From: Halomonas citrativorans
GTDB lineage: Bacteria; Pseudomonadota; Gammaproteobacteria; Pseudomonadales; Halomonadaceae
NCBI RefSeq assembly: GCF_900163645.1
Contig: NZ_FUKM01000057.1
Coordinates: forward strand, 248,001 to 312,000
Length of the DNA stretch: 64,000 nucleotides
Direction of reading: 5' to 3'
Under the pieces are notes generated by a model. That model was given only the letters and a program-made list of their open reading frames with translations, was not told the origin of the DNA and searched no databases. The position numbers were made by a program, and so were the translations under genes. Shown one piece after another: positions 1-64,000 of this stretch (within the stretch, counting starts at the first letter, position 1; the number at the start of each line of letters is the position of its first letter).

Positions 1-516
1 TAAAAAAAGCTTACTTATAGAAAGGTTTGTTGAGACACCAAATACGATAAAGCCGATACTTGGAGGAATGATTGGACCAATAATTGATGCCGAAGCAATC
101 AATCCGCCGGATGTAGGTTTGTTATATCCAGAGTTTATCATCATTGGAAGCAGTAAGGCTGATAAAGATGCTGCATCGGCTAAAGCAGAGCCAGAAAGAC
201 TTGATAAAAGAACTCCTGCAAAAATAACGACATAACCTAGCCCTCCTTTTCTATGTCCTACTAATGTCTGAGCTAAATGAATGATGCGCTTAGACAGGCC
301 GCCTGCATTCATAGCTTCGCCAGCTAAAATAAATAGAGGGATGGCTAACATCGGAAAACTATTAGCAGCATTAAGCATATTTTGAGCAATTATTTGCCCA
401 TCAAACAGCCCTATTTGCCACATTAAAACAATGCCGCTAATAATTAACGCATACGCAATAGGTGTTCCTAGTGCAAGAAATGCAAGTAACGATGCGCCAA
501 AGTAAAAGACAGTCAT
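1..516 (-). CDS. dctM: TRAP transporter large permease DctM, N-terminal part (runs off left edge)
   Basis: This is the first 172 codons of a TRAP-type large permease, the 12-helix membrane subunit that moves a carboxylate or similar solute with sodium. It begins at the ATG whose complement lies at 514-516. The translation starts MTVFYFGASLLAF and contains the family signatures SFPMLAIPLFILAGE and IIGPIIPPSIGF, so it reads as a functional N-terminus. It follows dctQ by 26 bp, an operon arrangement. The DNA is visibly AT-rich compared with genes further right, which suggests acquisition by transfer. The rest of the gene is outside the window, so intactness cannot be judged. Confidence 0.9.
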   Translation of the reverse strand, partial: MTVFYFGASLLAFLALGTPIAYALIISGIVLMWQIGLFDGQIIAQNMLNAANSFPMLAIPLFILAGEAMNAGGLSKRIIHLAQTLVGHRKGGLGYVVIFAGVLLSSLSGSALADAASLSALLLPMMINSGYNKPTSGGLIASASIIGPIIPPSIGFIVFGVSTNLSISKLFL

Positions 517-542
517 ATCAACCCCATTTGTTTTTTTGGTTG

Positions 543-1037
543 TCAATATTTCAATGCGGAGGACTTACTTCCAACAATAGAAATTAGCGTTTTAATTATT
601 TGTAAAGTAAGGAATGCTCCACTTGCTATGGAGAAGAATATGCCAGCTGCATAGAGAAGAGATGATGGAAGTAATGTCGAACTAGATATAACGTTCATGT
701 TTAAAATTGTTTGATGCCAACTTCCCTTGAGAAATAGTATTGCAACAGCGAGCATAAGACAGTCAACGAGAATATCGAGGATGGCTCTATTAAAGCTAGA
801 AAGTCTTCGTGTCAGAATGTCAACAGCAATTAGTCCTCTTTCATATAAAACTAGTGCGGCCCCGACAAACGTTAGCCATACAAATAATAATGAGGAGAAT
901 CCTTCTGCAATGTAGATACTACTGCTAAATATGTATCTCATTACAACATTTGAAAATACAAGAAGTGTTATCAAAGCCATGCAGGCTACTAAGAAATAGC
1001 GCATGGTCTTTAGGCCAATATTTAATAGTGAGTTCAT
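543..1037 (-). CDS. dctQ: TRAP transporter small permease DctQ
   Basis: This is the four-helix small membrane subunit of a TRAP transporter, partner of the DctM gene that follows it. Hydrophobic helices are clear, with the DctQ-like stretch VVMRYIFSSSIYIAEGFSSL in the first half and a GLIAVDIL segment. I chose the ATG at 1037 (MNSLLNIG) because AAAGG lies about ten bases upstream; the frame is open 24 codons further up without a better ribosome site. No dctP binding-protein gene lies upstream, where one is normally found: the AT-rich DNA ends near 1200 at a broken hglS gene. The operon therefore looks truncated on its 5' side, or its binding protein is encoded elsewhere. Confidence 0.85.
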   Translation of the reverse strand: MNSLLNIGLKTMRYFLVACMALITLLVFSNVVMRYIFSSSIYIAEGFSSLLFVWLTFVGAALVLYERGLIAVDILTRRLSSFNRAILDILVDCLMLAVAILFLKGSWHQTILNMNVISSSTLLPSSLLYAAGIFFSIASGAFLTLQIIKTLISIVGSKSSALKY

Positions 1038-1204
1038 TTTAAGTAGCCTTTGAATATTGTTTTTAAATAAATTCCGGCTTGATGCTGTGTACTTTGAAGA
1101 GACTAACAACTCATATGATGACTGACAACTTAGACTTAAGTATTATTTTTATAAAAATCAATAATATCAGCTGGTTAAATTGATACGTATTAGATGTCGA
1201 CGAA

Positions 1205-1609
1205 ATGCAGAGCCGCACGCCAATTATCGGTACGGATTATTCGGCGGTAATCGGAGGACCTCCGTGCCATGAACCTCCCGGTTTGCTATGCAAGACAAGC
1301 TTTCAGGTGTTAGAGGAATCGATCCGCTTTGTAGGCGATGCTAGGGAGGCCCGCACCGATATAGACGCCCTAATTGCCAAAGGTCTGGTGGAAGCACAGC
1401 CGATTACCTATGAAGACTTCTTGCCGGTCAGTGCGGCGGGCATTTTTCAGTCAAACCTGGGTGGCGGCGAAAACGCAGCCTATGCTGGCAATGCCAATCG
1501 TGACGCGTTTGAAGAGGCGTTAGGCGCGCCTGTGACTGATGAACTGGCGCTTTATGCCGAGCGGGAACAGGCTTCCAAACAGCGCGTGTTGGCGTCATTA
1601 ACGATTTAA
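1205..1609 (+). pseudogene. hglS: Truncated 2-oxoadipate dioxygenase/decarboxylase (HglS/YdcJ, DUF1338), C-terminal remnant
   Basis: The reading frame matches the end of the HglS/YdcJ (DUF1338) family, an Fe(II) enzyme of about 450 residues that converts 2-oxoadipate to 2-hydroxyglutarate in lysine catabolism. Recognisable pieces are GPPCHEPPGLL.KTSF and the C-terminal hallmark YEDFLPVSAAGIFQSNLG. Only about 134 codons remain. The normal N-terminal two thirds are missing, and the stretch between IRFVGDA and DIDALIAKGLV is far shorter than in the family, so there is an internal deletion as well. The 5' break falls where AT-rich TRAP DNA begins. The LysR gene facing it is a common hglS neighbour. 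I infer a dead remnant. Confidence 0.75.
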
Positions 1610-1643
1610 TCCGCTTTTCAGTATGCGGTGATGCTCAGGCTGC

Positions 1644-2561
1644 CTAATCGGTGGTCTGAGTGGTTGATACACAGCATTCGGCACTCGCCGTTATATGCTC
1701 CACAAACCGGCGTACTTTACCCAGCTCACCCAGGTGCTCAGGGTAGACAAGATAATACGCGCTGTCGCTGCGTAGCCGGTGCGGCCAAGCGAGGATTAAC
1801 TGCCCGGCGGCCAACTCTTCATCCACGGTAAAGTGAGGCACTAAGGCAACGCCGCCGCCGGCCATGGCGGTGCGTACCAGCATGGGAAAGGTTTCAAAGC
1901 GGGTGCCGTGGTAGCTGCGATCAGTGGCGATCTCTTGACCTGCAAACCAGTGGTGCCAGGCATCCGGGCGGGTAGACAGGTGAAGTAGTGGCAACTGGGC
2001 CAAGTCGCTCGCAGTATGGATGGGGTACCGAGCCAGAAGCGATGGGGCGGCAACCGCGACCATCTCCTCATTCACCAGCTTATGGCAGGCAAGGTTAGGC
2101 CAACTACCGTGACCGTAAAACAACGCAATATCAATATCCTGCTGCTCAAGATCAAAGTCTTCCACCCGATCGTGAAATTCCAGACTAATGCCCGGATTGG
2201 CGGCTAAAAAGGGGGGAAGCTTGTCCGCTAGCCAGCGGCTGCCAAAGCTTGGCAGGGTGGCTACTTTAAGTACTTCACTGTTGCCGCTATAGGTCATGAT
2301 GGCGTGGGTCGACATCTCAATCTGGGTGAGTACCTTACGTACATCACTTAAAAAGATGGCGCCCTCCGGCGTGAGCACAAGCGTGCGTCTTACGCGGCGA
2401 AACAGCTTATGTTGCAATGCTGATTCAAGGTGGGCGACCTGCTTGCTGACAGCACTTTGGGTCAGGCTCAGCTCATCGGCCGCCCGGGTAAAGCTCATAT
2501 GACGTGCTGCCGCCTCAAAGCACTGCATGGCGGCGGTTGAAGGAAGGTTGCGTGAGGCCAA
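1644..2561 (-). CDS. LysR-family transcriptional regulator
   Basis: A LysR regulator with an N-terminal winged helix (SFTRAADELSLTQSAVSKQV) and a C-terminal periplasmic-binding-like effector domain, closest in feel to the GcvA/DsdC branch. I prefer a TTG start at 2561 because AGGAG sits seven bases before it and the protein then begins (M)ASRNLPST, typical of the branch; a GTG at 2579 is the alternative. It ends 34 bp from the hglS remnant, which it faces. LysR genes beside hglS/ydcJ are common, so it probably once regulated that lysine or 2-oxoadipate gene. Its present target is unknown. Confidence 0.85.
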   Translation of the reverse strand: MASRNLPSTAAMQCFEAAARHMSFTRAADELSLTQSAVSKQVAHLESALQHKLFRRVRRTLVLTPEGAIFLSDVRKVLTQIEMSTHAIMTYSGNSEVLKVATLPSFGSRWLADKLPPFLAANPGISLEFHDRVEDFDLEQQDIDIALFYGHGSWPNLACHKLVNEEMVAVAAPSLLARYPIHTASDLAQLPLLHLSTRPDAWHHWFAGQEIATDRSYHGTRFETFPMLVRTAMAGGGVALVPHFTVDEELAAGQLILAWPHRLRSDSAYYLVYPEHLGELGKVRRFVEHITASAECCVSTTQTTD

Positions 2562-2600
2562 GGGGATGCTCCTGATCACCTGTTCATCATGGTGATCATA

Positions 2601-2632
2601 GCGTATGAGGCAAGCAGATTCGCCTCATACGC
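2601..2632 (-). terminator. Hairpin after the BCCT gene
   Basis: A perfect 11-bp inverted repeat, GCGTATGAGGC and GCCTCATACGC with a 10-base loop, lies 21 bp beyond the BCCT stop codon and before the LysR start. No run of T follows on either strand, so it is either a weak terminator or an mRNA 3' stabiliser. Confidence 0.5.
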
Positions 2633-2652
2633 AGCAGGTGCTGGGCTAACGG

Positions 2653-4206
2653 TTAGTCAATAATCCCCTGCTCACGCGCCATGGCAAACGCTGCTTTCGG
2701 GCCATCCCAAAGGGAGGGCAGCAGAATCAAAGATACCGGCACGGCGGTAATCACGATGAATTGCTGCAGCGCGGCGATCTGTCCTTCACGCATGGCCAGC
2801 AGCACCGCAGCCATGATCGTCATGATCACGCCCCAGAAGGCGCGTAGAAAGGGGCTGGGCTCGTCGTGGCCGGCACCGACCATGGCAATGGAGTAACTCA
2901 TGGAGTCGCCGGTGGTGGCCACGAAGATGGTCGTCAGCAGCAGGATAGCCAGCGCCATCCAAGTGCCGCCGGGCAACGCCTGGGCCAAGGTAAGCGTGGC
3001 GATGTCGAACTGAAAGTTCGTCAGCGCATCGGTCAGATCTATCGCGCCGGTCAATTGGTAGTAAATACCCGAGCCGCCCAGCAGCGTGAACCAGACCGTG
3101 GTGGCGATGGGGGCGATGACCGCCACGGCCAGAATCATCTCGCGAATGGTGCGCCCGCGGGAGATACGCGCCACGAAGATCGCCATCAAGGGCGCAAAGG
3201 CGATGAACCAGGCGTAGAAGAACACGATCCACCACTGCATCCAATCCGCCGGTGCGGTTTCCGCGGTGGTGGTGACCATCTTGAAGAAGTCGTCCAGATA
3301 CGTGCCCATGCCGGCAAAGTAGCTGTTGAACAGAAACAGTGTCGGCCCGAACAAAAAGATGACCGCGCCGATGCCCAGCGCCAGCATGACATTGAAGCGG
3401 CTCAAGAGCTGCATGCCCTTGTGCACACCGCTGACCGCGGAAAGCACGTACACCATGCCCAGGGTCGCCAGAACCAAAAGCCGGGTAACGAAGGTGTTGG
3501 GCAGCCCAAACAGCACCTCGAGGCCATGGCTGACCTGGGTAGCCAGAAAACCGACCGGCCCGACGGTGCCCGCTACTACCGCCAGTACGCAGCAGGTATC
3601 CACCACGCCACCCAACGGACCACGCATCACGCGCTCGCCGAATAACGGGTAGAGCAGGGTGCGCGGTTGCAGTGGCTGGCCTTTCACGTAGTGGGCGTGG
3701 GCCAGCACAATCGCGGTGAGCGAACCCAGTATCGCCCAGCCGACGAAGCCCCAGTGAGTGAACGACTGCGCCAGTGCCCCGGGCACCGCGGCGGCCACGC
3801 CCGGGTCGGTGTCGAAGGTAGGCGGTACGTTCACGAAGTGATAGATCGGCTCACCGGCGGCGAAAAAGACGCCCCCACCGCCCAGTAGCGTACACAGGAT
3901 AATCGAAAGCCACTTGAAGGTACTCAGCTCCGGTTTATCCAGGTTGCCGATCTTGGCGTTGCCGGCTGGGGTCAGCACAAGTCCGATGGCGATAAAGAAC
4001 GTCAACAGCATCAGAAACTGGAAGTAGGTGCCGAAGGTCAGCGCGCTCCAGGCAAAACCCTGGCTGATCGAGTCGGCGACAAGGTCCAGGTCGTAAAAGG
4101 AAAGTGATAGAAAAAGCACGATAAATCCGATGCTTAGCGTGAGTACGATGGGATCGCCAAGCGATGGGTGCTTAGGGCTTTCAGCACCGGAGGTTGGTTG
4201 GTTCAT
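2653..4206 (-). CDS. BCCT-family transporter (betaine/choline/carnitine type)
   Basis: A 12-helix secondary transporter of about 517 residues in the BCCT family, which imports quaternary ammonium or related compatible solutes with sodium or protons. The family loop FVARISRGRTIREMI and the downstream GDSMSYS motif are present. Two places differ from typical BetP/BetT: the helix-4 region reads GGGGVFFAAGEPIYHF, and the helix-8 aromatic box reads WWIVFFYAWFIAF rather than the usual tryptophan-rich box. The substrate may therefore not be a standard betaine. I chose the ATG at 4206 because AAGGTG lies about nine bases upstream; the in-frame GTG at 4218 overlaps that ribosome site. Confidence 0.85.
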   Translation of the reverse strand: MNQPTSGAESPKHPSLGDPIVLTLSIGFIVLFLSLSFYDLDLVADSISQGFAWSALTFGTYFQFLMLLTFFIAIGLVLTPAGNAKIGNLDKPELSTFKWLSIILCTLLGGGGVFFAAGEPIYHFVNVPPTFDTDPGVAAAVPGALAQSFTHWGFVGWAILGSLTAIVLAHAHYVKGQPLQPRTLLYPLFGERVMRGPLGGVVDTCCVLAVVAGTVGPVGFLATQVSHGLEVLFGLPNTFVTRLLVLATLGMVYVLSAVSGVHKGMQLLSRFNVMLALGIGAVIFLFGPTLFLFNSYFAGMGTYLDDFFKMVTTTAETAPADWMQWWIVFFYAWFIAFAPLMAIFVARISRGRTIREMILAVAVIAPIATTVWFTLLGGSGIYYQLTGAIDLTDALTNFQFDIATLTLAQALPGGTWMALAILLLTTIFVATTGDSMSYSIAMVGAGHDEPSPFLRAFWGVIMTIMAAVLLAMREGQIAALQQFIVITAVPVSLILLPSLWDGPKAAFAMAREQGIID

Positions 4207-4262
4207 CAATAAGAACACCTTGGGTGGAACATGAGGAAACAGCGCAAATGCGGAAAGCGCAG

Positions 4263-4293
4263 CAAAAAAAAAGCGCCATTCATTGAATGGCGC
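4263..4293 (-). terminator. Rho-independent terminator on the minus strand
   Basis: The repeat GCGCCATTCA/TGAATGGCGC (4273-4293) with almost no loop is followed on the minus strand by nine T residues. It lies about 170 bp after the DUF481 gene and only 57 bp before the BCCT start. It can end DUF481 transcription, or act as a leader attenuator if the BCCT promoter is upstream of it. Confidence 0.75.
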
Positions 4294-4465
4294 GAGGACA
4301 GGAAACTGGCGCTAGTATATCGTGCCACTAGACCAAAGTCGAACGCGATTAAAGGGGAGGCTTAAAATGAAGGCTGGAAAACAGGCCAATGCTCCCTATT
4401 GAAGCACTGCGAAAACAGCGACAGTGCTTCTACTGGCGGGCCATTCGCACCCATCGCCGCTTTTG

Positions 4466-5242
4466 CTACCAGTGGTACAGCAACGAGGCGCTGGTGGTGT
4501 TATCGGTACGTTCGCTGGCATCATCCGGCGGTTGAGAGTTGTGCTTAACCTCATGCGACAAGCGTAACGACATGCGAGAGTTGAGCCGTGCGGTGAGCGC
4601 GGTTAGCGATCTGCCTGTGGTGTTTTTATCGGTATATTCCACCGACATTTCCTGATCAATATCGGCGTAATCCGAAAACCCCCAGTGATAGACCAGAGCG
4701 GTATAGGCAACCGCGAGCTGTTCATTCTCAGCTTCCCGCAAGCGGTCATTACGGTAACCAGGACCGGCCTCAAGCGAGAGTGAATGGCGCGAGCCTTCTA
4801 ACAGCTGACGCCCATACCCGCCAATCACGGAAAGCTGTTGGTCGTAGCCCGCAAAGCGATCTTTCTCCCAGCGGGCGAATCCAAAGACATAGTGCGGGCC
4901 TTTAAAATCGTAGCGCTCGCGGGCAGCGAGCAAATATTGTTCGGCGCTGGTTTCGCCATCCTTGCTCACGTTGCGCACCTCGCCGCGCAGCGAGTGAATA
5001 AAATTGCCGGTTAGCCAGGTCAGGCGGGTTTTGCCAATTAGCGTCTGGCTATTGGTGTTGCCGGAAAGGTGCGTAAAGCCAAGTTCAGCATCGCCACTAA
5101 AAACCGGCGCGTCGTCGGTAGGCGGCGGAGGTGCATAAAAAGGGTTAGCGACCGCGGGGCTGACAAGCACAACGCTTAAAAAAGCAGTACTGGCAAACAG
5201 GTAACTGCTCGACGAAATAACGCGTTTAAATATGCTGAACAC
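4466..5242 (-). CDS. DUF481 outer-membrane protein (YdiY-like)
   Basis: A DUF481-family protein, predicted to be an outer-membrane beta-barrel of unknown biochemical role. A signal peptide ends near VSPAVA-NP, followed by a proline-rich linker and DUF481 signatures such as DAELGFTHLSGNTNSQT and amphipathic strands to a terminal aromatic (LLYHW). I prefer a GTG start at 5242 with GGGAGG six bases upstream; an ATG seven codons earlier lacks a ribosome site. The gene is divergent from the sensor kinase at 5334 with a short shared promoter region. It looks complete. Confidence 0.8.
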   Translation of the reverse strand: MFSIFKRVISSSSYLFASTAFLSVVLVSPAVANPFYAPPPPTDDAPVFSGDAELGFTHLSGNTNSQTLIGKTRLTWLTGNFIHSLRGEVRNVSKDGETSAEQYLLAARERYDFKGPHYVFGFARWEKDRFAGYDQQLSVIGGYGRQLLEGSRHSLSLEAGPGYRNDRLREAENEQLAVAYTALVYHWGFSDYADIDQEMSVEYTDKNTTGRSLTALTARLNSRMSLRLSHEVKHNSQPPDDASERTDNTTSASLLYHW

Positions 5243-5333
5243 CCAGCGCCTCCCTAATGACATAAAAGATGGCGATTAACGCCCCCTTACCGCGCATGTC
5301 ATAATGACGCTGTCACGCACTTTGAGTTCCACC

Positions 5334-7025
5334 ATGACTAATTCCCGCCCCCGTACCTTAGCTGAATTACAGCGCTGGCGCCGTACGCGTACTAAACGGC
5401 GTTGGTATAAACGCAGTTTCCGTTTGCAAGTGATGTTGTTGGTGGGGTTGCTGCTGGCCGGCATGCTACTGGCTCAGGGGGCATATCTCAATCATCGTAA
5501 GGCCGATATCATCAACCATCAAATGGGTGAGCGGGCGTTGGCGGTGGCGAAAACAGTGGCCGGTATGCCCCAAATCGTTAGCGCCTTCGCGACTCCCGAG
5601 CCGGCGATGATTATTCAGCCACTGGCAGAACGGGTGCGTATAGAAACCGGAGCGCGCTATGTGGTCGTGGGTAATGCGCAGTCGATCCGCTATTCACACC
5701 CCGTGCCTGAGCGCCTTGGCGAGGCGATGGTGGGCGGCGATAACGACCAGGCGCTGATTTATGGGCAGTCCTACGTGTCCGAGGCGACCGGCACGTTAGG
5801 CACCGCCATGCGCGGAAAAACGCCCGTTTGGGATGAAGAGGGCAATATTATCGGGCTCGTTTCCGTCGGCTTTATGATGGATCGGGTCGAGATGGATGTT
5901 GCCCGTTACACAAGCTTTGGTTGGGCACTGGTCGGGCTGATGATTGTGCTGGGGTTTGCCGGGGCATACTGGCTTTCCCAGCACCTTAAAAAGGTCATTT
6001 TGGGGCTGGAGCCTTATGAAATCGCCCGCTTGGCGATGGAAAAAGAAGCGATTCTGCAGTCCATTCACGAGGGTATTCTGGCGGTTAATCGGGATGGCCA
6101 CATCACGCTGGTCAACCAGCAGGCCAAACGCTTTCTTAACCTGCCCGATGAGCACGTCATACTGGGGCTGCCGATTCAGGACGTGGTGCCTAACACCCGT
6201 TTACTGGAAGTGCTGAAGCACGGTGAGCAGGAGTTTGACCAGCAGATGTGGCTGGGCGATCACCCGGCCATCGTCAATCGGGTGCCCATTCTGCATGAGG
6301 GTGAAATTGAAGGAGCAGTGGCCACGTTTCGTAGCCGCCGCGAAATTGTCGACCTTTCCCAAGCGCTTACCCAGGCAAGCCGCGATGTGGATATGCTGCG
6401 CGCCCAGGCGCATGAGTTCTCCAATAAGCTCTATACCATTTCAGGGCTTCTCCAGCTTGAGCGCATCGATGAAGCGCTGGCGCTGATTCATCAGGAAACC
6501 GAGCGGACTCAGGCGCAAATGAGTTTTTTGATGCGCCATGTTGCCGACACAGTGCTCAGCGGCACGTTGCTGGGTAAGCTTACCAGGGCGCGCGAGCTGG
6601 GCGTAACGCTTGAGATCGACGAGCAGAGCTCGCTCTCCTGCCCACTAACGCCCACTGGACAAGAAGTCATGATGAGCGTGGTCGGTAATCTACTGGATAA
6701 TGCCTGCCATGCCGCGCTTAATGGCCCCAATAGCAGTATGCCCAGCGTGCGGCTGTTTTTCACCGACCTGGGGGAGCAATTGCTGCTCGAAGTAGAGGAT
6801 AATGGCCCAGGCGTGCTCCCTGAACATGCTGAATCGATATTCGAGGAAGGCTTTTCTACCAAAACGGGCAAGCACAGCGGTATCGGCCTGGCGCTGGTGG
6901 CAAGGTTGTGTCGCCAGCATGGCGGAGCCATCACGCTTGAGGAGAGCGAACTGGGCGGAGCCTGCTTTATTGCGGTGCTGGACCGCTCGCTATGCGCTGA
7001 ACCTGATACGCACGACTCACCATAA
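5334..7025 (+). CDS. CitA/DcuS-type sensor histidine kinase
   Basis: A membrane sensor kinase of the carboxylate-sensing family. In order: a helix near residues 30-48, a periplasmic sensor domain to about 185, a second helix near 190-208, a cytoplasmic PAS domain, a dimerisation helix with the phospho-accepting His360 in AHEFSNKL, and an ATPase domain with N box (LLDNACHAA), G1 (DNGPGV) and G2 (GIGLALV). The start could be 5304 or 5334; neither has a strong ribosome site. Its partner regulator begins 26 bp downstream and tctCBA follows, so it most likely senses an external tri- or dicarboxylate and turns on that transporter. Confidence 0.88.
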   Translation: MTNSRPRTLAELQRWRRTRTKRRWYKRSFRLQVMLLVGLLLAGMLLAQGAYLNHRKADIINHQMGERALAVAKTVAGMPQIVSAFATPEPAMIIQPLAERVRIETGARYVVVGNAQSIRYSHPVPERLGEAMVGGDNDQALIYGQSYVSEATGTLGTAMRGKTPVWDEEGNIIGLVSVGFMMDRVEMDVARYTSFGWALVGLMIVLGFAGAYWLSQHLKKVILGLEPYEIARLAMEKEAILQSIHEGILAVNRDGHITLVNQQAKRFLNLPDEHVILGLPIQDVVPNTRLLEVLKHGEQEFDQQMWLGDHPAIVNRVPILHEGEIEGAVATFRSRREIVDLSQALTQASRDVDMLRAQAHEFSNKLYTISGLLQLERIDEALALIHQETERTQAQMSFLMRHVADTVLSGTLLGKLTRARELGVTLEIDEQSSLSCPLTPTGQEVMMSVVGNLLDNACHAALNGPNSSMPSVRLFFTDLGEQLLLEVEDNGPGVLPEHAESIFEEGFSTKTGKHSGIGLALVARLCRQHGGAITLEESELGGACFIAVLDRSLCAEPDTHDSP

Positions 7026-7051
7026 TAATGACGACCGTAAGAGGAGTGAGC

Positions 7052-7783
7052 ATGCCTGCAGCTCAATACGGCATTCTGATTGTCGAAGATGATTTTCGCA
7101 TTGCCGATATTCATAAAGCGTTTGTTGAACAGGACGAAGGCTTTTATATCGCAGGCGTTGCCCGTAACGGTAGCGAAGCCAAGGCGTTAATGGCGGAACA
7201 GGCTGCCGCTATCCACCTGGTATTGCTGGACGCCTATCTGCCTGATGTGGAAGGGCTGGAGCTTCTATGGGCGATCAGGCGTGACTATACCCATGTGGAT
7301 ATTGTGATGGTCACCGCTGCCCGTGAGGTAGAAACCATCAGCGAGGCGCTGCGTGGGGGCGTATTTGATTATCTGATCAAACCGATTGAAGCTGCCCGCA
7401 TGGGGCAGATGCTGGCGCGTTTTCGTCGTGAGCGCGAGGCGCTTTCAGGGCGTAATGAGATGAACCAGGACGAGCTGGATCACGTGTTTAAAAGACTGCA
7501 GCCAGGCGAGGCGCCGCGCCCGACGTCCAGCGCGCTGCCCAAAGGCATCGACCGGCTAACGCTGCGCCGAGTGGGGGAGGCCATGGCCGCCGAGGCGGCG
7601 CCGCTAACCGCCATGCAGGTTGCCCGCATTATGGGTGCTAGCCGCTCAACCGCTCGACGTTACCTGGAGTTTTTGGTGGCTGAACAAAGAGTCAGTGCTG
7701 AACTTGGCTACGGCGATGTGGGGCGGCCAGAGCGGCGCTATCAACTGCTTGAGGCAGCCCATAGCTGGCTCAAGTCGCTTTAG
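7052..7783 (+). CDS. CitB/DcuR-type response regulator
   Basis: The DNA-binding partner of the preceding kinase. The receiver domain holds an acidic pair (VEDD), the phospho-accepting Asp60 in VLLDAYLPD, and the conserved lysine in YLIKP. The C-terminal half has a winged helix of the CitB type (TAMQVARIMGASRSTARRYLEFL). I chose the ATG at 7052 with AGAGGAG upstream rather than the earlier in-frame ATG at 7028. The immediate downstream DNA carries a concentric palindrome that is a good candidate for its binding site, just ahead of tctC. Confidence 0.88.
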   Translation: MPAAQYGILIVEDDFRIADIHKAFVEQDEGFYIAGVARNGSEAKALMAEQAAAIHLVLLDAYLPDVEGLELLWAIRRDYTHVDIVMVTAAREVETISEALRGGVFDYLIKPIEAARMGQMLARFRREREALSGRNEMNQDELDHVFKRLQPGEAPRPTSSALPKGIDRLTLRRVGEAMAAEAAPLTAMQVARIMGASRSTARRYLEFLVAEQRVSAELGYGDVGRPERRYQLLEAAHSWLKSL

Positions 7784-7804
7784 GTTAGCTGGTTGGCGTG
7801 CTCT

Positions 7805-7857
7805 GTGAACAAAATGAACAAAATGCCCACAAAGAACATTTTGTTTTTTATGTTCAC
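7805..7857. promoter_or_regulatory. Concentric nested palindrome ahead of tctC (candidate operator)
   Basis: Two inverted repeats share one centre at 7831: an outer pair GTGAACA/TGTTCAC (7805-7811, 7851-7857) and an inner pair AACAAAATG/CATTTTGTT (7817-7825, 7837-7845). A direct repeat GAACAAAAT (7807-7815, 7816-7824) overlaps the left arm. It lies between the regulator gene and tctC. It could bind the response regulator; six T residues after the inner arm also allow a weak terminator. Confidence 0.5.
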
Positions 7858-7956
7858 AAGCTTGTCGTAAAGGCCCGGCGCTTCTAACGTTCGCGGCGTA
7901 ACCACGACATAATAACAGTGGACCACACAACAACATTTATATGTGGAGAACGCCAA

Positions 7957-8955
7957 ATGACCGTACTTTCCTTGAAGCGCTTAGCCGTGATCGCTCTACC
8001 GATGGCTGCCCTGGCAGGCATGACGACCTCTGTTCAGGCACAAGAGTGGACACCGAGCAAATCGGTTGAGTTCGTGGCACCCGCCAATCCGGGTGGCGGC
8101 TGGGATACGCTGGTACGCACTGTATCGCGCGTTATTCAGCAAGAAGGGCTTGCTGACGAGAACTATGCTGCTATCAACGTACCAGGCGGCGGCGGTGCCG
8201 TGGCTTGGGCGCAAATCGCTCGTGATAGCGGCAATCCGCACAAGCTGTTTGCCACCAGCCCGCCGATCATTCTGGTGCCTCTGGCCGGTGCCTCACGCTA
8301 TGACCACACTGATTTCACGCCGGTTGCTCGCCTGATTACTGACTACTCCATTGTACTGGTGTCGGCAGACTCTGAGTACGAGACGATCAACGACCTGTTT
8401 GATGCACTCAAGGAAAATCCTGGCTTAAGTGTAGGCGGCGGCAGTGCGCCTGGCTCCATGGACCATATCTCTATTGCGGGTCTGGCATCCGCAGCGGGCC
8501 TTGAGGCTTCAAGTGTCAACTACATTCCGTTCTCCGGCGGCGGCGATGCCATGACCAACCTGATGGGCGGTCATATTGAAGCGGTGATTACCGGTGCCGG
8601 TGAGTCGGTGGGGCAGCTGGGTGAAGGCAGCCAGATCCGTGCGCTAGGTGTCTCTTCACCGGAGCGCCTGGGTGGCGGTCTGGCCGAAGTGCCGACTTAT
8701 CAAGAGCAGGGTGTGGATTACACTTTCGATATTTGGCGCGGCATAATGGGCACCCCGGATATGCCGGAAGAAGCAGTGACCTACTATCAGGACCTGTTTG
8801 CCGAAATGCTCGAAACTGATGGTTGGCAGGAAGCTCGCGACCAGTTGGGCTGGATCGATGCCTACCAGAACAGTGAAGAGTCCGGTGTCTTCCTTGATGA
8901 GCAGCAAGCGCAGTTCAGCGGCGTGTTAAGCGAATTGGGCCTACTGCGTCAATAA
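7957..8955 (+). CDS. tctC: Tripartite tricarboxylate transporter substrate-binding protein TctC
   Basis: A periplasmic solute-binding protein of the Bug/TctC family, about 332 residues. The signal peptide ends near SVQAQ-EW. The binding-cleft motifs FVAPANPGGGWDT and INVPGGGGAVAW are present, as is the GGGSAPGSMDHI loop. It delivers a carboxylate such as citrate to the TctAB membrane complex. The ATG at 7957 follows GGAG with good spacing; an upstream in-frame ATG at 7918 has none. It is first in tctCBA and sits directly behind the two-component pair that probably controls it. Confidence 0.92.
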   Translation: MTVLSLKRLAVIALPMAALAGMTTSVQAQEWTPSKSVEFVAPANPGGGWDTLVRTVSRVIQQEGLADENYAAINVPGGGGAVAWAQIARDSGNPHKLFATSPPIILVPLAGASRYDHTDFTPVARLITDYSIVLVSADSEYETINDLFDALKENPGLSVGGGSAPGSMDHISIAGLASAAGLEASSVNYIPFSGGGDAMTNLMGGHIEAVITGAGESVGQLGEGSQIRALGVSSPERLGGGLAEVPTYQEQGVDYTFDIWRGIMGTPDMPEEAVTYYQDLFAEMLETDGWQEARDQLGWIDAYQNSEESGVFLDEQQAQFSGVLSELGLLRQ

Positions 8956-9055
8956 ATAACCTATAGTGCTATAGCGTGTTATCCCGGTGGCCTCGTTGTG
9001 CCGCCGGGAATGCCTGTTCGTGACGATTAGGTACGTGCTCCTCGGAGAAACTCCA

Positions 9056-9538
9056 ATGACGAAATTAAATACCAATCAGTGGTTAGCGCTGGTGTTGGCA
9101 TTAGTGGCGGCTGCGTATATCGCCATGGCATGGCAAATCCCTACCTTTCCCTTGCCGCGGCCGGTCGACTCTGACCTGTTCCCTAAAGTGCTCGGCTTTT
9201 CGCTGCTGATTCTCTCCGTGTTTCTGTTTTTCGAGAAACCCTCACCGCTTGCCGGTGCCGATGAGATTGATCACGACGCGCAACAAGGCCCGCTGCTGAT
9301 GACGCCATGGGGACGCGTGATTGTTACGTCACTGGCCATTGCCGCGTATGCGCTACTGCTGGTGCCATTGGGGTTTGTACTGGCCTCAACGCTTTTGTGC
9401 ACGGGGTTAACGGCTTACTACGGCTATCGTCGTCATGTGGTCAATCTGGTGACATCGCTAGGGGTGGTGCTGGCGCTGTATCTGACGATGACACAGGTGA
9501 TGGACGTTTACTTGCCGACCGGTGTTATCCCTTTCTAA
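9056..9538 (+). CDS. tctB: Tripartite tricarboxylate transporter small membrane subunit TctB
   Basis: A protein of 160 residues with four predicted membrane helices, the small permease subunit of the TTT transporter. The early PTFPLPRPVDSDLFPKVLG segment is typical of the family. The ATG at 9056 has CGGAGAAA upstream; the frame is open further up without a ribosome site. It lies between tctC and tctA, the usual order. The gap to tctA carries a 12-bp triplicate repeat. Confidence 0.9.
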   Translation: MTKLNTNQWLALVLALVAAAYIAMAWQIPTFPLPRPVDSDLFPKVLGFSLLILSVFLFFEKPSPLAGADEIDHDAQQGPLLMTPWGRVIVTSLAIAAYALLLVPLGFVLASTLLCTGLTAYYGYRRHVVNLVTSLGVVLALYLTMTQVMDVYLPTGVIPF

Positions 9539-9574
9539 CGCCGACTTGCTAATGCCTCCTGCGCCGTTTCTGGG

Positions 9575-9610
9575 CTGGTTTTTAAGCTGGTTTTTAAGCT
9601 AGTTTTTAAG
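9575..9610. repeat. Three tandem 12-bp repeats between tctB and tctA
   Basis: CTGGTTTTTAAG occurs at 9575-9586 and 9587-9598, and CTAGTTTTTAAG at 9599-9610. The array ends 12 bases before the tctA start codon and so sits over its ribosome-binding region. Copy number could vary by slippage. Confidence 0.85.
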
Positions 9611-9622
9611 AGAGTAGATCCC

Positions 9623-11116
9623 ATGGATGCCTTAAATAATTTGATGTACGGCTTCGGCATCGCGCTTGAGCCTATCAATATCGCTTACGTATTTGCCGGT
9701 GTGTTTGCCGGTACGATTATCGGCATGCTGCCCGGCCTTGGGCCGATCAGCGCGCTGGCTTTAATGATTCCTATCACCTTTGCCATGGAGCCTTCATCCG
9801 GCTTGATCCTAATGGCAGGGGTGTACTATGGCGCCATTTTCGGTGGTTCCACCTCCTCTATCCTGCTCAATGCCCCGGGCGTTGCAGGTACGGTCGCCAC
9901 GTCTTTTGATGGCTACCCAATGGCCAAAAAAGGCATGGCGGGTAAAGCGCTGGCCATTGCCGCCTACTCCTCGTTTGTGGGGGGGACCATCTCGGTTATC
10001 TTCTTGATGCTGGTCGCGCCCTTGCTCTCCAAGGTAGCGGTCAGCTTTGGCCCTGCTGAGTACTTTGCATTAATGGTGCTGGGCTTAACCGCCGTGGTCT
10101 CATTGTCGGATAAGTCGCTGATCAAAGGCCTCATCGCCGCTGTGGTCGGGGTGATCATCTCGATTGTGGGCATCGACCTGCAAACCGGTACCGAGCGCTT
10201 TACCTTTGGCTCTATTCAACTGCTGGATGGCATCGACTTCCTGGTCGTGGCATTGGGTATCTTTGCGTTAGCCGAAGTGTTCTACATGCTGCTGCGCGGC
10301 GGTGGCGGTAAAGAAGCCCCGCGTAATGCCATTGGTTCGTTAAAACTCACTCGAAGTGAAGTAAAAGAGATTGCAGGCCCTGTCAGCCGTAGCTCTGTAC
10401 TTGGGTTCTTTACTGGCGTACTGCCGGGCGCGGGGGCGACGATTGGCTCGTTTCTGGGCTACAGCATGGAAAAGCGTCTTGCCAAAGACGGTGACACCTT
10501 CGGTAAGGGTAATATTAAAGGCGTTGCGGCGCCGGAAGCAGCCAACAACGCGGCGTGTACCGGCTCGTTTGTACCGCTTTTAACCTTGGGTGTACCGGGC
10601 TCGGGCACCACGGCGGTACTGCTGGGTGCGCTACTGGTGATGGGCGTTACACCAGGCCCGATGATGCTTGAGCAACGCCCGGATGTGTTCTGGGGTGTGG
10701 TAGCCAGTATGTATATCGGCAACATCTTCCTGCTGGTCTTGAACCTGCCGCTGATCCCGCTGATTGCCAAAATCCTCGACCTGCCCAAGCCGCTGCTGCT
10801 CTCACTGATTCTGATTTTCTGCATGATCGGCGTGTATGGCATGAGCTTTAGCGTGTTTGATCTGTTGCTGCTGTTGGGCTTTGGCCTGTTGGGCTTGGGC
10901 ATGCGTCTGTTTGGCTTCCCGGCGGCGCCGCTGATCCTGGCGTTGATTCTGGGCAATATCATGGAAGAATCCATGCGCCGTGCGCTGCAGATCTCTGGCG
11001 GTGACTGGATGACGTTTATTGATAAGCCAATCTCGCTCTCTCTGCTGCTGATTGCCCTGCTGTCGCTGGGTCTGCCGCTGCTGAAGAAGCGTCGCAAGCG
11101 CGCTATTGCCGAGTAG
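9623..11116 (+). CDS. tctA: Tripartite tricarboxylate transporter large membrane subunit TctA
   Basis: The large permease of the TTT transporter, 497 residues with many hydrophobic helices. The two glycine-rich half-repeats that define the family are present: IIGMLPGLGPISALAL near residue 35 and GVLPGAGATIGSFLGY near residue 265, with FGGSTSSILLNAPG and TLGVPGSGTTAVLLG after each. The length is normal. It completes tctCBA and is followed by a strong terminator. Together with TctC and TctB it should import a tri- or dicarboxylate using an ion gradient. Confidence 0.93.
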   Translation: MDALNNLMYGFGIALEPINIAYVFAGVFAGTIIGMLPGLGPISALALMIPITFAMEPSSGLILMAGVYYGAIFGGSTSSILLNAPGVAGTVATSFDGYPMAKKGMAGKALAIAAYSSFVGGTISVIFLMLVAPLLSKVAVSFGPAEYFALMVLGLTAVVSLSDKSLIKGLIAAVVGVIISIVGIDLQTGTERFTFGSIQLLDGIDFLVVALGIFALAEVFYMLLRGGGGKEAPRNAIGSLKLTRSEVKEIAGPVSRSSVLGFFTGVLPGAGATIGSFLGYSMEKRLAKDGDTFGKGNIKGVAAPEAANNAACTGSFVPLLTLGVPGSGTTAVLLGALLVMGVTPGPMMLEQRPDVFWGVVASMYIGNIFLLVLNLPLIPLIAKILDLPKPLLLSLILIFCMIGVYGMSFSVFDLLLLLGFGLLGLGMRLFGFPAAPLILALILGNIMEESMRRALQISGGDWMTFIDKPISLSLLLIALLSLGLPLLKKRRKRAIAE

Positions 11117-11152
11117 ACGGTATCGTCTCAACATTGGACGCGTGGCTGATAA

Positions 11153-11183
11153 GCGCCCTGGGTTAACCTAGGGCGCTTTTTTT
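11153..11183 (+). terminator. Rho-independent terminator after tctA
   Basis: The stem GCGCCCTGGG/CCTAGGGCGC (11153-11162, 11167-11176, one non-Watson-Crick pair) with a TTAA loop is followed by seven T residues on the plus strand. It also lies between the convergent ends of tctA and the GntR gene. Confidence 0.85.
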
Positions 11184-11877
11184 AAGCGCTAGCGCTGCGT
11201 TGGCGCTGCTCTTCGGCAGCTTCACGAAGGCGCTCCATGGTGATTTCCTGAACGGCGCCATGGCTGCTTCGGATATGCGACCCCAGGCGTTGGGCGGCGA
11301 GCTGAGCATCGTTTTCGTCAAGAGCCGTCAGAATGGCGGCGTGTTCGCGATAGGTGGCATCAACCCGGTCATCGCGGGTGAAGTCCAAGCGTCGAATGAC
11401 GCGCAGGCGCTCGGTAATTTCACGATGAATACGGCTCATCTCCTGATTGCCAGCGGCCACCACTAAATCGCCATGGAAACTTTCATCCAGTGCACGAACC
11501 GTACTGCCCACCGCCCGATCAGCGTGGCTGGCGGGATTCCAGATATCGCGTAAAGTTCGCAGCACCAGCGGCTTTTCAGGCAGGGCACAAAGCTTGTGAA
11601 CGGCCGCCTGTTCCAGAGTAATGCGTAGGTCGTAGAGTTCAGCGATCTTCTGGAAGTCCAGCGGCTTCACCTGCCAGCCGCTGCGAAAGAGCACATCGAC
11701 ATACCCCTCTCGCTGGAGCTGAAAAAGCGCTTGGCGCACCGGGGTTCGGCTTGCCTCCAGCCGGTCACCGATATCGCCTTCGCTAAATTTATCGCCGGGA
11801 AGAAGGCGAAACTCGAAAATATCGTCTTTCAACGCATCGTAGACACGGTCAGCGATGGATGATTTACGCAACGCCAT
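11182..11877 (-). CDS. GntR-family (FCD/FadR subfamily) regulator of the urea genes
   Basis: A 231-residue GntR regulator with an N-terminal winged helix (FSEGDIGDRLEASRTPVRQAL) and a C-terminal all-helical FCD ligand domain with metal-ligand-type residues (ELYDLRITLE, SFHGDLV, EHAAIL). I chose the ATG at 11877; AAGG lies about eleven bases upstream and the longer frame overlaps the preceding gene. It is the last gene of the allophanate hydrolase-urea carboxylase operon. FCD regulators often bind palindromes built on TTGTATACAA. Two such sites occur in the divergent urea promoter region (17458-17469 and 17646-17657), so autogenous control of urea use is likely. Confidence 0.85.
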   Translation of the reverse strand: MALRKSSIADRVYDALKDDIFEFRLLPGDKFSEGDIGDRLEASRTPVRQALFQLQREGYVDVLFRSGWQVKPLDFQKIAELYDLRITLEQAAVHKLCALPEKPLVLRTLRDIWNPASHADRAVGSTVRALDESFHGDLVVAAGNQEMSRIHREITERLRVIRRLDFTRDDRVDATYREHAAILTALDENDAQLAAQRLGSHIRSSHGAVQEITMERLREAAEEQRQRSASA

Positions 11878-11944
11878 GGCAATAGGCCTTATTGAGAGAG
11901 GCCGCCGCATGATGCGGCGGCACGCCAGCAGCAATGTGAATGCC

Positions 11945-14900
11945 TTAAACTTCAATACTCAGCAGCGGCTCCCCTGGCGTTACCGCTCGGCCCGTGGTGA
12001 CGTGCATAGCGCTTATTGTGCCAGAGTGTGTCGCCATGACTTCAAATTCCATCTTCATGGCTTCAACAATCACTAACGGATCGCCTTTGATGACGTTATC
12101 GCCGGGTTGCACAAGGCACTTCCAGATATTGCCCGCAATCTCGGCACTGATCAGCTCGCCATAGCCAGCCAGGTCATCCGCCTCTGCGGGGGGCGGTGCT
12201 TTGGCCAAACGGTCCAGAGCCTTCTCTTCGCTTTCACGCCATAGCGCCACCTCTTTCGCGTAGGCATCCTGTTGAAGGGCGCGAAATTCGGCGATGGCCT
12301 GCTGGTTGACATCTAAAAATGCCTGGTGTGATTTCAGGTCAAACGTATCTTCCTCGATCTCGATAGCTAGCTTACCCGCCCTAAACTGATCGCGCAGGTT
12401 ATCCAGTTCATCCTCGCTGACCGGGTAGTAGCACACTTGATCGAAAAAGCGCAGTAGCCAGGGAGCGCCTTCTGAAAACTGTTTGTTTTTTAGATGCTTG
12501 TTCCAGATGGGCAGAGTGCGCCCCACCAGCTGATAGCCACCGGGCGAGTCCATGCCGTAAATACACATATAAATGCCGCCGATGCCGACGGTGCCTTCGG
12601 CAGTATAGGTGCGCGCCGGGTTGTATTTGGAGGTCAGCAGCCGATGTCGAGGGTCCAAGGGCACGGCGCAGGGCGCTCCCAAATACACATCGCCTAGCCC
12701 CAACACTAAATAACGCGCCGAATAGAGCACATCCTTGACCTCGTCACGGTTGGCGAGGCCATTGATGCGCTGCATGAAATCGACGTTGTTAGGCAGCCAA
12801 GGGGCGGTGTCGCGCACCGATTGACGATACTTTTCCACCGCTTCCAGCGTCGCGCTATCTTCAAACGCCATGGGAAGATGAATCACCCGGCTGCGCACCT
12901 TCAGCTCGTCGGTCGGTGGCAGGGTGGCTTCCAGGTCGAGCAGGTAGGTCATCAATGCCTGCTGGGTCAGCGTCAGCGGGTCGTAGCGCAGTTGAAGCGA
13001 ACGCACGCCGGGGGAAAGCTCAAGCAGACCACGCGGCTGGATATCGGCAATCGCCTCCATCAGTGCGTGGAGGCGCATACGCGCGCCTAAATCCAGCACA
13101 TTAGGACCGTATTCCAGCAAAATGTACTGATCGCCTGCCTGACGGTAGGTAACTTCCGGGCGCTCCTGCATCGCCTCAAGGTGGGCCAACACAGTGGCGG
13201 AGAGGCCGTTGAACGGCGCCAGGTCGGCGCTGTTTAGGGTCACGGCAGGTGGCGCGGACAGGTACTTGACGGCCAGCTCCTGGCGTTCTGCGAGCTTGAC
13301 GGCGGTGGCGTTGTCGATGGCGACAAAGCGGATAGTATCGCCGGGTTTGACCTGACCCACTTTCCACAGCTCGGCCTTGGCGATGGTAACCGGGCAGACA
13401 AACCCACCCAAGCTGGGGCCATCTCGGGTCAGAATAACTGGCATATCACCCGTGAAGTTAATCGAGCCGATCGCATATTCGCAGTCATGAATATTTGAAG
13501 GGTGTAGCCCCGCTTCACCGCCATCTGCCCGGCTGAATTCAGGTTTAGGGCCATTCAGGCGAATGCCCAACCGGTTGGAGTTGTAATGGACTTCCCAGTC
13601 CTGTTGAAAGAAGTGCTCGATGGAGTCTTCGGTAAAGAAGTCGGGCGCGCCGTGCGGGCCGTAGAGCACGCCTATTTCCCAGTGGCTCGGGTAATTCGGG
13701 ATGAGCGCCGGGTCAACGGGGGCAGGGTCGTGGGTGGGCGCTGGCGTGGTGCAGGCAGGTAACCCCGGCTGGCTGATGCCGAGCAGATCGCCTGGGCGCA
13801 GCGGTCGCCCGCCGTGACCGCCAAACTGGCCAAGGGCAAAGGTAGCGCGGCTGCCAAGATACACTGGTACATCAAATCCACCACGCACAGCAAGGTAAGT
13901 GCGACACCCTCGGTTGGCTTTGCCCACCACGAGCGTTTGGCCGGCGGTGACGTGGATAGGCGTCCAGAAATCCACCGGAGTATCGTCGAGTGTGGCGTCG
14001 GTGACGGCGCCGGTCAGCGCCACGACGGTCGCCTGATGAAACGTAAGGCTTGGACCTATCAGCGTGGCTTCCAGCCCGGCAGCCTCTGGGTGGTTGCCGA
14101 CAATCCGGTTGGCGATGCGAAAGGCGAAGTCATCCATCGGGCCGCTGGGCGGCACGCCGATGTTCCAGTAGCCGACCCGTCCCGGGAAGTCTTGCACCGT
14201 GGTGTAAGTACCTGGATAGACTACCTCGGCAACGCAGGGTTGAAAGTGAAAGCTTTCCAAAGCGCGGGTCGAGACCTTGCCTTCGGCAAAACTCGCTTGG
14301 GCGACCACCTGACGCAAGTAGTCAAGGTTGGTGGCAATACCCATCAGGCGGGTTTCATCCAGTGCTTTACGCAGCTTGGCCAGAGCATCCGCGCGGTCGT
14401 TACCATGCACGATCAGCTTGGCGATCATGGGGTCGTAGTGAGCGGATACCTGGCTGCCATTTTCGACCCAGGTGTCGATACGCACGCCATCACCGGGCCA
14501 GTGTACGTCGGTTAATTCACCGGGCGAGGGCTGAAAATCCTTTAACGGGTTTTCGGCATAGATGCGCACTTCCATGGCCGCACCGCTCAAGCTGAGCGTA
14601 AAATTAGCCAGGTCCAGGTGGTCGCCCGCGGCGATCTTGAGCATCCATTCGATCAGGTCAAGGCCGGTCACGGCTTCGGTGATTGGGTGCTCTACCTGCA
14701 GTCGGGTGTTGACCTCCAGAAAGTAGAACTCATCACGCTCGGCGTCGTAGATGTACTCAACGGTACCCGCTGAACGGTAGTTGACCGATTCACCCAGCGC
14801 CACGGCCGCATCCAGCATCCTTTGACGGGTGGCCGTGGGCAGGCTGGGGGCCGGCGTCTCTTCCACGACTTTCTGATTGCGGCGTTGCAGTGAGCAGTCA

Positions 14901-15577
14901 CGCTCACCTAATGCCACTACGTTGCCGTGGCCATCGCCGATAATCTGGACTTCCACGTGGCGGGCACGGGCGATAAAGCGCTCAAGAAAGACGCCGCTGT
15001 CGTTAAAGAAATTTTTGCCCTGGCGTTGAACGGTTTCAAAGGCGTCTTGCAGCTCTTTGGCACTATTGCAGCGGGTCAGTCCGATTCCGCCGCCGCCTGC
15101 GGTGCTTTTGAGCATGACCGGGTAACCCAGGCGTTCAGCGGTGGTCAGTGCCTCTTCCACGCTGTCGAGCAGCCCACTGCCTGGGGCTAGCGGCACGCCT
15201 GCTGCTTCGGCCAGCTCACGGGCACGGTGCTTTAACCCGAACTCGCGCATCTGTGTGGGCGTGGGGCCGATAAAGACGATGCCCTCACGCTCACAGGTTT
15301 CGGCGAAGTCGGCATTTTCAGACAGAAAGCCGTAGCCGGGGATAATGGCCTGCGCACCGGTCTTTCGGGCGGCATCCAGAATCTGGCGTTTATCCAGGTA
15401 AGTTTCGCTGGCGCCATTGCCTGTAAGGGTCACGGCTTCGCTGGCGCTTTCCACATGCAGGCTGTGGCGGTCTTCATGGGAATAGACAGCAACGCTGCCG
15501 ACACTGAGCGCCTTTAAGGTGCGGTTGGTACGTACGGCGATTTCACCGCGATTGGCAACTAATACTTTATTGAACAT
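11945..15577 (-). CDS. uca: Urea carboxylase (biotin-dependent)
   Basis: A 1,210-residue biotin enzyme that carboxylates urea to allophanate with ATP and bicarbonate. In order: a biotin carboxylase half (residues 1-450, NRGEIAVR, glycine-rich ATP loop, EVNTRLQVEHPITE), a carboxyltransferase half made of fused KipA/KipI-like (AHS2, AHS1) domains (YPGTYTTVQDFPGRVGYW, IPPSGPMD-like loops), and a C-terminal biotinyl domain with the lysine in EAMKMEFE. The start is the ATG at 15577 (MFNKVLV); the longer frame is spurious. It follows allophanate hydrolase by 14 bp. The CgdAB-type companion proteins often found with guanidine carboxylases are absent here, which favours urea as substrate. Confidence 0.92.
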   Translation of the reverse strand: MFNKVLVANRGEIAVRTNRTLKALSVGSVAVYSHEDRHSLHVESASEAVTLTGNGASETYLDKRQILDAARKTGAQAIIPGYGFLSENADFAETCEREGIVFIGPTPTQMREFGLKHRARELAEAAGVPLAPGSGLLDSVEEALTTAERLGYPVMLKSTAGGGGIGLTRCNSAKELQDAFETVQRQGKNFFNDSGVFLERFIARARHVEVQIIGDGHGNVVALGERDCSLQRRNQKVVEETPAPSLPTATRQRMLDAAVALGESVNYRSAGTVEYIYDAERDEFYFLEVNTRLQVEHPITEAVTGLDLIEWMLKIAAGDHLDLANFTLSLSGAAMEVRIYAENPLKDFQPSPGELTDVHWPGDGVRIDTWVENGSQVSAHYDPMIAKLIVHGNDRADALAKLRKALDETRLMGIATNLDYLRQVVAQASFAEGKVSTRALESFHFQPCVAEVVYPGTYTTVQDFPGRVGYWNIGVPPSGPMDDFAFRIANRIVGNHPEAAGLEATLIGPSLTFHQATVVALTGAVTDATLDDTPVDFWTPIHVTAGQTLVVGKANRGCRTYLAVRGGFDVPVYLGSRATFALGQFGGHGGRPLRPGDLLGISQPGLPACTTPAPTHDPAPVDPALIPNYPSHWEIGVLYGPHGAPDFFTEDSIEHFFQQDWEVHYNSNRLGIRLNGPKPEFSRADGGEAGLHPSNIHDCEYAIGSINFTGDMPVILTRDGPSLGGFVCPVTIAKAELWKVGQVKPGDTIRFVAIDNATAVKLAERQELAVKYLSAPPAVTLNSADLAPFNGLSATVLAHLEAMQERPEVTYRQAGDQYILLEYGPNVLDLGARMRLHALMEAIADIQPRGLLELSPGVRSLQLRYDPLTLTQQALMTYLLDLEATLPPTDELKVRSRVIHLPMAFEDSATLEAVEKYRQSVRDTAPWLPNNVDFMQRINGLANRDEVKDVLYSARYLVLGLGDVYLGAPCAVPLDPRHRLLTSKYNPARTYTAEGTVGIGGIYMCIYGMDSPGGYQLVGRTLPIWNKHLKNKQFSEGAPWLLRFFDQVCYYPVSEDELDNLRDQFRAGKLAIEIEEDTFDLKSHQAFLDVNQQAIAEFRALQQDAYAKEVALWRESEEKALDRLAKAPPPAEADDLAGYGELISAEIAGNIWKCLVQPGDNVIKGDPLVIVEAMKMEFEVMATHSGTISAMHVTTGRAVTPGEPLLSIEV

Positions 15578-15591
15578 GGGTCGTAGCCTCG

Positions 15592-17433
15592 TTATGCGTG
15601 GGAGGTTTGCGCCTTGATGTAGGCACGCCAGCCACCAAACTCGGTGACATCCTGAGCATCTGTGATTCCATGCCCTTCGCAGATAAAGCCGTTGATCCAG
15701 CGGCCGTCGGCAAGCTCGACACTGCCGATACCCAGCGGCGCGGGGATCAGGTCGACAAACGAGCCAAATTCCGACGCGGCCATTTCCCATACTTCAACAA
15801 TGATGGCGGCACCGTTTTCGTGAACGCGCTGCAGGCCGGGCTTGGGCGGTACGGTGTTGGGCAGGGCAAACAAGCGGTAATTGGCGGACGTTGTCGTGGA
15901 CGCCACGCGCCAGGCATGGCGCTCGGTCAGTTGGGTATTCAGCGGCATGCCGGAAAGATGAGCGCCTACCACAGCGACCTGAACGGTGGGGACGGCAAGG
16001 GTGGTATGAACGGTTTCCGGCGGGCGTGCCTGGTCAGTGGCACCCAGCGGCGTCGGGTGGGCATTTAGCCAGCGGCTGGCCAGGGTCTGCAGTTCCCGAT
16101 CCTTCCAGGCGCCGCTCACCAGGGTAACGCCAAAAGGCAGTCCATCGTCGCGGAACCCGGCGGGTACCGCCAATGCGCAAAAATCGGCCAGGTTAACGAA
16201 GTTGGTATAGGTGCCGAGCTGGCTATTGAGCGTTAACGGGTCAGCATTAACCGCTTCGATAGTGGGCGCGGTAGGGGCGGTGGGGACTAACAGGCCATCG
16301 ATATCATCCAAAAGATTATCGATCACCCTAACCAGCTCTTCCTTGCGGTATTGCGCCTTGAACGTATCGGTGGCGCTGTATTTACCCGCGTTACTAATAA
16401 TGCCGCGCACCACGTCATTCATGTTCTGGGCATGTTCGGCCATGAAGGTTTCCACGGCGGCGTGGCGCTCTGCTACCCACGGCCCTTCATAAAGCAGGGC
16501 GGCCAGTTCAAGCATGGGGGCAAAATCAAGTTCGACGAGCGTTACCCCTTCAAGCTTTTGCCATTTTTCCACGGCCGTTTGCCATGCCTTTTCAGCCACC
16601 ACGTCGCCGAAGAACTGGGGCGACTGGGGAATGGCAAGCCTGGCTAGCGGGCCAGGACGGCGTATGGCCGGGGCATCCAGGGGGAGGGCGCTTGGCGCCT
16701 TGCGTGAGAAAGCGTCGGCAGGCTCGAAGCCGGCCATTAGCTCGGCGATCTGCCCGGCATCATTGACAGTCAACGAGAAGATGGAGACGCAGTCCAGCGA
16801 GCGGCACGCCGGTACTACACCATCAATGCTGAACAGGCCTTTGGTGGGTTTAAGCCCGACCAGGTTATTTAAGCCAGCGGGCACGCGACCGGAGCCTGCC
16901 GTGTCGGTACCCAGTGAGAATGGCACTAGCCCGCGTGCCACCACGGACGCCGACCCAGAACTCGAGCCGCCGCTCACCACTTCAGGATTGAAGCTATTGG
17001 CCACGGCACCAAACGGCGAGCGGGTACCCACCAGGCCGGTGGCAAACTGATCCAGATTGGTCTTGCCGATGAGTACTGCGCCCGCGGCGCGCAGCTTGTC
17101 AATCAGAGCAGCGTCACGGGTGGGTTGATAGGCGTAGGCCGGGCAGCCCGCCGTGGTGGCAAACCCGGTGGCATCAATGTTGTCTTTCGCCGCAAACGGA
17201 ATGCCGTAAAGCGGCAACTTGTCTATCTTGCCGTCTGCCTCGTCCAGACGTGTTTGAAGTGCTGCCAGGGCATGAGCCAGCCCCTCCTGGTCGAGAAGTG
17301 AAATCCAGGTATTGTCGGCACTATCAAGTTTGGCCAGTTGCGTGATCAATTCACCGAGTAAGGCTCCCGGGGTTGCGCCCTCGTTATATGCCTGCCGCCA
17401 TTGTTCGAGTGTCCAGCCGCGTGTGGTCATCAT
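15592..17433 (-). CDS. atzF: Allophanate hydrolase
   Basis: An amidase-signature enzyme that hydrolyses allophanate to ammonia and carbon dioxide, completing ATP-dependent urea breakdown. The amidase domain has the catalytic lysine in GIPFAAKDNID, the glycine-serine loop VVSGGSSSGSASVVA and the serine of TDTAGSGRVPA. The C-terminal 150 residues form the allophanate hydrolase C domain (VAVVGAHLSGMPLN, GSFVDLIPAPLGIG). The length of about 613 residues is typical. I prefer the ATG at 17433 because AAGGG lies seven bases upstream; another in-frame ATG is at 17454. It is first in an operon with urea carboxylase and the GntR gene. Confidence 0.92.
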   Translation of the reverse strand: MMTTRGWTLEQWRQAYNEGATPGALLGELITQLAKLDSADNTWISLLDQEGLAHALAALQTRLDEADGKIDKLPLYGIPFAAKDNIDATGFATTAGCPAYAYQPTRDAALIDKLRAAGAVLIGKTNLDQFATGLVGTRSPFGAVANSFNPEVVSGGSSSGSASVVARGLVPFSLGTDTAGSGRVPAGLNNLVGLKPTKGLFSIDGVVPACRSLDCVSIFSLTVNDAGQIAELMAGFEPADAFSRKAPSALPLDAPAIRRPGPLARLAIPQSPQFFGDVVAEKAWQTAVEKWQKLEGVTLVELDFAPMLELAALLYEGPWVAERHAAVETFMAEHAQNMNDVVRGIISNAGKYSATDTFKAQYRKEELVRVIDNLLDDIDGLLVPTAPTAPTIEAVNADPLTLNSQLGTYTNFVNLADFCALAVPAGFRDDGLPFGVTLVSGAWKDRELQTLASRWLNAHPTPLGATDQARPPETVHTTLAVPTVQVAVVGAHLSGMPLNTQLTERHAWRVASTTTSANYRLFALPNTVPPKPGLQRVHENGAAIIVEVWEMAASEFGSFVDLIPAPLGIGSVELADGRWINGFICEGHGITDAQDVTEFGGWRAYIKAQTSHA

Positions 17434-17457
17434 GTTTGGCCCTTGGTTATCCATGGT

Positions 17458-17469
17458 CTTGTATACAAG
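17458..17469. promoter_or_regulatory. GntR/FCD operator candidate over the amidolyase start site
   Basis: CTTGTATACAAG is a perfect 12-bp palindrome that matches the TTGTATACAA core used by many FCD-type GntR regulators. It overlaps the predicted transcription start (about 17466) of the minus-strand sigma-54 promoter, so binding there should repress. Confidence 0.6.
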
Positions 17470-17473
17470 TCAT

Positions 17474-17492
17474 TTTGCAAACCACAGGCCAA
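17474..17492 (-). promoter_or_regulatory. Sigma-54 promoter candidate for allophanate hydrolase-urea carboxylase
   Basis: On the minus strand the sequence reads TTGGCCTGTGGTTTGCA. It has the GG-N10-GC spacing (GG at 17490-17489, GC at 17478-17477) and matches the TGGC and TTGCA boxes of the RpoN consensus exactly. The predicted start lies about 33 bases before the ATG at 17433. Confidence 0.65.
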
Positions 17493-17556
17493 GAAAATGC
17501 TAAATGTTTTAAAAACAGAAGCTTGGCGATAAAAGGATAAAAATGGACAGTTTTTA

Positions 17557-17604
17557 TGCACTTTTATCGTGCGAATCAGACCGCTTTAGCACCAATGAAG
17601 TGCT
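17557..17604. promoter_or_regulatory. Pair of NtrC-like sites shared by two divergent operons
   Basis: TGCACTTTTATCGTGCG (17557-17573) and AGCACCAATGAAGTGCT (17588-17604) each match 9 of the 12 fixed positions of the NtrC consensus TGCACC-N5-GGTGCA. Their centres are 31 bp apart, about three helical turns. They lie midway between the two sigma-54-type promoters, at distances typical of enhancer sites. Confidence 0.55.
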
Positions 17605-17645
17605 TTAAGACCCTGAATCAAAGATGGAAAACTCCTGTAAAACAA

Positions 17646-17657
17646 CTTGTATACTTT
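17646..17657. promoter_or_regulatory. Second GntR/FCD operator candidate, upstream of urtA
   Basis: CTTGTATACTTT repeats the left nine bases of the palindrome at 17458-17469, with an imperfect right arm. It lies about 36 bp upstream of the urtA sigma-54-type promoter, between it and the NtrC-like sites. Confidence 0.45.
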
Positions 17658-17692
17658 TTATATGGTTGAATTTTTTATGTTTTTTTAAAGTG

Positions 17693-17709
17693 TGGAACGC
17701 ATCGTGCAA
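17693..17709 (+). promoter_or_regulatory. Sigma-54 promoter candidate for urtABCDE
   Basis: TGGAACGCATCGTGCAA shows GG-N10-GC spacing (17694-17695, 17706-17707) and fits the RpoN consensus TGGCACG-N4-TTGCA at 10 of 12 positions. It lies about 95 bp upstream of the urtA start. Confidence 0.55.
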
Positions 17710-17804
17710 TGTGCAGGACGAGTTACAGGCGCTTTCAGGCAATTGAGTACACCTGATTAATGACAAATATCTAGCTGCCCGCTTGCAGCTTGGGGATGCG
17801 AAAC

Positions 17805-19124
17805 ATGAACTTGAAAAAACAGGCACTGCTGGGTCTTTCTGCACTGGCCCTTTCGGTATCGTTTCATGCGTCAGCCAATGATGACCCTATCAAAGTGGGT
17901 ATCCTTCACTCCCTTTCTGGCACCATGGCTATCAGTGAGTCGACGTTAAAAGACACTGTTGAAATGCTGATCCAGCAGCAGAACGAAGCCGGTGGTCTGC
18001 TGGGTCGTCAGCTGGAAGCCGTGGTAGTGGACCCGGCCTCCAACTGGCCGCTGTTTGCCGAACGCGCCCGCGAGCTGCTGGCCCAGTATGAGGTAGACGT
18101 GGTGTTCGGCAACTGGACATCGGTATCACGTAAAGCGGTGCTGCCGGTGTTTGAAGAACTCAATGGTCTGTTGTTCTACCCGGTGCAGTACGAGGGAGAA
18201 GAGTCGTCTGCAAACGTCTTCTATACCGGTGCCGCGCCCAACCAACAGGCGATTCCCGCTGTCGAGTATTTGATTAACGAAGTCGGCATTGAGCGCTTTG
18301 CTCTGGTGGGTACCGACTATGTCTATCCGCGCACCACCAACCGCATTCTCGAAGCGTTTCTGAAAGATGAGCACGGCGTGGCAGGCGACGACATCATGGT
18401 CAACTACACGCCCTTCGGCCACTCCGACTGGCAGAACATCGTCTCCGAGATTCGTCGCTTCGGTGAAGAGGGCAAGTCTACCGCGGTGATCTCGACCATC
18501 AACGGCGACGCCAACGTGCCGTTCTACCGCGAGCTTGCCAACCAGGGTATTGATGCCGCTGATATTCCAGTGATTGCGTTTTCGGTAGGTGAGCAGGAGC
18601 TTTCCGGTATCGACACTGCGCCGCTCGTTGGCCATCTGGCTGCCTGGAACTACTTCATGAGCGTGGATACCGATGACAACTACGACTTTATCGACGCCTG
18701 GATTGAGCACACCGGTAATGAAGAAGCGGTCACCAACGACCCAATGGAAGCCCATTACATCGGTTTCAACATGTGGGCCGAGGCGGTGCGTAAAGCGGGT
18801 ACCACCGATGTAGGCGCGGTGAAGGATGCCATTATCGGCGTGAGTGTGCCCAATCTCTCGGGTGGCTATGCGGCGATGATGCCCAACCACCACATCACTA
18901 AGCCGGTACTGATTGGCGAAGTGCAGGACAATGGCCAGTTCGATATCGTCTGGCAAACGCCCTCAACCGTTGCCGGCGATGCCTGGTCCGACTACTTGCC
19001 CGGCTCGCGCGACCTGATTGCCGATTGGCGCAAGCCCATGGAGTGCGGCAACTTCAACGTTGTGAACGGCTCATGCGGTGGCAGCACCGCTACTGAAGAA
19101 GCCGAAGCGGCGCTCGCCGAATAA
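17805..19124 (+). CDS. urtA: Urea ABC transporter substrate-binding protein UrtA
   Basis: The periplasmic urea receptor of the branched-chain-amino-acid-type UrtABCDE importer, about 439 residues. A signal peptide ends near SFHASA-ND. Family segments include VGILHSLSGTMAISE at the start of the mature chain, VVDPASNWPLFAERA, FGNWTSVSRKAVLPV and a late GCGGST-like tail. I chose the ATG at 17805; in-frame TTG 17790 and ATG 17796 lie just upstream, with GGGG between. It faces the urea carboxylase operon across a shared nitrogen-type promoter region. A strong hairpin follows the gene. Confidence 0.93.
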   Translation: MNLKKQALLGLSALALSVSFHASANDDPIKVGILHSLSGTMAISESTLKDTVEMLIQQQNEAGGLLGRQLEAVVVDPASNWPLFAERARELLAQYEVDVVFGNWTSVSRKAVLPVFEELNGLLFYPVQYEGEESSANVFYTGAAPNQQAIPAVEYLINEVGIERFALVGTDYVYPRTTNRILEAFLKDEHGVAGDDIMVNYTPFGHSDWQNIVSEIRRFGEEGKSTAVISTINGDANVPFYRELANQGIDAADIPVIAFSVGEQELSGIDTAPLVGHLAAWNYFMSVDTDDNYDFIDAWIEHTGNEEAVTNDPMEAHYIGFNMWAEAVRKAGTTDVGAVKDAIIGVSVPNLSGGYAAMMPNHHITKPVLIGEVQDNGQFDIVWQTPSTVAGDAWSDYLPGSRDLIADWRKPMECGNFNVVNGSCGGSTATEEAEAALAE

Positions 19125-19134
19125 TACTGGCCAC

Positions 19135-19166
19135 CCCTTGCCGCCCGCCTGATCGGGCGGCAAGGG
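19135..19166 (+). terminator. Strong intercistronic hairpin between urtA and urtB
   Basis: A perfect 13-bp stem, CCCTTGCCGCCCG and CGGGCGGCAAGGG, with a 6-base loop. There is no T run after it. It most likely stabilises urtA mRNA or partly ends transcription, giving more binding protein than permease. Confidence 0.65.
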
Positions 19167-19208
19167 AGCACGCTAACTCTCCACCTTGACCACCAAAGGA
19201 ACAACCCC

Positions 19209-20819
19209 ATGAGGCGTTTCCTTTCCTGGGGGTTTTTGTGCGCTGTGTTGTTGGGCATAACACTCAACGTACAGGCACAGACAGGCCCCGATACTTCTGA
19301 TAATGACGCCGCGCTTGAGCTTCTTGAGGCGCTGGATGTCGATTCCTACCGCGATAAAGGCGAGGCGATTACCGCCATATTGCAAAGCGACGACGAGCGC
19401 GCCCGTGATTGGCTGCAGGCTCTGCTGGATGGCCGCTTGCAGCGTGCCGACGATGGTCAGTTTGTTGTCGTACTCGATAACAGTGGCCGAGAGTGGCCGG
19501 TGGCCGACGCCTTGACGAATGAACCGCTGGGTGAGATGTCACGCCGCGACCTGGACCGCGTGGGCATCAATAACGCCCTGCGAAACCAGCTGCGCAGCGC
19601 GATTGCTGTGGTGGACCTTTACTCGCCCAATCTGGATCGCCGCCGTATCTCTGCCGAACGTTTGCTGGGTGAAGTCGATGGTGAGCTGCTTGAACCCATC
19701 AATGCGCTCATTCTGGAAGAAAAGGATAGCCAGGTACGTTATCGGCTGAGCCAAGCGGTCGCCATTTACCGTGCTGAGCAGGGTGAAATGGCGGGTATCG
19801 AAGCGCTAACCGGAAGCCTTCATCCACGCGCTAGAGTTGCGCTAAGTCGTGCGGCCAATGGCGACGACACCGTAGCTGCGGATGCCGCCCGCGCCGCGCT
19901 TGCCAGCGTGGAACAGAACCTGAAAATCAACCGTGGGGTTGAAACGCTCTACTTTGGCTTGAGCCTGGGGTCAGTGCTGGTACTGGCCGCCATTGGTCTT
20001 GCGATTACCTTTGGCGTGATGGGCGTCATCAACATGGCCCACGGTGAGCTGATGATGCTGGGCGCCTACACTACCTGGATGATGCAACAGCTGTTGCCCG
20101 GCCAGCCGGGGCTGGCGTTGATTCTCTCTATTCCGGCAGGTTTTCTGGTCGCCGCATTGGTGGGGGTTGCCATTGAGCGCAGCGTGATTCAGTTTTTGAA
20201 AGGCCGCCCGCTGGAGACGCTCCTCGCCACCTTCGGTATCAGTCTGATCCTGCAGCAGCTGGTGCGTACGGTGATCTCGCCGCTCAACCGCACGGTAATT
20301 ACTCCGGAGTGGATGAGCGGGTCGCTCATTATCAATGACGCGCTGTCGCTGACCATAAACCGCATGGTGGTACTGGGTTTTGCGCTGGTGGTGTTTGCCG
20401 GTTTGATGCTGATCATGCGCCGCACCCGCCTGGGCCTTGAAGTACGTGCCGTGACCCAGAACCGCGCTATGGCACGCTCCATGGGAATTCGCGCGACCCG
20501 TGTGGATATCCTGACCTTTGCACTCGGCTCTGGTGTAGCCGGCCTTGCCGGCGTGGCGCTTTCCCAGCTTACCAATGTCGGCCCGAACCTCGGCCAGAAC
20601 TACATCATCGACTCGTTCATGGTGGTGGTGTTCGGCGGTGTGGGCAATCTCTGGGGGACGCTCGTGGCCGGGCTGTCATTGGGGGTGATCAATCAGGTGC
20701 TGGAACCCTGGGCGGGCGCGGTACTCGCCAAGATTATCGTGCTGGTCTTTATCATTCTGTTTATTCAAAAACGCCCGCGTGGACTCTTCCCGCAGAAGGG
20801 CCGGGCTGCGGAGGGCTAA
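19209..20819 (+). CDS. urtB: Urea ABC transporter permease UrtB
   Basis: A LivH-type permease of 536 residues. As usual for UrtB, a signal peptide and a long periplasmic N-terminal region (residues about 25-240, helical repeats such as LDRRRISAERLLGEVDGE) precede the membrane domain, which starts at RGVETLYFGLSLGSVL. The LivH core motifs INMAHGELMMLGAY and VVVFGGVGNLWGTLVAG are present. AAAGGA lies nine bases before the ATG at 19209. It pairs with UrtC, whose gene starts three bases after its stop. Confidence 0.93.
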   Translation: MRRFLSWGFLCAVLLGITLNVQAQTGPDTSDNDAALELLEALDVDSYRDKGEAITAILQSDDERARDWLQALLDGRLQRADDGQFVVVLDNSGREWPVADALTNEPLGEMSRRDLDRVGINNALRNQLRSAIAVVDLYSPNLDRRRISAERLLGEVDGELLEPINALILEEKDSQVRYRLSQAVAIYRAEQGEMAGIEALTGSLHPRARVALSRAANGDDTVAADAARAALASVEQNLKINRGVETLYFGLSLGSVLVLAAIGLAITFGVMGVINMAHGELMMLGAYTTWMMQQLLPGQPGLALILSIPAGFLVAALVGVAIERSVIQFLKGRPLETLLATFGISLILQQLVRTVISPLNRTVITPEWMSGSLIINDALSLTINRMVVLGFALVVFAGLMLIMRRTRLGLEVRAVTQNRAMARSMGIRATRVDILTFALGSGVAGLAGVALSQLTNVGPNLGQNYIIDSFMVVVFGGVGNLWGTLVAGLSLGVINQVLEPWAGAVLAKIIVLVFIILFIQKRPRGLFPQKGRAAEG

Positions 20820-20822
20820 CCC

Positions 20823-21971
20823 ATGATGTCACAACTACCTTCAAGCCAGTTTTGGCTAACCCGCCCGTTTGGTGAGCGTGCCACACAGGTCTTTTTAGGA
20901 GTACTGTTCACCGCGCTGCTGGTCGTGACGGTACTCCACGTGGCACTGCCTCAAGGCAGCCCGCTGCATGTGAACGCCTACACGGTGAACCTGTTTGGCA
21001 AGTACCTAAGCTACGCGCTGCTGGCCGTGGCGGTTGATCTGGTGTGGGGATATCTCGGCATTCTTAGCCTGGGCCACGGGGCGTTTTTTGCGATTGGCGG
21101 TTACGCCATGGGCATGTACCTGATGCGCCAGATTGGTGACCGGGGCACTTACGGCCACCCGGTGCTGCCGGACTTCATGGTGTTCCTAAACTGGGAAAGT
21201 CTGCCCTGGTACTGGCAGGGCTTTGATATGGCTTGGTTCGCCTTTGCCATGGTGCTGCTGGCGCCGGGTATGCTGGCGCTGGTGTTCGGCTTTTTGGCGT
21301 TTCGCTCGCGGGTGACGGGGGTTTATCTCTCGATCATTACCCAGGCGTTGACCTTTGCGCTGATGCTGGCATTTTTCCGCAATGAGATGGGCTTTGGCGG
21401 CAATAACGGGCTGACCGACTTCCGCGAACTTTTGGGCTTCAACCTGCGCAGCAACGATACTCGTCTGGGACTTTTTCTGGCCACCGGCGTGGCGCTGGCG
21501 CTGGGTTATATCCTCTGTCGGGCGATCGTGACCAGCAAGCTGGGGCGTGTGTGCGTGGCCACTCGCGACGCCGAGGCGCGCACGCGCTTTATCGGCTACC
21601 GGGTAGAGCGCTTTCAACTCTTCGTGTTTGTGGTGTCCGCGATGCTCGCGGGCCTGGCAGGCGCGCTTTACGTACCTCAGGTGGGCATCATCAACCCTAG
21701 CGAATTCTCGCCGCTGTTCTCGATTGAGATCGTGCTATGGGTGGCGCTGGGTGGTCGGGCCACGCTGTACGGCGCGGTGATCGGCGCAATTCTAGTCAAC
21801 TATGCCAAAACTATTTTCACCGGTGTCATGCCTGATGCGTGGCTGTTTGCTTTGGGCGCAATGTTTGTACTCGTCACGGTACTGCTGCCCAAGGGCGTGG
21901 CGGGGCTGTTGCGCAAGCGCCGTCGCGCTGTTGAATCCGATAACGCAGGCACCAAGGAGGCTATTGCATGA
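20823..21971 (+). CDS. urtC: Urea ABC transporter permease UrtC
   Basis: A LivM-type permease of about 382 residues and partner of UrtB. It has the motifs LGILSLGHGAFFAIGGYAMG near residue 80, the GNNGLTDF segment and the C-terminal WVALGGRATLYGAVIGA. Two adjacent ATG codons (20823 and 20826) are possible starts. Its end overlaps urtD by four bases, so translation is probably coupled. Confidence 0.93.
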   Translation: MMSQLPSSQFWLTRPFGERATQVFLGVLFTALLVVTVLHVALPQGSPLHVNAYTVNLFGKYLSYALLAVAVDLVWGYLGILSLGHGAFFAIGGYAMGMYLMRQIGDRGTYGHPVLPDFMVFLNWESLPWYWQGFDMAWFAFAMVLLAPGMLALVFGFLAFRSRVTGVYLSIITQALTFALMLAFFRNEMGFGGNNGLTDFRELLGFNLRSNDTRLGLFLATGVALALGYILCRAIVTSKLGRVCVATRDAEARTRFIGYRVERFQLFVFVVSAMLAGLAGALYVPQVGIINPSEFSPLFSIEIVLWVALGGRATLYGAVIGAILVNYAKTIFTGVMPDAWLFALGAMFVLVTVLLPKGVAGLLRKRRRAVESDNAGTKEAIA

Positions 21972-22804
21972 GCTTGCTGCAGTCATTCAAAACCCGCGAC
22001 CGGGTATTTGACTTTATAGCGCCAGCCGCCTCCCCGGTGGACGTACGCCACGGCCCGATTCTGTATATGGAAGACGTCACGGTGAGCTTTGATGGCTTTA
22101 AAGCGATCAACAAGCTGAATTTGACCATCGACGACGGCGAGCTGCGTTGCATTATTGGCCCCAACGGGGCGGGAAAGACCACCATGATGGATATTATCAC
22201 CGGCAAGACGCGGCCCACTGAGGGCAGCGTATGGTTTGGCAGCCGTCATAACCTGCTCAATATGAACGAGCCGGAAATTGCCAGCCTCGGGATCGGGCGC
22301 AAGTTTCAAAAGCCCACGGTGTTTGAAGTACTGAGCGTGTTCGAAAACCTGGAGCTGGCCATGGCCGCCGACAAACGGATCTTTCCCACCCTGACTGCGC
22401 GTATGACCGGTGAGATCAAAGACCGCATCGACGAAGTGCTGGAGACCATTGGTTTGACTCAGTTGCGCTTTCAGCCTGCGGGCATTCTCTCTCATGGTCA
22501 GAAACAGTGGTTGGAAATCGGCATGCTGTTAATGCAGCGCCCACGGTTACTGCTGGTGGATGAGCCGGTCGCCGGTATGACCGAGCAGGAAATGGAGCGT
22601 ACAGCCGAACTGCTGACCGGTTTGGCGGGTAAGCAGTCGGTGGTCGTCGTGGAACACGATATGGGCTTTGTGCGCTCAATTGCCCGCAAAGTGACCGTGC
22701 TTCACCAAGGCAGTGTGTTGGCCGAAGGCAGCATGGATCAGGTCTCAAGCGACCCCAACGTAGTCGAAGTGTACCTGGGTGCTGACGATGAGGAGGCTGC
22801 CTGA
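21968..22804 (+). CDS. urtD: Urea ABC transporter ATP-binding protein UrtD
   Basis: A LivG-type ATPase, 278 residues, energising urea import. Walker A is GPNGAGKT, the signature is the UrtD-type ILSHGQKQWLEIG, Walker B is LLLVDEPVAGM and the switch histidine is in VVVEHDM. It is in the middle of urtABCDE, overlapping urtC at its start and meeting urtE at its stop. Confidence 0.93.
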   Translation: MSLLQSFKTRDRVFDFIAPAASPVDVRHGPILYMEDVTVSFDGFKAINKLNLTIDDGELRCIIGPNGAGKTTMMDIITGKTRPTEGSVWFGSRHNLLNMNEPEIASLGIGRKFQKPTVFEVLSVFENLELAMAADKRIFPTLTARMTGEIKDRIDEVLETIGLTQLRFQPAGILSHGQKQWLEIGMLLMQRPRLLLVDEPVAGMTEQEMERTAELLTGLAGKQSVVVVEHDMGFVRSIARKVTVLHQGSVLAEGSMDQVSSDPNVVEVYLGADDEEAA

Positions 22805-23511
22805 TGCTGGCAATTGAAAAGCTCAACCAGTTTTATGGGGAAAGCCATACACTTTGGGATCTGGACCTGGACGTACCCGCTGGCCAGTGCACCTGCGTGA
22901 TGGGCCGCAACGGAGTGGGTAAAACCACGCTGATGAAAGCCATCATGGGTGAAGTGGCGGTAAAAAGTGGCCAGTTGCGCTACCAGTCGAGCAGCGAAGC
23001 GGTTGAGTTAACCCAAAAAGCCGTGGAAGCACGTTCACGGCTGGGCATTGGCTTTGTACCGCAAGGGCGGCAGATTTTCCCGCTACTCACCGTAGAAGAG
23101 AATCTGCGTACCGGCCTTGCTGCACGCAGTGACAAGCTGAAAAAAATCCCCGAGCGTATCTATGAACTGTTTCCAGTGCTCAAGGAGATGAAGCACCGCC
23201 GCGGCGGTGACTTATCCGGCGGGCAACAGCAGCAGCTTGCCATTGGCCGAGCGCTGGTAATCGAGCCCAAACTCTTGATTCTGGATGAGCCGGGGGAGGG
23301 CATTCAGCCCAATATCGTCGCGCAAATTGGCCAGGTGATTCGCCAGCTGATTGCCGAAGACGCCCTAACGGTGCTGCTGGTCGAGCAGAAGCTGCCCTTT
23401 GCGCGCAAATACGCCGACCGCTTTGTGATAATGGACCGCGGCCGCCCGGTGGCCAAAGGTGATATCAGCGAGCTTTCCAACGAGCTGATCAAGCAGCACC
23501 TAACGGTTTAA
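22804..23511 (+). CDS. urtE: Urea ABC transporter ATP-binding protein UrtE
   Basis: A LivF-type ATPase of 235 residues, the second nucleotide-binding subunit of the urea importer. Walker A is GRNGVGKT, the signature LSGGQQQQLAIGR, Walker B LLILDEPGEGIQPN, with LLVEQKL after it. Its ATG shares the A of the urtD stop codon. It is the last gene of the operon; a hairpin follows nine bases later. Confidence 0.93.
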   Translation: MLAIEKLNQFYGESHTLWDLDLDVPAGQCTCVMGRNGVGKTTLMKAIMGEVAVKSGQLRYQSSSEAVELTQKAVEARSRLGIGFVPQGRQIFPLLTVEENLRTGLAARSDKLKKIPERIYELFPVLKEMKHRRGGDLSGGQQQQLAIGRALVIEPKLLILDEPGEGIQPNIVAQIGQVIRQLIAEDALTVLLVEQKLPFARKYADRFVIMDRGRPVAKGDISELSNELIKQHLTV

Positions 23512-23519
23512 GTTATCCA

Positions 23520-23548
23520 CACCTACGCCCGCTCGGCGAGCGTAGGTG
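23520..23548. terminator. Hairpin between convergent urtE and the siderophore receptor
   Basis: A perfect 9-bp stem, CACCTACGC and GCGTAGGTG, with an 11-base loop, just after the urtE stop. Four T residues follow only after a GGGAGG gap on the plus strand. It may serve both convergent operons. Confidence 0.55.
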
Positions 23549-23618
23549 GGGAGGTTTTACGGAGTTAGTAGTGAAAAATATTCGGTGTTATGGCATTAGC
23601 ACCGCTTGTTACAGTCGT

Positions 23619-25844
23619 CTAGAAGTCCAGTGAGGCCGAAAACATAAAGGTGCGGGGGGCGCCTAATGCGAGGCTTGAGAGTTGTGGCATTGCCCAGTAC
23701 GTTTTATCGGTCACATTGTTAACAGTGGCACGCAGTGTGAGTGGATAGCCGGAAAGGTTAGAGGCGTAGCGTGCTCCAACGTCATAAATAGTGTGTCCGG
23801 GTACTGATAGGGAGTTGTCACTATTAATGTACTGCTCTGACATCGCGGTGGCATTAGCGGTCAGTGTCAGCCCTGGTGCTACGGATAGATCCCATTCAGT
23901 GCCTAGCTTGGCTTGCAGGTCTGGTACGCCGGTTGCCTGATTGCCTTGTTCTTCATCGCTCGCGGCGCGCGTGATTTCTGGGTTTACATAAGCGATGCCC
24001 CCCATCAGGCGCAGGTTGCTGAGAGGACTGCCGAAGAAACTCCACTCCACTCCTCGGTTCCGCTGCTCGCCCCCAACCGAGAAGATATTGGTTGCCAGGT
24101 CGGTGTAGCTGCTGGGCCGCTTTATTTCATACAGGCTAAGCGTGTGTGAAAAATCACCCAGATCAAGTTTCACGCCAACCTCGCTCTGTTTGGTCTTGTA
24201 AGGCTCGAACACCTCACCAGCGTTGGCGGCAGTCATAGGTGCCGTGGCCCCCTGGCTGAGCCCCTCGATATAGTTGGCGTAGAGCGATACCTGGTCGGTC
24301 GCTTTGAAAAGTAGTGCTGCGGCGGGTGTGACCGCGCTTTCATCATAGCGGGAGATACGTGTGCCGGTCATCACGCTGTAGGTGTCGCTCACCACTTCCT
24401 GGCGTCGGGCGCCGAGCGTCAGCTGTATGCGATCATCGGCAAACGAGAGCGTGTCTGCCAAACCGTAGCTGTTCAAGCGTAGCTCTGTATGCATGATGTG
24501 CGGTGTAATGAAATCAGCGGCGGGGCCCCATTGCGGATTGTATAGGTTGGTGATCCAGTCCGCATCGGGAACGCTTCTGCGCCCGTAATCGTGCTGCTCG
24601 TGCTCATAATGGGTGGCATTGACGCTGATGTCGTGACTGACAGCGCCGGTCTGGAAGTGACCGCGAACCCCGACTTCCGCCGATGTTTTTTCGACATCGA
24701 AGGCAAGCTGACCAACGCTTGTGCGATAGTTGCCTTGATCATCAAGCACCTGGGCTGACATGGCACCGTTGTAGGTGTAATTGGTTTCGCTTTGACCTAT
24801 TGACGCGTACCCCATGATCTCGTCGGTAAAGTCGAATTCGCCACGCAATATGGCCCCCTTGTCGCGCGTGTCGGCAAAGGCCCAGTCCGGGTTGATCAGT
24901 GTATCGGGGGCGGGAGGCGTCGGAACTGCCAGGCCGGGGGCCAGGTTGATACCTCGAGCGGGTCCATCAATATGGTCGTCCGCACTGTACAAGTCGGCTG
25001 ATAGTCGAGCGTGATCACCGCGCCAGTCCAACCCCAGAGAGCCCATTTGAACCTTTGGTGTCTGGTTATCCACAGCCCCCTCGCCGTCGCGGTATACGCC
25101 GTTAACGCGAACGCCAAACTGCTGGTCGTCACCCAGGCGTCGGCCGACATCAAGGTGCCCGCCAATCTGGGCGTCGGACATATACGTGGTGGTGAAACGC
25201 GTCAACGGTTCATCGCCAGCCCGTTTGGGAACCAGGTTAATGGCACCGCCAACGGAGCCACCTGGCGGCATCCCGTTGAGTAGTGCCGAAGGCCCCTTGA
25301 GCACCTCGATACGCTCGAACATTTCTGGAGACGTACGGTAGTAGGGGGCCATCCCGGCCAGACCACCGAACGTGACGTCACGTGTGCTGGCGTCAAAACC
25401 ACGGATCGAATAGGTTTCGCTCCAGGCACTGGTGACGCCGTTGCTGAAGACACTCGGATCCGTCGCTGCAATTACATCGGTAATACTCTGAGCTTGTTGA
25501 TCCTGGATAAAGCGATCCGTATAGCTGATGGCATTGAAAGGCGTCTCCATGAAGTCTCTTTTCCCCAGGAAGCCCGCCCGGTTGCTGTAGGTGACTTGGC
25601 CGCCGGCATACGTATCGTTAACGGATGTCGCTTCTCCGTGTACGGTGATGGGTGCTAGGGCAGTAGTACTGCGGGTCTCGGTCTCCTGGGCCTGTGCGAG
25701 AGCTTGTGAAGACAGCAGCATGACAGCACTCGCGCTCAGAGCGAGCAGAAATGCGCTCCTGACGAGCGATAAAGGGTTTGAGCAAGAGGCGCAATGTAGT
25801 GCTCTCGTCGGCTGTAGGGGACGGTGGTGGCAATGTAAGGGCAT
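23619..25844 (-). CDS. TonB-dependent ferric-siderophore receptor
   Basis: An outer-membrane receptor of about 741 residues that takes up a ferric siderophore using TonB energy. A long signal sequence ends near SSQALAQ. A TonB-box-like APITVHGE comes before the plug domain (RGFDASTRDVTFGG, FERIEVLKGPSALLNG), and the barrel ends in an aromatic (FSASLDF). I prefer the ATG at 25844 with GGAG six bases upstream; 25856 is also possible. It is the last gene of a minus-strand locus with a FecBCDE-like importer and two ABC half-transporters. The ligand is unknown. Confidence 0.9.
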   Translation of the reverse strand: MPLHCHHRPLQPTRALHCASCSNPLSLVRSAFLLALSASAVMLLSSQALAQAQETETRSTTALAPITVHGEATSVNDTYAGGQVTYSNRAGFLGKRDFMETPFNAISYTDRFIQDQQAQSITDVIAATDPSVFSNGVTSAWSETYSIRGFDASTRDVTFGGLAGMAPYYRTSPEMFERIEVLKGPSALLNGMPPGGSVGGAINLVPKRAGDEPLTRFTTTYMSDAQIGGHLDVGRRLGDDQQFGVRVNGVYRDGEGAVDNQTPKVQMGSLGLDWRGDHARLSADLYSADDHIDGPARGINLAPGLAVPTPPAPDTLINPDWAFADTRDKGAILRGEFDFTDEIMGYASIGQSETNYTYNGAMSAQVLDDQGNYRTSVGQLAFDVEKTSAEVGVRGHFQTGAVSHDISVNATHYEHEQHDYGRRSVPDADWITNLYNPQWGPAADFITPHIMHTELRLNSYGLADTLSFADDRIQLTLGARRQEVVSDTYSVMTGTRISRYDESAVTPAAALLFKATDQVSLYANYIEGLSQGATAPMTAANAGEVFEPYKTKQSEVGVKLDLGDFSHTLSLYEIKRPSSYTDLATNIFSVGGEQRNRGVEWSFFGSPLSNLRLMGGIAYVNPEITRAASDEEQGNQATGVPDLQAKLGTEWDLSVAPGLTLTANATAMSEQYINSDNSLSVPGHTIYDVGARYASNLSGYPLTLRATVNNVTDKTYWAMPQLSSLALGAPRTFMFSASLDF

Positions 25845-25880
25845 GTCGATCTCCATTTTTAAACACAGAGGAACTACACC

Positions 25881-25917
25881 GCTTCAATTGAGCGCCTGTT
25901 AAAAGGCGCATTGAAGC
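25881..25917 (-). other. Hairpin in the leader of the siderophore receptor mRNA
   Basis: GCTTCAAT...GCGCCT pairs with AGGCGC-ATTGAAGC, leaving a three-base bulge. It lies between the binding-protein gene and the receptor start. No T run follows on the minus strand. It may tune expression or mRNA stability of the receptor relative to the importer. An 8-bp repeat (TGCTTTAG twice) lies at 25942-25957. Confidence 0.4.
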
Positions 25918-25969
25918 AGTCGATGAAAGCGTTTTTTTAGGTGCTTTAGTGCTTTAGTGCTATGGTCTG

Positions 25970-26941
25970 CTAGTGCCGGTAGCCGTCGATAATGTCATCC
26001 GCGATGATCGCCAGAGCGCTGACGCTGGCGGCGGTGACATACCAGGCTTCGGGGTCGACAAAGACCACCCGGTCATTTCGCCAGGCGTTAGTTTGGCGTA
26101 ATAGGGGGTTGGCCAGGCTGTCGGTACTCATGGTGGGCCGGTGCTCCATTACGGCAGTACGATCCACGACATAGATGATGTCGGGGTCGGCCTGCTGGAT
26201 GAATTCGCTAGAAACCGGCTGGCCGTGCAGGCCGGTATCGATGTCGGGAGCGGCGGGGGCAACGCCGAATTCAGTGAAGATGAAGCCGTAGCGTGACTGC
26301 ACGCCAAAGGAGTGGAAGGCCCCATTATTATGCAGCAGGATAAGGGCTTTCTCAGGGCGGCCTTGGGTAACACGCCGGACCTCCTCGACGGTATGAACCA
26401 GCTCGGCTGCCCGCTGACGGGCCAATTTCTGTTTGCCAAAGATCTGCCCAAGATCCATGAGATGATCCATGACAAAGTCAATGTGGTTGGTCTGACTGTT
26501 GCGGTAATCCACGTCAAAGTGCAGCGTGGGTGCGATCTGAGTCAGCTCGTTATAGTCGTTGGCCTGTAACGACGTCATAAGAATGAGGTCAGGGTTAGCG
26601 CGATGCACTCGCTCAAGGTTAGGGCGTACGATAGCGCCCAGATCTTCAATCGTCGGGTCGTCTCGATACTTCTCCAGAAAATGGGGAATAAAGTCCTTTG
26701 GCATGCCCACCACCGGAACGTCCAACTGATCCAGAAAATCGACTTCATTCATGTCTAATGCCGCTACCCGGTGTGGACGGTGATCGATCACGGTGCTTCC
26801 CAGCGCGTGGTGAATCGTGATCGGTGTTATGGCCTCCTGTGCGGACATATTGTTGGCTGAGGGCTGATCGCACCCTTGTAGCAACGCCACCAAGGCGAGT
26901 GGGAGAAGGCGTGCCAAGCGGTTGTTTAGAGATCGTTTCAT
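25970..26941 (-). CDS. Siderophore ABC transporter substrate-binding lipoprotein (CeuE/YclQ/FatB-like)
   Basis: A periplasmic ferric-siderophore binding protein, 323 residues. A lipobox LLQG-C near residue 24 marks it as a lipoprotein. Family features of the CeuE/YclQ/FatB group are visible: HRVAALDMNEVDFLDQL, NPDLILMTS, the LHGQPVSSEFIQQADPD region and VDPEAWYVTAAS near the end. The group is known for tetradentate catecholate and anguibactin- or petrobactin-type ligands, but the ligand here is inferred only by family. It overlaps the ATPase gene upstream by four bases. Confidence 0.88.
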   Translation of the reverse strand: MKRSLNNRLARLLPLALVALLQGCDQPSANNMSAQEAITPITIHHALGSTVIDHRPHRVAALDMNEVDFLDQLDVPVVGMPKDFIPHFLEKYRDDPTIEDLGAIVRPNLERVHRANPDLILMTSLQANDYNELTQIAPTLHFDVDYRNSQTNHIDFVMDHLMDLGQIFGKQKLARQRAAELVHTVEEVRRVTQGRPEKALILLHNNGAFHSFGVQSRYGFIFTEFGVAPAAPDIDTGLHGQPVSSEFIQQADPDIIYVVDRTAVMEHRPTMSTDSLANPLLRQTNAWRNDRVVFVDPEAWYVTAASVSALAIIADDIIDGYRH

Positions 26942-27714
26942 TCCAGGTTTCCTGAGGGCTTGAAGTAATTACATAGATAACCGCGTTCGTTATGGGCGAT
27001 GTCGAACTTCAGTCCGTAAAGCTCACTCAAGCGCCGTTCGGTGATGACGTCGGTGACGTTGCCATCGCAGTGCACTTCCCCATCCTTCATGGCGACGATG
27101 TAATCGGAGTAGTTGGCGGCAAAGTTGATGTCATGAACGACCAGGATGACCGTTCGTCCATGCTCGTCGCAGAGACGGCGAAGAGCCTGCATGATCTGAA
27201 CGGCATGTTTGATATCGAGGTTATTCAGTGGCTCGTCGAGCAGCAGGTAATCGGTTTGCTGTGCAATGGTCATGGCCAGGAACGCCATCTGGCGTTGGCC
27301 GCCGCTGAGCTCGTTCAGATAAGCACCGCGTAGTGCCGTCAGCGATAGAAACGACAGGGCGTCGTCAATCACACGATGGTCGTGCCGAGTGAGTGTGCCA
27401 CGGCTATAGGGAAAGCGGCCAAAGGCGACCAACTCCTCGACGGTCAGGCGTAGGTTGAACTCAGGCGTCTGGCGTAGCGTGGCCACCTGCCTGGCATACT
27501 CGCTGATGGGAATGCGCGTTACCTGGGAGCCGTCGAGTCGAATATCCCCCCGAGAGGGCTTAAGTAGTCTCGCGAGCATCATCAGAAGCGTCGTCTTACC
27601 CGCGCCGTTGGGGCCCACCAGGGACGTCAACTGACCTGATGGAAAGCAGAGATTGATCGCCGATAGCACCGAACGGTCGCCGTAGGTTTTATGAAGGTCT
27701 TGAACCGTGATCAT
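26938..27714 (-). CDS. Ferric-siderophore ABC transporter ATP-binding protein (FecE-like)
   Basis: A 258-residue FecE/FepC-type ATPase. Walker A is GPNGAGKT, the signature LSGGQRQMAFLAM, Walker B YLLLDEPLNNLD and the switch VVHDIN. The true start is the ATG at 27714 (MITVQDLHK); the frame stays open far upstream inside the permease gene but that part is not coding. It overlaps the permease gene before it and the binding-protein gene after it by four bases each, so the four importer genes are translationally coupled. Confidence 0.92.
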   Translation of the reverse strand: MITVQDLHKTYGDRSVLSAINLCFPSGQLTSLVGPNGAGKTTLLMMLARLLKPSRGDIRLDGSQVTRIPISEYARQVATLRQTPEFNLRLTVEELVAFGRFPYSRGTLTRHDHRVIDDALSFLSLTALRGAYLNELSGGQRQMAFLAMTIAQQTDYLLLDEPLNNLDIKHAVQIMQALRRLCDEHGRTVILVVHDINFAANYSDYIVAMKDGEVHCDGNVTDVITERRLSELYGLKFDIAHNERGYLCNYFKPSGNLE

Positions 27715-28658
27715 GCTGCGCCTCGCGTACGCACCATCAGCGACAGGAAGTAAGCCCCACATACGAGGTTGACGAGGATGCCGACGGTGGTTGTGTAGTT
27801 GAAGAGATGTTCGACCAGCAGTTGGGCGAGGATGAAAAGGGCGATGGCGAGGGCACAACCCACCGGTAGCGTGACCCGATGACGGTAAGTGCCTGCAAGC
27901 GCATAGGCCGTATTGGCCACGAAAATGCCCATGAACGCCGTGGGGCCAAGCAGGCTGGTCGATACAGCCACCAGCGAGGCGATCAGAAAGAGCTGGTGTT
28001 GCACGCAGCGTCGATAATCGATGCCAAGTGACATGGCCTGCTCTCTGCCCAGCAAGAGCACATCTAGCATTGGGAGGCTTTTCAGTCCCACCAGACAAAT
28101 CGCGGCCACGATCAGTGTGGCGTATAGCAGTTGTGTGGTGCTGGCGTTACCGAAAGCGGCTTGGCTGTAACCCATCAGAATGGAAAACTCGCCTGGACTC
28201 ATTTTGAGCTGAACGAACTGTGTGAAAGTGGTAATGACCATTGTCAGTACCAGTCCTACCAGCAGCAGGAAATAGACATTGTCTCTGCCGTCTCTAAACA
28301 GCCATCGATGCAGCGTCCAGGAGTAGCCAAGCATCAGCAGGACCGAGAGTGCGGCGTTGCCATGCTCGCCGAGCACCATCAGACTGTGGGTGCCCAGCAC
28401 CAGCATCAACAGGGCCTGAAACAGCAGATAGACGGCCTCATAGCCCATGATGGCAGGCGTTAATATCCGGTTACCGGTAAGGCTCTGAAACGTAATGGCG
28501 GACCAGGCGACACAAATGCCACCGATCACCATGGTGGCCAAGCGCTCAAGTCGTTTCGGTATCACATACTCGAAGTCGAAACCGGAGCGTACAAAGACAA
28601 AAGCGAGCGCAAGAGCGATCACGGCCGCCCAAACGGTGTGGCGAGCTTTGATAGTCAT
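27711..28658 (-). CDS. Ferric-siderophore ABC transporter permease (FecCD family, second)
   Basis: A FecCD-type permease of about 315 residues with roughly nine to ten hydrophobic helices. The coupling-region motif GREQAMSLGIDYR and the GPTAFMGIFVANTAYAL segment are typical. The ATG at 28658 has GAGGG six bases upstream and overlaps the preceding permease's TGA stop by one base (TGATG). It should form a heterodimer with that protein. Confidence 0.9.
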   Translation of the reverse strand: MTIKARHTVWAAVIALALAFVFVRSGFDFEYVIPKRLERLATMVIGGICVAWSAITFQSLTGNRILTPAIMGYEAVYLLFQALLMLVLGTHSLMVLGEHGNAALSVLLMLGYSWTLHRWLFRDGRDNVYFLLLVGLVLTMVITTFTQFVQLKMSPGEFSILMGYSQAAFGNASTTQLLYATLIVAAICLVGLKSLPMLDVLLLGREQAMSLGIDYRRCVQHQLFLIASLVAVSTSLLGPTAFMGIFVANTAYALAGTYRHRVTLPVGCALAIALFILAQLLVEHLFNYTTTVGILVNLVCGAYFLSLMVRTRGAA

Positions 28659-29602
28659 CACTGTGCCCTCCTGACAATCAGGATCAGAAACAGCACGCCT
28701 CCGACACAAGCCGACGTTAAGCCGATGGGCACTTCAAAGGGATAGATCAGCAGGCGTCCCGCAATGTCGCAGACCAGCAGCAGTGTTGCCCCCGACAGTG
28801 CTACGGCGGGTAGGGTGCGAGCCAGGTTATCGCCGTAGTAGAGCGCTACCAGATTGGGAACCACTAATCCGACAAAGGGGATGGCGCCCACCGCGATGAC
28901 CGTGACCGAGACAGTAATGGCCACCAGCATCAGCCCAATGGCGGAGGTGACGAGATAGTTCACGCCTAAACTCGTCGCCATGTCTTCGCCCATGCCCAGC
29001 ACCGTGAAGCGATGAGCGTAGACGTAGGCGAGCACAACGACCGGCAGGATTAGGTAGATGATTTCGTAATGGCCCTGGACGATCTTTGAAAAATCTCCCA
29101 GCAGCCAGCCCTGCATGCTTTGCAGGATGTTATGGCGGTAGGCGTAGAACTCGGCTAGGGCGCTTAGCACGCCGCCGTACATCAAACCGATGACGGGAAC
29201 CAGTACCGTGTTGGTGAACTTGATGCGGCGAACGATAGCGATAAAGACAACATTCGCAGCGAAGCAGAAGAGCAGGGCTGCAAGCATTCGTGATCCAGCG
29301 CCAGCCGTAGGCATTAGAGACAGCGATACGAGAATGCCCAGTTTGGCGGCATCAAGCCCACCCGAGGTGGCGGGCTCCACGAACTTATTGCGCACGATAT
29401 GCTGCAAAATCACACCGCAAATCGCGAGGCCCACTCCGGTCAAGGACACCGTGATCAGGCGCGGCAGTCGGCTGGCCGTCAACGTCAACCAAGCATCATC
29501 TGACAGGGTGATAAGTTGGTACCCGCTTATCTGCCGCGCGCCTGTCAGTAATGACATCCCGCACAGCAATACAAACAGGAGAGGCAGATACACGCGCATC
29601 AC
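28658..29602 (-). CDS. Ferric-siderophore ABC transporter permease (FecCD family, first)
   Basis: A FecCD-type permease of 314 residues. Family motifs include RLPRLITVSLTGVGLAICGVI, ATSGGLDAAKLG, the coupling loop GEDMATSLGVNY and AIPFVGLVVPNL. It starts at 29602, overlapping the stop of the ABC half-transporter gene by four bases. That overlap ties the FecBCDE-like importer to the YbtPQ-like pair in one transcript. Confidence 0.9.
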   Translation of the reverse strand: MMRVYLPLLFVLLCGMSLLTGARQISGYQLITLSDDAWLTLTASRLPRLITVSLTGVGLAICGVILQHIVRNKFVEPATSGGLDAAKLGILVSLSLMPTAGAGSRMLAALLFCFAANVVFIAIVRRIKFTNTVLVPVIGLMYGGVLSALAEFYAYRHNILQSMQGWLLGDFSKIVQGHYEIIYLILPVVVLAYVYAHRFTVLGMGEDMATSLGVNYLVTSAIGLMLVAITVSVTVIAVGAIPFVGLVVPNLVALYYGDNLARTLPAVALSGATLLLVCDIAGRLLIYPFEVPIGLTSACVGGVLFLILIVRRAQ

Positions 29603-31359
29603 TGTGAGGTTTCTCCCGTTTTATCCGGGGTGATGCGCCACCCTTTGGTGGTTTGGCGTTGGTCAAGAAACGTGGCGTATCGCCCCTGCTGAGCGAGCAG
29701 TTCATCGGGCGCGCCTTGCTCAATGATGCGTCCGTCATCTAGCACGATGATCTGATCAGCCATGCTCACCGTAGAGAGTTGGTGGGCGATCACCAATAGC
29801 GTACGTTGGCCTCTCAGTCGCACCAGCGCCTGGGTAATGATGGCTTGATTTTCCGCATCCAGTGCGGCAGTCGCTTCATCCACCAGCAGAATGGGCGCAT
29901 TCTTAATGAGTGCTCGGGCGATGGCGATACGCTGCCGTTCGCCGCCGGAAAGGCGGGCGCCTCCCTCGCCCACTGGTGTGTCCAATCCTTGGGGCAGGCG
30001 TTCGACGATCTCGATGACACCGGCCAGACGCACGGCGTCCATCAGGTCGGCATCGCTGGCGTCGGGATGGCCAAAGCGAATATTGTCAGCAATGCTGCCG
30101 GCAAACAGGTAGCTCTCCTGGAAGATCTGGCTGACGTGATCCGCCAGCTGGGTACTAGACATATCGCGGACGTCCACGCCGCCGACGAGCACACTACCGT
30201 GATCTGCATCGAAAAATCTCGCGACCAGGCGCGCCAGAGTGGTCTTGCCTGAACCTGACTCACCGATCAATGCGGTCATGCTACCGGGCGTGATAGATAG
30301 GCTAACCCCGTTGAGCACGTCGGGCTCATGCGGCGCATAGCGAAAGCGGACGGCTCTCAATTCGATGGAGGCATCGCGCGGTGGCTGAGGGACCGTTGGC
30401 TCGGTTAGGGGGGCAGCGTCGAAAATCGCCTGGATCTCTTCGAGTTGCCCCCTTGCACTACGCAAAATGTCGCTGTGTTGAGCGATGTCCAGCAGCGGTT
30501 CGACGAACCGGCTTACCAGTACCAGCGCAATGATGACGCTTATAATGCTCGCTGCCGTCAGTGATCCTTCCAAAAGCGTATTGATCCACAGGGTTGTGAC
30601 GATCAGCAGCACGGCAAAGACTGTCTGCACTGCCCAGGCATTGAGCAGCGCCGAAAGTGCCGATAGGCAAGCCAGCCTTGTTCCCGAGCGGTGCTGTTGT
30701 TCCATGGCCTGTTCTAAGAAGCGTGTGCTGTGGTTGTTCCCACTAAAGGCGCGTAAGACTGTCTGGGCACTGGCGAACTCGACCATGCGCTGACTGGTAT
30801 CAGAAAAGTGTTGCTGGAAGGCCCTGTCGGCATGCTGGGCAAGCTTGGCGGTGAGTAATAAAACCCCCAAAAGTAGCGGCAGCGCGACCAGCGCCGCAAT
30901 GCCCAGCGGTGCATGCAACACCAATAGCGCGGCAAGGAGAACGATAGGCGTGACAAGCCCGCTGATCACCGGTGTAAAGACGTGAGCAGGAAGCTGGGCC
31001 ACCGCCATCATACCCTGCGTGGTTACATGGCTAAGGCGCGCGGTATTTGTCGCGGTAAACCAGCCAACCGGCAGATGGATCACGTGTTCGCCAAGGCGAT
31101 GGCGGCCCGACTGCAAGATGGCGACGCCGACACGGACGCCTGCCTGCTCCACGTGCCATCGCACTCCCCAACAGATTAGGATGCCGAAAAGCAGCACTAC
31201 TAGCCATGTGGTGGCCACACTGAGTTGGCCAATCAGGAGGTAATAGAGAAGAGGGATAAGGGCCAAGATGGTCAGACCGCTTAGCACACCATAGACAGTG
31301 ACCAGACCGAGATAGCGACGCAAGAGCGCGGTGTCTTCGCCAAGCAGTTGATTGAGCAT
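29599..31359 (-). CDS. ABC half-transporter, fused permease/ATPase (YbtQ-like)
   Basis: A fused membrane and ATPase protein of about 586 residues. Five to six helices fill the first 300 residues; the ATPase domain has Walker A GESGSGKT, signature LSGGERQRIAIARAL, Walker B ILLVDEATAALD and a switch HQLST. It pairs with the next gene as a heterodimer. The fold is that of exporters, but paired half-transporters of this type in siderophore loci (YbtPQ, IrtAB) import or process ferric siderophores. The ATG at 31359 is used here; a GTG three codons earlier (31368) is possible. Confidence 0.85.
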   Translation of the reverse strand: MLNQLLGEDTALLRRYLGLVTVYGVLSGLTILALIPLLYYLLIGQLSVATTWLVVLLFGILICWGVRWHVEQAGVRVGVAILQSGRHRLGEHVIHLPVGWFTATNTARLSHVTTQGMMAVAQLPAHVFTPVISGLVTPIVLLAALLVLHAPLGIAALVALPLLLGVLLLTAKLAQHADRAFQQHFSDTSQRMVEFASAQTVLRAFSGNNHSTRFLEQAMEQQHRSGTRLACLSALSALLNAWAVQTVFAVLLIVTTLWINTLLEGSLTAASIISVIIALVLVSRFVEPLLDIAQHSDILRSARGQLEEIQAIFDAAPLTEPTVPQPPRDASIELRAVRFRYAPHEPDVLNGVSLSITPGSMTALIGESGSGKTTLARLVARFFDADHGSVLVGGVDVRDMSSTQLADHVSQIFQESYLFAGSIADNIRFGHPDASDADLMDAVRLAGVIEIVERLPQGLDTPVGEGGARLSGGERQRIAIARALIKNAPILLVDEATAALDAENQAIITQALVRLRGQRTLLVIAHQLSTVSMADQIIVLDDGRIIEQGAPDELLAQQGRYATFLDQRQTTKGWRITPDKTGETSQ

Positions 31360-31361
31360 TT

Positions 31362-33164
31362 TCAGCACGCTGCCACCTTCGATTCCAGTGAGTTTGTTTT
31401 CTCTTCCAGTGCCCAAAGGCGAGCATAAAGGTCATTGCTGGCCAGTAGCTGGTCGTGATTGCCTTGCTCAGCAACCGTGCCGCCATCGAGTACCAGAATA
31501 TGGTCGGCGTGGATGATCGACTTTAGGTGATGCGAAATAATCACAAGCGTCCGCCCCCGGGTTAAACGCGACAGAGCCTGCTGGATGGCCAGCTCATTGC
31601 TGGCGTCAACCGCTGCTGTCGGCTCGTCCAGCACCAATAGAGGCGGATCAAGTAACATGGCGCGGGCAATACTGACGCGCTGTTGCTCGCCACCTGACAG
31701 TTGAATATCCTCGCCAACCATCGATCGATAGCCGTTAGGGAGTGCGGCGATACGTTCGTGAATATTCGCCGCGCGAGCGGCATCCTCGATTTCCTGTTGG
31801 CTGGCCGAAGGGCGGCCCAACGCAATGTTGTCTCGAATGCTGGCATGGATCAGACGCACGTCCTGCAGAACAAAACCAATCCGCTGGTAGAGCGTTGACA
31901 TCTCAAGATGGCGCAGATCCACCCCGCCTAACGTAATGCGCCCATGGGTGGGGTCAAAAAAGCGCAGCATCAGGCGTGCCAGGGTGGATTTGCCTGCCCC
32001 CGAAGGGCCAACAATCGCCGTAACGCTGCCAGGTGCAAGAGTAAAGTGCAGGTTCGATAGCCCGTTTTGGGCATTGTTATAGACGTAACTGACATTTTCA
32101 AAGCGAACTTCATGATCGTTGGGGAGCTGGCACTCACTGGAGGGGATTGATGGCAATACCGGCGTTTCAAGCAGTGCCATGACGCGTTGGGCGGCGCCAA
32201 CGGCACTGCCTAAGTCGTGCAGCAAGGTATGCAGCAGCAGTAACGGAGCACAGATACCGGGGGCTACTAGAATGAATGGCAACAGATCGACCGGTTCTGA
32301 CCAGCCGTTGGCGACGCAAAATATGCCAACCGTGAGCGCCAGTCCCAATATCGTCACCGTTGTCACCATCGCATGAACATGTGCCATAGAAGCGACCAGA
32401 GGGCGGGTAAATTGCTCAAATGCATGGGCAAAGCTATCCACTGCTGCTTGGTAGCCACGATAGGCTTGTCCGGTCGTACCGAAGGCCTTGACGACGGGAA
32501 TGCCGCAGACAAATTCATTAATGGCGTTATTCATGCGCTCAAGCTGGGCAATAAACTCACCCATATTGGCTTTGCTGGCTTGCATGAGTCGGCGCAGGAA
32601 AAGAAAGAAACCGGGAAGAGGCAGTAACGTAATAACGGCGATTTTCCAATCCAGCATGATCAGGTAGACCACCGAGATCAGTAAGGCGCCAAACGCGCGT
32701 CCTACCGCCGTGTAAAAGTGCGCGGTCAGGCTGTGCAGCGTCGCAATATCGTCTTGCATCGCCTGTTTTACGTCGCCGGATGCGCGGCTGGTAAACCAGC
32801 CAAGCGGTGCTTGGGACAAGCGTCGCATAACAGCCAAGCGTAGCTGGTAGGTGAGTTTGTTATCCGCCAGGTGCGCTACCAGCTCGCCGAGAAACATGCA
32901 CCCCATGCCGACAAAGAGGCTCACGATGCTGGCTGCTACCACCCAGCCGATTTCACGCATGCTGGCGGTTGATAACTCCCAGGCGGCGCCTGGATCAGAC
33001 ACAAGAATCTTGGCGATATGTGCCATACCGGCAAGCGGCACCATCGTTAATATCGTGCCGATGCCCGCCAGCATTGCCGCGGCAAAAAGCCGTGTGCGTA
33101 TAGGGGCCAACACTTGGCTGATGGGGCTCTTACCTTGGGATCTCGATGTATCGTGCGTGCTCAT
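31362..33164 (-). CDS. ABC half-transporter, fused permease/ATPase (YbtP-like)
   Basis: The partner half-transporter, 600 residues, first gene of the siderophore locus. The membrane domain covers residues about 20-320; the ATPase has Walker A GPSGAGKST, signature LSGGEQQRVSIARAM, Walker B LLVLDEPTAAVD and switch histidines in ISHHL. It stops two bases before the next gene starts. Its promoter lies in the divergent region shared with the TetR gene, which carries clear operator-like repeats, so the whole locus is probably under that regulator and perhaps iron control. Confidence 0.85.
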   Translation of the reverse strand: MSTHDTSRSQGKSPISQVLAPIRTRLFAAAMLAGIGTILTMVPLAGMAHIAKILVSDPGAAWELSTASMREIGWVVAASIVSLFVGMGCMFLGELVAHLADNKLTYQLRLAVMRRLSQAPLGWFTSRASGDVKQAMQDDIATLHSLTAHFYTAVGRAFGALLISVVYLIMLDWKIAVITLLPLPGFFLFLRRLMQASKANMGEFIAQLERMNNAINEFVCGIPVVKAFGTTGQAYRGYQAAVDSFAHAFEQFTRPLVASMAHVHAMVTTVTILGLALTVGIFCVANGWSEPVDLLPFILVAPGICAPLLLLHTLLHDLGSAVGAAQRVMALLETPVLPSIPSSECQLPNDHEVRFENVSYVYNNAQNGLSNLHFTLAPGSVTAIVGPSGAGKSTLARLMLRFFDPTHGRITLGGVDLRHLEMSTLYQRIGFVLQDVRLIHASIRDNIALGRPSASQQEIEDAARAANIHERIAALPNGYRSMVGEDIQLSGGEQQRVSIARAMLLDPPLLVLDEPTAAVDASNELAIQQALSRLTRGRTLVIISHHLKSIIHADHILVLDGGTVAEQGNHDQLLASNDLYARLWALEEKTNSLESKVAAC

Positions 33165-33255
33165 GAAGCGTTATGACTCGGCCATAGGGGATTATCGAAC
33201 CTGCATAGCAGTAGTTTGTAACGAGAATTAGTCGCGTTTAAATAGGCTAATAGAT

Positions 33256-33310
33256 AATTAGTTTCATGGCAATAAACTAATTAATATAATTGCATGCCAA
33301 TCAACTAATT
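33256..33310. promoter_or_regulatory. Operator-like repeats in the siderophore/TetR divergent promoter
   Basis: A perfect inverted repeat AATTAGTTT/AAACTAATT (33256-33264, 33274-33282) is followed by a direct repeat: CATGGCAATAAACTAATT (33265-33282) and CATGCCAATCAACTAATT (33293-33310) match at 16 of 18 bases, 28 bp apart. This is the expected kind of site for a TetR-family dimer. A Fur-like match at 33253 is weak. Confidence 0.55.
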
Positions 33311-33365
33311 GACCCTAAAGTGAGTGAGTGGCTAGATAAGGAACGTCAGCGATTAAGGATGCAAT

Positions 33366-33983
33366 ATGACCACGCAACAGCCAGTTAAAGCACGCGGGCG
33401 GCCGCCTACCATCACGCTTGAGCGTATTGCGAATGCGGGTATCGAAATCGGCCTACCCAACATCACCTTTGTCGGGGTGGCCAGCGCGCTAGGCATCAGC
33501 CATATGGCGCTTTATAAGCATGTGCCCAATTTAAAGGCGCTGAAATGCTTAGTGGCCGAAGAAATATTTCAACGTTGGAATATTCCACGAGCTTCCAATG
33601 ATGCGCCCGGGGAATTGAAAGAGTATCTATCCACTTTTGCCGCATCGATAAGCGAGTTTGTCAAAGCTCACCCAGGATTAACGCCCTATGTGATCCGTCG
33701 CTTGGCTGCCACTCAGCCCATGATTGAAAAAATTCGTGCACATCAAAACCATATTGCTGAGGTTTATGATATCTCCCAGGAGCAAGCTCGCTGGCTTCTG
33801 GCGACTATAGCTTTTCAATGCTTTTCCGTCGCCGATACGATTTATTCGGTAGTGGGGAAAGAGCCTGTCGAGGGGGCGAGCCGCGGCCTGGAGGAGGCCG
33901 AAATGGAGGCGGAATTAGAGGAAGGTATGCGAGCGCTTATTACTGGTGCGCTAGTAATACTGAACGAGCGCTCACGTGGATAG
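33366..33983 (+). CDS. TetR-family transcriptional regulator
   Basis: A 205-residue TetR-type regulator. The N-terminal helix-turn-helix covers residues about 18-62 (RIANAGIEIGLPNITFVGVASALGISHMALYKHV). The C-terminal ligand domain is not assignable to a known effector class; it has an acidic stretch EEAEMEAELEEG near the end. It is divergent from the siderophore locus, with repeated operator-like DNA between, so a role in controlling siderophore uptake is inferred. Confidence 0.85.
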   Translation: MTTQQPVKARGRPPTITLERIANAGIEIGLPNITFVGVASALGISHMALYKHVPNLKALKCLVAEEIFQRWNIPRASNDAPGELKEYLSTFAASISEFVKAHPGLTPYVIRRLAATQPMIEKIRAHQNHIAEVYDISQEQARWLLATIAFQCFSVADTIYSVVGKEPVEGASRGLEEAEMEAELEEGMRALITGALVILNERSRG

Positions 33984-34046
33984 GGCCTTTATAAAAGCGT
34001 GCGTCTTCGTCGTTGCAAGTGGCGCCCTGGTCTGGCGTTTAGCCTT

Positions 34047-34967
34047 TCAAAACAATGAAGGCGGCTCCATCGGCGCCTGCCGCGCCCGGCGGCGCTTCAG
34101 CATTTGGGTAATCAGCCCGTAGCGCGGCCCGCCCAAAAAGGCCAGTATCAGAAATACGCCGGTCATTACCGCCATCATGCCACCGATGGAGACGTTGAAA
34201 TGCACCGCGAGGAAATAGCCGGAAATGCTCGAGGCGATCGAGATCAGCGCGCCGAAAATGAACATCATCCACAGGCGGTCAGTCAGCAAATAGGCGGCGG
34301 AGGCGGGAACAATGGCAAAGGCGATGAACAGCACCGCCCCCACGGCGTCGAAGGCCGCCACGGCGGTGGAGCTGGTCAGCATCAAAAGTACATAGAACAG
34401 GATCGTCGGCATGAAGCCAAAGGTTTTGGCCAGCGCGGGATCGAAGGTGGCGAGCTTCAGCTCTTTATAGAAGAGCCCGATAAACGCGTAGTTGAGCAGC
34501 GTCATTACGCTCATCGAGACCAGCGCCTGGGGAATCGGCAGGCCGAAAAGCTCGACGGTATCCAGCCAGACAAACCCGATTTCACCCAACAGCACGGTGT
34601 GGGTGTCGATATGCACGTCGTGGGCGTAGATATTGAGTAGTAACACGCCAATGGAGAAGAGTGCTGGGAACACCAGTCCGATGGCGGCGTCCTGCTTCAC
34701 CCGCTTGGTATTGGCCAGCGCCTCGGTGAGAAATACTGTCAAAAGCCCGGTCAGCGCGGCGCCGATGAGCTGCACCGGCCCGCTCTGCTGCTTGGTCAGT
34801 ATCCAGACGATCACGATGCCGAACACGATCGAATGGCTGATGGCATCCGACAGCATGCTGTTGCCGCGCAGCACCAAAAACGTGCCCACCGCTGATGAGG
34901 CGATACCCACCATGGCGCCGACCAGAATGATGGGAAGCGCGGTACTGTTGAGAAGCTCTGCGATCAT
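34047..34967 (-). CDS. Metal ABC transporter permease (TroD/MntD-like)
   Basis: An ABC-3 family permease of 306 residues for divalent metal import. Typical motifs are SSAVGTFLVLRGNSMLSDAISHS near the N-terminus and DAVGAVLFIAFAIVPASAAYLL in the second half. It is the last gene of a four-gene operon and overlaps the other permease by four bases. Metal preference cannot be read from it; the binding protein suggests a TroA-type manganese/zinc/iron system. Confidence 0.88.
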   Translation of the reverse strand: MIAELLNSTALPIILVGAMVGIASSAVGTFLVLRGNSMLSDAISHSIVFGIVIVWILTKQQSGPVQLIGAALTGLLTVFLTEALANTKRVKQDAAIGLVFPALFSIGVLLLNIYAHDVHIDTHTVLLGEIGFVWLDTVELFGLPIPQALVSMSVMTLLNYAFIGLFYKELKLATFDPALAKTFGFMPTILFYVLLMLTSSTAVAAFDAVGAVLFIAFAIVPASAAYLLTDRLWMMFIFGALISIASSISGYFLAVHFNVSIGGMMAVMTGVFLILAFLGGPRYGLITQMLKRRRARQAPMEPPSLF

Positions 34968-36055
34968 GGCGCGACCTCCTCGAACGTGGCGACCACCTGG
35001 CGCGCTTTTGCCTGCCCTGTTGTCGTCAGCCCCCAGTCCGCTTCACCTTGTGAGCGGGTCAGGTAGCCTTGGCGTTTTAACAGGGCAAGGGTGAGCCGTG
35101 CGCTCAGCGATAAACGCCGTGATGCAGGCCGGGCCGGGTGTTTATATAGCGTGTAGAGAAGCTGGCGTTTTTGAAGCTCGGCTTTCTGGAGGTAGTGTTT
35201 CATGATGCCCCATAAAAGCCCGCGCCCTGGCGCCAGCGCCAGCGACAGCAGCACGATGGCCGTGGCGGTTAGTACGATCAGCGGGCCGGTAGCAAGCCCG
35301 CGCGACAGCGTGCTGATCGTCGCGCCGGAGACTCCGCTGACGATACCCACGCCCGCCGCGATGGCAAGCATGGTGCCCAGGTGGCGGCTCCACTGGCGCG
35401 CGGCCGCCGCCGGGGCAACGATCATCGCCGCCATCAAAATGACGCCGACCATCTGCAAGCCGACCACCACCGCCAGTGCGACCATGGCGGTCAGTGTCGC
35501 CTCGATGGCCGTGGCGGGCATGCCAAGCGTTCGGGCGTACTCGGCGTCGAACGTGACCAGCTTGGCCTGCTTCCAGAAGGCGGCGAGCAGCGAAAGCGTT
35601 ACCAGCGTCACGCCACCCATCACCCACAGATCCGAGCGCAGCGTGGCGGCGGCCTGGCCGAATAAAAAGGCCTCAAGCCCGCCCTGGGCGGCGTTGCTGG
35701 TGCCTTGAATGTAGGTGAGCAGCACGATACCAACGGCAAAGAAGAGGCTCAGGCAAACGCCTAGCCCCGCATCGGTTTTCAGGCGGCTTTTGCGGGTGAG
35801 CAGCAGCATGATCAGCGCGGCAAGAGAGCCGGTAGCAAGCGAGCCGATCATGATGCCGCCAATATCGCGGCTGCCGGTAATGATGAAGCTCAGGCATATT
35901 CCCGGAAGAGCCGCGTGGGAGATGGCGTCGCCCAGCAGGCTTTGACGGCGCAGCACCGCAAAGCAGCCCAAGGGGCCGCTGATCAGGCCCAGAAGCGAGG
36001 CGCCGATCACCACGTTTTGAAAGGTATAATCCGATAGAAGTTCGAGCCACTGCAT
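34964..36055 (-). CDS. Metal ABC transporter permease with C-terminal winged-helix-like extension (TroC/MntC-like)
   Basis: An ABC-3 permease of 363 residues. The membrane part covers residues about 1-290 (GPLGCFAVLRRQSLLGDAISH, GVILMAAMIVAPAAAARQW). Beyond it are some 70 soluble residues with helices and a strand-like end (LSARLTLALLKRQGYLT, WGLTTTGQAKARQVV) that look like a winged helix of the DtxR kind. Permeases without it are about 290 residues. The domain would face the cytoplasm. The gene follows the ATPase gene by three bases. Confidence 0.86.
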   Translation of the reverse strand: MQWLELLSDYTFQNVVIGASLLGLISGPLGCFAVLRRQSLLGDAISHAALPGICLSFIITGSRDIGGIMIGSLATGSLAALIMLLLTRKSRLKTDAGLGVCLSLFFAVGIVLLTYIQGTSNAAQGGLEAFLFGQAAATLRSDLWVMGGVTLVTLSLLAAFWKQAKLVTFDAEYARTLGMPATAIEATLTAMVALAVVVGLQMVGVILMAAMIVAPAAAARQWSRHLGTMLAIAAGVGIVSGVSGATISTLSRGLATGPLIVLTATAIVLLSLALAPGRGLLWGIMKHYLQKAELQKRQLLYTLYKHPARPASRRLSLSARLTLALLKRQGYLTRSQGEADWGLTTTGQAKARQVVATFEEVAP

Positions 36056-36058
36056 GGG

Positions 36059-36841
36059 TCAGGTCACTTTTGAGGCGGGAAACGTTAATGACTCGTGGTC
36101 ACCCAGCAGCGCGATCTGGCCGCCGTAGGCCTGGCGGAGGTTGTCGATCTTGAAAACGTCTTTGGCGTCGCCACTGGCAATCACGCGCACGTTCAGTAGC
36201 AATAGCCAGTCGAAGTAGGTACCGACAGTTTGCAGATCGTGGTGGACGACGATAAGCGTCTTTCCCGCATCACGCAGGCGGCGCAGTATATCGATGATCG
36301 CCCGTTCGGTGGTGGCATCGACCCCGGCCATGGGTTCGTCCAGAAAGTAAACGTCGGCCTGTTGCACCAGTGCGCGGGCCAGAAACACGCGTTGTTGCTG
36401 GCCGCCGGAAAGCTGGCTGATCTGGCGGTGGGCAAGCTCGCTCATGCTGACCATGTCGAGCGCGTCCATCGCCTCTTTACGTTCTCGGCGCCCGGGGCGC
36501 TTGAACCAGCCAAGGCGCCCGTAAAGGCCCATGGTCACCACATCGAGCGCGGTGGTGGGAAAGTCCCAATCCACGCTCGAGCGCTGGGGCACGTAGCCCA
36601 CTCGCTTGCGCTGGGCGGCATAAGGCTTGCCGTGCACCAGCACCTCGCCGGAAAGCGATGGCACCAGCCCTAAAAGGCTTTTGATCAGCGTGCTTTTGCC
36701 TGCGCCGTTGGGGCCGACAATTCCCGCCATCACGCCCGCCGGGATATCGAGATTGATATCCCAAAGCACGGGCTGGTTGTGATAGCTCACGGTCAAATTG
36801 TTGATGCTGAGAGCGGGCTCGGCACTTGCAGATGTTACCAT
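36059..36841 (-). CDS. Metal ABC transporter ATP-binding protein (TroB/MntB-like)
   Basis: A 260-residue ATPase for divalent metal import. Walker A is GPNGAGKST, the signature LSGGQQQRVFLARALV, Walker B VYFLDEPMAGVD and the switch VVHHDL. The YVPQRSSVDWDFP segment is characteristic of the manganese/zinc branch. It starts 15 bp after the binding-protein gene ends. Confidence 0.9.
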   Translation of the reverse strand: MVTSASAEPALSINNLTVSYHNQPVLWDINLDIPAGVMAGIVGPNGAGKSTLIKSLLGLVPSLSGEVLVHGKPYAAQRKRVGYVPQRSSVDWDFPTTALDVVTMGLYGRLGWFKRPGRRERKEAMDALDMVSMSELAHRQISQLSGGQQQRVFLARALVQQADVYFLDEPMAGVDATTERAIIDILRRLRDAGKTLIVVHHDLQTVGTYFDWLLLLNVRVIASGDAKDVFKIDNLRQAYGGQIALLGDHESLTFPASKVT

Positions 36842-36856
36842 CGAGAGTATGCCCTT

Positions 36857-37831
36857 TTATCCCTGTTGGTCGAGCTGCCACTCGCTTGCCCAGTCGTTGA
36901 GCTCATCGGGCAGTGGGGAAAGTGTGCCGCCGAGTGCGTTAACGATATGCTGGGTATTACGGTAGATCATACCCATATAGGTGCCGTCGACGGTACCGTC
37001 ATCGCCCATGGCGTCGGAATAAAGCTCGCCGCCAACCACAACGTCATGGCCACGCTGCTTGGCCGCGTCGATCACCGCCTGGACGGTGCGCGGATTGATG
37101 GTGCTTTCAACGAACACCGCCGGTACGTCGCGCTCTACCACACTCGTCGCCATGTTGCGGATATCGGCAATGCCGGTTTCGGTTTCGGTGCTGATGCCTT
37201 GAATACCTTCAACGTCGATATCGTAGGCGCGCCCATAGTAGCTAAACGCATCGTGGGCGGTCACCAGCACGCGCTGACTCTCGGGAATGGTCGCGATACT
37301 CTCCTTGACCCACTTGTGGAGCGCCAACAGTTCGGTCTGGTATCGTTCGGTGTTGGCCTCAATAGTATCCGCGCAGTCGGGGCGCGCTTCAATAAAGGTA
37401 TCGCTTAGCGTCGGCAGCGTTTGCGCCCAAAGCGAAACATCCATCCACAGGTGCGGATCGATGCCGTAGATATCCTGCGCGGTAATCAGCGATGAAGGGT
37501 CGATCGAAGAGGGCGCGACAGCAAGCGTCGGGGTGCGCGAAGAGAAATTTTCCAGCACCGAACCCAGCTGGCCTTCCAGGGCGTAGCCCGAGTAAAGAAT
37601 CTGTTCGGCGCCGCGCAACAGCGAAACATCGCTGGCGCTGGCCTGGAAAAGATGCGGGTCGATCCCGGGGCCCATCATGGCCTGGACGCTAACGCATTCG
37701 CCGCCTACCTCCTGTGCCACATCGGCAATCATGCCAATGGTTGCCACCACGTTGAGGGGCGTTTCATCAGCCGCTGCCAAGGTACTGAAAGGCAGCATTC
37801 CCAATAGAATCACAGCATGTTTTGTTGCCAT
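36857..37831 (-). CDS. Metal ABC transporter substrate-binding protein (TroA-like)
   Basis: A periplasmic cluster A-I metal-binding protein of 324 residues with a signal peptide ending near STLAAA-DE. The four ligand positions are visible: His in GIDPHLFQ, His in GIDPHLWMD, His in VTAHDAFSYYG, and Asp in LYSDAMG. The third ligand as His with Asp fourth matches TroA rather than Mn-specific PsaA (Glu) or the His-loop ZnuA. It could carry manganese, zinc or iron. GGAGC lies seven bases before its ATG. It leads the operon. Confidence 0.88.
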   Translation of the reverse strand: MATKHAVILLGMLPFSTLAAADETPLNVVATIGMIADVAQEVGGECVSVQAMMGPGIDPHLFQASASDVSLLRGAEQILYSGYALEGQLGSVLENFSSRTPTLAVAPSSIDPSSLITAQDIYGIDPHLWMDVSLWAQTLPTLSDTFIEARPDCADTIEANTERYQTELLALHKWVKESIATIPESQRVLVTAHDAFSYYGRAYDIDVEGIQGISTETETGIADIRNMATSVVERDVPAVFVESTINPRTVQAVIDAAKQRGHDVVVGGELYSDAMGDDGTVDGTYMGMIYRNTQHIVNALGGTLSPLPDELNDWASEWQLDQQG

Positions 37832-38229
37832 TATTAAGCTCCAGACTCGACATGAGGTAGATAGTAGACGAAGCAGTGTTACTCCGTGTAATCATTTTGC
37901 GCTGTGGAAACAAGTATAGCCTCGGCTAAGTTTGTGGCGCAAATAATTTAATGTCAAGCGGATAAACGTGCTGAGGTAGACTGAAATAGGCATGAGTTTA
38001 TGAGGCAATAAGCGCAAATGCGCTATTAATGTATCGCTTTAGTTGGCCAAGGCATCAACGGGTCTTGCGCTGGCATCGTTCGATACTTGAAGGCATACCG
38101 ATAGTGGCTATTCTGTGGCGCGTGTGAGTAGCGGGAAAGATAGAGCGAGAGGCGTAAATTGAGATTTAGATAAACCTGAGCTTCTGGCCCCAAGGGGGCC
38201 AGAAAGAGGGAGTGATAGAAACTGAGGTG
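37832..38229. other. 398-bp intergenic region, no gene seen
   Basis: The region separates two minus-strand operons. It should hold the promoter of the metal transporter near 37840-37930. I see an imperfect dyad AATAAGCGC-AAAT-GCGCTATT near 38008-38028 and the hairpin listed separately. No convincing open frame or metal-regulator box was identified by eye. Confidence 0.5.
38184..38202 (-). terminator. Hairpin after the PepSY gene
   Basis: A perfect 8-bp stem, CTGGCCCC and GGGGCCAG, with a three-base loop, about 28 bp beyond the PepSY gene's stop. No T run follows on the minus strand, so terminator function is likely but not certain. Confidence 0.5.
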
Positions 38230-39600
38230 TTACCTTGGCTGGTTAACCAGCCTCCGCTCCTGGAGCGGGCGCACAATCAGCCAATCAAGCAGCAGCATGA
38301 CGATCAACGACGCGCCTACCAGCGGGAAAATCAATCCGCCTATCGCCAGAATGGCAATCAGACCCCGGAAAACGCGTTTGTCTGCCGGTAGTGGCGGTAC
38401 GCCCATTGCGCGTGAGGGGCGGCGCTTCCACCACATTACTGCGGCCGATACCGCCAGCAGGATAATCGCCACGCACACGGTCAAAAAGAGCAGTTGGTTG
38501 GCCAGACCAAACTGCTGGCCCATATGCACGTTGATACCAAATTCCAACCAGCGACCCAGGGGCCCGTAATCGGAGTAGCTCATGTCGATCAAGCGCTCGC
38601 CGCTGTACTGATCAAGATGCACCACGCGCTGTTGGCTAAGGTCATTAGGATAGACTGATCCGGTGTACACGCCGGTCTCTGTGGTGGGCAGGCTGACCGC
38701 ATAGCCATGATGCAATCCCAGCTCATCGAAGATGGCGACAGCGCCGTCAAGGCCAATGCTCGTTGCCTGGCCTGGTCCCTGTGTGGATTCTGGAATTTGT
38801 GCCTGTTCGAGTGACCAGTTTGTCGGGCTTTGCGCGTTTAAACGCGCTTCCGACATGGGCACTTCAACGCGCACACCAGAGGGGTAGCCGAAATTGTTAC
38901 CGTTAGCCCACTGATTAACCTGCGCGCCCCACACGCCCGACCAAGGCATTCCGGTGATCGCCAGAAAGACGATAAACCCACCGACAAAAATACCCAGCAC
39001 GGCATGCAGATCACGCCAGAACACGCGGCTTTTTGGCTTGCCGCGCACGCTAATCACGCCGCCTTTGCCTTTACGCCGTGGCCACCAGAGGTAAATGCCG
39101 GTGAGCACTAGCAGGGTTGCCCAGCCGCCGGCTATTTCAATCAGTTTGCGCGCTGTAGGTCCAAAGTATTTCAAACTGTGCAGATAGCGAACGGTCCACA
39201 TCACCGTGCCGCGGTCATCCAGCGCCCCCAGCACATTGGCAGTATACGGATTGACGTAAACGGCTAACCGCTCGCCCGAGGCAGTATTCACTGTGATCTC
39301 CGCCGAGCTTTTCGGCGTGGCGGGGTCGGTGAATTTTACGGCAGTGCCAGGGTGAGCCGTAAGGGCTGCGCTTACCAGCGTAGAGGGAGGGAGCGTCGCC
39401 TCTTGAACGGCTACGCGCTTCACATCAGCGTGTATGAGTGCATCCAGTTCGTCCTTGAAAAGATAAAGGCCCCCAGTAATTGCCAGGGTGATCATGAACG
39501 GCAGAACCAAAAGGCCGGCGTAAAAGTGCCAGCGCCAAACGGCGCGATACAGGTCGAAGGTCTTGCGTTTACCTTCTTGTGGGGGTGACGTGGTCGACAT
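38230..39600 (-). CDS. PepSY-associated membrane protein
   Basis: A 456-residue protein with about four helices and PepSY-type periplasmic segments. It opens with LYRAVWRWHFYAGLLVLPFMI, a family hallmark with a conserved histidine, and has a second HxxxG-type region (RYLHSLKYFGPTARKLIEIAGGW). Such proteins are thought to reduce or process metals taken up by TonB receptors. The ATG at 39600 has GGAGAG upstream. It lies 86 bp after the OprC-like copper receptor gene, and I infer that it handles copper or iron in the inner membrane. Confidence 0.83.
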   Translation of the reverse strand: MSTTSPPQEGKRKTFDLYRAVWRWHFYAGLLVLPFMITLAITGGLYLFKDELDALIHADVKRVAVQEATLPPSTLVSAALTAHPGTAVKFTDPATPKSSAEITVNTASGERLAVYVNPYTANVLGALDDRGTVMWTVRYLHSLKYFGPTARKLIEIAGGWATLLVLTGIYLWWPRRKGKGGVISVRGKPKSRVFWRDLHAVLGIFVGGFIVFLAITGMPWSGVWGAQVNQWANGNNFGYPSGVRVEVPMSEARLNAQSPTNWSLEQAQIPESTQGPGQATSIGLDGAVAIFDELGLHHGYAVSLPTTETGVYTGSVYPNDLSQQRVVHLDQYSGERLIDMSYSDYGPLGRWLEFGINVHMGQQFGLANQLLFLTVCVAIILLAVSAAVMWWKRRPSRAMGVPPLPADKRVFRGLIAILAIGGLIFPLVGASLIVMLLLDWLIVRPLQERRLVNQPR

Positions 39601-39685
39601 GAAGTCTCTCCAGACCACCAGGCATCTAGCCTGGTGGTTTTAAGCGGTAAGGGTAAACAGGTGCTCTACTGAGCACCTGAATGAA

Positions 39686-41857
39686 TCAGAAGCTGAAGTC
39701 GGCCCGTGCCCACACCATGCGGCCAGGCTCATTAATGCCGCGATCCAAATCAGCGGGATAGCCAAAGGCTGCATTACCCGCCAGATTCAAGTGTTCGGTG
39801 TAGGTGGTATCGAAAACGTTATCCACCCCCACACTTAGCGTTAGGTGGTTGCTTGCTTGATAGGCACCGTTAAGCGAGAACACCCCGAAGCCTGACGACG
39901 ATTCCAGATCCTGGCCGACGACATTGCCTTTTTCGAGCGCAATACGGTTTTGTGCCGCAACACCACGCCATAGGCCACCCACAGAGTAGTCATCGTGTGC
40001 ATAGGTCAGGCCGACCTTGGCTTCCAGCGGTGGGATCTGTGGTAATGCCTCATCGTCGTTGGCATTTCGCCCCCAGGCATAGGCCAGCGAGGCATTGCTT
40101 ACCCAGTTGTCGGTTAGTTGATAGCTAGCGCCCACTTCGGCACCCGCAATCTGAGCATCAATGTTATCGATCTGAGTACCGCCCATGCCCGCGGTGTTGT
40201 AATCAAACAAGATGAAATCGTTAACGTATCCTGCATACCCGGACACCCATGCGCTTAAGCGCTGGTCGTTATACTGCGCGCCTATATCCAACTGGGTGGT
40301 TTTTTCGGGTTGAACACCGTCAAAGGCATTCAAACTACCGGCCGGGCCTGCCTGACTAGAGCTCAATTCCCAGTAATCGGGAAAGCGCTCCACATGCCCG
40401 ACCCCGGCATACCAGGTGACCGGTGCTGAGGCTAAATCCTGCTCATAGCGGATAAAAGCGCTGGGCAGAGTGTCGCGGCGGGTGAGGCCTGTGGTAGCTG
40501 TGTCCAGGCTTTCGTCACTGACGCGGTAGCGGTCTACGCGGGCGCCGCCAATAAGACGGTCACGTTCATCGATAAAACGGGTGACTTCGCTGAAGGCGCC
40601 AAACTGGGTCTGCTCGTAGTCGGGCTGCCAGTGTTCGCCATCCAGATTGCGATGTACCTGATGCTCGACATCGACACCGGCCGTCCACGTGGTGTTTTCC
40701 CACTCCCACGTTGATGCGACGCGCGCGCTGCGGGTGCGACGGTCTAGCCGCATGGCCATGCCGTCACTCATGTCCATACCGCCATCCATATCCATGCCGC
40801 TGCCCATGTCCATGCCGCCGCCCATGTCCATGCCACCACCCATGTCCATGCCGCTGCCCATGTCCATGCCACCACCCATGTCCATGCTGCCCGGTGAGCG
40901 CAGCGTGAAGTTATCCATAATATGGTCGGCATAGGCATAGTTGGCCTGCATTTCCAGACGTTTCCAGTGTTCACCTAAATTCTCGCGCTGAAAACGGATG
41001 CCCACGGTTTCGCGCAGAAATTTGCTGCCATCCATACCTCGCCCGGCATAGCGCGCTTCGCCGTTTCCTCGGCCTGCGGTGACTTCAAGCCAGGTATCGT
41101 TGTCGGGTGTCCATCCAAGCGCTATGTCACCGTTCCACTTATCCCATAACGAGGGCACGGCGTTGCCATCGCCATCCTGATAGTCATTAGCTTCGGATTG
41201 ATTGCCGGTAATGCGCAGGTAGCCGTCTTTATTGCCTAAAGCGGCATCAATGCGGCGATCAAAGCGCCCATAGGTACCCAGCATGACGCTGCCATCCACT
41301 CGCACACCGGCTTCATCGAACTCCTCCGGGCCGCGGTCAAAGCGCACCGTTGCCGCTGAAGCGCCGGGGCCCCACAGAACGGACTGCGGCCCTTTGGTGA
41401 CGGTGAGGCTGTCGTAATTTTCAGGTGAGATATAAGACGTAGGCGCATCCATTCTTGCCGGGCAGGCGCCTAGCATTTGGCTGCCATTGGTCAGCACGCG
41501 AAGACGTGAGCCAAACATGCCACGGAACACCGGATCACCGTTGGTGCCACCGTTACGAATGGCAGAGAACCCGGGGATGGTCTGAAGGTAGTCGGCGCCG
41601 TCGCTGGCAGGGGCCGGTTGCCGCGGTATACGCGGGTCGGTTTCCACCGTGAGCGGTGAGCTTAGCGGTACAGCGGTCACGACCATCGTGTTTAACGCAT
41701 GATGATGCTCGTGGTGAGCGGCAGGCGCCTGTGCCCATACGCCTTGAGCAACAACGCTCGATGCGGCAGCGACGCTTAATGTCAGTACGTGTCGTTGAAA
41801 ACGGTTTTTTAAGCGGGCAGGCGTAACGACGCCATGCCCAATAGTTAGATGCGGCAT
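39686..41857 (-). CDS. oprC: TonB-dependent copper receptor (OprC-like) with Met-rich repeat
   Basis: An outer-membrane receptor of 723 residues related to OprC, which imports copper. After a signal peptide (VVAQGVWAQ) a His-rich AAHHEHHHA segment leads to the plug (FRGMFGSRLRVLTNG, LTVTKGPQSVLWGPGASA). The copper-binding CxxxM motif of OprC is present as CPARM. A barrel loop at about residues 325-365 holds seven to eight MDM units separated by glycines, and this loop is unusual. AAGGGA lies six bases before the ATG. The DUF2946 and PepSY neighbours support a copper role. Confidence 0.88.
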   Translation of the reverse strand: MPHLTIGHGVVTPARLKNRFQRHVLTLSVAAASSVVAQGVWAQAPAAHHEHHHALNTMVVTAVPLSSPLTVETDPRIPRQPAPASDGADYLQTIPGFSAIRNGGTNGDPVFRGMFGSRLRVLTNGSQMLGACPARMDAPTSYISPENYDSLTVTKGPQSVLWGPGASAATVRFDRGPEEFDEAGVRVDGSVMLGTYGRFDRRIDAALGNKDGYLRITGNQSEANDYQDGDGNAVPSLWDKWNGDIALGWTPDNDTWLEVTAGRGNGEARYAGRGMDGSKFLRETVGIRFQRENLGEHWKRLEMQANYAYADHIMDNFTLRSPGSMDMGGGMDMGSGMDMGGGMDMGGGMDMGSGMDMDGGMDMSDGMAMRLDRRTRSARVASTWEWENTTWTAGVDVEHQVHRNLDGEHWQPDYEQTQFGAFSEVTRFIDERDRLIGGARVDRYRVSDESLDTATTGLTRRDTLPSAFIRYEQDLASAPVTWYAGVGHVERFPDYWELSSSQAGPAGSLNAFDGVQPEKTTQLDIGAQYNDQRLSAWVSGYAGYVNDFILFDYNTAGMGGTQIDNIDAQIAGAEVGASYQLTDNWVSNASLAYAWGRNANDDEALPQIPPLEAKVGLTYAHDDYSVGGLWRGVAAQNRIALEKGNVVGQDLESSSGFGVFSLNGAYQASNHLTLSVGVDNVFDTTYTEHLNLAGNAAFGYPADLDRGINEPGRMVWARADFSF
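40765..40890. repeat. In-frame DNA repeat coding for the MDMGGG loop of the copper receptor
   Basis: Near-identical 18-bp units of the form ATGTCCATGCC[A/G]CC[A/G]CC(C) repeat about seven times. Each codes for MDMG plus two small residues on the minus strand. The length is a multiple of three per unit, so slippage would change loop length without breaking the frame. Confidence 0.85.
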
Positions 41858-41932
41858 GATGATCCCTTTTTTTGGTGTAGACAGCCGCCAGCCAGAAGCA
41901 AACTTCAGGCTAAAAAGGCTGACGATGTGGCG

Positions 41933-42373
41933 TTATACGATCCGAAAAAAGGGCGGGGCGCGCGTTAGCGCGTGGGGGTAGTTATCACAGGACTTTATAG
42001 CCTGTGTCGGTTGCGTCAGCAGCTGGTCATGCGTAATAAACGCTTGCAAGCTGATCGGAGGGAGAGAGGTATGCGCCGTTGGAAACTGTTGCCAGATGGC
42101 ACAGTAACCACATTGGTGGAACCAGTTGAATATCGGTTCTACTTCTTCAGCATGGCCCGCATGATGATGGTGGCTTGCTTGAGGGGCAGTATGTTGATGA
42201 TGACCGCCGCCTTGATGGCTAGAGTGATGACTAGCTTCGTGATGCGCGTGATGTTGCCCATCGGACTGATACTGTGAAATCAGCGGCCCAACTAACAGCA
42301 GCTGCATCGCCACAAACGCCATACAAAGCGCAATGCGATACCAGAGCTTGTTTGCTGAGCATTGTAACTGCAC
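41933..42373 (-). CDS. DUF2946 protein, His-rich, next to the copper receptor
   Basis: A small secreted or membrane-anchored protein with an N-terminal hydrophobic segment (LCMAFVAMQLLLVGPL), a long His-rich stretch (HHAHHEASHHSSH and more) and a CGYC pair in the second half, as in the DUF2946 family that accompanies copper genes. The start is uncertain: the frame is open to a TTG at 42484, but a hairpin (GTGTGG/CCACAC) lies there and no ribosome site is seen. I use the GTG at 42373 with AAGG upstream. It precedes the OprC-like gene by 75 bp. A periplasmic copper-binding role is inferred. Confidence 0.7.
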   Translation of the reverse strand: MQLQCSANKLWYRIALCMAFVAMQLLLVGPLISQYQSDGQHHAHHEASHHSSHQGGGHHQHTAPQASHHHHAGHAEEVEPIFNWFHQCGYCAIWQQFPTAHTSLPPISLQAFITHDQLLTQPTQAIKSCDNYPHALTRAPPFFRIV

Positions 42374-42619
42374 GAAGCCATCTACCTTGGTGGGCAACAG
42401 ACAAGCTGTTGACGGAGGATGGCCCAATAGTATCGGAAAGTTCCCAAATAAGAAGTGTTGGGCGTGTGGTCTTTTGCCACACAAGGGGCGGTTAACTACT
42501 TGTTATTTTTGGTGCGGCCGACCCTTTTAATGATCTTTTTTGGTGCAAAAAGCCGTTAGTGCTGATGGGTTATGACGGCTAAAACTTTGCAGCGATAGTA
42601 AAAGTCCACTTTTCCCCAT

Positions 42620-42638
42620 TTTGGCGCATTCCTTGCAT
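42620..42638 (+). promoter_or_regulatory. Sigma-54 promoter candidate for the urease operon
   Basis: TTGGCGCATTCCTTGCA (42621-42637) matches the RpoN consensus TTGGCACR-N4-TTGCA at all but one fixed position, with GG at 42623-42624 and GC at 42635-42636. Transcription would begin near 42648, so ureD must start downstream of that. A weaker GG-N10-GC match lies at 42577-42590. I found no good NtrC pair upstream. Confidence 0.65.
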
Positions 42639-42680
42639 TTGAAAGGCTATGACCTATTCAAAAGGATGCGACTGTCTTCC

Positions 42681-43565
42681 ATGACCTTGCGCGAACTCGC
42701 CCCACCGCTTGCGGGCTCCGGCCACCGCTTTGACCAGGAACGCCACTGGGCGGCCTCACTGGCGCTGCGTTTTGCCAAGCGCGATGGCGCCACGCGGTTA
42801 ATCCAGGCACGCCACCAAGGGCCACTTCGGGTCCAGCGGCCGTTTTATCCTGAAGGCAGCCAGGAGGCGTGCCATATCTACGTACTGCACCCACCCGGCG
42901 GATTGGTCAGCGGCGACGCGCTCACCATCAAGGCTCACGTCGAGCAGGGCGCACATGCCCTGTTGACCACCCCGGCGGCGAATAAGCTTTATAAGGCCGA
43001 TAGCCAAGGCGTGGCCTGGAGCCAGCGCACTGAACTTGAGGTCGCCGATGGCGCAACGCTTGAGTGGCTACCTCAGGAAACCATTGCCTTTGATGGCTCT
43101 AAAGGCGAACAGCGTACCCATATTGATCTTCACGGCAGTGCTCGCTGTTTAGGCTGGGAAGTCATGGCCTTGGGCCGCCCGGCGAGCGAGTTGCCATACT
43201 TATCAGGACGCATTGAGCAGTATTTTCGTTTGACGCTGGATGGCAAGCCGCTGTGGCTAGAACGCCAGCCGTTAGACCCGTTACACCCGCGCTTTATGGG
43301 GCGCTGGGGGCAGGGCGGCGCTACGGTGCAGGCCACGCTTTGGGCGGTGGGAATGAGTGATGCGCCAGCGGCGATTGAGGAGCTGCGTAATGCCCTGCCG
43401 GATAACCCACGCTGGGCGGTAACGGTGCGCCAGGACGTTTTATTGCTGCGCTATCTGGGTGACTCACGAAATGAAGCCTGGGCGCTGTGCGAACAGGCCT
43501 GGCAATTGCTGCGCCCGCGCTGGATTGAGCGCGAGGCCCATATTCCACGTATTTGGTTAACTTAA
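42681..43565 (+). CDS. ureD: Urease accessory protein UreD
   Basis: A 294-residue UreD/UreH chaperone that scaffolds nickel delivery to apo-urease with UreF and UreG. Family segments include QGPLRVQRPFYPEG, IYVLHPPGGLVSGD and EWLPQETIAFDG. Start choice: the TTG at 42621 lies inside the predicted promoter; ATG codons at 42666 and 42681 remain. AAAAGG directly abuts the first, so I use the second, without strong conviction. It leads ureDABCEFG. Confidence 0.9.
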   Translation: MTLRELAPPLAGSGHRFDQERHWAASLALRFAKRDGATRLIQARHQGPLRVQRPFYPEGSQEACHIYVLHPPGGLVSGDALTIKAHVEQGAHALLTTPAANKLYKADSQGVAWSQRTELEVADGATLEWLPQETIAFDGSKGEQRTHIDLHGSARCLGWEVMALGRPASELPYLSGRIEQYFRLTLDGKPLWLERQPLDPLHPRFMGRWGQGGATVQATLWAVGMSDAPAAIEELRNALPDNPRWAVTVRQDVLLLRYLGDSRNEAWALCEQAWQLLRPRWIEREAHIPRIWLT

Positions 43566-43675
43566 TCGATTCTGATGGAGGCGCCCTATGGAATTAACCC
43601 CAAGAGATAAAGACAAGCTGCTGCTGTTTTCCGCCGCCCAGCTTGCCGAGCGGCGCAAAGCGCGAGGGTTGAAGC

Positions 43676-44529
43676 TTAGGCTTTGTACGAAAAGTTGGCT
43701 CGCAAGCAACGCTCTATGCAGGCTACGCATACCATCGCTCTGAAACTGCTCGCTAATTTTTCGTAGCGCGTTGCAAATCGACGTAACTCTTTAAGCCATC
43801 CAAAGCAGCGTTCTACCGCGTTTCTCTGGCGGTATCTGTGCTGATCAAAACGCCTCGGCAAACCAGGGCGTGTCTTGCGATGCATTTGACGTTGCGCAAT
43901 AACGGGTTTTATACCGTGCCTGTCACAGTAACGGCGCAGTTCATCACTGTCATATCCTTTATCAGCGACCACGTAGCGGCTACGTTTGCGAGGCCTTCCA
44001 ACACGGCCTGGTAGATAAACACTCTCCAGCGTCGAGATGAAATGTCGAGAATCAGCCTGCTGTCCTGGAGACAGGGTAAATGCCAGCGGCCAACCATGGG
44101 AATCACATACCAGGTGGATTTTTGTCGTTAAACCACCACGACTACGCCCCAATGCGTGATCTACCGGTTCTTCTGAGCCCCCTTTTTGCCGCCTCCTGCG
44201 GCAGCGCGGGTGGCACGTATCGAGGTCGAATCAATCATCCACGTATCCAGATCCATCAGTCCATCTTCACGCAGCCTGAGCTGTAAGCGAGAAAGGATAG
44301 CTTCAAACGTGCCATCATCCCGCCATTTTCGAAAGCGCTCATAGGCAGTTGACCAGGGACCATACCGCTCGGGTAGATCTCGCCATTTGGCACCAGAACA
44401 GAGCACCCAGAAAATACCATTGAGGACCTGCCGGTCATCCCGCCGGGGCCTGCCCATCACCTGAGTTGGCGACACAATATCTGTAATCTGCGCCCAGTTC
44501 TCATTGGATATCTCGTACCGGCCAACCAT
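43676..44529 (-). CDS. IS5-family transposase made by programmed -1 frameshift
   Basis: Two frames together encode one DDE transposase. The upstream frame (44529-44161, 122 residues) has the N-terminal DUF4096-type domain ([21 protein letters not shown]) and the first catalytic Asp (MIDSTSIRA). The downstream frame has [12 protein letters not shown], the second Asp ([10 protein letters not shown]) and a late Glu in [12 protein letters not shown]. They join by a -1 shift at five A then five G on the minus strand (44187-44178), giving [21 protein letters not shown]. The stop codon TAA lies at 43678-43676, outside the element, in target DNA. Confidence 0.88.
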
Positions 44530-44596
44530 AATTCATTTCCCCCTATGCTTCTATTGCATGGGAAAACTTAGCAGATATCACTTTTCGTACAAAACC
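43679..44596. mobile_element. IS5-family insertion sequence (IS427-like group), 918 bp
   Basis: The element begins GG and ends CC. Its terminal inverted repeats, GG(C/T)TTTGTACGAAAAGT, match at 16 of 17 bases. The target duplication is TA (43677-43678 and 44597-44598). It carries a two-frame DDE transposase on the minus strand with an A5G5 slippery run. These traits fit the IS427-like branch of IS5. Its transposase points against the urease genes. Confidence 0.9.
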
Positions 44597-44813
44597 TAAC
44601 TATCCCGAAGCGGTCGCGCTGATCAGTTTCGAGATTATCGAAGGTGCTCGGGACGGTCGCAGTGTGGCGGATTTGATGAGCTACGGGCGCGAGATTCTGA
44701 GCCGTGATGACGTGATGGAAGGCGTGGCCGAGATGGTCGACGAAGTCCAGGTCGAAGCCACTTTTCCGGATGGTACCAAGCTCGTGACGGTTCACACGCC
44801 TATTGTGTGAGGG

Positions 44814-44869
44814 GTGAGGAGTGAATGGTTAGGGGTAAGCGGTATTACTCCTCACATCTTACTCCTCAC
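44814..44869. repeat. Inverted repeat between ureA and ureB
   Basis: GTGAGGAGT (44814-44822) can pair with either of two copies of ACTCCTCAC (44847-44855 and 44861-44869). The hairpins would form just upstream of the ureB ribosome site (AAGGAG near 44878). The role is unknown; mRNA processing or translation control are possible. Confidence 0.5.
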
Positions 44870-44890
44870 AACAAAACAAGGAGTAAGTAG

Positions 44891-45207
44891 ATGATTCCCG
44901 GTGAGTATCAGTTAAAAGAAGATGATATTGAGCTATGCGTGGGGCGTGAGCGCATCACGGTGGACGTGGCGAACACCGGTGACCGGCCGATTCAGCTCGG
45001 CTCCCACTACCACTTTGCTGAGGCCAATCCCGCGCTGGTGTTTGATCGCGACAAGACCCGCGGTTTTCGCCTCGATGTGGCCGCAGGCACAGCAATCCGC
45101 TTTGAACCTGGCCAGACCCGTGAAGTCACGCTGATTCCGTTTGTGGGTAAGCGAGAGATCTACGGCTTTCGTGGCGAGGTGATGGGACCGCTGGACGGAG
45201 ATAAACA

Positions 45208-45211
<4 letters not shown>
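44891..45211 (+). CDS. ureB: Urease beta subunit UreB
   Basis: A complete 106-residue structural subunit of urease. It starts [16 protein letters not shown] and contains the family segments [18 protein letters not shown] and [27 protein letters not shown] lies before the ATG. It overlaps ureC by four bases. The gene is intact, but its complex lacks a functional gamma subunit because of the insertion upstream, which may also be polar on it. Confidence 0.95.
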
Positions 45212-46920
<1,709 letters not shown>

Positions 46921-47280
46921 ATGCAACCCCGGCAGCGCTGCGCACTGCATCGCTAGCTGAAGCTACTCCTACAGGGGGGCATGCACTTTAACCGGTAGGA
47001 GCTGAGTTCCACTCGGCGATGGCGGCGCAGCCGCCCTTGGGTGACGGGGCGCGGTGCATGGTGTTAGCCACCAGCCTTGGCAGCGCTGCGCACTGCATCG
47101 CTAGCTGAAGCTACTCCTACAGGGGATGCATGCACTTTAACCGGTAGGAGCTGAGTTCACTCGGCGATGGCGGCGCAGCCGCCCTTGGTTGGCATGGCGC
47201 GGTACATGGTGTTAGCCACCAACCCGGCAGCGCTGCGCACTGCATCGCTAGCTGGAGCTGCTCCTGCAGGGCGTAGGCTG
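46921..47280. repeat. Tandem 148-bp units with paired REP-like elements between ureC and ureE
   Basis: GGCAGCGCTGCGCACTGCAT recurs at 46931, 47079 and 47226, giving two full units and a partial third. Each full unit holds two REP-like cores in opposite directions: CTACTCCTAC (minus-oriented TGTAGGAGTAGC) and GGTAGGAGCTGAGTT...CTCGGCGATGGC. The layout resembles the BIME arrays of enterobacteria and pseudomonads. No gene is present. It separates ureDABC from ureEFG and may affect mRNA stability. Confidence 0.8.
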
Positions 47281-47321
47281 ATTGGAAAGGTTCAATGTAT
47301 TGGGCGATTAAGAGGTTAATG

Positions 47322-47847
<526 letters not shown>

Positions 47848-47858
<11 letters not shown>

Positions 47859-48558
47859 ATCCGCAGCGTTGGGCAGCCAGCCTGATCTAGCCCTGCTCGG
47901 GCTGATGCAGCTAGTCAGCCCGGCACTGCCCATCGGGGCCTTTGCGTTTTCTCAAGGGCTGGAAAGTGCCTTTGAACTTGGCTGGGTTCACGATGAGCAG
48001 ACGTTGGCCGAGTGGCTTTCCGGCGTGCTGGAAGATGGCCTGACCCGCTGTGAACTACCGGTAATTGTCCGCTTATATACGGCGTTTACGCAGCACGACA
48101 GCGCGGCGATTGCCCAGTGGGATGGTTGGCTGAGTGCCACGCGGGAAACCGCCGAGCTTGCCGCTGAAGACAGTCGCTTGGGAGCCTCTCTCAAGCGGCT
48201 GTTGGGTAGCCTTGGCCTGCTACCCAGTGAGGGCTTACTACCGTCCTTGTTACCGGTTCAGCCGGGCTATGTCACGCTGTTTGCGTTTACCGCCCATGCG
48301 CGAGGCGTAAGCATTCGTCAGGCGCTGATCGGGTTTGCCTGGGCATGGCTTGAAAACCAGCTGGCGGTGGCCTGTAAAGCGCTACCTCTTGGGCATACGG
48401 CCGCTCAGCGGATTATCGAACAGCTGCGATCGCCGCTGGTTAGCGCGGTAGATGAAGCATTAACGCTCGACGATCACGACCTTGGCCCCATATTGCCGGG
48501 GCTGGCGCTAGCCAGTGCCCTACACGAAACTCAATATTCACGCCTATTTAGAAGTTAG
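47848..48558 (+). CDS. ureF: Urease accessory protein UreF
   Basis: A 236-residue UreF protein, part of the UreD-UreF-UreG activation complex that gates nickel insertion. Family segments are LALLGLMQLVSPALPIGAFAFSQGLE and the C-terminal LPILPGLALASALHE-type region. I chose the ATG at 47848 (MPTESAALG), overlapping the ureE end; the much longer open frame upstream is only the ureE gene in another frame. Confidence 0.92.
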
Positions 48559-48570
48559 GAGATACTTACC

Positions 48571-49203
48571 ATGACTCACTGTTTACGTATTGGTGTGGGC
48601 GGCCCCGTTGGTTCGGGTAAAACGGCGCTACTCAAGCAGCTCTGTCTGGCGCTGCGCGACTATTACGATATCGCGGTGGTGACGAACGATATTTATACCC
48701 GCGAAGACGCTGACTTTCTGCTTAAGCATGACGCCTTGGCCGCTGATCGCATTCTGGGCGTCGAAACCGGGGGGTGTCCGCATACGGCGATTCGTGAAGA
48801 CGCCTCGATGAACCTGGCGGCTATCGATGAATTACAGGCGCGCCATCCTAAGCTTGAGCTGGTATTGGTAGAGTCTGGGGGAGATAACCTTTCTGCGACG
48901 TTTAGTCCCGAGCTTTCTGACCTCACGCTTTATGTGATTGATGTCTCGGCGGGAGACAAAATTCCGCGTAAGGGTGGGCCGGGGATTACCAAGTCGGATC
49001 TACTAATTATCAACAAGATCGATATCGCCGAGCAGGTGCACGCGTCGTTAGAGGTAATGGAGCGTGATTCAAAGAAAATGCGCGGCGAGCGGCCCTTTGT
49101 ATTTACCAACCTTTACGATGGCGTAGGGCTTGAAGAGATTGTTCGCTTTATTCTTGATAAAGGAATGCTGGATGAGCGGCGCCCTCAGGCAGCGCTGGCG
49201 TAG
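48571..49203 (+). CDS. ureG: Urease accessory GTPase UreG
   Basis: A 210-residue SIMIBI-class GTPase that drives nickel transfer into urease. The P-loop is [12 protein letters not shown], followed by [13 protein letters not shown], the metal-binding CPH motif ([15 protein letters not shown]), [15 protein letters not shown] and the guanine-specifying NKID. It is complete and is the last gene of the urease cluster. Confidence 0.96.
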
Positions 49204-49619
49204 TGGTTGAAACGCTGTCTTTGAACGTTCGCTGTTGAAAATCCGCTGCGGGACAGCCGCTATTGAGACATGGCTGCCAAAGTAACGTGACGTTAAAAAG
49301 TAAAATGCAGTGCAATAAAAAGCTGCCATGACCAGGCGGTACAAGGTCATGGCAGCTAAACTGTAGGTCGGCATCTTTGCCAAAAACGGGCCATCCTTGG
49401 CCACCACATCCACACAGTGCACCTTATGCTCGGTAAACACCTTAACTTGGGTTATGGAAACAGGTTTATATTCTAAAATAGCAACTAGTAGACTCGAAAT
49501 GTCCGATTTTTAACGGAAATAATGATTTTTATTAACTTTTGCTAAAACCATTGAGCTTCTCGTGTAAGTCGCTGTGGCAAGACTAAAAGCTAATGTTATT
49601 GAGCTTTTATTGTGATGTG
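49204..49619. other. 415-bp region between ureG and fdsD
   Basis: It holds the minus-strand terminator below and AT-rich DNA from 49441 to 49600. On the minus strand around 49358-49455 the frame reads KVFTEHKVHCVDVV...PFLAKMPTYSLAA, which has the look of coding sequence but runs into the terminator hairpin. I do not recognise it; it may be a gene remnant. Confidence 0.4.
49316..49357 (-). terminator. Terminator, probably of the formate dehydrogenase operon
   Basis: A perfect 13-bp stem, AGCTGCCATGACC and GGTCATGGCAGCT (49321-49333, 49345-49357), followed by TTTTTATT on the minus strand. The fds operon ends 263 bp upstream on that strand. Confidence 0.75.
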
Positions 49620-49868
49620 CTAACGAGAGACTTGCTGTTCTGATAGCCGGGTAGCCAGCAGTGTTGCAGCGCGGCGTGCCAAGGGGGAAAACTCCACGCT
49701 CTCAAGTGCCAGGCTGGCAACAAGGCGCTGCTTCATTGAGCGTGCCCAAAAGGTTTCCAGGTGACGGCAGATAGCCGCTGCTGCTGCCTCTTCATCACGA
49801 CCGCTGCCCAGGTTGGTGGCGATCTGGTTAGTCATACGGACCAAATTGGCATCGTTGTTGTTTGACAT
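49620..49868 (-). CDS. fdsD: Formate dehydrogenase delta subunit FdsD
   Basis: A small protein of 82 residues of the FdsD family, needed for assembly or activity of soluble NAD-dependent formate dehydrogenases. It begins MSNNNDANLVRMTNQIATN with the typical LVRMxNQIA start, followed by HLETFWARSMKQRL. I use the ATG at 49868; an in-frame ATG five codons upstream lies before GGGTCTC-like sequence. It is the last gene of fdsGBA-fdhD-fdsD. Confidence 0.88.
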   Translation of the reverse strand: MSNNNDANLVRMTNQIATNLGSGRDEEAAAAAICRHLETFWARSMKQRLVASLALESVEFSPLARRAATLLATRLSEQQVSR

Positions 49869-49896
49869 AGGGTCTCTCCTCAACGCGGTAAAGGGC

Positions 49897-50736
49897 TCAG
49901 CCCTTGGCAGTGACAGGGCGGTGATAAATTACATGACGGCCTGGGCGTGCAAAACCGGCTAACAGAAGACCTGCTGCCTGCGCCTGTTCAACGGCCAGGG
50001 CGGTAGCTGCCGAGACGGCAACCAGCGCGCCGATCCCCACGCTTGCGCACTTGTGTACCATTTCATAGCTGGCTCGGCTGGAAACTAGTACAAAGCCCTC
50101 CTGGAGTGGTACGTCATCGCGTGCCAGCGAACCGATCAGTTTATCCAGTGCGTTGTGACGACCCACGTCTTCACGCACTCTTTGTATACGCCCCTGCAGA
50201 TCACACCAGGCCGCGCCATGCACGGCGCCTGTTGCTTCCTTTAGAGGCTGATGGTCATCTAGCGTACAAAGCGCATGCTGAATGGCTGTGTCGTCAAGGT
50301 GTGGTGCACTCACCGTAGGGATGGGCCGAATGGCCTGCTCCAGGGCTTCTGTACCGCACAGCCCACAGCCGGTACGCCCGGTTGTGCTACGGCGGCGTTG
50401 TTTAAGCTCGGCCAGCCGCTGGCTGGCAATGCTTAGGTGAACCGCCAGGCCTTGAGCCTCTTCATGAAGCTCAAGGTCGTAGCACTCGTGAGAGTGGGCC
50501 AGGATGCCTTCAGAAAGACTGAACCCCAGGGCCAGATCTTCAAGATGCGAAGGACTTGCCATCATGACCGCATGGGAAATGCCGTTGTAGACCATCGCTA
50601 CCGGCACTTCTAGCGCTAGCGCGTCCTCCTGCACAGTAGCGCGCCAATTGGCCGCGCTACTGTGGACTTCAACCGACTGGCGCGCCAAGGCGTCAGCCGG
50701 TTGCGCGGGTGCGTCGCGTTCACGCACTGCACTCAT
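49897..50736 (-). CDS. fdhD: Sulfurtransferase FdhD
   Basis: A 279-residue FdhD protein, which transfers sulfur to the molybdenum cofactor and is required for active formate dehydrogenase. The conserved cysteine pair is present in GRTGCGLCG, along with GAVHGAAWCDLQG, REDVGRHNALDKLIG and SSRASYEMVHKCA. It overlaps the fdsA stop codon by four bases, which fits co-production with its client enzyme. Confidence 0.93.
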   Translation of the reverse strand: MSAVRERDAPAQPADALARQSVEVHSSAANWRATVQEDALALEVPVAMVYNGISHAVMMASPSHLEDLALGFSLSEGILAHSHECYDLELHEEAQGLAVHLSIASQRLAELKQRRRSTTGRTGCGLCGTEALEQAIRPIPTVSAPHLDDTAIQHALCTLDDHQPLKEATGAVHGAAWCDLQGRIQRVREDVGRHNALDKLIGSLARDDVPLQEGFVLVSSRASYEMVHKCASVGIGALVAVSAATALAVEQAQAAGLLLAGFARPGRHVIYHRPVTAKG

Positions 50737-53615
50737 GACGCCTCCTGCTGCGCCTTGGCCAAGTGGCCACGCTGGGCCTTGTCAAAGGAGGAGAAACGCT
50801 GCTGCCAAGCGGAGGGCTGGCTGACTTTTTCTACTTGCACGGCGGTAACCTTGTATTCGGGGCAGTTGGTGGCCCAGTCCGAATTATCGGTAGTAATCAC
50901 GTTGGCGCCACTACCGGGATGATGGAACGTAGTGTAGACCACCCCCGGCTGCATTCGCTCGCTCAGCCGCGCACGGAGCACCGTATGGCCTGATCGGCTG
51001 GTAATGCCGAGCCAGTCGCCGTCGCGCACGCCACGTAGCTCGGCGTCGCTTGGGTGCAACTCTAATATGTCCTCATCGTGCCAGTGTTGGTTGTCGGTGC
51101 GACGGGTTTGGGCACCCACGTTGTATTGGCTAAGAATCCGCCCGGTGGTGAGCAGCAGTGGGAAGCGGCGGGTGGCGCGCTCCTCGGTGGGCACGTATTC
51201 GGTAATCGCAAAGCGCCCGAGGCCAATGGGGAAGTTGATTTCGTGCATGGTCGGCATTCCCTCAGGATACTCGGCATTACACGGCCACTGTAGGCTGCCA
51301 TAGACTTCCAGCTTTTCGTAGCTCACCCCGGCAAAGCTCGGCGTTAGTTGAGCGATCTCGTCCATGATTTCAGAAGGATGCGCGTAGCGCATCGGGTAGC
51401 CCAGCGCGTTGGCCAGGTCCTGGGTGATTTCCCAATCCTGCTTACCGGCTAGCGGTGGCATGACCTTGCGTACTCGGTTGATACGTCGTTCGGCGTTGGT
51501 GAAGGTGCCGTTCTTCTCCAAAAAGCTGGAACCCGGTAGAAGTACATGGGCGAATTTGGCCGTCTCGTTCAAGAAGATATCCTGAACAATCAGGCAGTCC
51601 AGCGAACGCAGCGCAGCCTCAACGTGCTGCGTGTTGGGGTCAGACTGGGCGATATCTTCGCCCTGCACGTAAAGCGCCTTGAAAGTTCCTTCGATGGCGG
51701 CATCGAACATGTTGGGAATGCGCAGCCCCGGTTCATCGTCGAGCTTGACGCCCCAGACGCTTTCAAAGCGGCCACGGGCAATCGGGTCGGCCACGTGCTG
51801 GTAGCCCGGCAGCTCATGCGGGAAGGAGCCCATATCGCAGGAGCCTTGCACGTTATTCTGGCCGCGCAGCGGGTTCACGCCCACGCCTTCACGGCCAATA
51901 TTGCCGGTGGCCAGGGCCAGGTTGGCAATTCCCATCACCATAGTGGAGCCTTGGCTGTGCTCGGTCACGCCCAAGCCGTAGTAAATGGCGCCGTTGCCAG
52001 CAGTGGCGTAAGTGCGCGCTGCCTGTCGCACAGCCTCGGCGGGCACGCTGGTAATCGCTTCGCTGGCTTCCGGAGAGTGGCGCGGGTCGGCGATAAACGT
52101 GCGCCAGCTTTGGTACGCTTCGGTGTCGCAGCGGCTAGCCACGAACGCCTTGTCTTCAAGACCTTCAGTGACCACCACATGCCCAAGCGCGTTGATCAGC
52201 GCGACGTTGGTACCAGGGCGCAGCGGCAAATGCTGGGCGTCGCTCAGGTGAGGCGTTTTGAGCAGATCGATAGAGCGTGGGTCAGCGACGATTAGCTTCG
52301 CGCCCTGTCGCAGGCGCTTGCGCATCAACGAGCCAAATACCGGGTGGGCATCGGTGGGGTTGGCGCCAATCACGATAATCGCGTCGGCTTTCATTACCGA
52401 GTCAAAGGTCTGGGTGCCGGCAGATTCGCCCAGCGTGGTTTTCAGGCCGTAGCCGGTGGGCGAGTGGCAGACCCGTGCACAGGTGTCGGTATTATTATTG
52501 CCAAACGCTGCGCGAATCAGCTTCTGCACCAGGTAGGTCTCTTCGTTGGTGCAGCGCGATGAGGTGATACCACCAATGCTCTCGCGGCCATGCTCGGCCT
52601 GAATCGCTTTTAGGCGATTAGCGGCAAACCCAATGGCTTCTTCCCAGCTGGCCTCGCGCCAGGGCTGGTCGATGCTGTCGCGGATCATCGGCGTGGTCAG
52701 GCGGTCGGGGTGAGAGGAGTAGCCGAACGCAAAGCGCCCCTTCACACACGAGTGGCCGTGGTTAGCGTCGCCGCCCTTGTAGGGCACCATGCGCACCAGC
52801 TTGTCACCTTTCATTTGCGCTTCAAACGAGCAGCCCACACCACAATAGGCGCAGGTCGTGACTACGCTGCGGTCCGGCACGCCGTGATCAATGACGCTGT
52901 TTTCCATCAGCGTGGCGGTCGGGCAGGCCTGTACACAGGCGCCACACGAAACGCAGTCTGAATCCATAAACGCTTCGTCTTGCCCCGCGGCCACTTTGGA
53001 ATCAAACCCGCGACCGTCGATGGTCAAGGCGAAGGTGCCCTGCACTTCCTCGCAGGCGCGCACGCAGCGGGAGCAGACGATGCACTTGCTGGGGTCGAAG
53101 CTGAAGTAGGGGTTGGAGGTATCTTTGGTGGCCTGAAGATGGTTCTCACCGTCAAACCCATAGCGTACTTCGCGAAGACCAACGCTGCCCGCCATGTCTT
53201 GTAGCTCGCAGTCGCCATTGGCCGGGCAGGTCAAACAGTCCAGCGGATGGTCGGAGATGTACAGCTCCATCACGTTGCGGCGCAGTTTGGCGAGTCGCTC
53301 GTTCTGGGTGGTCACCTGCATGCCTTCCACCACGGGGGTGGTGCAGGAGGCTGGCAGCCCACGGCGGCCCTCTACCTGTACGGCGCATAACCGGCAAGAG
53401 CCGAACGGCTCCAGGCTGTCGGTGGCACATAATTTGGGAATATTAATATCGGCCAGCGCCGCTGCACGCAGTACCGAAGTGCCTTCCGGCACCGTGATGG
53501 TAATACCATCAATTTCCAGGTTCACCAGCGCCGTACCCGTTGGGAAAGGCGTGCCCAGGTCTTTATCGTGGGCGGCGCTTCTGGCGTACTGTTTGGGGTC
53601 AAAGTGTCCGATCAT
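50733..53615 (-). CDS. fdsA: NAD-dependent formate dehydrogenase alpha subunit FdsA
   Basis: The catalytic molybdenum subunit, 960 residues, oxidising formate to carbon dioxide. In order: an N-terminal [2Fe-2S] domain (CATDSLEPFGSCRLC), a His-Cys cluster region, two [4Fe-4S] motifs (CIVCSRCVRACE, CVSCGACVQACP), a further cluster at the start of the molybdopterin domain (CAYCGVGC), and the active-site Cys383-His pair in ARVCHSPTGYG. A cysteine codon, not selenocysteine, is used. The C-terminal cofactor domain ends near CPEYKVTAVQVEKV. It overlaps fdsB and fdhD by four bases each. Confidence 0.95.
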   Translation of the reverse strand: MIGHFDPKQYARSAAHDKDLGTPFPTGTALVNLEIDGITITVPEGTSVLRAAALADINIPKLCATDSLEPFGSCRLCAVQVEGRRGLPASCTTPVVEGMQVTTQNERLAKLRRNVMELYISDHPLDCLTCPANGDCELQDMAGSVGLREVRYGFDGENHLQATKDTSNPYFSFDPSKCIVCSRCVRACEEVQGTFALTIDGRGFDSKVAAGQDEAFMDSDCVSCGACVQACPTATLMENSVIDHGVPDRSVVTTCAYCGVGCSFEAQMKGDKLVRMVPYKGGDANHGHSCVKGRFAFGYSSHPDRLTTPMIRDSIDQPWREASWEEAIGFAANRLKAIQAEHGRESIGGITSSRCTNEETYLVQKLIRAAFGNNNTDTCARVCHSPTGYGLKTTLGESAGTQTFDSVMKADAIIVIGANPTDAHPVFGSLMRKRLRQGAKLIVADPRSIDLLKTPHLSDAQHLPLRPGTNVALINALGHVVVTEGLEDKAFVASRCDTEAYQSWRTFIADPRHSPEASEAITSVPAEAVRQAARTYATAGNGAIYYGLGVTEHSQGSTMVMGIANLALATGNIGREGVGVNPLRGQNNVQGSCDMGSFPHELPGYQHVADPIARGRFESVWGVKLDDEPGLRIPNMFDAAIEGTFKALYVQGEDIAQSDPNTQHVEAALRSLDCLIVQDIFLNETAKFAHVLLPGSSFLEKNGTFTNAERRINRVRKVMPPLAGKQDWEITQDLANALGYPMRYAHPSEIMDEIAQLTPSFAGVSYEKLEVYGSLQWPCNAEYPEGMPTMHEINFPIGLGRFAITEYVPTEERATRRFPLLLTTGRILSQYNVGAQTRRTDNQHWHDEDILELHPSDAELRGVRDGDWLGITSRSGHTVLRARLSERMQPGVVYTTFHHPGSGANVITTDNSDWATNCPEYKVTAVQVEKVSQPSAWQQRFSSFDKAQRGHLAKAQQEAS

Positions 53616-55168
53616 GATCTGTCTCCGTTCGCGGCCCGCTGAAAATCGTCAGGGAAGTGGTTCAGGGCGCTTTGCACTGGGAAGGGGGTCATGCCCCCCA
53701 TGGCACAGAGCGAACCATCCACCATCGTTTCGCAGAGGTCATGGAGCAGGGCGAGGTTGGCCTCGCGGTTTTGGTCGGCGCGGATACGATCAATCACTTC
53801 CACGCCACGGGTTGAGCCGATACGGCATGGCGTACACTTGCCGCAGGACTCCACCTTGCAGAATTCCATCGAGAAGCGCGCTTGTTCGGCCATATCCACG
53901 CTCTCATCAAACATCACCACACCGCCGTGACCTAGCACCGCGCTCTCGGCGGCAAAGGCTTCGTAGTCCAGCGGTAAGTCCCATTGGGATTCCGGCAGGT
54001 AGGCGCCCAGCGGGCCTCCCACCTGCACAGCACGCAGCGGTTTGTCACTTAACGTGCCGCCACCGAACTCCTCCATCAGGGTGCGCAGCGTGGTACCGAA
54101 GGCTAGCTCTACTAGCCCGCCACGTTTGACGTTGCCCGCCAGTTGAAGCGCCAGAGTGCCCCGGGAGCGGCCCATGCCGTGGGTGGCGTAGGCCTCGGCG
54201 CCTTCGGCAAGAATAAACGGCACTGCTGCCAACGAAAGCACGTTGTTAACCACGGTAGGAAGGCCGAATAGTCCTTCAATAGCGGGCAGCGGCGGCTTGA
54301 AGCGTACCAGGCCGCGCTTGCCTTCCAGGCTTTCGAGCAGCGAGGTTTCTTCACCACAAATGTATGCCCCAGCGCCCAAGCGCACTTCCAAATGAAAAAC
54401 GCGGCCACTGCCACACAGATTCTCACCCAGATAACCGGCCTGTTCGGCATGGGCGATGGCCTCGTCAAGAATCTCCTTGGCCAGCGGGTATTCTGAGCGT
54501 AGGTAGATGTATCCTTGGGTTGCGCCTACCGCAAGCCCGGCAATCGTCATGCCCTCAATCAGCAGGTAGGGGTCGCACTCCATCACCAACCGGTCGGCGA
54601 AGGTACCGGAGTCGCCTTCATCAGCGTTGCAGACGATATACTTTTGATCGGCCGGTGTGTCCAGCACCGTCTGCCACTTGATGCCAGTAGGAAACGCCGC
54701 CCCACCGCGCCCGCGCAGCCCTGAGGCTTTTACTTCCTCAACAATGTCCGGTGGCGCGCTTTGCAGCGCTGCCTCCAGGCCGCGAAACCCACTATGCGCC
54801 CGGTAATCTTCAATCGAGAGTGGGTCGGTAATACCAATGCGGGCGAACGTCAGGCGCTGCTGGCGAGCGAGGTAATCGATCTCTTCGGTTGGCCCCAGGG
54901 CCAATGAATGGGTGACGCTGCCCTGCAGCATGCCGCTGTCCAGCAGCGCGGGGATATCGGCAAGTGCCACCGGGCCATAGGCAAAGCGGCCGGTGGGTGT
55001 TTCCACCTCAACCAGCGGCTCAAGCCAGGCCAGCCCGCGTGAGCCGTTGCGCACCAGCGTAATGGATTCACCACGGGCAGCGGCTTCTCGTGCCAGCCGG
55101 TTGGCGATGGCATCGGCGCCCAGCGCCAGCGCGGTGGTATCTCGGGGTACGAAAACACGAATGCTCAT
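53612..55168 (-). CDS. fdsB: NAD-dependent formate dehydrogenase beta subunit FdsB
   Basis: A NuoF-like flavoprotein of 518 residues that passes electrons to NAD. It has an N-terminal thioredoxin-like domain, the NADH site GLRGRGGAAFPTGIKW, the FMN region VCNADEGDSGTFADR, GAGAYICGEETSLLESLEG and a [4Fe-4S] motif near the end (ESCGKCTPCRIG). It lies between fdsG and fdsA with four-base overlaps. Order and fusion pattern match the soluble tetrameric FDH of Cupriavidus and Rhodobacter. Confidence 0.95.
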   Translation of the reverse strand: MSIRVFVPRDTTALALGADAIANRLAREAAARGESITLVRNGSRGLAWLEPLVEVETPTGRFAYGPVALADIPALLDSGMLQGSVTHSLALGPTEEIDYLARQQRLTFARIGITDPLSIEDYRAHSGFRGLEAALQSAPPDIVEEVKASGLRGRGGAAFPTGIKWQTVLDTPADQKYIVCNADEGDSGTFADRLVMECDPYLLIEGMTIAGLAVGATQGYIYLRSEYPLAKEILDEAIAHAEQAGYLGENLCGSGRVFHLEVRLGAGAYICGEETSLLESLEGKRGLVRFKPPLPAIEGLFGLPTVVNNVLSLAAVPFILAEGAEAYATHGMGRSRGTLALQLAGNVKRGGLVELAFGTTLRTLMEEFGGGTLSDKPLRAVQVGGPLGAYLPESQWDLPLDYEAFAAESAVLGHGGVVMFDESVDMAEQARFSMEFCKVESCGKCTPCRIGSTRGVEVIDRIRADQNREANLALLHDLCETMVDGSLCAMGGMTPFPVQSALNHFPDDFQRAANGDRS

Positions 55169-55659
55169 GCGATTACCTCCAGCGGCCTGGTTTGCAGCTC
55201 ATCCAATAATGCATCGAAAGCTTCAGGCGTTACCCGACCGCGCACGCCATTATCCACGCGAACGGAGGGGCCACAGGCGCAGTTGCCCAGACAGTAAACG
55301 GCCTCAAGGGTGATGTCGCGGTCGCTGGTGGTCTGGTGGTAATCGATGCCCAGGCGCGCTTTGGCGTGAGCCTCAAGCTGGCGCGCGCCGACGGCCTGGC
55401 ATGCCTCGGCGCGACAGATCTGCACCACGTGGCGACCCGGCGGTGCGGTCCGAAAGTGGTGATAAAAGCTAATGACCCCGTGTACTTCAGCGCTGGTCAG
55501 CTGTAATGACTCGGCGATGAGAGGCACGGCATCCGGAGGAATAAAGCCGAAGCGGTCCTGGAGGGCATGAAGAATCGGCAGCAACGCGCCTGGTTTGTGG
55601 CGTAGCGCATTGATCTCGGCCTGAATCGACTGCGACGACCATTCTCGAGACTCATTCAT
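55165..55659 (-). CDS. fdsG: NAD-dependent formate dehydrogenase gamma subunit FdsG
   Basis: A NuoE-like [2Fe-2S] protein of 164 residues. The cluster cysteines are in CRAEACQAVG and CLGNCACGPSV. The start segment GALLPILHALQDRFGFIP is typical. Two adjacent ATG codons at 55662 and 55659 are possible; the second is seven bases from AGGAG. It is first in the fds operon and divergent from the FdsR-like regulator. Confidence 0.93.
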   Translation of the reverse strand: MNESREWSSQSIQAEINALRHKPGALLPILHALQDRFGFIPPDAVPLIAESLQLTSAEVHGVISFYHHFRTAPPGRHVVQICRAEACQAVGARQLEAHAKARLGIDYHQTTSDRDITLEAVYCLGNCACGPSVRVDNGVRGRVTPEAFDALLDELQTRPLEVIA

Positions 55660-55739
55660 CATGTCTCTCCTGGTGCTGATTTATTATTTAGTAAACATGC
55701 ACAGCTCTGCCTATTTTAAGCGATGTGTTAAAAAGAGCG

Positions 55740-55757
55740 TGCACCACGGTCAGTGCA
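55740..55757. promoter_or_regulatory. Inverted repeat between fdsG and its regulator gene
   Basis: TGCAC and GTGCA flank an 8-base spacer (CACGGTCA). It lies in the middle of the 138-bp divergent region. The arms look like NtrC half-sites but the spacing is one base too long, so an FdsR-type operator is the better guess. Confidence 0.3.
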
Positions 55758-55797
55758 ACGCTAGCATCAACGCTATAAGTACAAAATATGAAAGATT

Positions 55798-56883
55798 ATG
55801 CCTATGAAAAAAGCCATGCAAAAAATCAGCGTTATCCCCTCTTGGTGCTTTCGCGATGAGGAGGGTAATCAGCTTGATATACATCTACTTCGCTTGCTTG
55901 AAGCGGTTTATCGGCGGGGAAAACTCACGCTCGCCGCAAGCGATGTCGGCATCTCGTATCGCCATGCTTGGAACCTTTTGCGCCAGAGTGGGGAGTTCTT
56001 TGGCGTACCGCTGGTAGAGATGCAGCGTGGGCGCGGCGCACGGCTTTCACTGCTAGGTGAAAAGTTGTTGTGGGCCGAGCAGCGTGCGATTGCCCGCCTG
56101 GGGCCGCAGCTGGAAAGCCTGGGGTCTGAACTGAACCTGGCGATTCAACAGCAGCAGCAAGGGGCGCTATCGGTGTTGCGGCTGCACGCCAGCCATGGTT
56201 TTGCTGTCGAGCTACTTCCCAAATACCTGCACGAAATACCCCTGGACTTACAGTACTGCAGCCCGCAAGAGTCGCTGCCGGCCCTTCATCGGGGCAGTTG
56301 CGATGTGGCGGGTTTTCATCTGCCGCGTGGCAAGGTCGGTGAGCGCGTACGCGATACTTACCAAGGGCTTTTAAAGCCGCGTCAGCACCGAGTGATTGGC
56401 TTTATCGCTAGGACTCAGGGGCTGATGGTGGCGCCGGGTAATCCGCTTGGTATCACGGGGGTCGCATCGCTGGCTGATAAGTCCGTGCGGTTCGTCAACC
56501 GCCAGGCTTCGTCAGGCACGCGCTCGCTGCTGGACTGCCTGTTAAAAGAGGCGGCGGTTTCCAGCAAAAAGATTCGTGGGTTTGAAATAGAGGAGTTTAC
56601 CCACTCTGCGGTAGCTGCTTACGTCGCCGCTGGCATGGCTGATTGCGGCTTTGGTGTCGAGGCTGCCGCTCAAAAGTTTGGGCTTGATTTTTTACCGCTG
56701 GCTATCGAAGACTATCTTTTGGCCTGCCATCACCGTTCGTTAGAAGAACCACGGCTATGTGCCTTTCTGAAGGCATTGCAGGGTGAGCCCTTTCAGGAAG
56801 CGGTCAAGCGCTTGCCGGGTTATAGCCCAAGCCAGTGTGGTGAGGTGATGCGGCCCGAGGATGTACTCACGGCAAAGAAATGA
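55798..56883 (+). CDS. ModE/LysR-like regulator with substrate-binding domain (FdsR-like)
   Basis: A 361-residue regulator. Its N-terminal winged helix resembles ModE and LysR (LLRLLEAVYRRGKLTLAASDVGISYRHAWNLL) and the C-terminal part is a periplasmic-binding-like domain of the molybdate/tungstate type (LHASHGFAVELLPKYL, FVNRQASSGTRSLLDCLL). Proteins of this design regulate fds operons, as FdsR does in Cupriavidus. It is divergent from fdsG with 138 bp between. The effector could be formate, molybdate or a cofactor; sequence alone cannot tell. Confidence 0.8.
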   Translation: MPMKKAMQKISVIPSWCFRDEEGNQLDIHLLRLLEAVYRRGKLTLAASDVGISYRHAWNLLRQSGEFFGVPLVEMQRGRGARLSLLGEKLLWAEQRAIARLGPQLESLGSELNLAIQQQQQGALSVLRLHASHGFAVELLPKYLHEIPLDLQYCSPQESLPALHRGSCDVAGFHLPRGKVGERVRDTYQGLLKPRQHRVIGFIARTQGLMVAPGNPLGITGVASLADKSVRFVNRQASSGTRSLLDCLLKEAAVSSKKIRGFEIEEFTHSAVAAYVAAGMADCGFGVEAAAQKFGLDFLPLAIEDYLLACHHRSLEEPRLCAFLKALQGEPFQEAVKRLPGYSPSQCGEVMRPEDVLTAKK

Positions 56884-56951
56884 GTGCTCTGTTAAACACC
56901 AGGAGACAGAAAAGCAGAACTTCGCTTATCCAGCGATCAATAACCCAATCA

Positions 56952-56985
56952 ACGGCCCGCCCTCAACGCAAGAGCGGGCCGTTTG
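56952..56985 (+). terminator. Terminator after the FdsR-like gene
   Basis: A perfect 9-bp GC-rich stem, ACGGCCCGC and GCGGGCCGT (56952-56960, 56974-56982), with a 13-base loop and only a short T run. It lies about 70 bp after the gene. Confidence 0.65.
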
Positions 56986-57400
56986 CTCACCCTGGAGCGT
57001 TGGATGGAGGAACGTTTAGTAGCTGGTAATCCATAAAATGATGCCAAACCAGATGGGATCAAACCCCAGGCTTGTGATCATGGGAAACGTAATAGGCAGC
57101 GTCATTAGCAGTAGTGTTATGCCATCAAAGAAGCAACCCGGTACGATATAAATGATAACAATCATCAGCTGCCAATCGCGGCAAACATGATAGAAGCATG
57201 TTTAAAGCACCCTTATTGACGCTTCATGCACAGTTTTATATTCATGAATGGCGATGGGCGACCATAGGATAGCTAACAATTCCTTGCACACTTATCCTGG
57301 CCAGCAGTGATGCGATGCCAATTGATTACCTTTCAGGTTATGTTGGTATCTTGAAAACGCCCCCTTTTGCACCGTCGTCGTGGTCAGGTTGAGGGAATAT
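56986..57400. other. Intergenic region with a dctM remnant and otherwise no gene
   Basis: Apart from the fragment at 57016-57165 I see nothing coding. The stretch 57170-57400 should contain the AraC gene promoter; base composition becomes more AT-rich here and stays so through that gene. Confidence 0.5.
57016..57165 (-). pseudogene. dctM: TRAP large permease DctM, C-terminal remnant
   Basis: Fifty codons on the minus strand read MIVIIYIVPGCFFDGITLLL, then TLPITFPMITSLGFDPIWFG and a stop. This is the penultimate helical region of DctM, where family members have GMFLDG...TLPV..P....GFDPIWFGI. The rest of the gene is absent on both sides, and the frame stops before the usual last helices. It is a decayed fragment beside the AraC gene, unrelated in position to the intact dctM at 58540. 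Confidence 0.7.
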
Positions 57401-58453
57401 ATGAAAGATAAGTTTTGTAGCTTGTTGAAAAATAAAAATATGGCCTATTTACCACCAGAACAAACGCTGGCAGTGCCTGCAAAAGTGAAAACAGTCGTTT
57501 TTTTGTTGATGGAAAATTTTTCCATGATGGCATTTACAGGTGCTGTCGATGCGCTGGTAACAACGAATTTGATGAACTCAACGACCACATACAACATAAG
57601 GGTTGTCGGTCATGGCAGCGCCGCTGTGCTATCAGACTTGGGGATTGAAATTAACGCGGATGCATCTCTCGCGGATTTTGATCTTTTCAACGAAAAAGTA
57701 GATGTATTGATAGTGTGTGGTGGCTTGAGAGTTAAAGCGCAATCCTCAGCGCTTGTGCGTAATAAGCTAAGAAAGGCAGACAGTCACGGCGTTGTATTGG
57801 GTGGTTTATGGAATGGCGCCTACTTTCTTGCAGACGCAGGCCTGTTGAGTGGCTATCAGTGCGCGTACCATCCCGACGGACGCGCCATGATGGCTGAGGA
57901 GTTTCAAGACGTTACTATCTCTGCTCGAAGCTACGTTGTGGATAGAAAGAGATTAAGCTGCGCGGGCGCGAGCAGCTCCCTAAGTCTCATGCTAGAAGTG
58001 GTGAGAGCTGATTGTGGTGACCAGGTAGCCAGTGCGGTTGAGGAAATGCTCGGCTGTGACAAGGAAATAGAACTGCCAGACATTTCAACGATTAACGTTG
58101 ATCAAAACCATACGTTACCAGAAACACTTAAAACAGCCCTTCAGTTGATGAAAAACAATATTGAAGAGCCGTTATCTATTGTTGAAATAGCCAATTGGGT
58201 GGGTATTTCACGGCGCCAGCTAGAGCGATTGTTCTGTCACTATATTGTCGCTAGCCCTTCTCGGTATTACATGGAGTTGCGTTTAACACGGGCGCGGCAG
58301 CTATTGCAGCAAACAAATAAACCGATAGCAGAGGTGACCGTAGCAACAGGGTTTGTGAGTATTTCGCACTTTAGAAACTGCTTTTATCAACTGTTTGGCG
58401 TGTCCCCTGGCCAGTTTAGAAAGTCGTTTCAAAAGGGTAGCCGTTTCCTGTGA
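57401..58453 (+). CDS. AraC-family regulator with DJ-1/PfpI domain (GlxA-like)
   Basis: A 350-residue regulator. Residues about 20-200 form a DJ-1/PfpI-type amidotransferase-like domain (VVFLLMENFSMMAFTGAVDAL, VLIVCGGLRV, LGGLWNGAYFLADAGLL), in which the usual nucleophile cysteine is not obvious. The last 100 residues are a double helix-turn-helix (IVEIANWVGISRRQLERLF, VTVATGFVSISHFRNCFYQLFGVSP). GAGGG lies six bases before the ATG at 57401. Composition is more AT-rich than its neighbours. It converges with the TRAP dctQM operon, which it may regulate. Confidence 0.85.
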   Translation: MKDKFCSLLKNKNMAYLPPEQTLAVPAKVKTVVFLLMENFSMMAFTGAVDALVTTNLMNSTTTYNIRVVGHGSAAVLSDLGIEINADASLADFDLFNEKVDVLIVCGGLRVKAQSSALVRNKLRKADSHGVVLGGLWNGAYFLADAGLLSGYQCAYHPDGRAMMAEEFQDVTISARSYVVDRKRLSCAGASSSLSLMLEVVRADCGDQVASAVEEMLGCDKEIELPDISTINVDQNHTLPETLKTALQLMKNNIEEPLSIVEIANWVGISRRQLERLFCHYIVASPSRYYMELRLTRARQLLQQTNKPIAEVTVATGFVSISHFRNCFYQLFGVSPGQFRKSFQKGSRFL

Positions 58454-58495
58454 CCTTGTGCATGAATGGCGGCGTACTGATAAATACGGGGTTCA

Positions 58496-58518
58496 AAGGG
58501 AGCCGGGCAGGCTCCCTT
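58496..58518. terminator. Bidirectional hairpin between the AraC gene and dctM
   Basis: A perfect 9-bp stem, AAGGGAGCC and GGCTCCCTT, with a five-base loop (GGGCA), lying between convergent genes. No strong T run follows on either strand. Confidence 0.6.
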
Positions 58519-58539
58519 GAAGAGCATATCTGGACGATA

Positions 58540-59802
58540 TTAAGTTCCCGACCACCCCATGAATATGGGGACATAGACCACTAGCAGCAGCACGCCGATT
58601 AGCCCCAGCAGATAAGGCACGATGGCGCGTGTAATACGCTCAAGCGGTAGCTGTGTCACTGAAGATGCAACGTACAGGTTGATCGCCACTGGCGGCGTGA
58701 TCATGCCTATCGAGAGCCCTACCACGATAATCAGACCGAAGTGGATCGGATCGATACCCAGCTGCAGCACCAGCGGTAGCAGCACCGGCGTTAAGATAAT
58801 CAGCGCGCTTGCCGTTTCGATAAACACACCGGTCAGCAGGATGACGGCGACCACCAGCAGCATGATAATCAGCGGGTTGGTGGAGAGCGACAACACCGAT
58901 TGCGCGATAGCACCAGGCACCTGCCAGCTAGATAGCGTCCAACTCAGCACCGCCGACATGGCAATCACTAGCATGATCACTGCAGTGGTGATGGCTGAGC
59001 GGATCAGCAGCCGATACACCTGGGGCAGGGTTAAATCACGATAGATGAATAGCGATACCAGTAGCGCATAGTTGACGGCTACCACCGCCGCTTCAGAGGG
59101 CGTAAAGATCCCCGTGAAGATACCGCCCAGAATAATCACCGGCGTCATCAAGCCCCAGCTTGCCGCCTTGAACGTGCGCAAGATGGTGGTGATGGACAGC
59201 GGTGTCCCCTTGGGGTACTGGCGTTTATAGGCTTGGGTAATAGCAATCGCCATTAATCCCAAACCCATTGCCAAACCAGGTAAAAAACCGCTCAAAAACA
59301 GCTTGGATACCGACTGCTGGGCAATCACCGCATAGATAATCATGGGCACCGAGGGCGGAATGACCACGCCAATCGTGCCACTGGCGGCAATCAGGCTGGC
59401 CGCCGATGCGGGGTCGTAGCCCTTTCGCTTAAGCTCCGGCACCAGGCTTGAACCGACCGCCGCCGTGGTGGCTGCCCCCGAACCCGAAATAGCGGCAAAG
59501 AACATGCCCGCCATGACCGATACGACCGAAAGCCCGCCACGCATAAAGCCCACCAGCGAATCGGCAAAACTCACCAACCGCTCGCTCACCTTGCCCTGGG
59601 CCATTAAGTCACCGGCAAGAATGAACATGGGAATCGCCACCAGCGCGAAGGAGTTGATGCCCTGGAACATCTGCTGGGTCACCACCATCAGCGGCACGCC
59701 CGACTGATACAGGGCAAACAGAGTGCTTGCGCCAATCGCAAAGGCAATTGGTACGCCCATTAGCATAAACAGGAAGAACAGGCCAAATAGCAGCATGGTC
59801 AT
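58540..59802 (-). CDS. dctM: TRAP transporter large permease DctM
   Basis: A complete 420-residue TRAP large permease. Motifs are LMGVPIAFAIGAS, FALVAIPMFILAGDLMAQG, ISGSGAATTAAVGS, GVVIPPSVPMIIY and the late VVGLSIGMITPPVAINLYVASS. It overlaps dctQ by four bases. With DctQ and probably the DctP at 62246 it should import an organic acid. The linked FAD dehydrogenase suggests a 2-hydroxy acid such as lactate or glycolate. Confidence 0.92.
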   Translation of the reverse strand: MTMLLFGLFFLFMLMGVPIAFAIGASTLFALYQSGVPLMVVTQQMFQGINSFALVAIPMFILAGDLMAQGKVSERLVSFADSLVGFMRGGLSVVSVMAGMFFAAISGSGAATTAAVGSSLVPELKRKGYDPASAASLIAASGTIGVVIPPSVPMIIYAVIAQQSVSKLFLSGFLPGLAMGLGLMAIAITQAYKRQYPKGTPLSITTILRTFKAASWGLMTPVIILGGIFTGIFTPSEAAVVAVNYALLVSLFIYRDLTLPQVYRLLIRSAITTAVIMLVIAMSAVLSWTLSSWQVPGAIAQSVLSLSTNPLIIMLLVVAVILLTGVFIETASALIILTPVLLPLVLQLGIDPIHFGLIIVVGLSIGMITPPVAINLYVASSVTQLPLERITRAIVPYLLGLIGVLLLVVYVPIFMGWSGT

Positions 59803-60326
59803 GGTGTCTGTTCTCCAGTGGGTTGCGAGGGTTTGCCTTCAAGCACCAGTTCAAGCAGATCGACCAACGCATACCAGGCCATGATGGCTGCACTGATCGG
59901 CATTACGGCATACACGTACGACATCGGCACGCGCAGCGAGGCGGATTTCTGAAAGCTCTGTACCTGCATGTAGCGATAGCCGATCACTACCAGCGTGATC
60001 ATAAAAGCGATAACCACCATCACCGCCAGTATTCGCGCTATTTGGCGTAAACGAGCGGGAAGCGCGTCGACGGCAAAGGTAACGGCGATATGATGGCCGC
60101 GCTGAAAAGCCAGCGTGCCGGCTAGAAAGGTAATCCAGATGAGCAGAAAACGGGCGACCTCTTCGGTCCAGCCAAAGGCGGTGAAAAACACTCGAGAGAC
60201 AATTTGCAGCGTAATCACGCCGATCAAGGCCGCCATGCCCGCAAAGACCACTGGCTGGAGAACCGTATCTAGACCGCGCTCTATGCCTCTTAATAGTGCC
60301 AATAAAGGTTGAGAGAAAGTGGCCAC
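59799..60326 (-). CDS. dctQ: TRAP transporter small permease DctQ
   Basis: A 175-residue small permease with four helices (FAGMAALIGVITLQIVSRVFF, ARFLLIWITFLAGTLAF and two more) and the GWTEEVARF motif. I chose the GTG at 60326: it follows the TAA of the dctP remnant by one base, and AGGAGG lies 12 bases upstream inside that remnant. The open frame extends to 60419, but that part overlaps the remnant's coding sequence. It overlaps dctM at its end. Confidence 0.87.
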   Translation of the reverse strand: MATFSQPLLALLRGIERGLDTVLQPVVFAGMAALIGVITLQIVSRVFFTAFGWTEEVARFLLIWITFLAGTLAFQRGHHIAVTFAVDALPARLRQIARILAVMVVIAFMITLVVIGYRYMQVQSFQKSASLRVPMSYVYAVMPISAAIMAWYALVDLLELVLEGKPSQPTGEQTP

Positions 60327-60327
60327 G

Positions 60328-60501
60328 TTACAGCAGTGCCTCCTGGATGCGAGGAAGGCGGTTACTGAACTGTTCGCCAAGTAGCTCTTGGTATGCCGCC
60401 GCACTTGGGGCGCTGTCATCGCTATTCATTATGCAGGCAATCGCCCGTGTGGCGCGTTTAAGTAAATGGCGGGGCATGTGGGAAGAGGGGACGTTATCCA
60501 C
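60328..60501 (-). pseudogene. DctP C-terminal remnant in a short open frame ahead of dctQ
   Basis: A 57-codon frame starts at a GTG with a near-perfect AAGGAGAT ribosome site six bases upstream. Its last 20 or so residues, AAYQELLGEQFSNRLPRIQEALL, clearly match the end of the intact DctP at 62246 (VPVYEKYGQQFGDYLPRIQEALAE in shape). The first 30 residues (SHMPRHLLKRATRAIACI) are unlike DctP. The simplest reading is that a dctP gene was deleted, leaving its tail in front of dctQ, now joined to a new start. It may serve translation coupling of dctQ. Confidence 0.65.
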
Positions 60502-60772
60502 GTTATCTCCTTGGAATGATCTGTTTTTTTATAGTGTAGAGGGGGAGGGGCTTAATCAGCGCGTCATCTATACCATATTGGTTTTAGCGAACAAATAATT
60601 GATTGTAATCCCGCCATTCGTCGTAGAGCCTGCCGGGAAACCACGCTGGCAATAAAAAACGTTTTAGATCGTAACCTTGAGCAAATACACGGTTGGCGAT
60701 AGCCTCTCTACCTACGTATAAATACATAGCCAGGCTTCACGCCGCACCGACCGGCCCTGACAGGAACAGAGA
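60502..60772. other. Divergent promoter region between the TRAP genes and the dehydrogenase
   Basis: The 271-bp region must hold promoters for both directions. I see a small dyad ACCA-TAT-TGGT at 60571-60581 that could be an operator, and nothing coding. Confidence 0.35.
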
Positions 60773-62158
60773 ATGGACACGCTGATTAATAGTCTTACCG
60801 ACATCGTAGGAAAAACAGGCGTACTGCTGGGTGATGATGTTGCCCAGCGCAGTGTCGACTGGTTCACCAAAGCGTCTTGTCAGGCAAAAGCAATTATTCG
60901 ACCGCAATCCACTGAACAGCTCAGCCAGGTCATGACGCTTTGTTATGAGGCCAATCAGCCGGTGGTCACCCACGGTGGATTAACCGGCGTCGTGCATGGC
61001 GCCGTTGCCAGCCCTGACGAACTCGTGGTGTCGCTGGAGCTAATGAACCAGATCGAGCATATCGATGCCGTGGGTTCCACGATGCAGGTACAGGCGGGCG
61101 TGACGCTTCAGCACGTTCAGGAAGCCGCTCAAGAGATCGACATGCAGTTTGCGCTGGACCTGGGCGCGCGCGGTTCCTGCACCATTGGCGGTAACATCGC
61201 CACTAACGCGGGCGGCATTCGGGTGATTCGCTACGGCATGATGCGCCAACAGGTGTTAGGGCTGGAAGTGGTTCTCAGCGATGGCACCGTGGTCAGTTCC
61301 ATGAACACCATGCTGAAAAACAACGCCGGTTACGATTTAAAGCAGATGTTTATGGGTAGCGAAGGCACCCTGGGAATTGTTACCCGGGCCGTGCTGCGCC
61401 TGCATCCGAATATGCCCAGCGAGCAGACCGCGTTCGTCGCGGTGCCCTCATTCGACGCGCTGACATCGCTGTTAAACATGGCCTCCAAAGAGCTTGCCAA
61501 CAGCCTGAGTGCCTTCGAAGCGCTATGGAACAACCACTACGCGTTGATGACTTCCGCAACGACCAAACATACCGCATTGCTGGCCAACGACTCGCCGTTC
61601 TACGCCATTATTGAAACGCTTGGCTCGGACGATGAGAAAGATGCCGAAGCGTTTGCGAGTGTACTGGAAAAAGCCCTCGAAGCAGAGCTGATCACGGATG
61701 CCGTGCTGGCCAGCTCCAGCAGCCAGCGCGAAGGTATCTGGGCCGTGCGCGAGGATATCGAAACCCTGGTGCACGCGCTTGACCCGATGTTCTCCTACGA
61801 CGTTAGCCTGCCGATCACCCACATGGATGAGTACGTAACGGCGCTAGAAGGCAAGCTGAAGGTGCAATGGCCAGAAACCTGCGAGCTGGTAGTGTTTGGC
61901 CATCTGGGCGATGGCAACCTGCACATCATCGTCACGGTGCGTGACGCCAGCCAGGACGCCCGGCGTCAGGTCGAAGAGTTGGTGTACGGCTCGCTGGTGA
62001 AATACAACGGCTCGATCTCCGCTGAACACGGGGTGGGCCTGGAAAAGCGCGACTACCTGACACTTTCACGCTCACCAGAAGAGATCGCCCTGATGATGCG
62101 CCTGAAACAGGCAATGGATCCTAAAGGGCTGCTTAACCCCGGAAAAATTCTGGCCTGA
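60773..62158 (+). CDS. FAD-linked 2-hydroxyacid dehydrogenase (GlcD/D-lactate/D-2-hydroxyglutarate type)
   Basis: A flavoprotein of 461 residues with a FAD_binding_4 domain (RPQSTEQLSQVMTLC, VTHGGLTGVVHGA, RGSCTIGGNIATNAGG) and a FAD-oxidase C domain (VFGHLGDGNLH, SAEHGVGLEKR, MDPKGLLNPGKIL). The final histidine motifs are those that bind the substrate carboxylate and metal in D-2-hydroxyacid dehydrogenases. It oxidises a D-2-hydroxy acid and passes electrons on. It is divergent from dctQM and convergent with dctP, so it likely acts on the imported acid. Exact substrate is not decided by sequence. Confidence 0.87.
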   Translation: MDTLINSLTDIVGKTGVLLGDDVAQRSVDWFTKASCQAKAIIRPQSTEQLSQVMTLCYEANQPVVTHGGLTGVVHGAVASPDELVVSLELMNQIEHIDAVGSTMQVQAGVTLQHVQEAAQEIDMQFALDLGARGSCTIGGNIATNAGGIRVIRYGMMRQQVLGLEVVLSDGTVVSSMNTMLKNNAGYDLKQMFMGSEGTLGIVTRAVLRLHPNMPSEQTAFVAVPSFDALTSLLNMASKELANSLSAFEALWNNHYALMTSATTKHTALLANDSPFYAIIETLGSDDEKDAEAFASVLEKALEAELITDAVLASSSSQREGIWAVREDIETLVHALDPMFSYDVSLPITHMDEYVTALEGKLKVQWPETCELVVFGHLGDGNLHIIVTVRDASQDARRQVEELVYGSLVKYNGSISAEHGVGLEKRDYLTLSRSPEEIALMMRLKQAMDPKGLLNPGKILA

Positions 62159-62183
62159 GCACTTGGTTAGTCATCGCATTCAG

Positions 62184-62213
62184 CCAACAGGCCGCCGTGA
62201 GGTAGCCTGTTGG
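62184..62213. terminator. Hairpin between convergent dehydrogenase and dctP genes
   Basis: A perfect 9-bp stem, CCAACAGGC and GCCTGTTGG, with a 12-base loop, 26 bp after the dehydrogenase stop. No T run follows, so it may act as a bidirectional 3' end rather than a classical terminator. Confidence 0.5.
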
Positions 62214-62245
62214 GTGCATCAATCAATCAACTGGTGAGGCGTGGC

Positions 62246-63244
62246 TTACTCCGCCAGTGCTTCTTGGATGCGTGGCAGATAGTCGCCAAACTGCTGGCCG
62301 TACTTCTCGTACACCGGCACCACCGCAGCTTGGAAGGCCTCAATATCAGGCGAGTCATTAATCTCCATACCGGCTTCCTGCAGAGCGGCTAGCTGTTCGG
62401 CTTCCATATCGGCATTAACCTGACGCTCATACTCGGCGGCTTCCTGGGCAGCCTCTTCCAAAACGGCCTGTGCTTCTTCCGGCAGTTGGTTCCAGGCCGA
62501 CATGCCCATCACAAAAATAGCCGGGGCATAGGTATGGCGCGAGAGCGTCATGTAGTTCTGCGTTTCGCCCAGCTTAAAGGAGTAGACCACGTTTACCGGG
62601 TTTTCCTGACCGTCGATGGTGCCCTGCTGCATCGCCGTGAGTGCTTCGGTCCAGGCCATCGGAATGGCGTTGGCGCCCAGCTCGCGGAAGGTATCGGTGT
62701 AAACGGGGTTTTCCATCACACGAATGCGCAGGCCGTCCATATCGGCCGGCGTGTTCACTGCGCGCTCGCTATTGGTCAGGTTGCGAAAGCCGCGTTCGGC
62801 GTAGGCCAGGCCTTTCAGGTTAACGTCGGAAAGCTTATCTAAAAGCTCCTGGCCGATTTCGCCGTCCAAAACCCCATAAGCCGCCTCAGGGGACGGGAAC
62901 AGGAAGGGCAGCTCAAACACTGCCATCTCTTCGACAAAGTTGGCCACCGGACCATTGGTAATCAATCCCATATCCACGGTGCCAATCTGCATGCCTTCCA
63001 ACAACGTACGCTCATCGCCTAATGAAGCATTGGGGTAGATATCAATGATCACCTTGCCGTCGGTGCGCTCTTCCACCAACTCCTCAAACTTGGTAGCAGC
63101 GATATGAAAGCCATCCTGCTCGTTGACCACGTGCGCCAAGCGCAGAGTCACGGGGTCCATATCGTCAAAATTAGCCGCGTAGGCTGAGCTGCAAAGCGCC
63201 AAGGAAACAGAGAGTGCCAGCGCATGTTGTGCGAATGTTTTCAT
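62246..63244 (-). CDS. dctP: TRAP transporter substrate-binding protein DctP
   Basis: A complete periplasmic binding protein of 332 residues. A signal peptide ends near SSAYA-AN. DctP signatures are LRLAHVVNEQDGFHIAA, IYPNASLGDERTLLEGMQIG, the RGFRNLTNSERAV region with its substrate-carboxylate arginine, and GQENPVNVVYSFKL. I chose the ATG at 63244; the frame is open 24 codons further. It is separated from dctQM by the dehydrogenase gene on the other strand, an unusual arrangement. It stands alone as a transcript. Confidence 0.9.
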   Translation of the reverse strand: MKTFAQHALALSVSLALCSSAYAANFDDMDPVTLRLAHVVNEQDGFHIAATKFEELVEERTDGKVIIDIYPNASLGDERTLLEGMQIGTVDMGLITNGPVANFVEEMAVFELPFLFPSPEAAYGVLDGEIGQELLDKLSDVNLKGLAYAERGFRNLTNSERAVNTPADMDGLRIRVMENPVYTDTFRELGANAIPMAWTEALTAMQQGTIDGQENPVNVVYSFKLGETQNYMTLSRHTYAPAIFVMGMSAWNQLPEEAQAVLEEAAQEAAEYERQVNADMEAEQLAALQEAGMEINDSPDIEAFQAAVVPVYEKYGQQFGDYLPRIQEALAE

Positions 63245-63385
63245 TTTTATAGGTTCCGGATGTGTAATAAAGGAAAGTGCCTGCAAAGCATGCATCACAC
63301 GAAGCAAAACGGTCAATTAAGCGAACAGTAAAGCCGCCGCGCGGCTAGACACAGCACGCCCGCACAGGTACGATACGCACCCAAT

Positions 63386-63462
63386 GCGCCCGTAGCTCAG
63401 TTGGATAGAGTATCGGCCTCCGAAGCCGAGGGTCGCAGGTTCAAATCCTGCCGGGCGCGCCA
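63386..63462 (+). tRNA. tRNA-Arg (anticodon CCG)
   Basis: A 77-base tRNA with acceptor arms GCGCCCG and CGGGCGC, D-arm AGCTCAGTTGGATAGAGT, anticodon loop CTCCGAA giving CCG, T-arm GGTTCAAATCC and an encoded CCA end. It is complete and is followed by a strong terminator. Composition shifts to AT-rich just beyond it. Confidence 0.96.
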
Positions 63463-63470
63463 GACATATC

Positions 63471-63505
63471 AAGGGCTTACGTTTATTCGTAAGCCCTTTT
63501 GTTTT
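63471..63505 (+). terminator. Rho-independent terminator of tRNA-Arg
   Basis: A perfect 11-bp stem, AAGGGCTTACG and CGTAAGCCCTT (63471-63481, 63488-63498), with a six-base loop, followed by TTGTTTTG. It lies nine bases after the tRNA. Confidence 0.9.
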
Positions 63506-63741
63506 GTCTATGACCATTTGTAAACGCGCGTCGGTTTTGGCATAGTCTGGCACAACAATTGGGACAACCTTCTTGGCAGTGATTAGCTCTTTTCTTGCAG
63601 CCTATTTGGCACTGGATCGAAACAAGACCACTTTTCATCTTGTTGATCTGCCCCGACCCGGGTCGGTAACGTTTAGTTTCGGTGAATCATATTTTACTAA
63701 AAGTAAGCTTACGTCTTATCTCACTCGATAGGGCATACCTG
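63506..63741. other. AT-rich spacer after tRNA-Arg, no gene seen
   Basis: No convincing coding frame is visible. It contains a perfect 14-bp palindrome CCGACCCGGGTCGG at 63653-63666 and an imperfect dyad GGGCATACCT/AGGTAATGCCC at 63731-63753 overlapping the end of the next gene. The change in composition begins here. Confidence 0.5.
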
Positions 63742-64000
63742 TTAGGTAATGCCCAAAATAAACCTAGGTAGGGCCAGTGATAACTCAGGTATGAAGGTCA
63801 CTATCAGTACCATTGGAAGGTGGCCAAAGAGCAAAAACTTCATTGTGACCCCAAAGTACTTATCGAGAGATATTTTACTAACGCCTGCAGCCATATAAAG
63901 CATAGGTGCGCATGGTGGTGAGACATTACCTAACCCTAAATTGACGCCAACAATAGCGGCAAAATGAATAGGATGTACGCCAATAGCAGTGGCTAATGGC
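63742..64000 (-). CDS. TRAP transporter large permease, C-terminal part (runs off right edge)
   Basis: The last 86 codons of a DctM-type permease, ending at the TAA at 63744-63742. The frame reads PLATAIGVHPIHFAAIVGVN, then LGLGNVSPPCAPMLYMAAGV and ends LPRFILGIT. The NLGLGN.SPPCAPMLY pattern marks a different DctM branch from those with GLLTPPVG, such as the gene at 58540. The DNA is AT-rich. The gene lies just past tRNA-Arg, a common boundary of acquired DNA. Its N-terminus is outside the window. Confidence 0.85.
   Translation of the reverse strand, partial: PLATAIGVHPIHFAAIVGVNLGLGNVSPPCAPMLYMAAGVSKISLDKYFGVTMKFLLFGHLPMVLIVTFIPELSLALPRFILGIT

Follow-up and report, generated by a model that had tools for sequence, protein, structure and literature searches.

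A composite urea locus in a Vreelandella genome in which the urease gene ureA is interrupted by an IS5-family insertion sequence

The window, the 64,000-nucleotide stretch of DNA analysed here (from genome G000 in a set holding one genome per species), carries genes for two urea-degrading routes together with one urea importer (Table 1). A GntR-family regulator, a urea carboxylase gene (uca) and an allophanate hydrolase gene (atzF) lie next to urtABCDE, which is followed, across a metal-uptake island, by the urease cluster ureDABCEFG. We place the host in Vreelandella (Halomonas group), as an environmental halophile, because its UreC is closest, within the named collection, to those of Vreelandella zhanjiangensis (99%) and V. 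nigrificans (98%).

Table 1. Positions of the urea-related features and the inserted element, in window coordinates
Feature	Position	Strand	Description
GntR-family regulator of the urea amidolyase block	11182..11955	-	GntR and FCD domains; adjoins uca or atzF in relatives
uca, urea carboxylase	11945..15577	-	TIGR02712, 1890.8 bits (cut-off 1303.85); Asn at K. lactis position 1330
atzF, allophanate hydrolase	15592..17454	-	TIGR02713, 818.6 bits (cut-off 511.05)
urtABCDE, urea ABC importer	17790..23511	+	TIGR03407, TIGR03409, TIGR03408, TIGR03411, TIGR03410, all above cut-off
Metal-uptake island, ~19 kb, urtE-ureD interval	23619..42484	.	Absent here in G079 and G057, present in G012
ureD	42621..43565	+	PF01774, 185 bits
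ureA, 5' part	43588..43678	+	30 codons and first base of codon 31; PF00547 positions 1-32
TA target-site duplication, left copy	43677..43678	+	
IS5-family insertion sequence, 918 bp	43679..44596	-	Transposase on minus strand
Transposase frame 2, DDE half	43676..44152	-	NF033580 positions 119-257, 152.8 bits; DDE_Tnp_1; frame change at A5G5
Transposase frame 1, N-terminal half	44161..44529	-	NF033580 positions 2-114, 127.8 bits; DUF4096
TA target-site duplication, right copy	44597..44598	+	
ureA, 3' part	44599..44810	+	End of codon 31 to stop; PF00547 positions 29-99; full-codon frame from 44601
ureB	44891..45211	+	NF009682, 167 bits
ureC	45208..46920	+	TIGR01792, 984 bits
ureE	47295..47858	+	NF009751, 157 bits
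ORF containing ureF	47563..48558	+	PF01730, 128 bits; UreF domain residues 142-288; putative start
ureG	48571..49203	+	TIGR00101, 331 bits

From its start codon the ureA frame is kept for 30 codons and is then interrupted by a 918-bp element, on the far side of which the TA dinucleotide at the left border recurs and the downstream portion of ureA is in frame again, ending in a stop codon at 44808-44810. The original prediction of an IS5-family element, 918 bp long and flanked by a duplicated TA, that divides ureA after codon 30 is therefore exact at the level of sequence; its proposal that excision would restore 100 codons agrees with the register of the 3' part and with the intact UreA of the relative G012, which is 100 aa long. 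The terminal inverted repeats of the element are imperfect, matching at 16 of 18 positions, and its two minus-strand transposase frames correspond to the two halves of NCBIfam NF033580, whose cut-off of 110 is exceeded by each. The DDE transposase, the short TA duplication and the terminal repeats all fit the IS5 family, to which the element belongs. The transposase frames overlap at an A5G5 run, where a programmed frameshift may join them, and the first-half ORF is 123-133 aa long in six of the seven related copies examined. A two-frame layout of this sort is typical of the IS427 group.

The copy in ureA is the only full copy of the element in the assembly, and parts of related elements are found at six contig ends. 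The same IS, identical over 918/918 bp and with TA on both sides, occurs in a Vreelandella species (G016, locus L140, G016:C10:23966-24888) whose ureC is just 85% identical to that of the window and whose own ureA is whole. Among plasmid records, 45 match the element and none exceeds 90% identity, the 12 listed matches lying at 65-67%, so that these records reveal no source for the element. In the relatives G012 and G079 the ureA site is empty, and the two ureA pieces of the window are identical to G012 at 90/90 and 209/209 bases. Because the ureA pieces equal those of G012, the IS equals the G016 copy over its entire length and no other full copy is present, both the arrival of the IS and its insertion in ureA are recent, as originally proposed.

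A search of the genome for another ureA, suggested with the original prediction as a check, found none: in 65 contigs, rated 100% complete, the urease-gamma profile matches solely as the two split pieces. The 5' frame runs for 51 codons before it ends, 30 of them native, and the 3' frame contains no ATG, GTG or TTG before residue 53 and none in frame upstream before a stop. Rescue of UreA as a split protein was considered and is unlikely, the first usual start in the 3' piece falling at residue 53. The remaining ure genes look intact, in agreement with the original prediction. Relative to G012, ureD, ureB, ureF and ureG show zero stop changes and zero gaps (ureG aligned over 620 of 633 bases), and the gaps in ureC and ureE, which were compared at base level, amount to 3 and 12 bases, both multiples of three. 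With ureB and ureC whole and ureA split, the genome lacks an intact three-subunit urease gene set.

The ureA-ureB gap (44812-44885) is filled with short repeats that are variants of the word 'ctcctcac', and near this gap the divergence between G000 and G012 is higher than across most of the block. A match to Rfam RF02514 (5' ureB sRNA; 45369-45650, minus strand, 95.7 bits) lies antisense to the start of ureC and probably arises because the coding sequence is conserved, an actual antisense RNA being less likely.

The second route and its importer were originally described as intact, and this description holds: Uca, AtzF and all five UrtABCDE proteins score above curated cut-offs. The listed uca ORF reaches 15790 and its TIGR02712 match starts at residue 73; the match is full-length and includes biotin and carboxyltransferase domains, which fits a urea carboxylase (EC 6.3.4.6). 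The atzF product also contains the AH_C domain and has the features of an allophanate hydrolase. Compared with the relative G026, 178 codons of uca differ silently and 34 with a change of amino acid, the corresponding figures for atzF being 51 and 17, and both genes accordingly look maintained. Guanidine carboxylases are usually accompanied by a guanidine riboswitch, and none was found within the 64-kb window at Rfam gathering scores. Asp or Asn at K. lactis position 1330 is reported to separate guanidine from urea carboxylases (PMC12186494, PMC11410670), and Asn778 of Uca aligns with Asn1330 of the K. lactis enzyme (5i8i). Guanidine carboxylase as an identity for uca was ruled out on the Asn residue and the lack of a riboswitch match, and the second route reads as urea-type, not guanidine-type.

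Across the family, 57 of 275 genomes have a strong match to the carboxylase of the window (E up to 1e-150). Among the best 30 of these 57 matches, the loci for which residues were called, Asn is found in all 12 loci at 61% identity or more and Asp in all 18 at 53-55%, the remaining matches, at 51-54% identity, lying outside the calls. The order sample divides in the same manner, with Asn in 25/25 loci at 63% or more and Asp in the 3/3 lower loci read.

Gene order in relatives shows each module on its own. In G079 and G057, a sensor/regulator and tct genes are followed by urtABCDE and then ureDABCEFG, with no uca and no metal island between, whereas in the Vreelandella genome G026 they are followed by gntR-uca-atzF, urtABCDE, 0.9 kb and fdhD, with no ure genes; no ureA was found in the G026 genome. 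The urtE-fdhD gap of G026 retains a 114-bp match to the stretch that lies immediately past ureG in the window. The locus described here contains both modules together with the island, which separates urtE from ureD. Sequence identity switches along it: 11.0-17.8 kb is 95.1% identical to G026; the urt region (17.8-22.4 kb) is 93.1% identical to G026 compared with 85.4-85.6% to G012 and G079; 23.5-42.0 kb is 99.9% identical to G012 (19 mismatches in 18,489 aligned bases, 23512-42000); 45.3-48.4 kb is 99.55% identical to G012, a urease-bearing species, divergence being higher in patches near 42-43 and 45.0-45.2 kb; and the outer flanks of the window are ~82% identical to G012. From this succession of a G026-like block and a G012-like block between ~82% flanks, the locus is seen to be a mosaic whose two blocks have passed between species, most simply acquired or exchanged by homologous recombination, in either direction, with borders at the importer and its neighbours. 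The island itself looks like a very recent between-species transfer. Its protein families comprise TonB siderophore and copper receptors and FecCD-type and Mn/Zn-type ABC transporters; a nickel role for it was considered and rejected, as the scanned proteins fall in siderophore, Mn/Zn-type and copper families and none in a nickel family.

Full-length carboxylases from four Marinobacter genomes are 82-85% identical to that of the window, and those of Halomonadaceae outside the genus 61-64%. The uca block faces away from urtA in the window and in the Marinobacter loci compared for orientation; it is co-directional with urtA in G085, G093, G094, G202, G209, G216, G217, G198, G199, G429 and G635. 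Since carboxylase identity and block orientation both agree with Marinobacter, the comparison suggests that the Vreelandella uca module derives from a Marinobacter-like source.

In related genomes the two routes occur mostly as alternatives. Twelve genomes of the family have a urea-type carboxylase, and ureA is absent from 10 of them, split in the strain studied here and intact in one (G085). With G000 excluded, and a broken carboxylase match in G058 left outside the classes, ureA is intact in 1/11 urea-type genomes versus 208/263 others (p=2.9e-6). Within the genus, where ureA is whole in 73 of 82 genomes, it is found in 0/2 urea-type genomes versus 73/79 others (p=0.0086). In genus g5 (ten genomes, G087-G096) the corresponding counts are 0/2 versus 8/8 (p=0.022), and here the exchange shares one location: both G093 and G094 can be aligned with the urease-bearing G091 on either side, relative to which a 16-bp gap replaces 6.5 kb of ure in G093 and uca-atzF has been gained ahead of urtA. 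An order sample, drawn evenly as 390 genomes, gives ureA in 3/25 urea-type genomes (G365, G429 and G635) versus 199/364 others (p=3.4e-5), genomes outside the matches listed being counted as without a match and the listed matches summing to the tally. Five partial hits at 56-57% identity, four in genomes with ureA (G459, G439, G366 and G393) and one without (G332), are counted among the others; when all five are taken as urea-type, the counts become 7/30 versus 195/359 (p=0.0011). Because the sampled genomes cluster by family, p-values of this kind overstate the evidence.

UrtA was found in 101 of 124 Marinobacter genomes, and the loci of 67 were read, being the best-scoring 60 by UrtA and 7 others. 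After four loci cut by contig ends (G601, G705, G713 and G720) had been set aside, 63 were informative. Of these, uca alone is present in 19 and ure with no intact uca in 38; both routes are intact in 5 (G648, G653, G670, G753 and G365), and ure lies beside a frameshifted uca in one (G675), counts that for most genomes describe the urt locus only. Chance pairing would give ~17 loci with both intact, compared with the 5 observed. No locus has neither route, a result due in part to the sampling, which required presence of the importer. We also compared the labels on a Urt protein tree of 84 rows, 78 of them labelled (the 63 loci and 15 Halomonadaceae; the strain studied here is unlabelled). The tree was built by a quick method and contains some long branches, and urt itself may have moved with uca. 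On it, none of 10 independent pairs differing in uca on well-supported branches differs the same way in ure, and on average 7.1 differ the opposite way (median p 0.016, range 0.008-0.063, over 200 random pairings). Its well-supported branches require the ure label to change at least 10 times.

Remnants mark several of these loci. Beside urtE, 4 of the 19 uca-only loci (G677, G752, G735 and G682) retain either a fragment of ureG or a copy of it that carries a stop or frameshift, and atzF is retained in 13 of the 38 ure-only loci, in which what is left of uca includes a gene with an internal deletion (G568) and a 47-residue remnant (G293). Such remnants show that loss has run in both directions, of uca and of ure. 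In ten of these 13 loci (including L261, L265, L296, L298 and L313) gntR and atzF are just 26-69 bp apart, uca is missing and atzF is apparently whole, which may reflect clean loss of uca, a uca that was never gained or a separate use of atzF. Urease can also decay for other reasons, since two ure-only loci have ure clusters that look damaged without any uca: G697 (L299), which lacks ureD, ureE and ureF and has a shortened ureG, and G688 (L280), which has three internal stops in ureC in an assembly rated 6% contaminated. Nor is co-residence lethal or always brief, as intact pairs occur in G085 and in 5/63 Marinobacter loci, and uca together with ureA in G429 and G635.

Urease requires nickel and no ATP, and the amidolyase route requires ATP and biotin; the Urt importer is common to both. 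We consider it probable that the strain is a snapshot of a redundant, composite and mosaic urea locus in which the IS has cut urease and left the ATP-dependent route alone, and that one of the two routes is usually lost from such loci. Without full-length UreA the urease complex would not form and urease would be off, and urea would then be split by the ATP-dependent route alone. As the two routes would be equivalent in function and fed by one importer, the redundant partner would be free to be lost, and carriage of both would usually be short-lived. The most suitable reading of the IS in ureA is thus that it resolves, once more, a composite urea locus with redundant routes, with nickel scarcity a possible cause of the urease loss. 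The shared importer, the mosaic of two transfers and the recurrent retention of one route in relatives go beyond the original prediction. A stronger version, to which we give tentative and somewhat doubtful standing, would make the urea locus of these marine and halophilic gammaproteobacteria a two-state exchange system, having a common importer with interchangeable flanking modules passed between species by recombination through the importer and its neighbours; composites would be short-lived because carriage of both routes would be selected against under shifting supplies of nickel, biotin and energy, and the IS would be one step caught in the act.

The insertion might instead be random and unselected, perhaps acquired during laboratory growth, with its nearness to uca a coincidence. 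In favour of such an event, IS knock-outs of urease are known elsewhere, 14.1% of 9,755 K. pneumoniae genomes carrying IS5075 in ureC (PMC8269217); a single insertion was seen in a set of one genome per species; and most genomes of the genus (73/82) have a whole ureA. We nevertheless regard a random insertion as unlikely, because a urea-type carboxylase goes with a lack of urease in the genus, in g5, in the order sample and in Marinobacter, so that the strain falls where urease loss is expected. The original prediction had further allowed that the loss is reversible. In such a switch the strain would toggle between routes as precise exit of the IS restores urease. The duplication and reading frame would permit a precise empty site like those of G012 and G079, and the transposase halves look complete; however, nothing in the assembly shows excision, since it contains neither a product of excision nor a family of sites nor another full copy, and the empty sites of relatives are most simply ancestral. 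Precise excision with a duplication of 2 bp is moreover rare, and we judge a reversible switch to be very improbable.

Two further accounts would remove the redundancy or the interruption altogether. If the second route served guanidine rather than urea, it would be unable to replace urease, and ~75% of annotated urea carboxylase genes are indeed predicted to be guanidine carboxylases (PMC12186494). Uca has Asn and not Asp at the specificity position, however, the Asp type forms a separate class at 51-55% identity, no guanidine riboswitch was matched in the window at gathering scores and the uca block adjoins urtABCDE, all of which make a guanidine route highly improbable. An assembly error or misjoin at the IS might be suspected in a draft of 65 contigs with similar IS ends at contig ends. 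Yet the flanks form one gene, in register and bordered by a duplicated TA, the assembly contains the full IS sequence just once, and an identical element with its TA duplication occurs at another place in G016, so that we consider a misjoin extremely improbable.

Insertional inactivation of urease, the urease/amidolyase dichotomy and, in one Ectopseudomonas strain, a composite locus are already known. In K. pneumoniae, IS5075 in ureC disrupts a structural urease gene and renders strains urease-negative (PMC8269217). The window shares with that case an IS in a structural urease gene; the K. pneumoniae element, as described there, has a specific target in ureC and spreads with other mobile elements, whereas here a TA-duplicating IS5-family element lies in ureA beside an alternative urea route. 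A dichotomy between urease and amidolyase, with a nickel-saving argument, has been set out for fungi, and 'a certain degree of dichotomy' for bacteria, of which 7 among 31 having either route possess all three genes (PMC3073912). The pattern of one route or the other, held loosely in bacteria, is common to both studies; the dichotomy in the available text of that report lies between genomes and pools urea and guanidine carboxylases, whereas the modules here flank one importer and are lost in both directions. The composite atzF-uca / gntR / urtABCDE / ureDABC locus of Ectopseudomonas guguanensis G3 (PMC13296017) resembles ours in that both modules adjoin one urt operon, and differs in that it concerns one strain that keeps both modules, with ureEFG elsewhere and, in the portion available, no comparison of losses. 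Of nine cyanobacterial genomes that carry uc together with ah, four have no urease genes (PMC6737895); the accessible part of that report describes no shared-locus exchange and does not separate substrate types. Urea utilisation by either route has also been used as one profile pointing to Urt (PMC3098086). No report of repeated exchange of urea routes at one importer locus was found in the open-access literature searched.

The knock-out itself is ordinary, and its interest is raised by the setting, in which relatives repeatedly keep one module of two and the present strain is met shortly after the interruption of urease. As a source of nitrogen, urea is important in marine and salty waters, and the two enzymes that split it differ in cost, nickel for one and ATP with biotin for the other. 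A locus that repeatedly swaps routes behind the same importer, and that is found with pairs intact, with pairs half lost and with a fresh IS knock-out, would offer a natural series for measuring the cost of each route, and annotating urease from ureC alone, or a urea carboxylase without the Asn/Asp test, would mispredict how such a strain uses urea.
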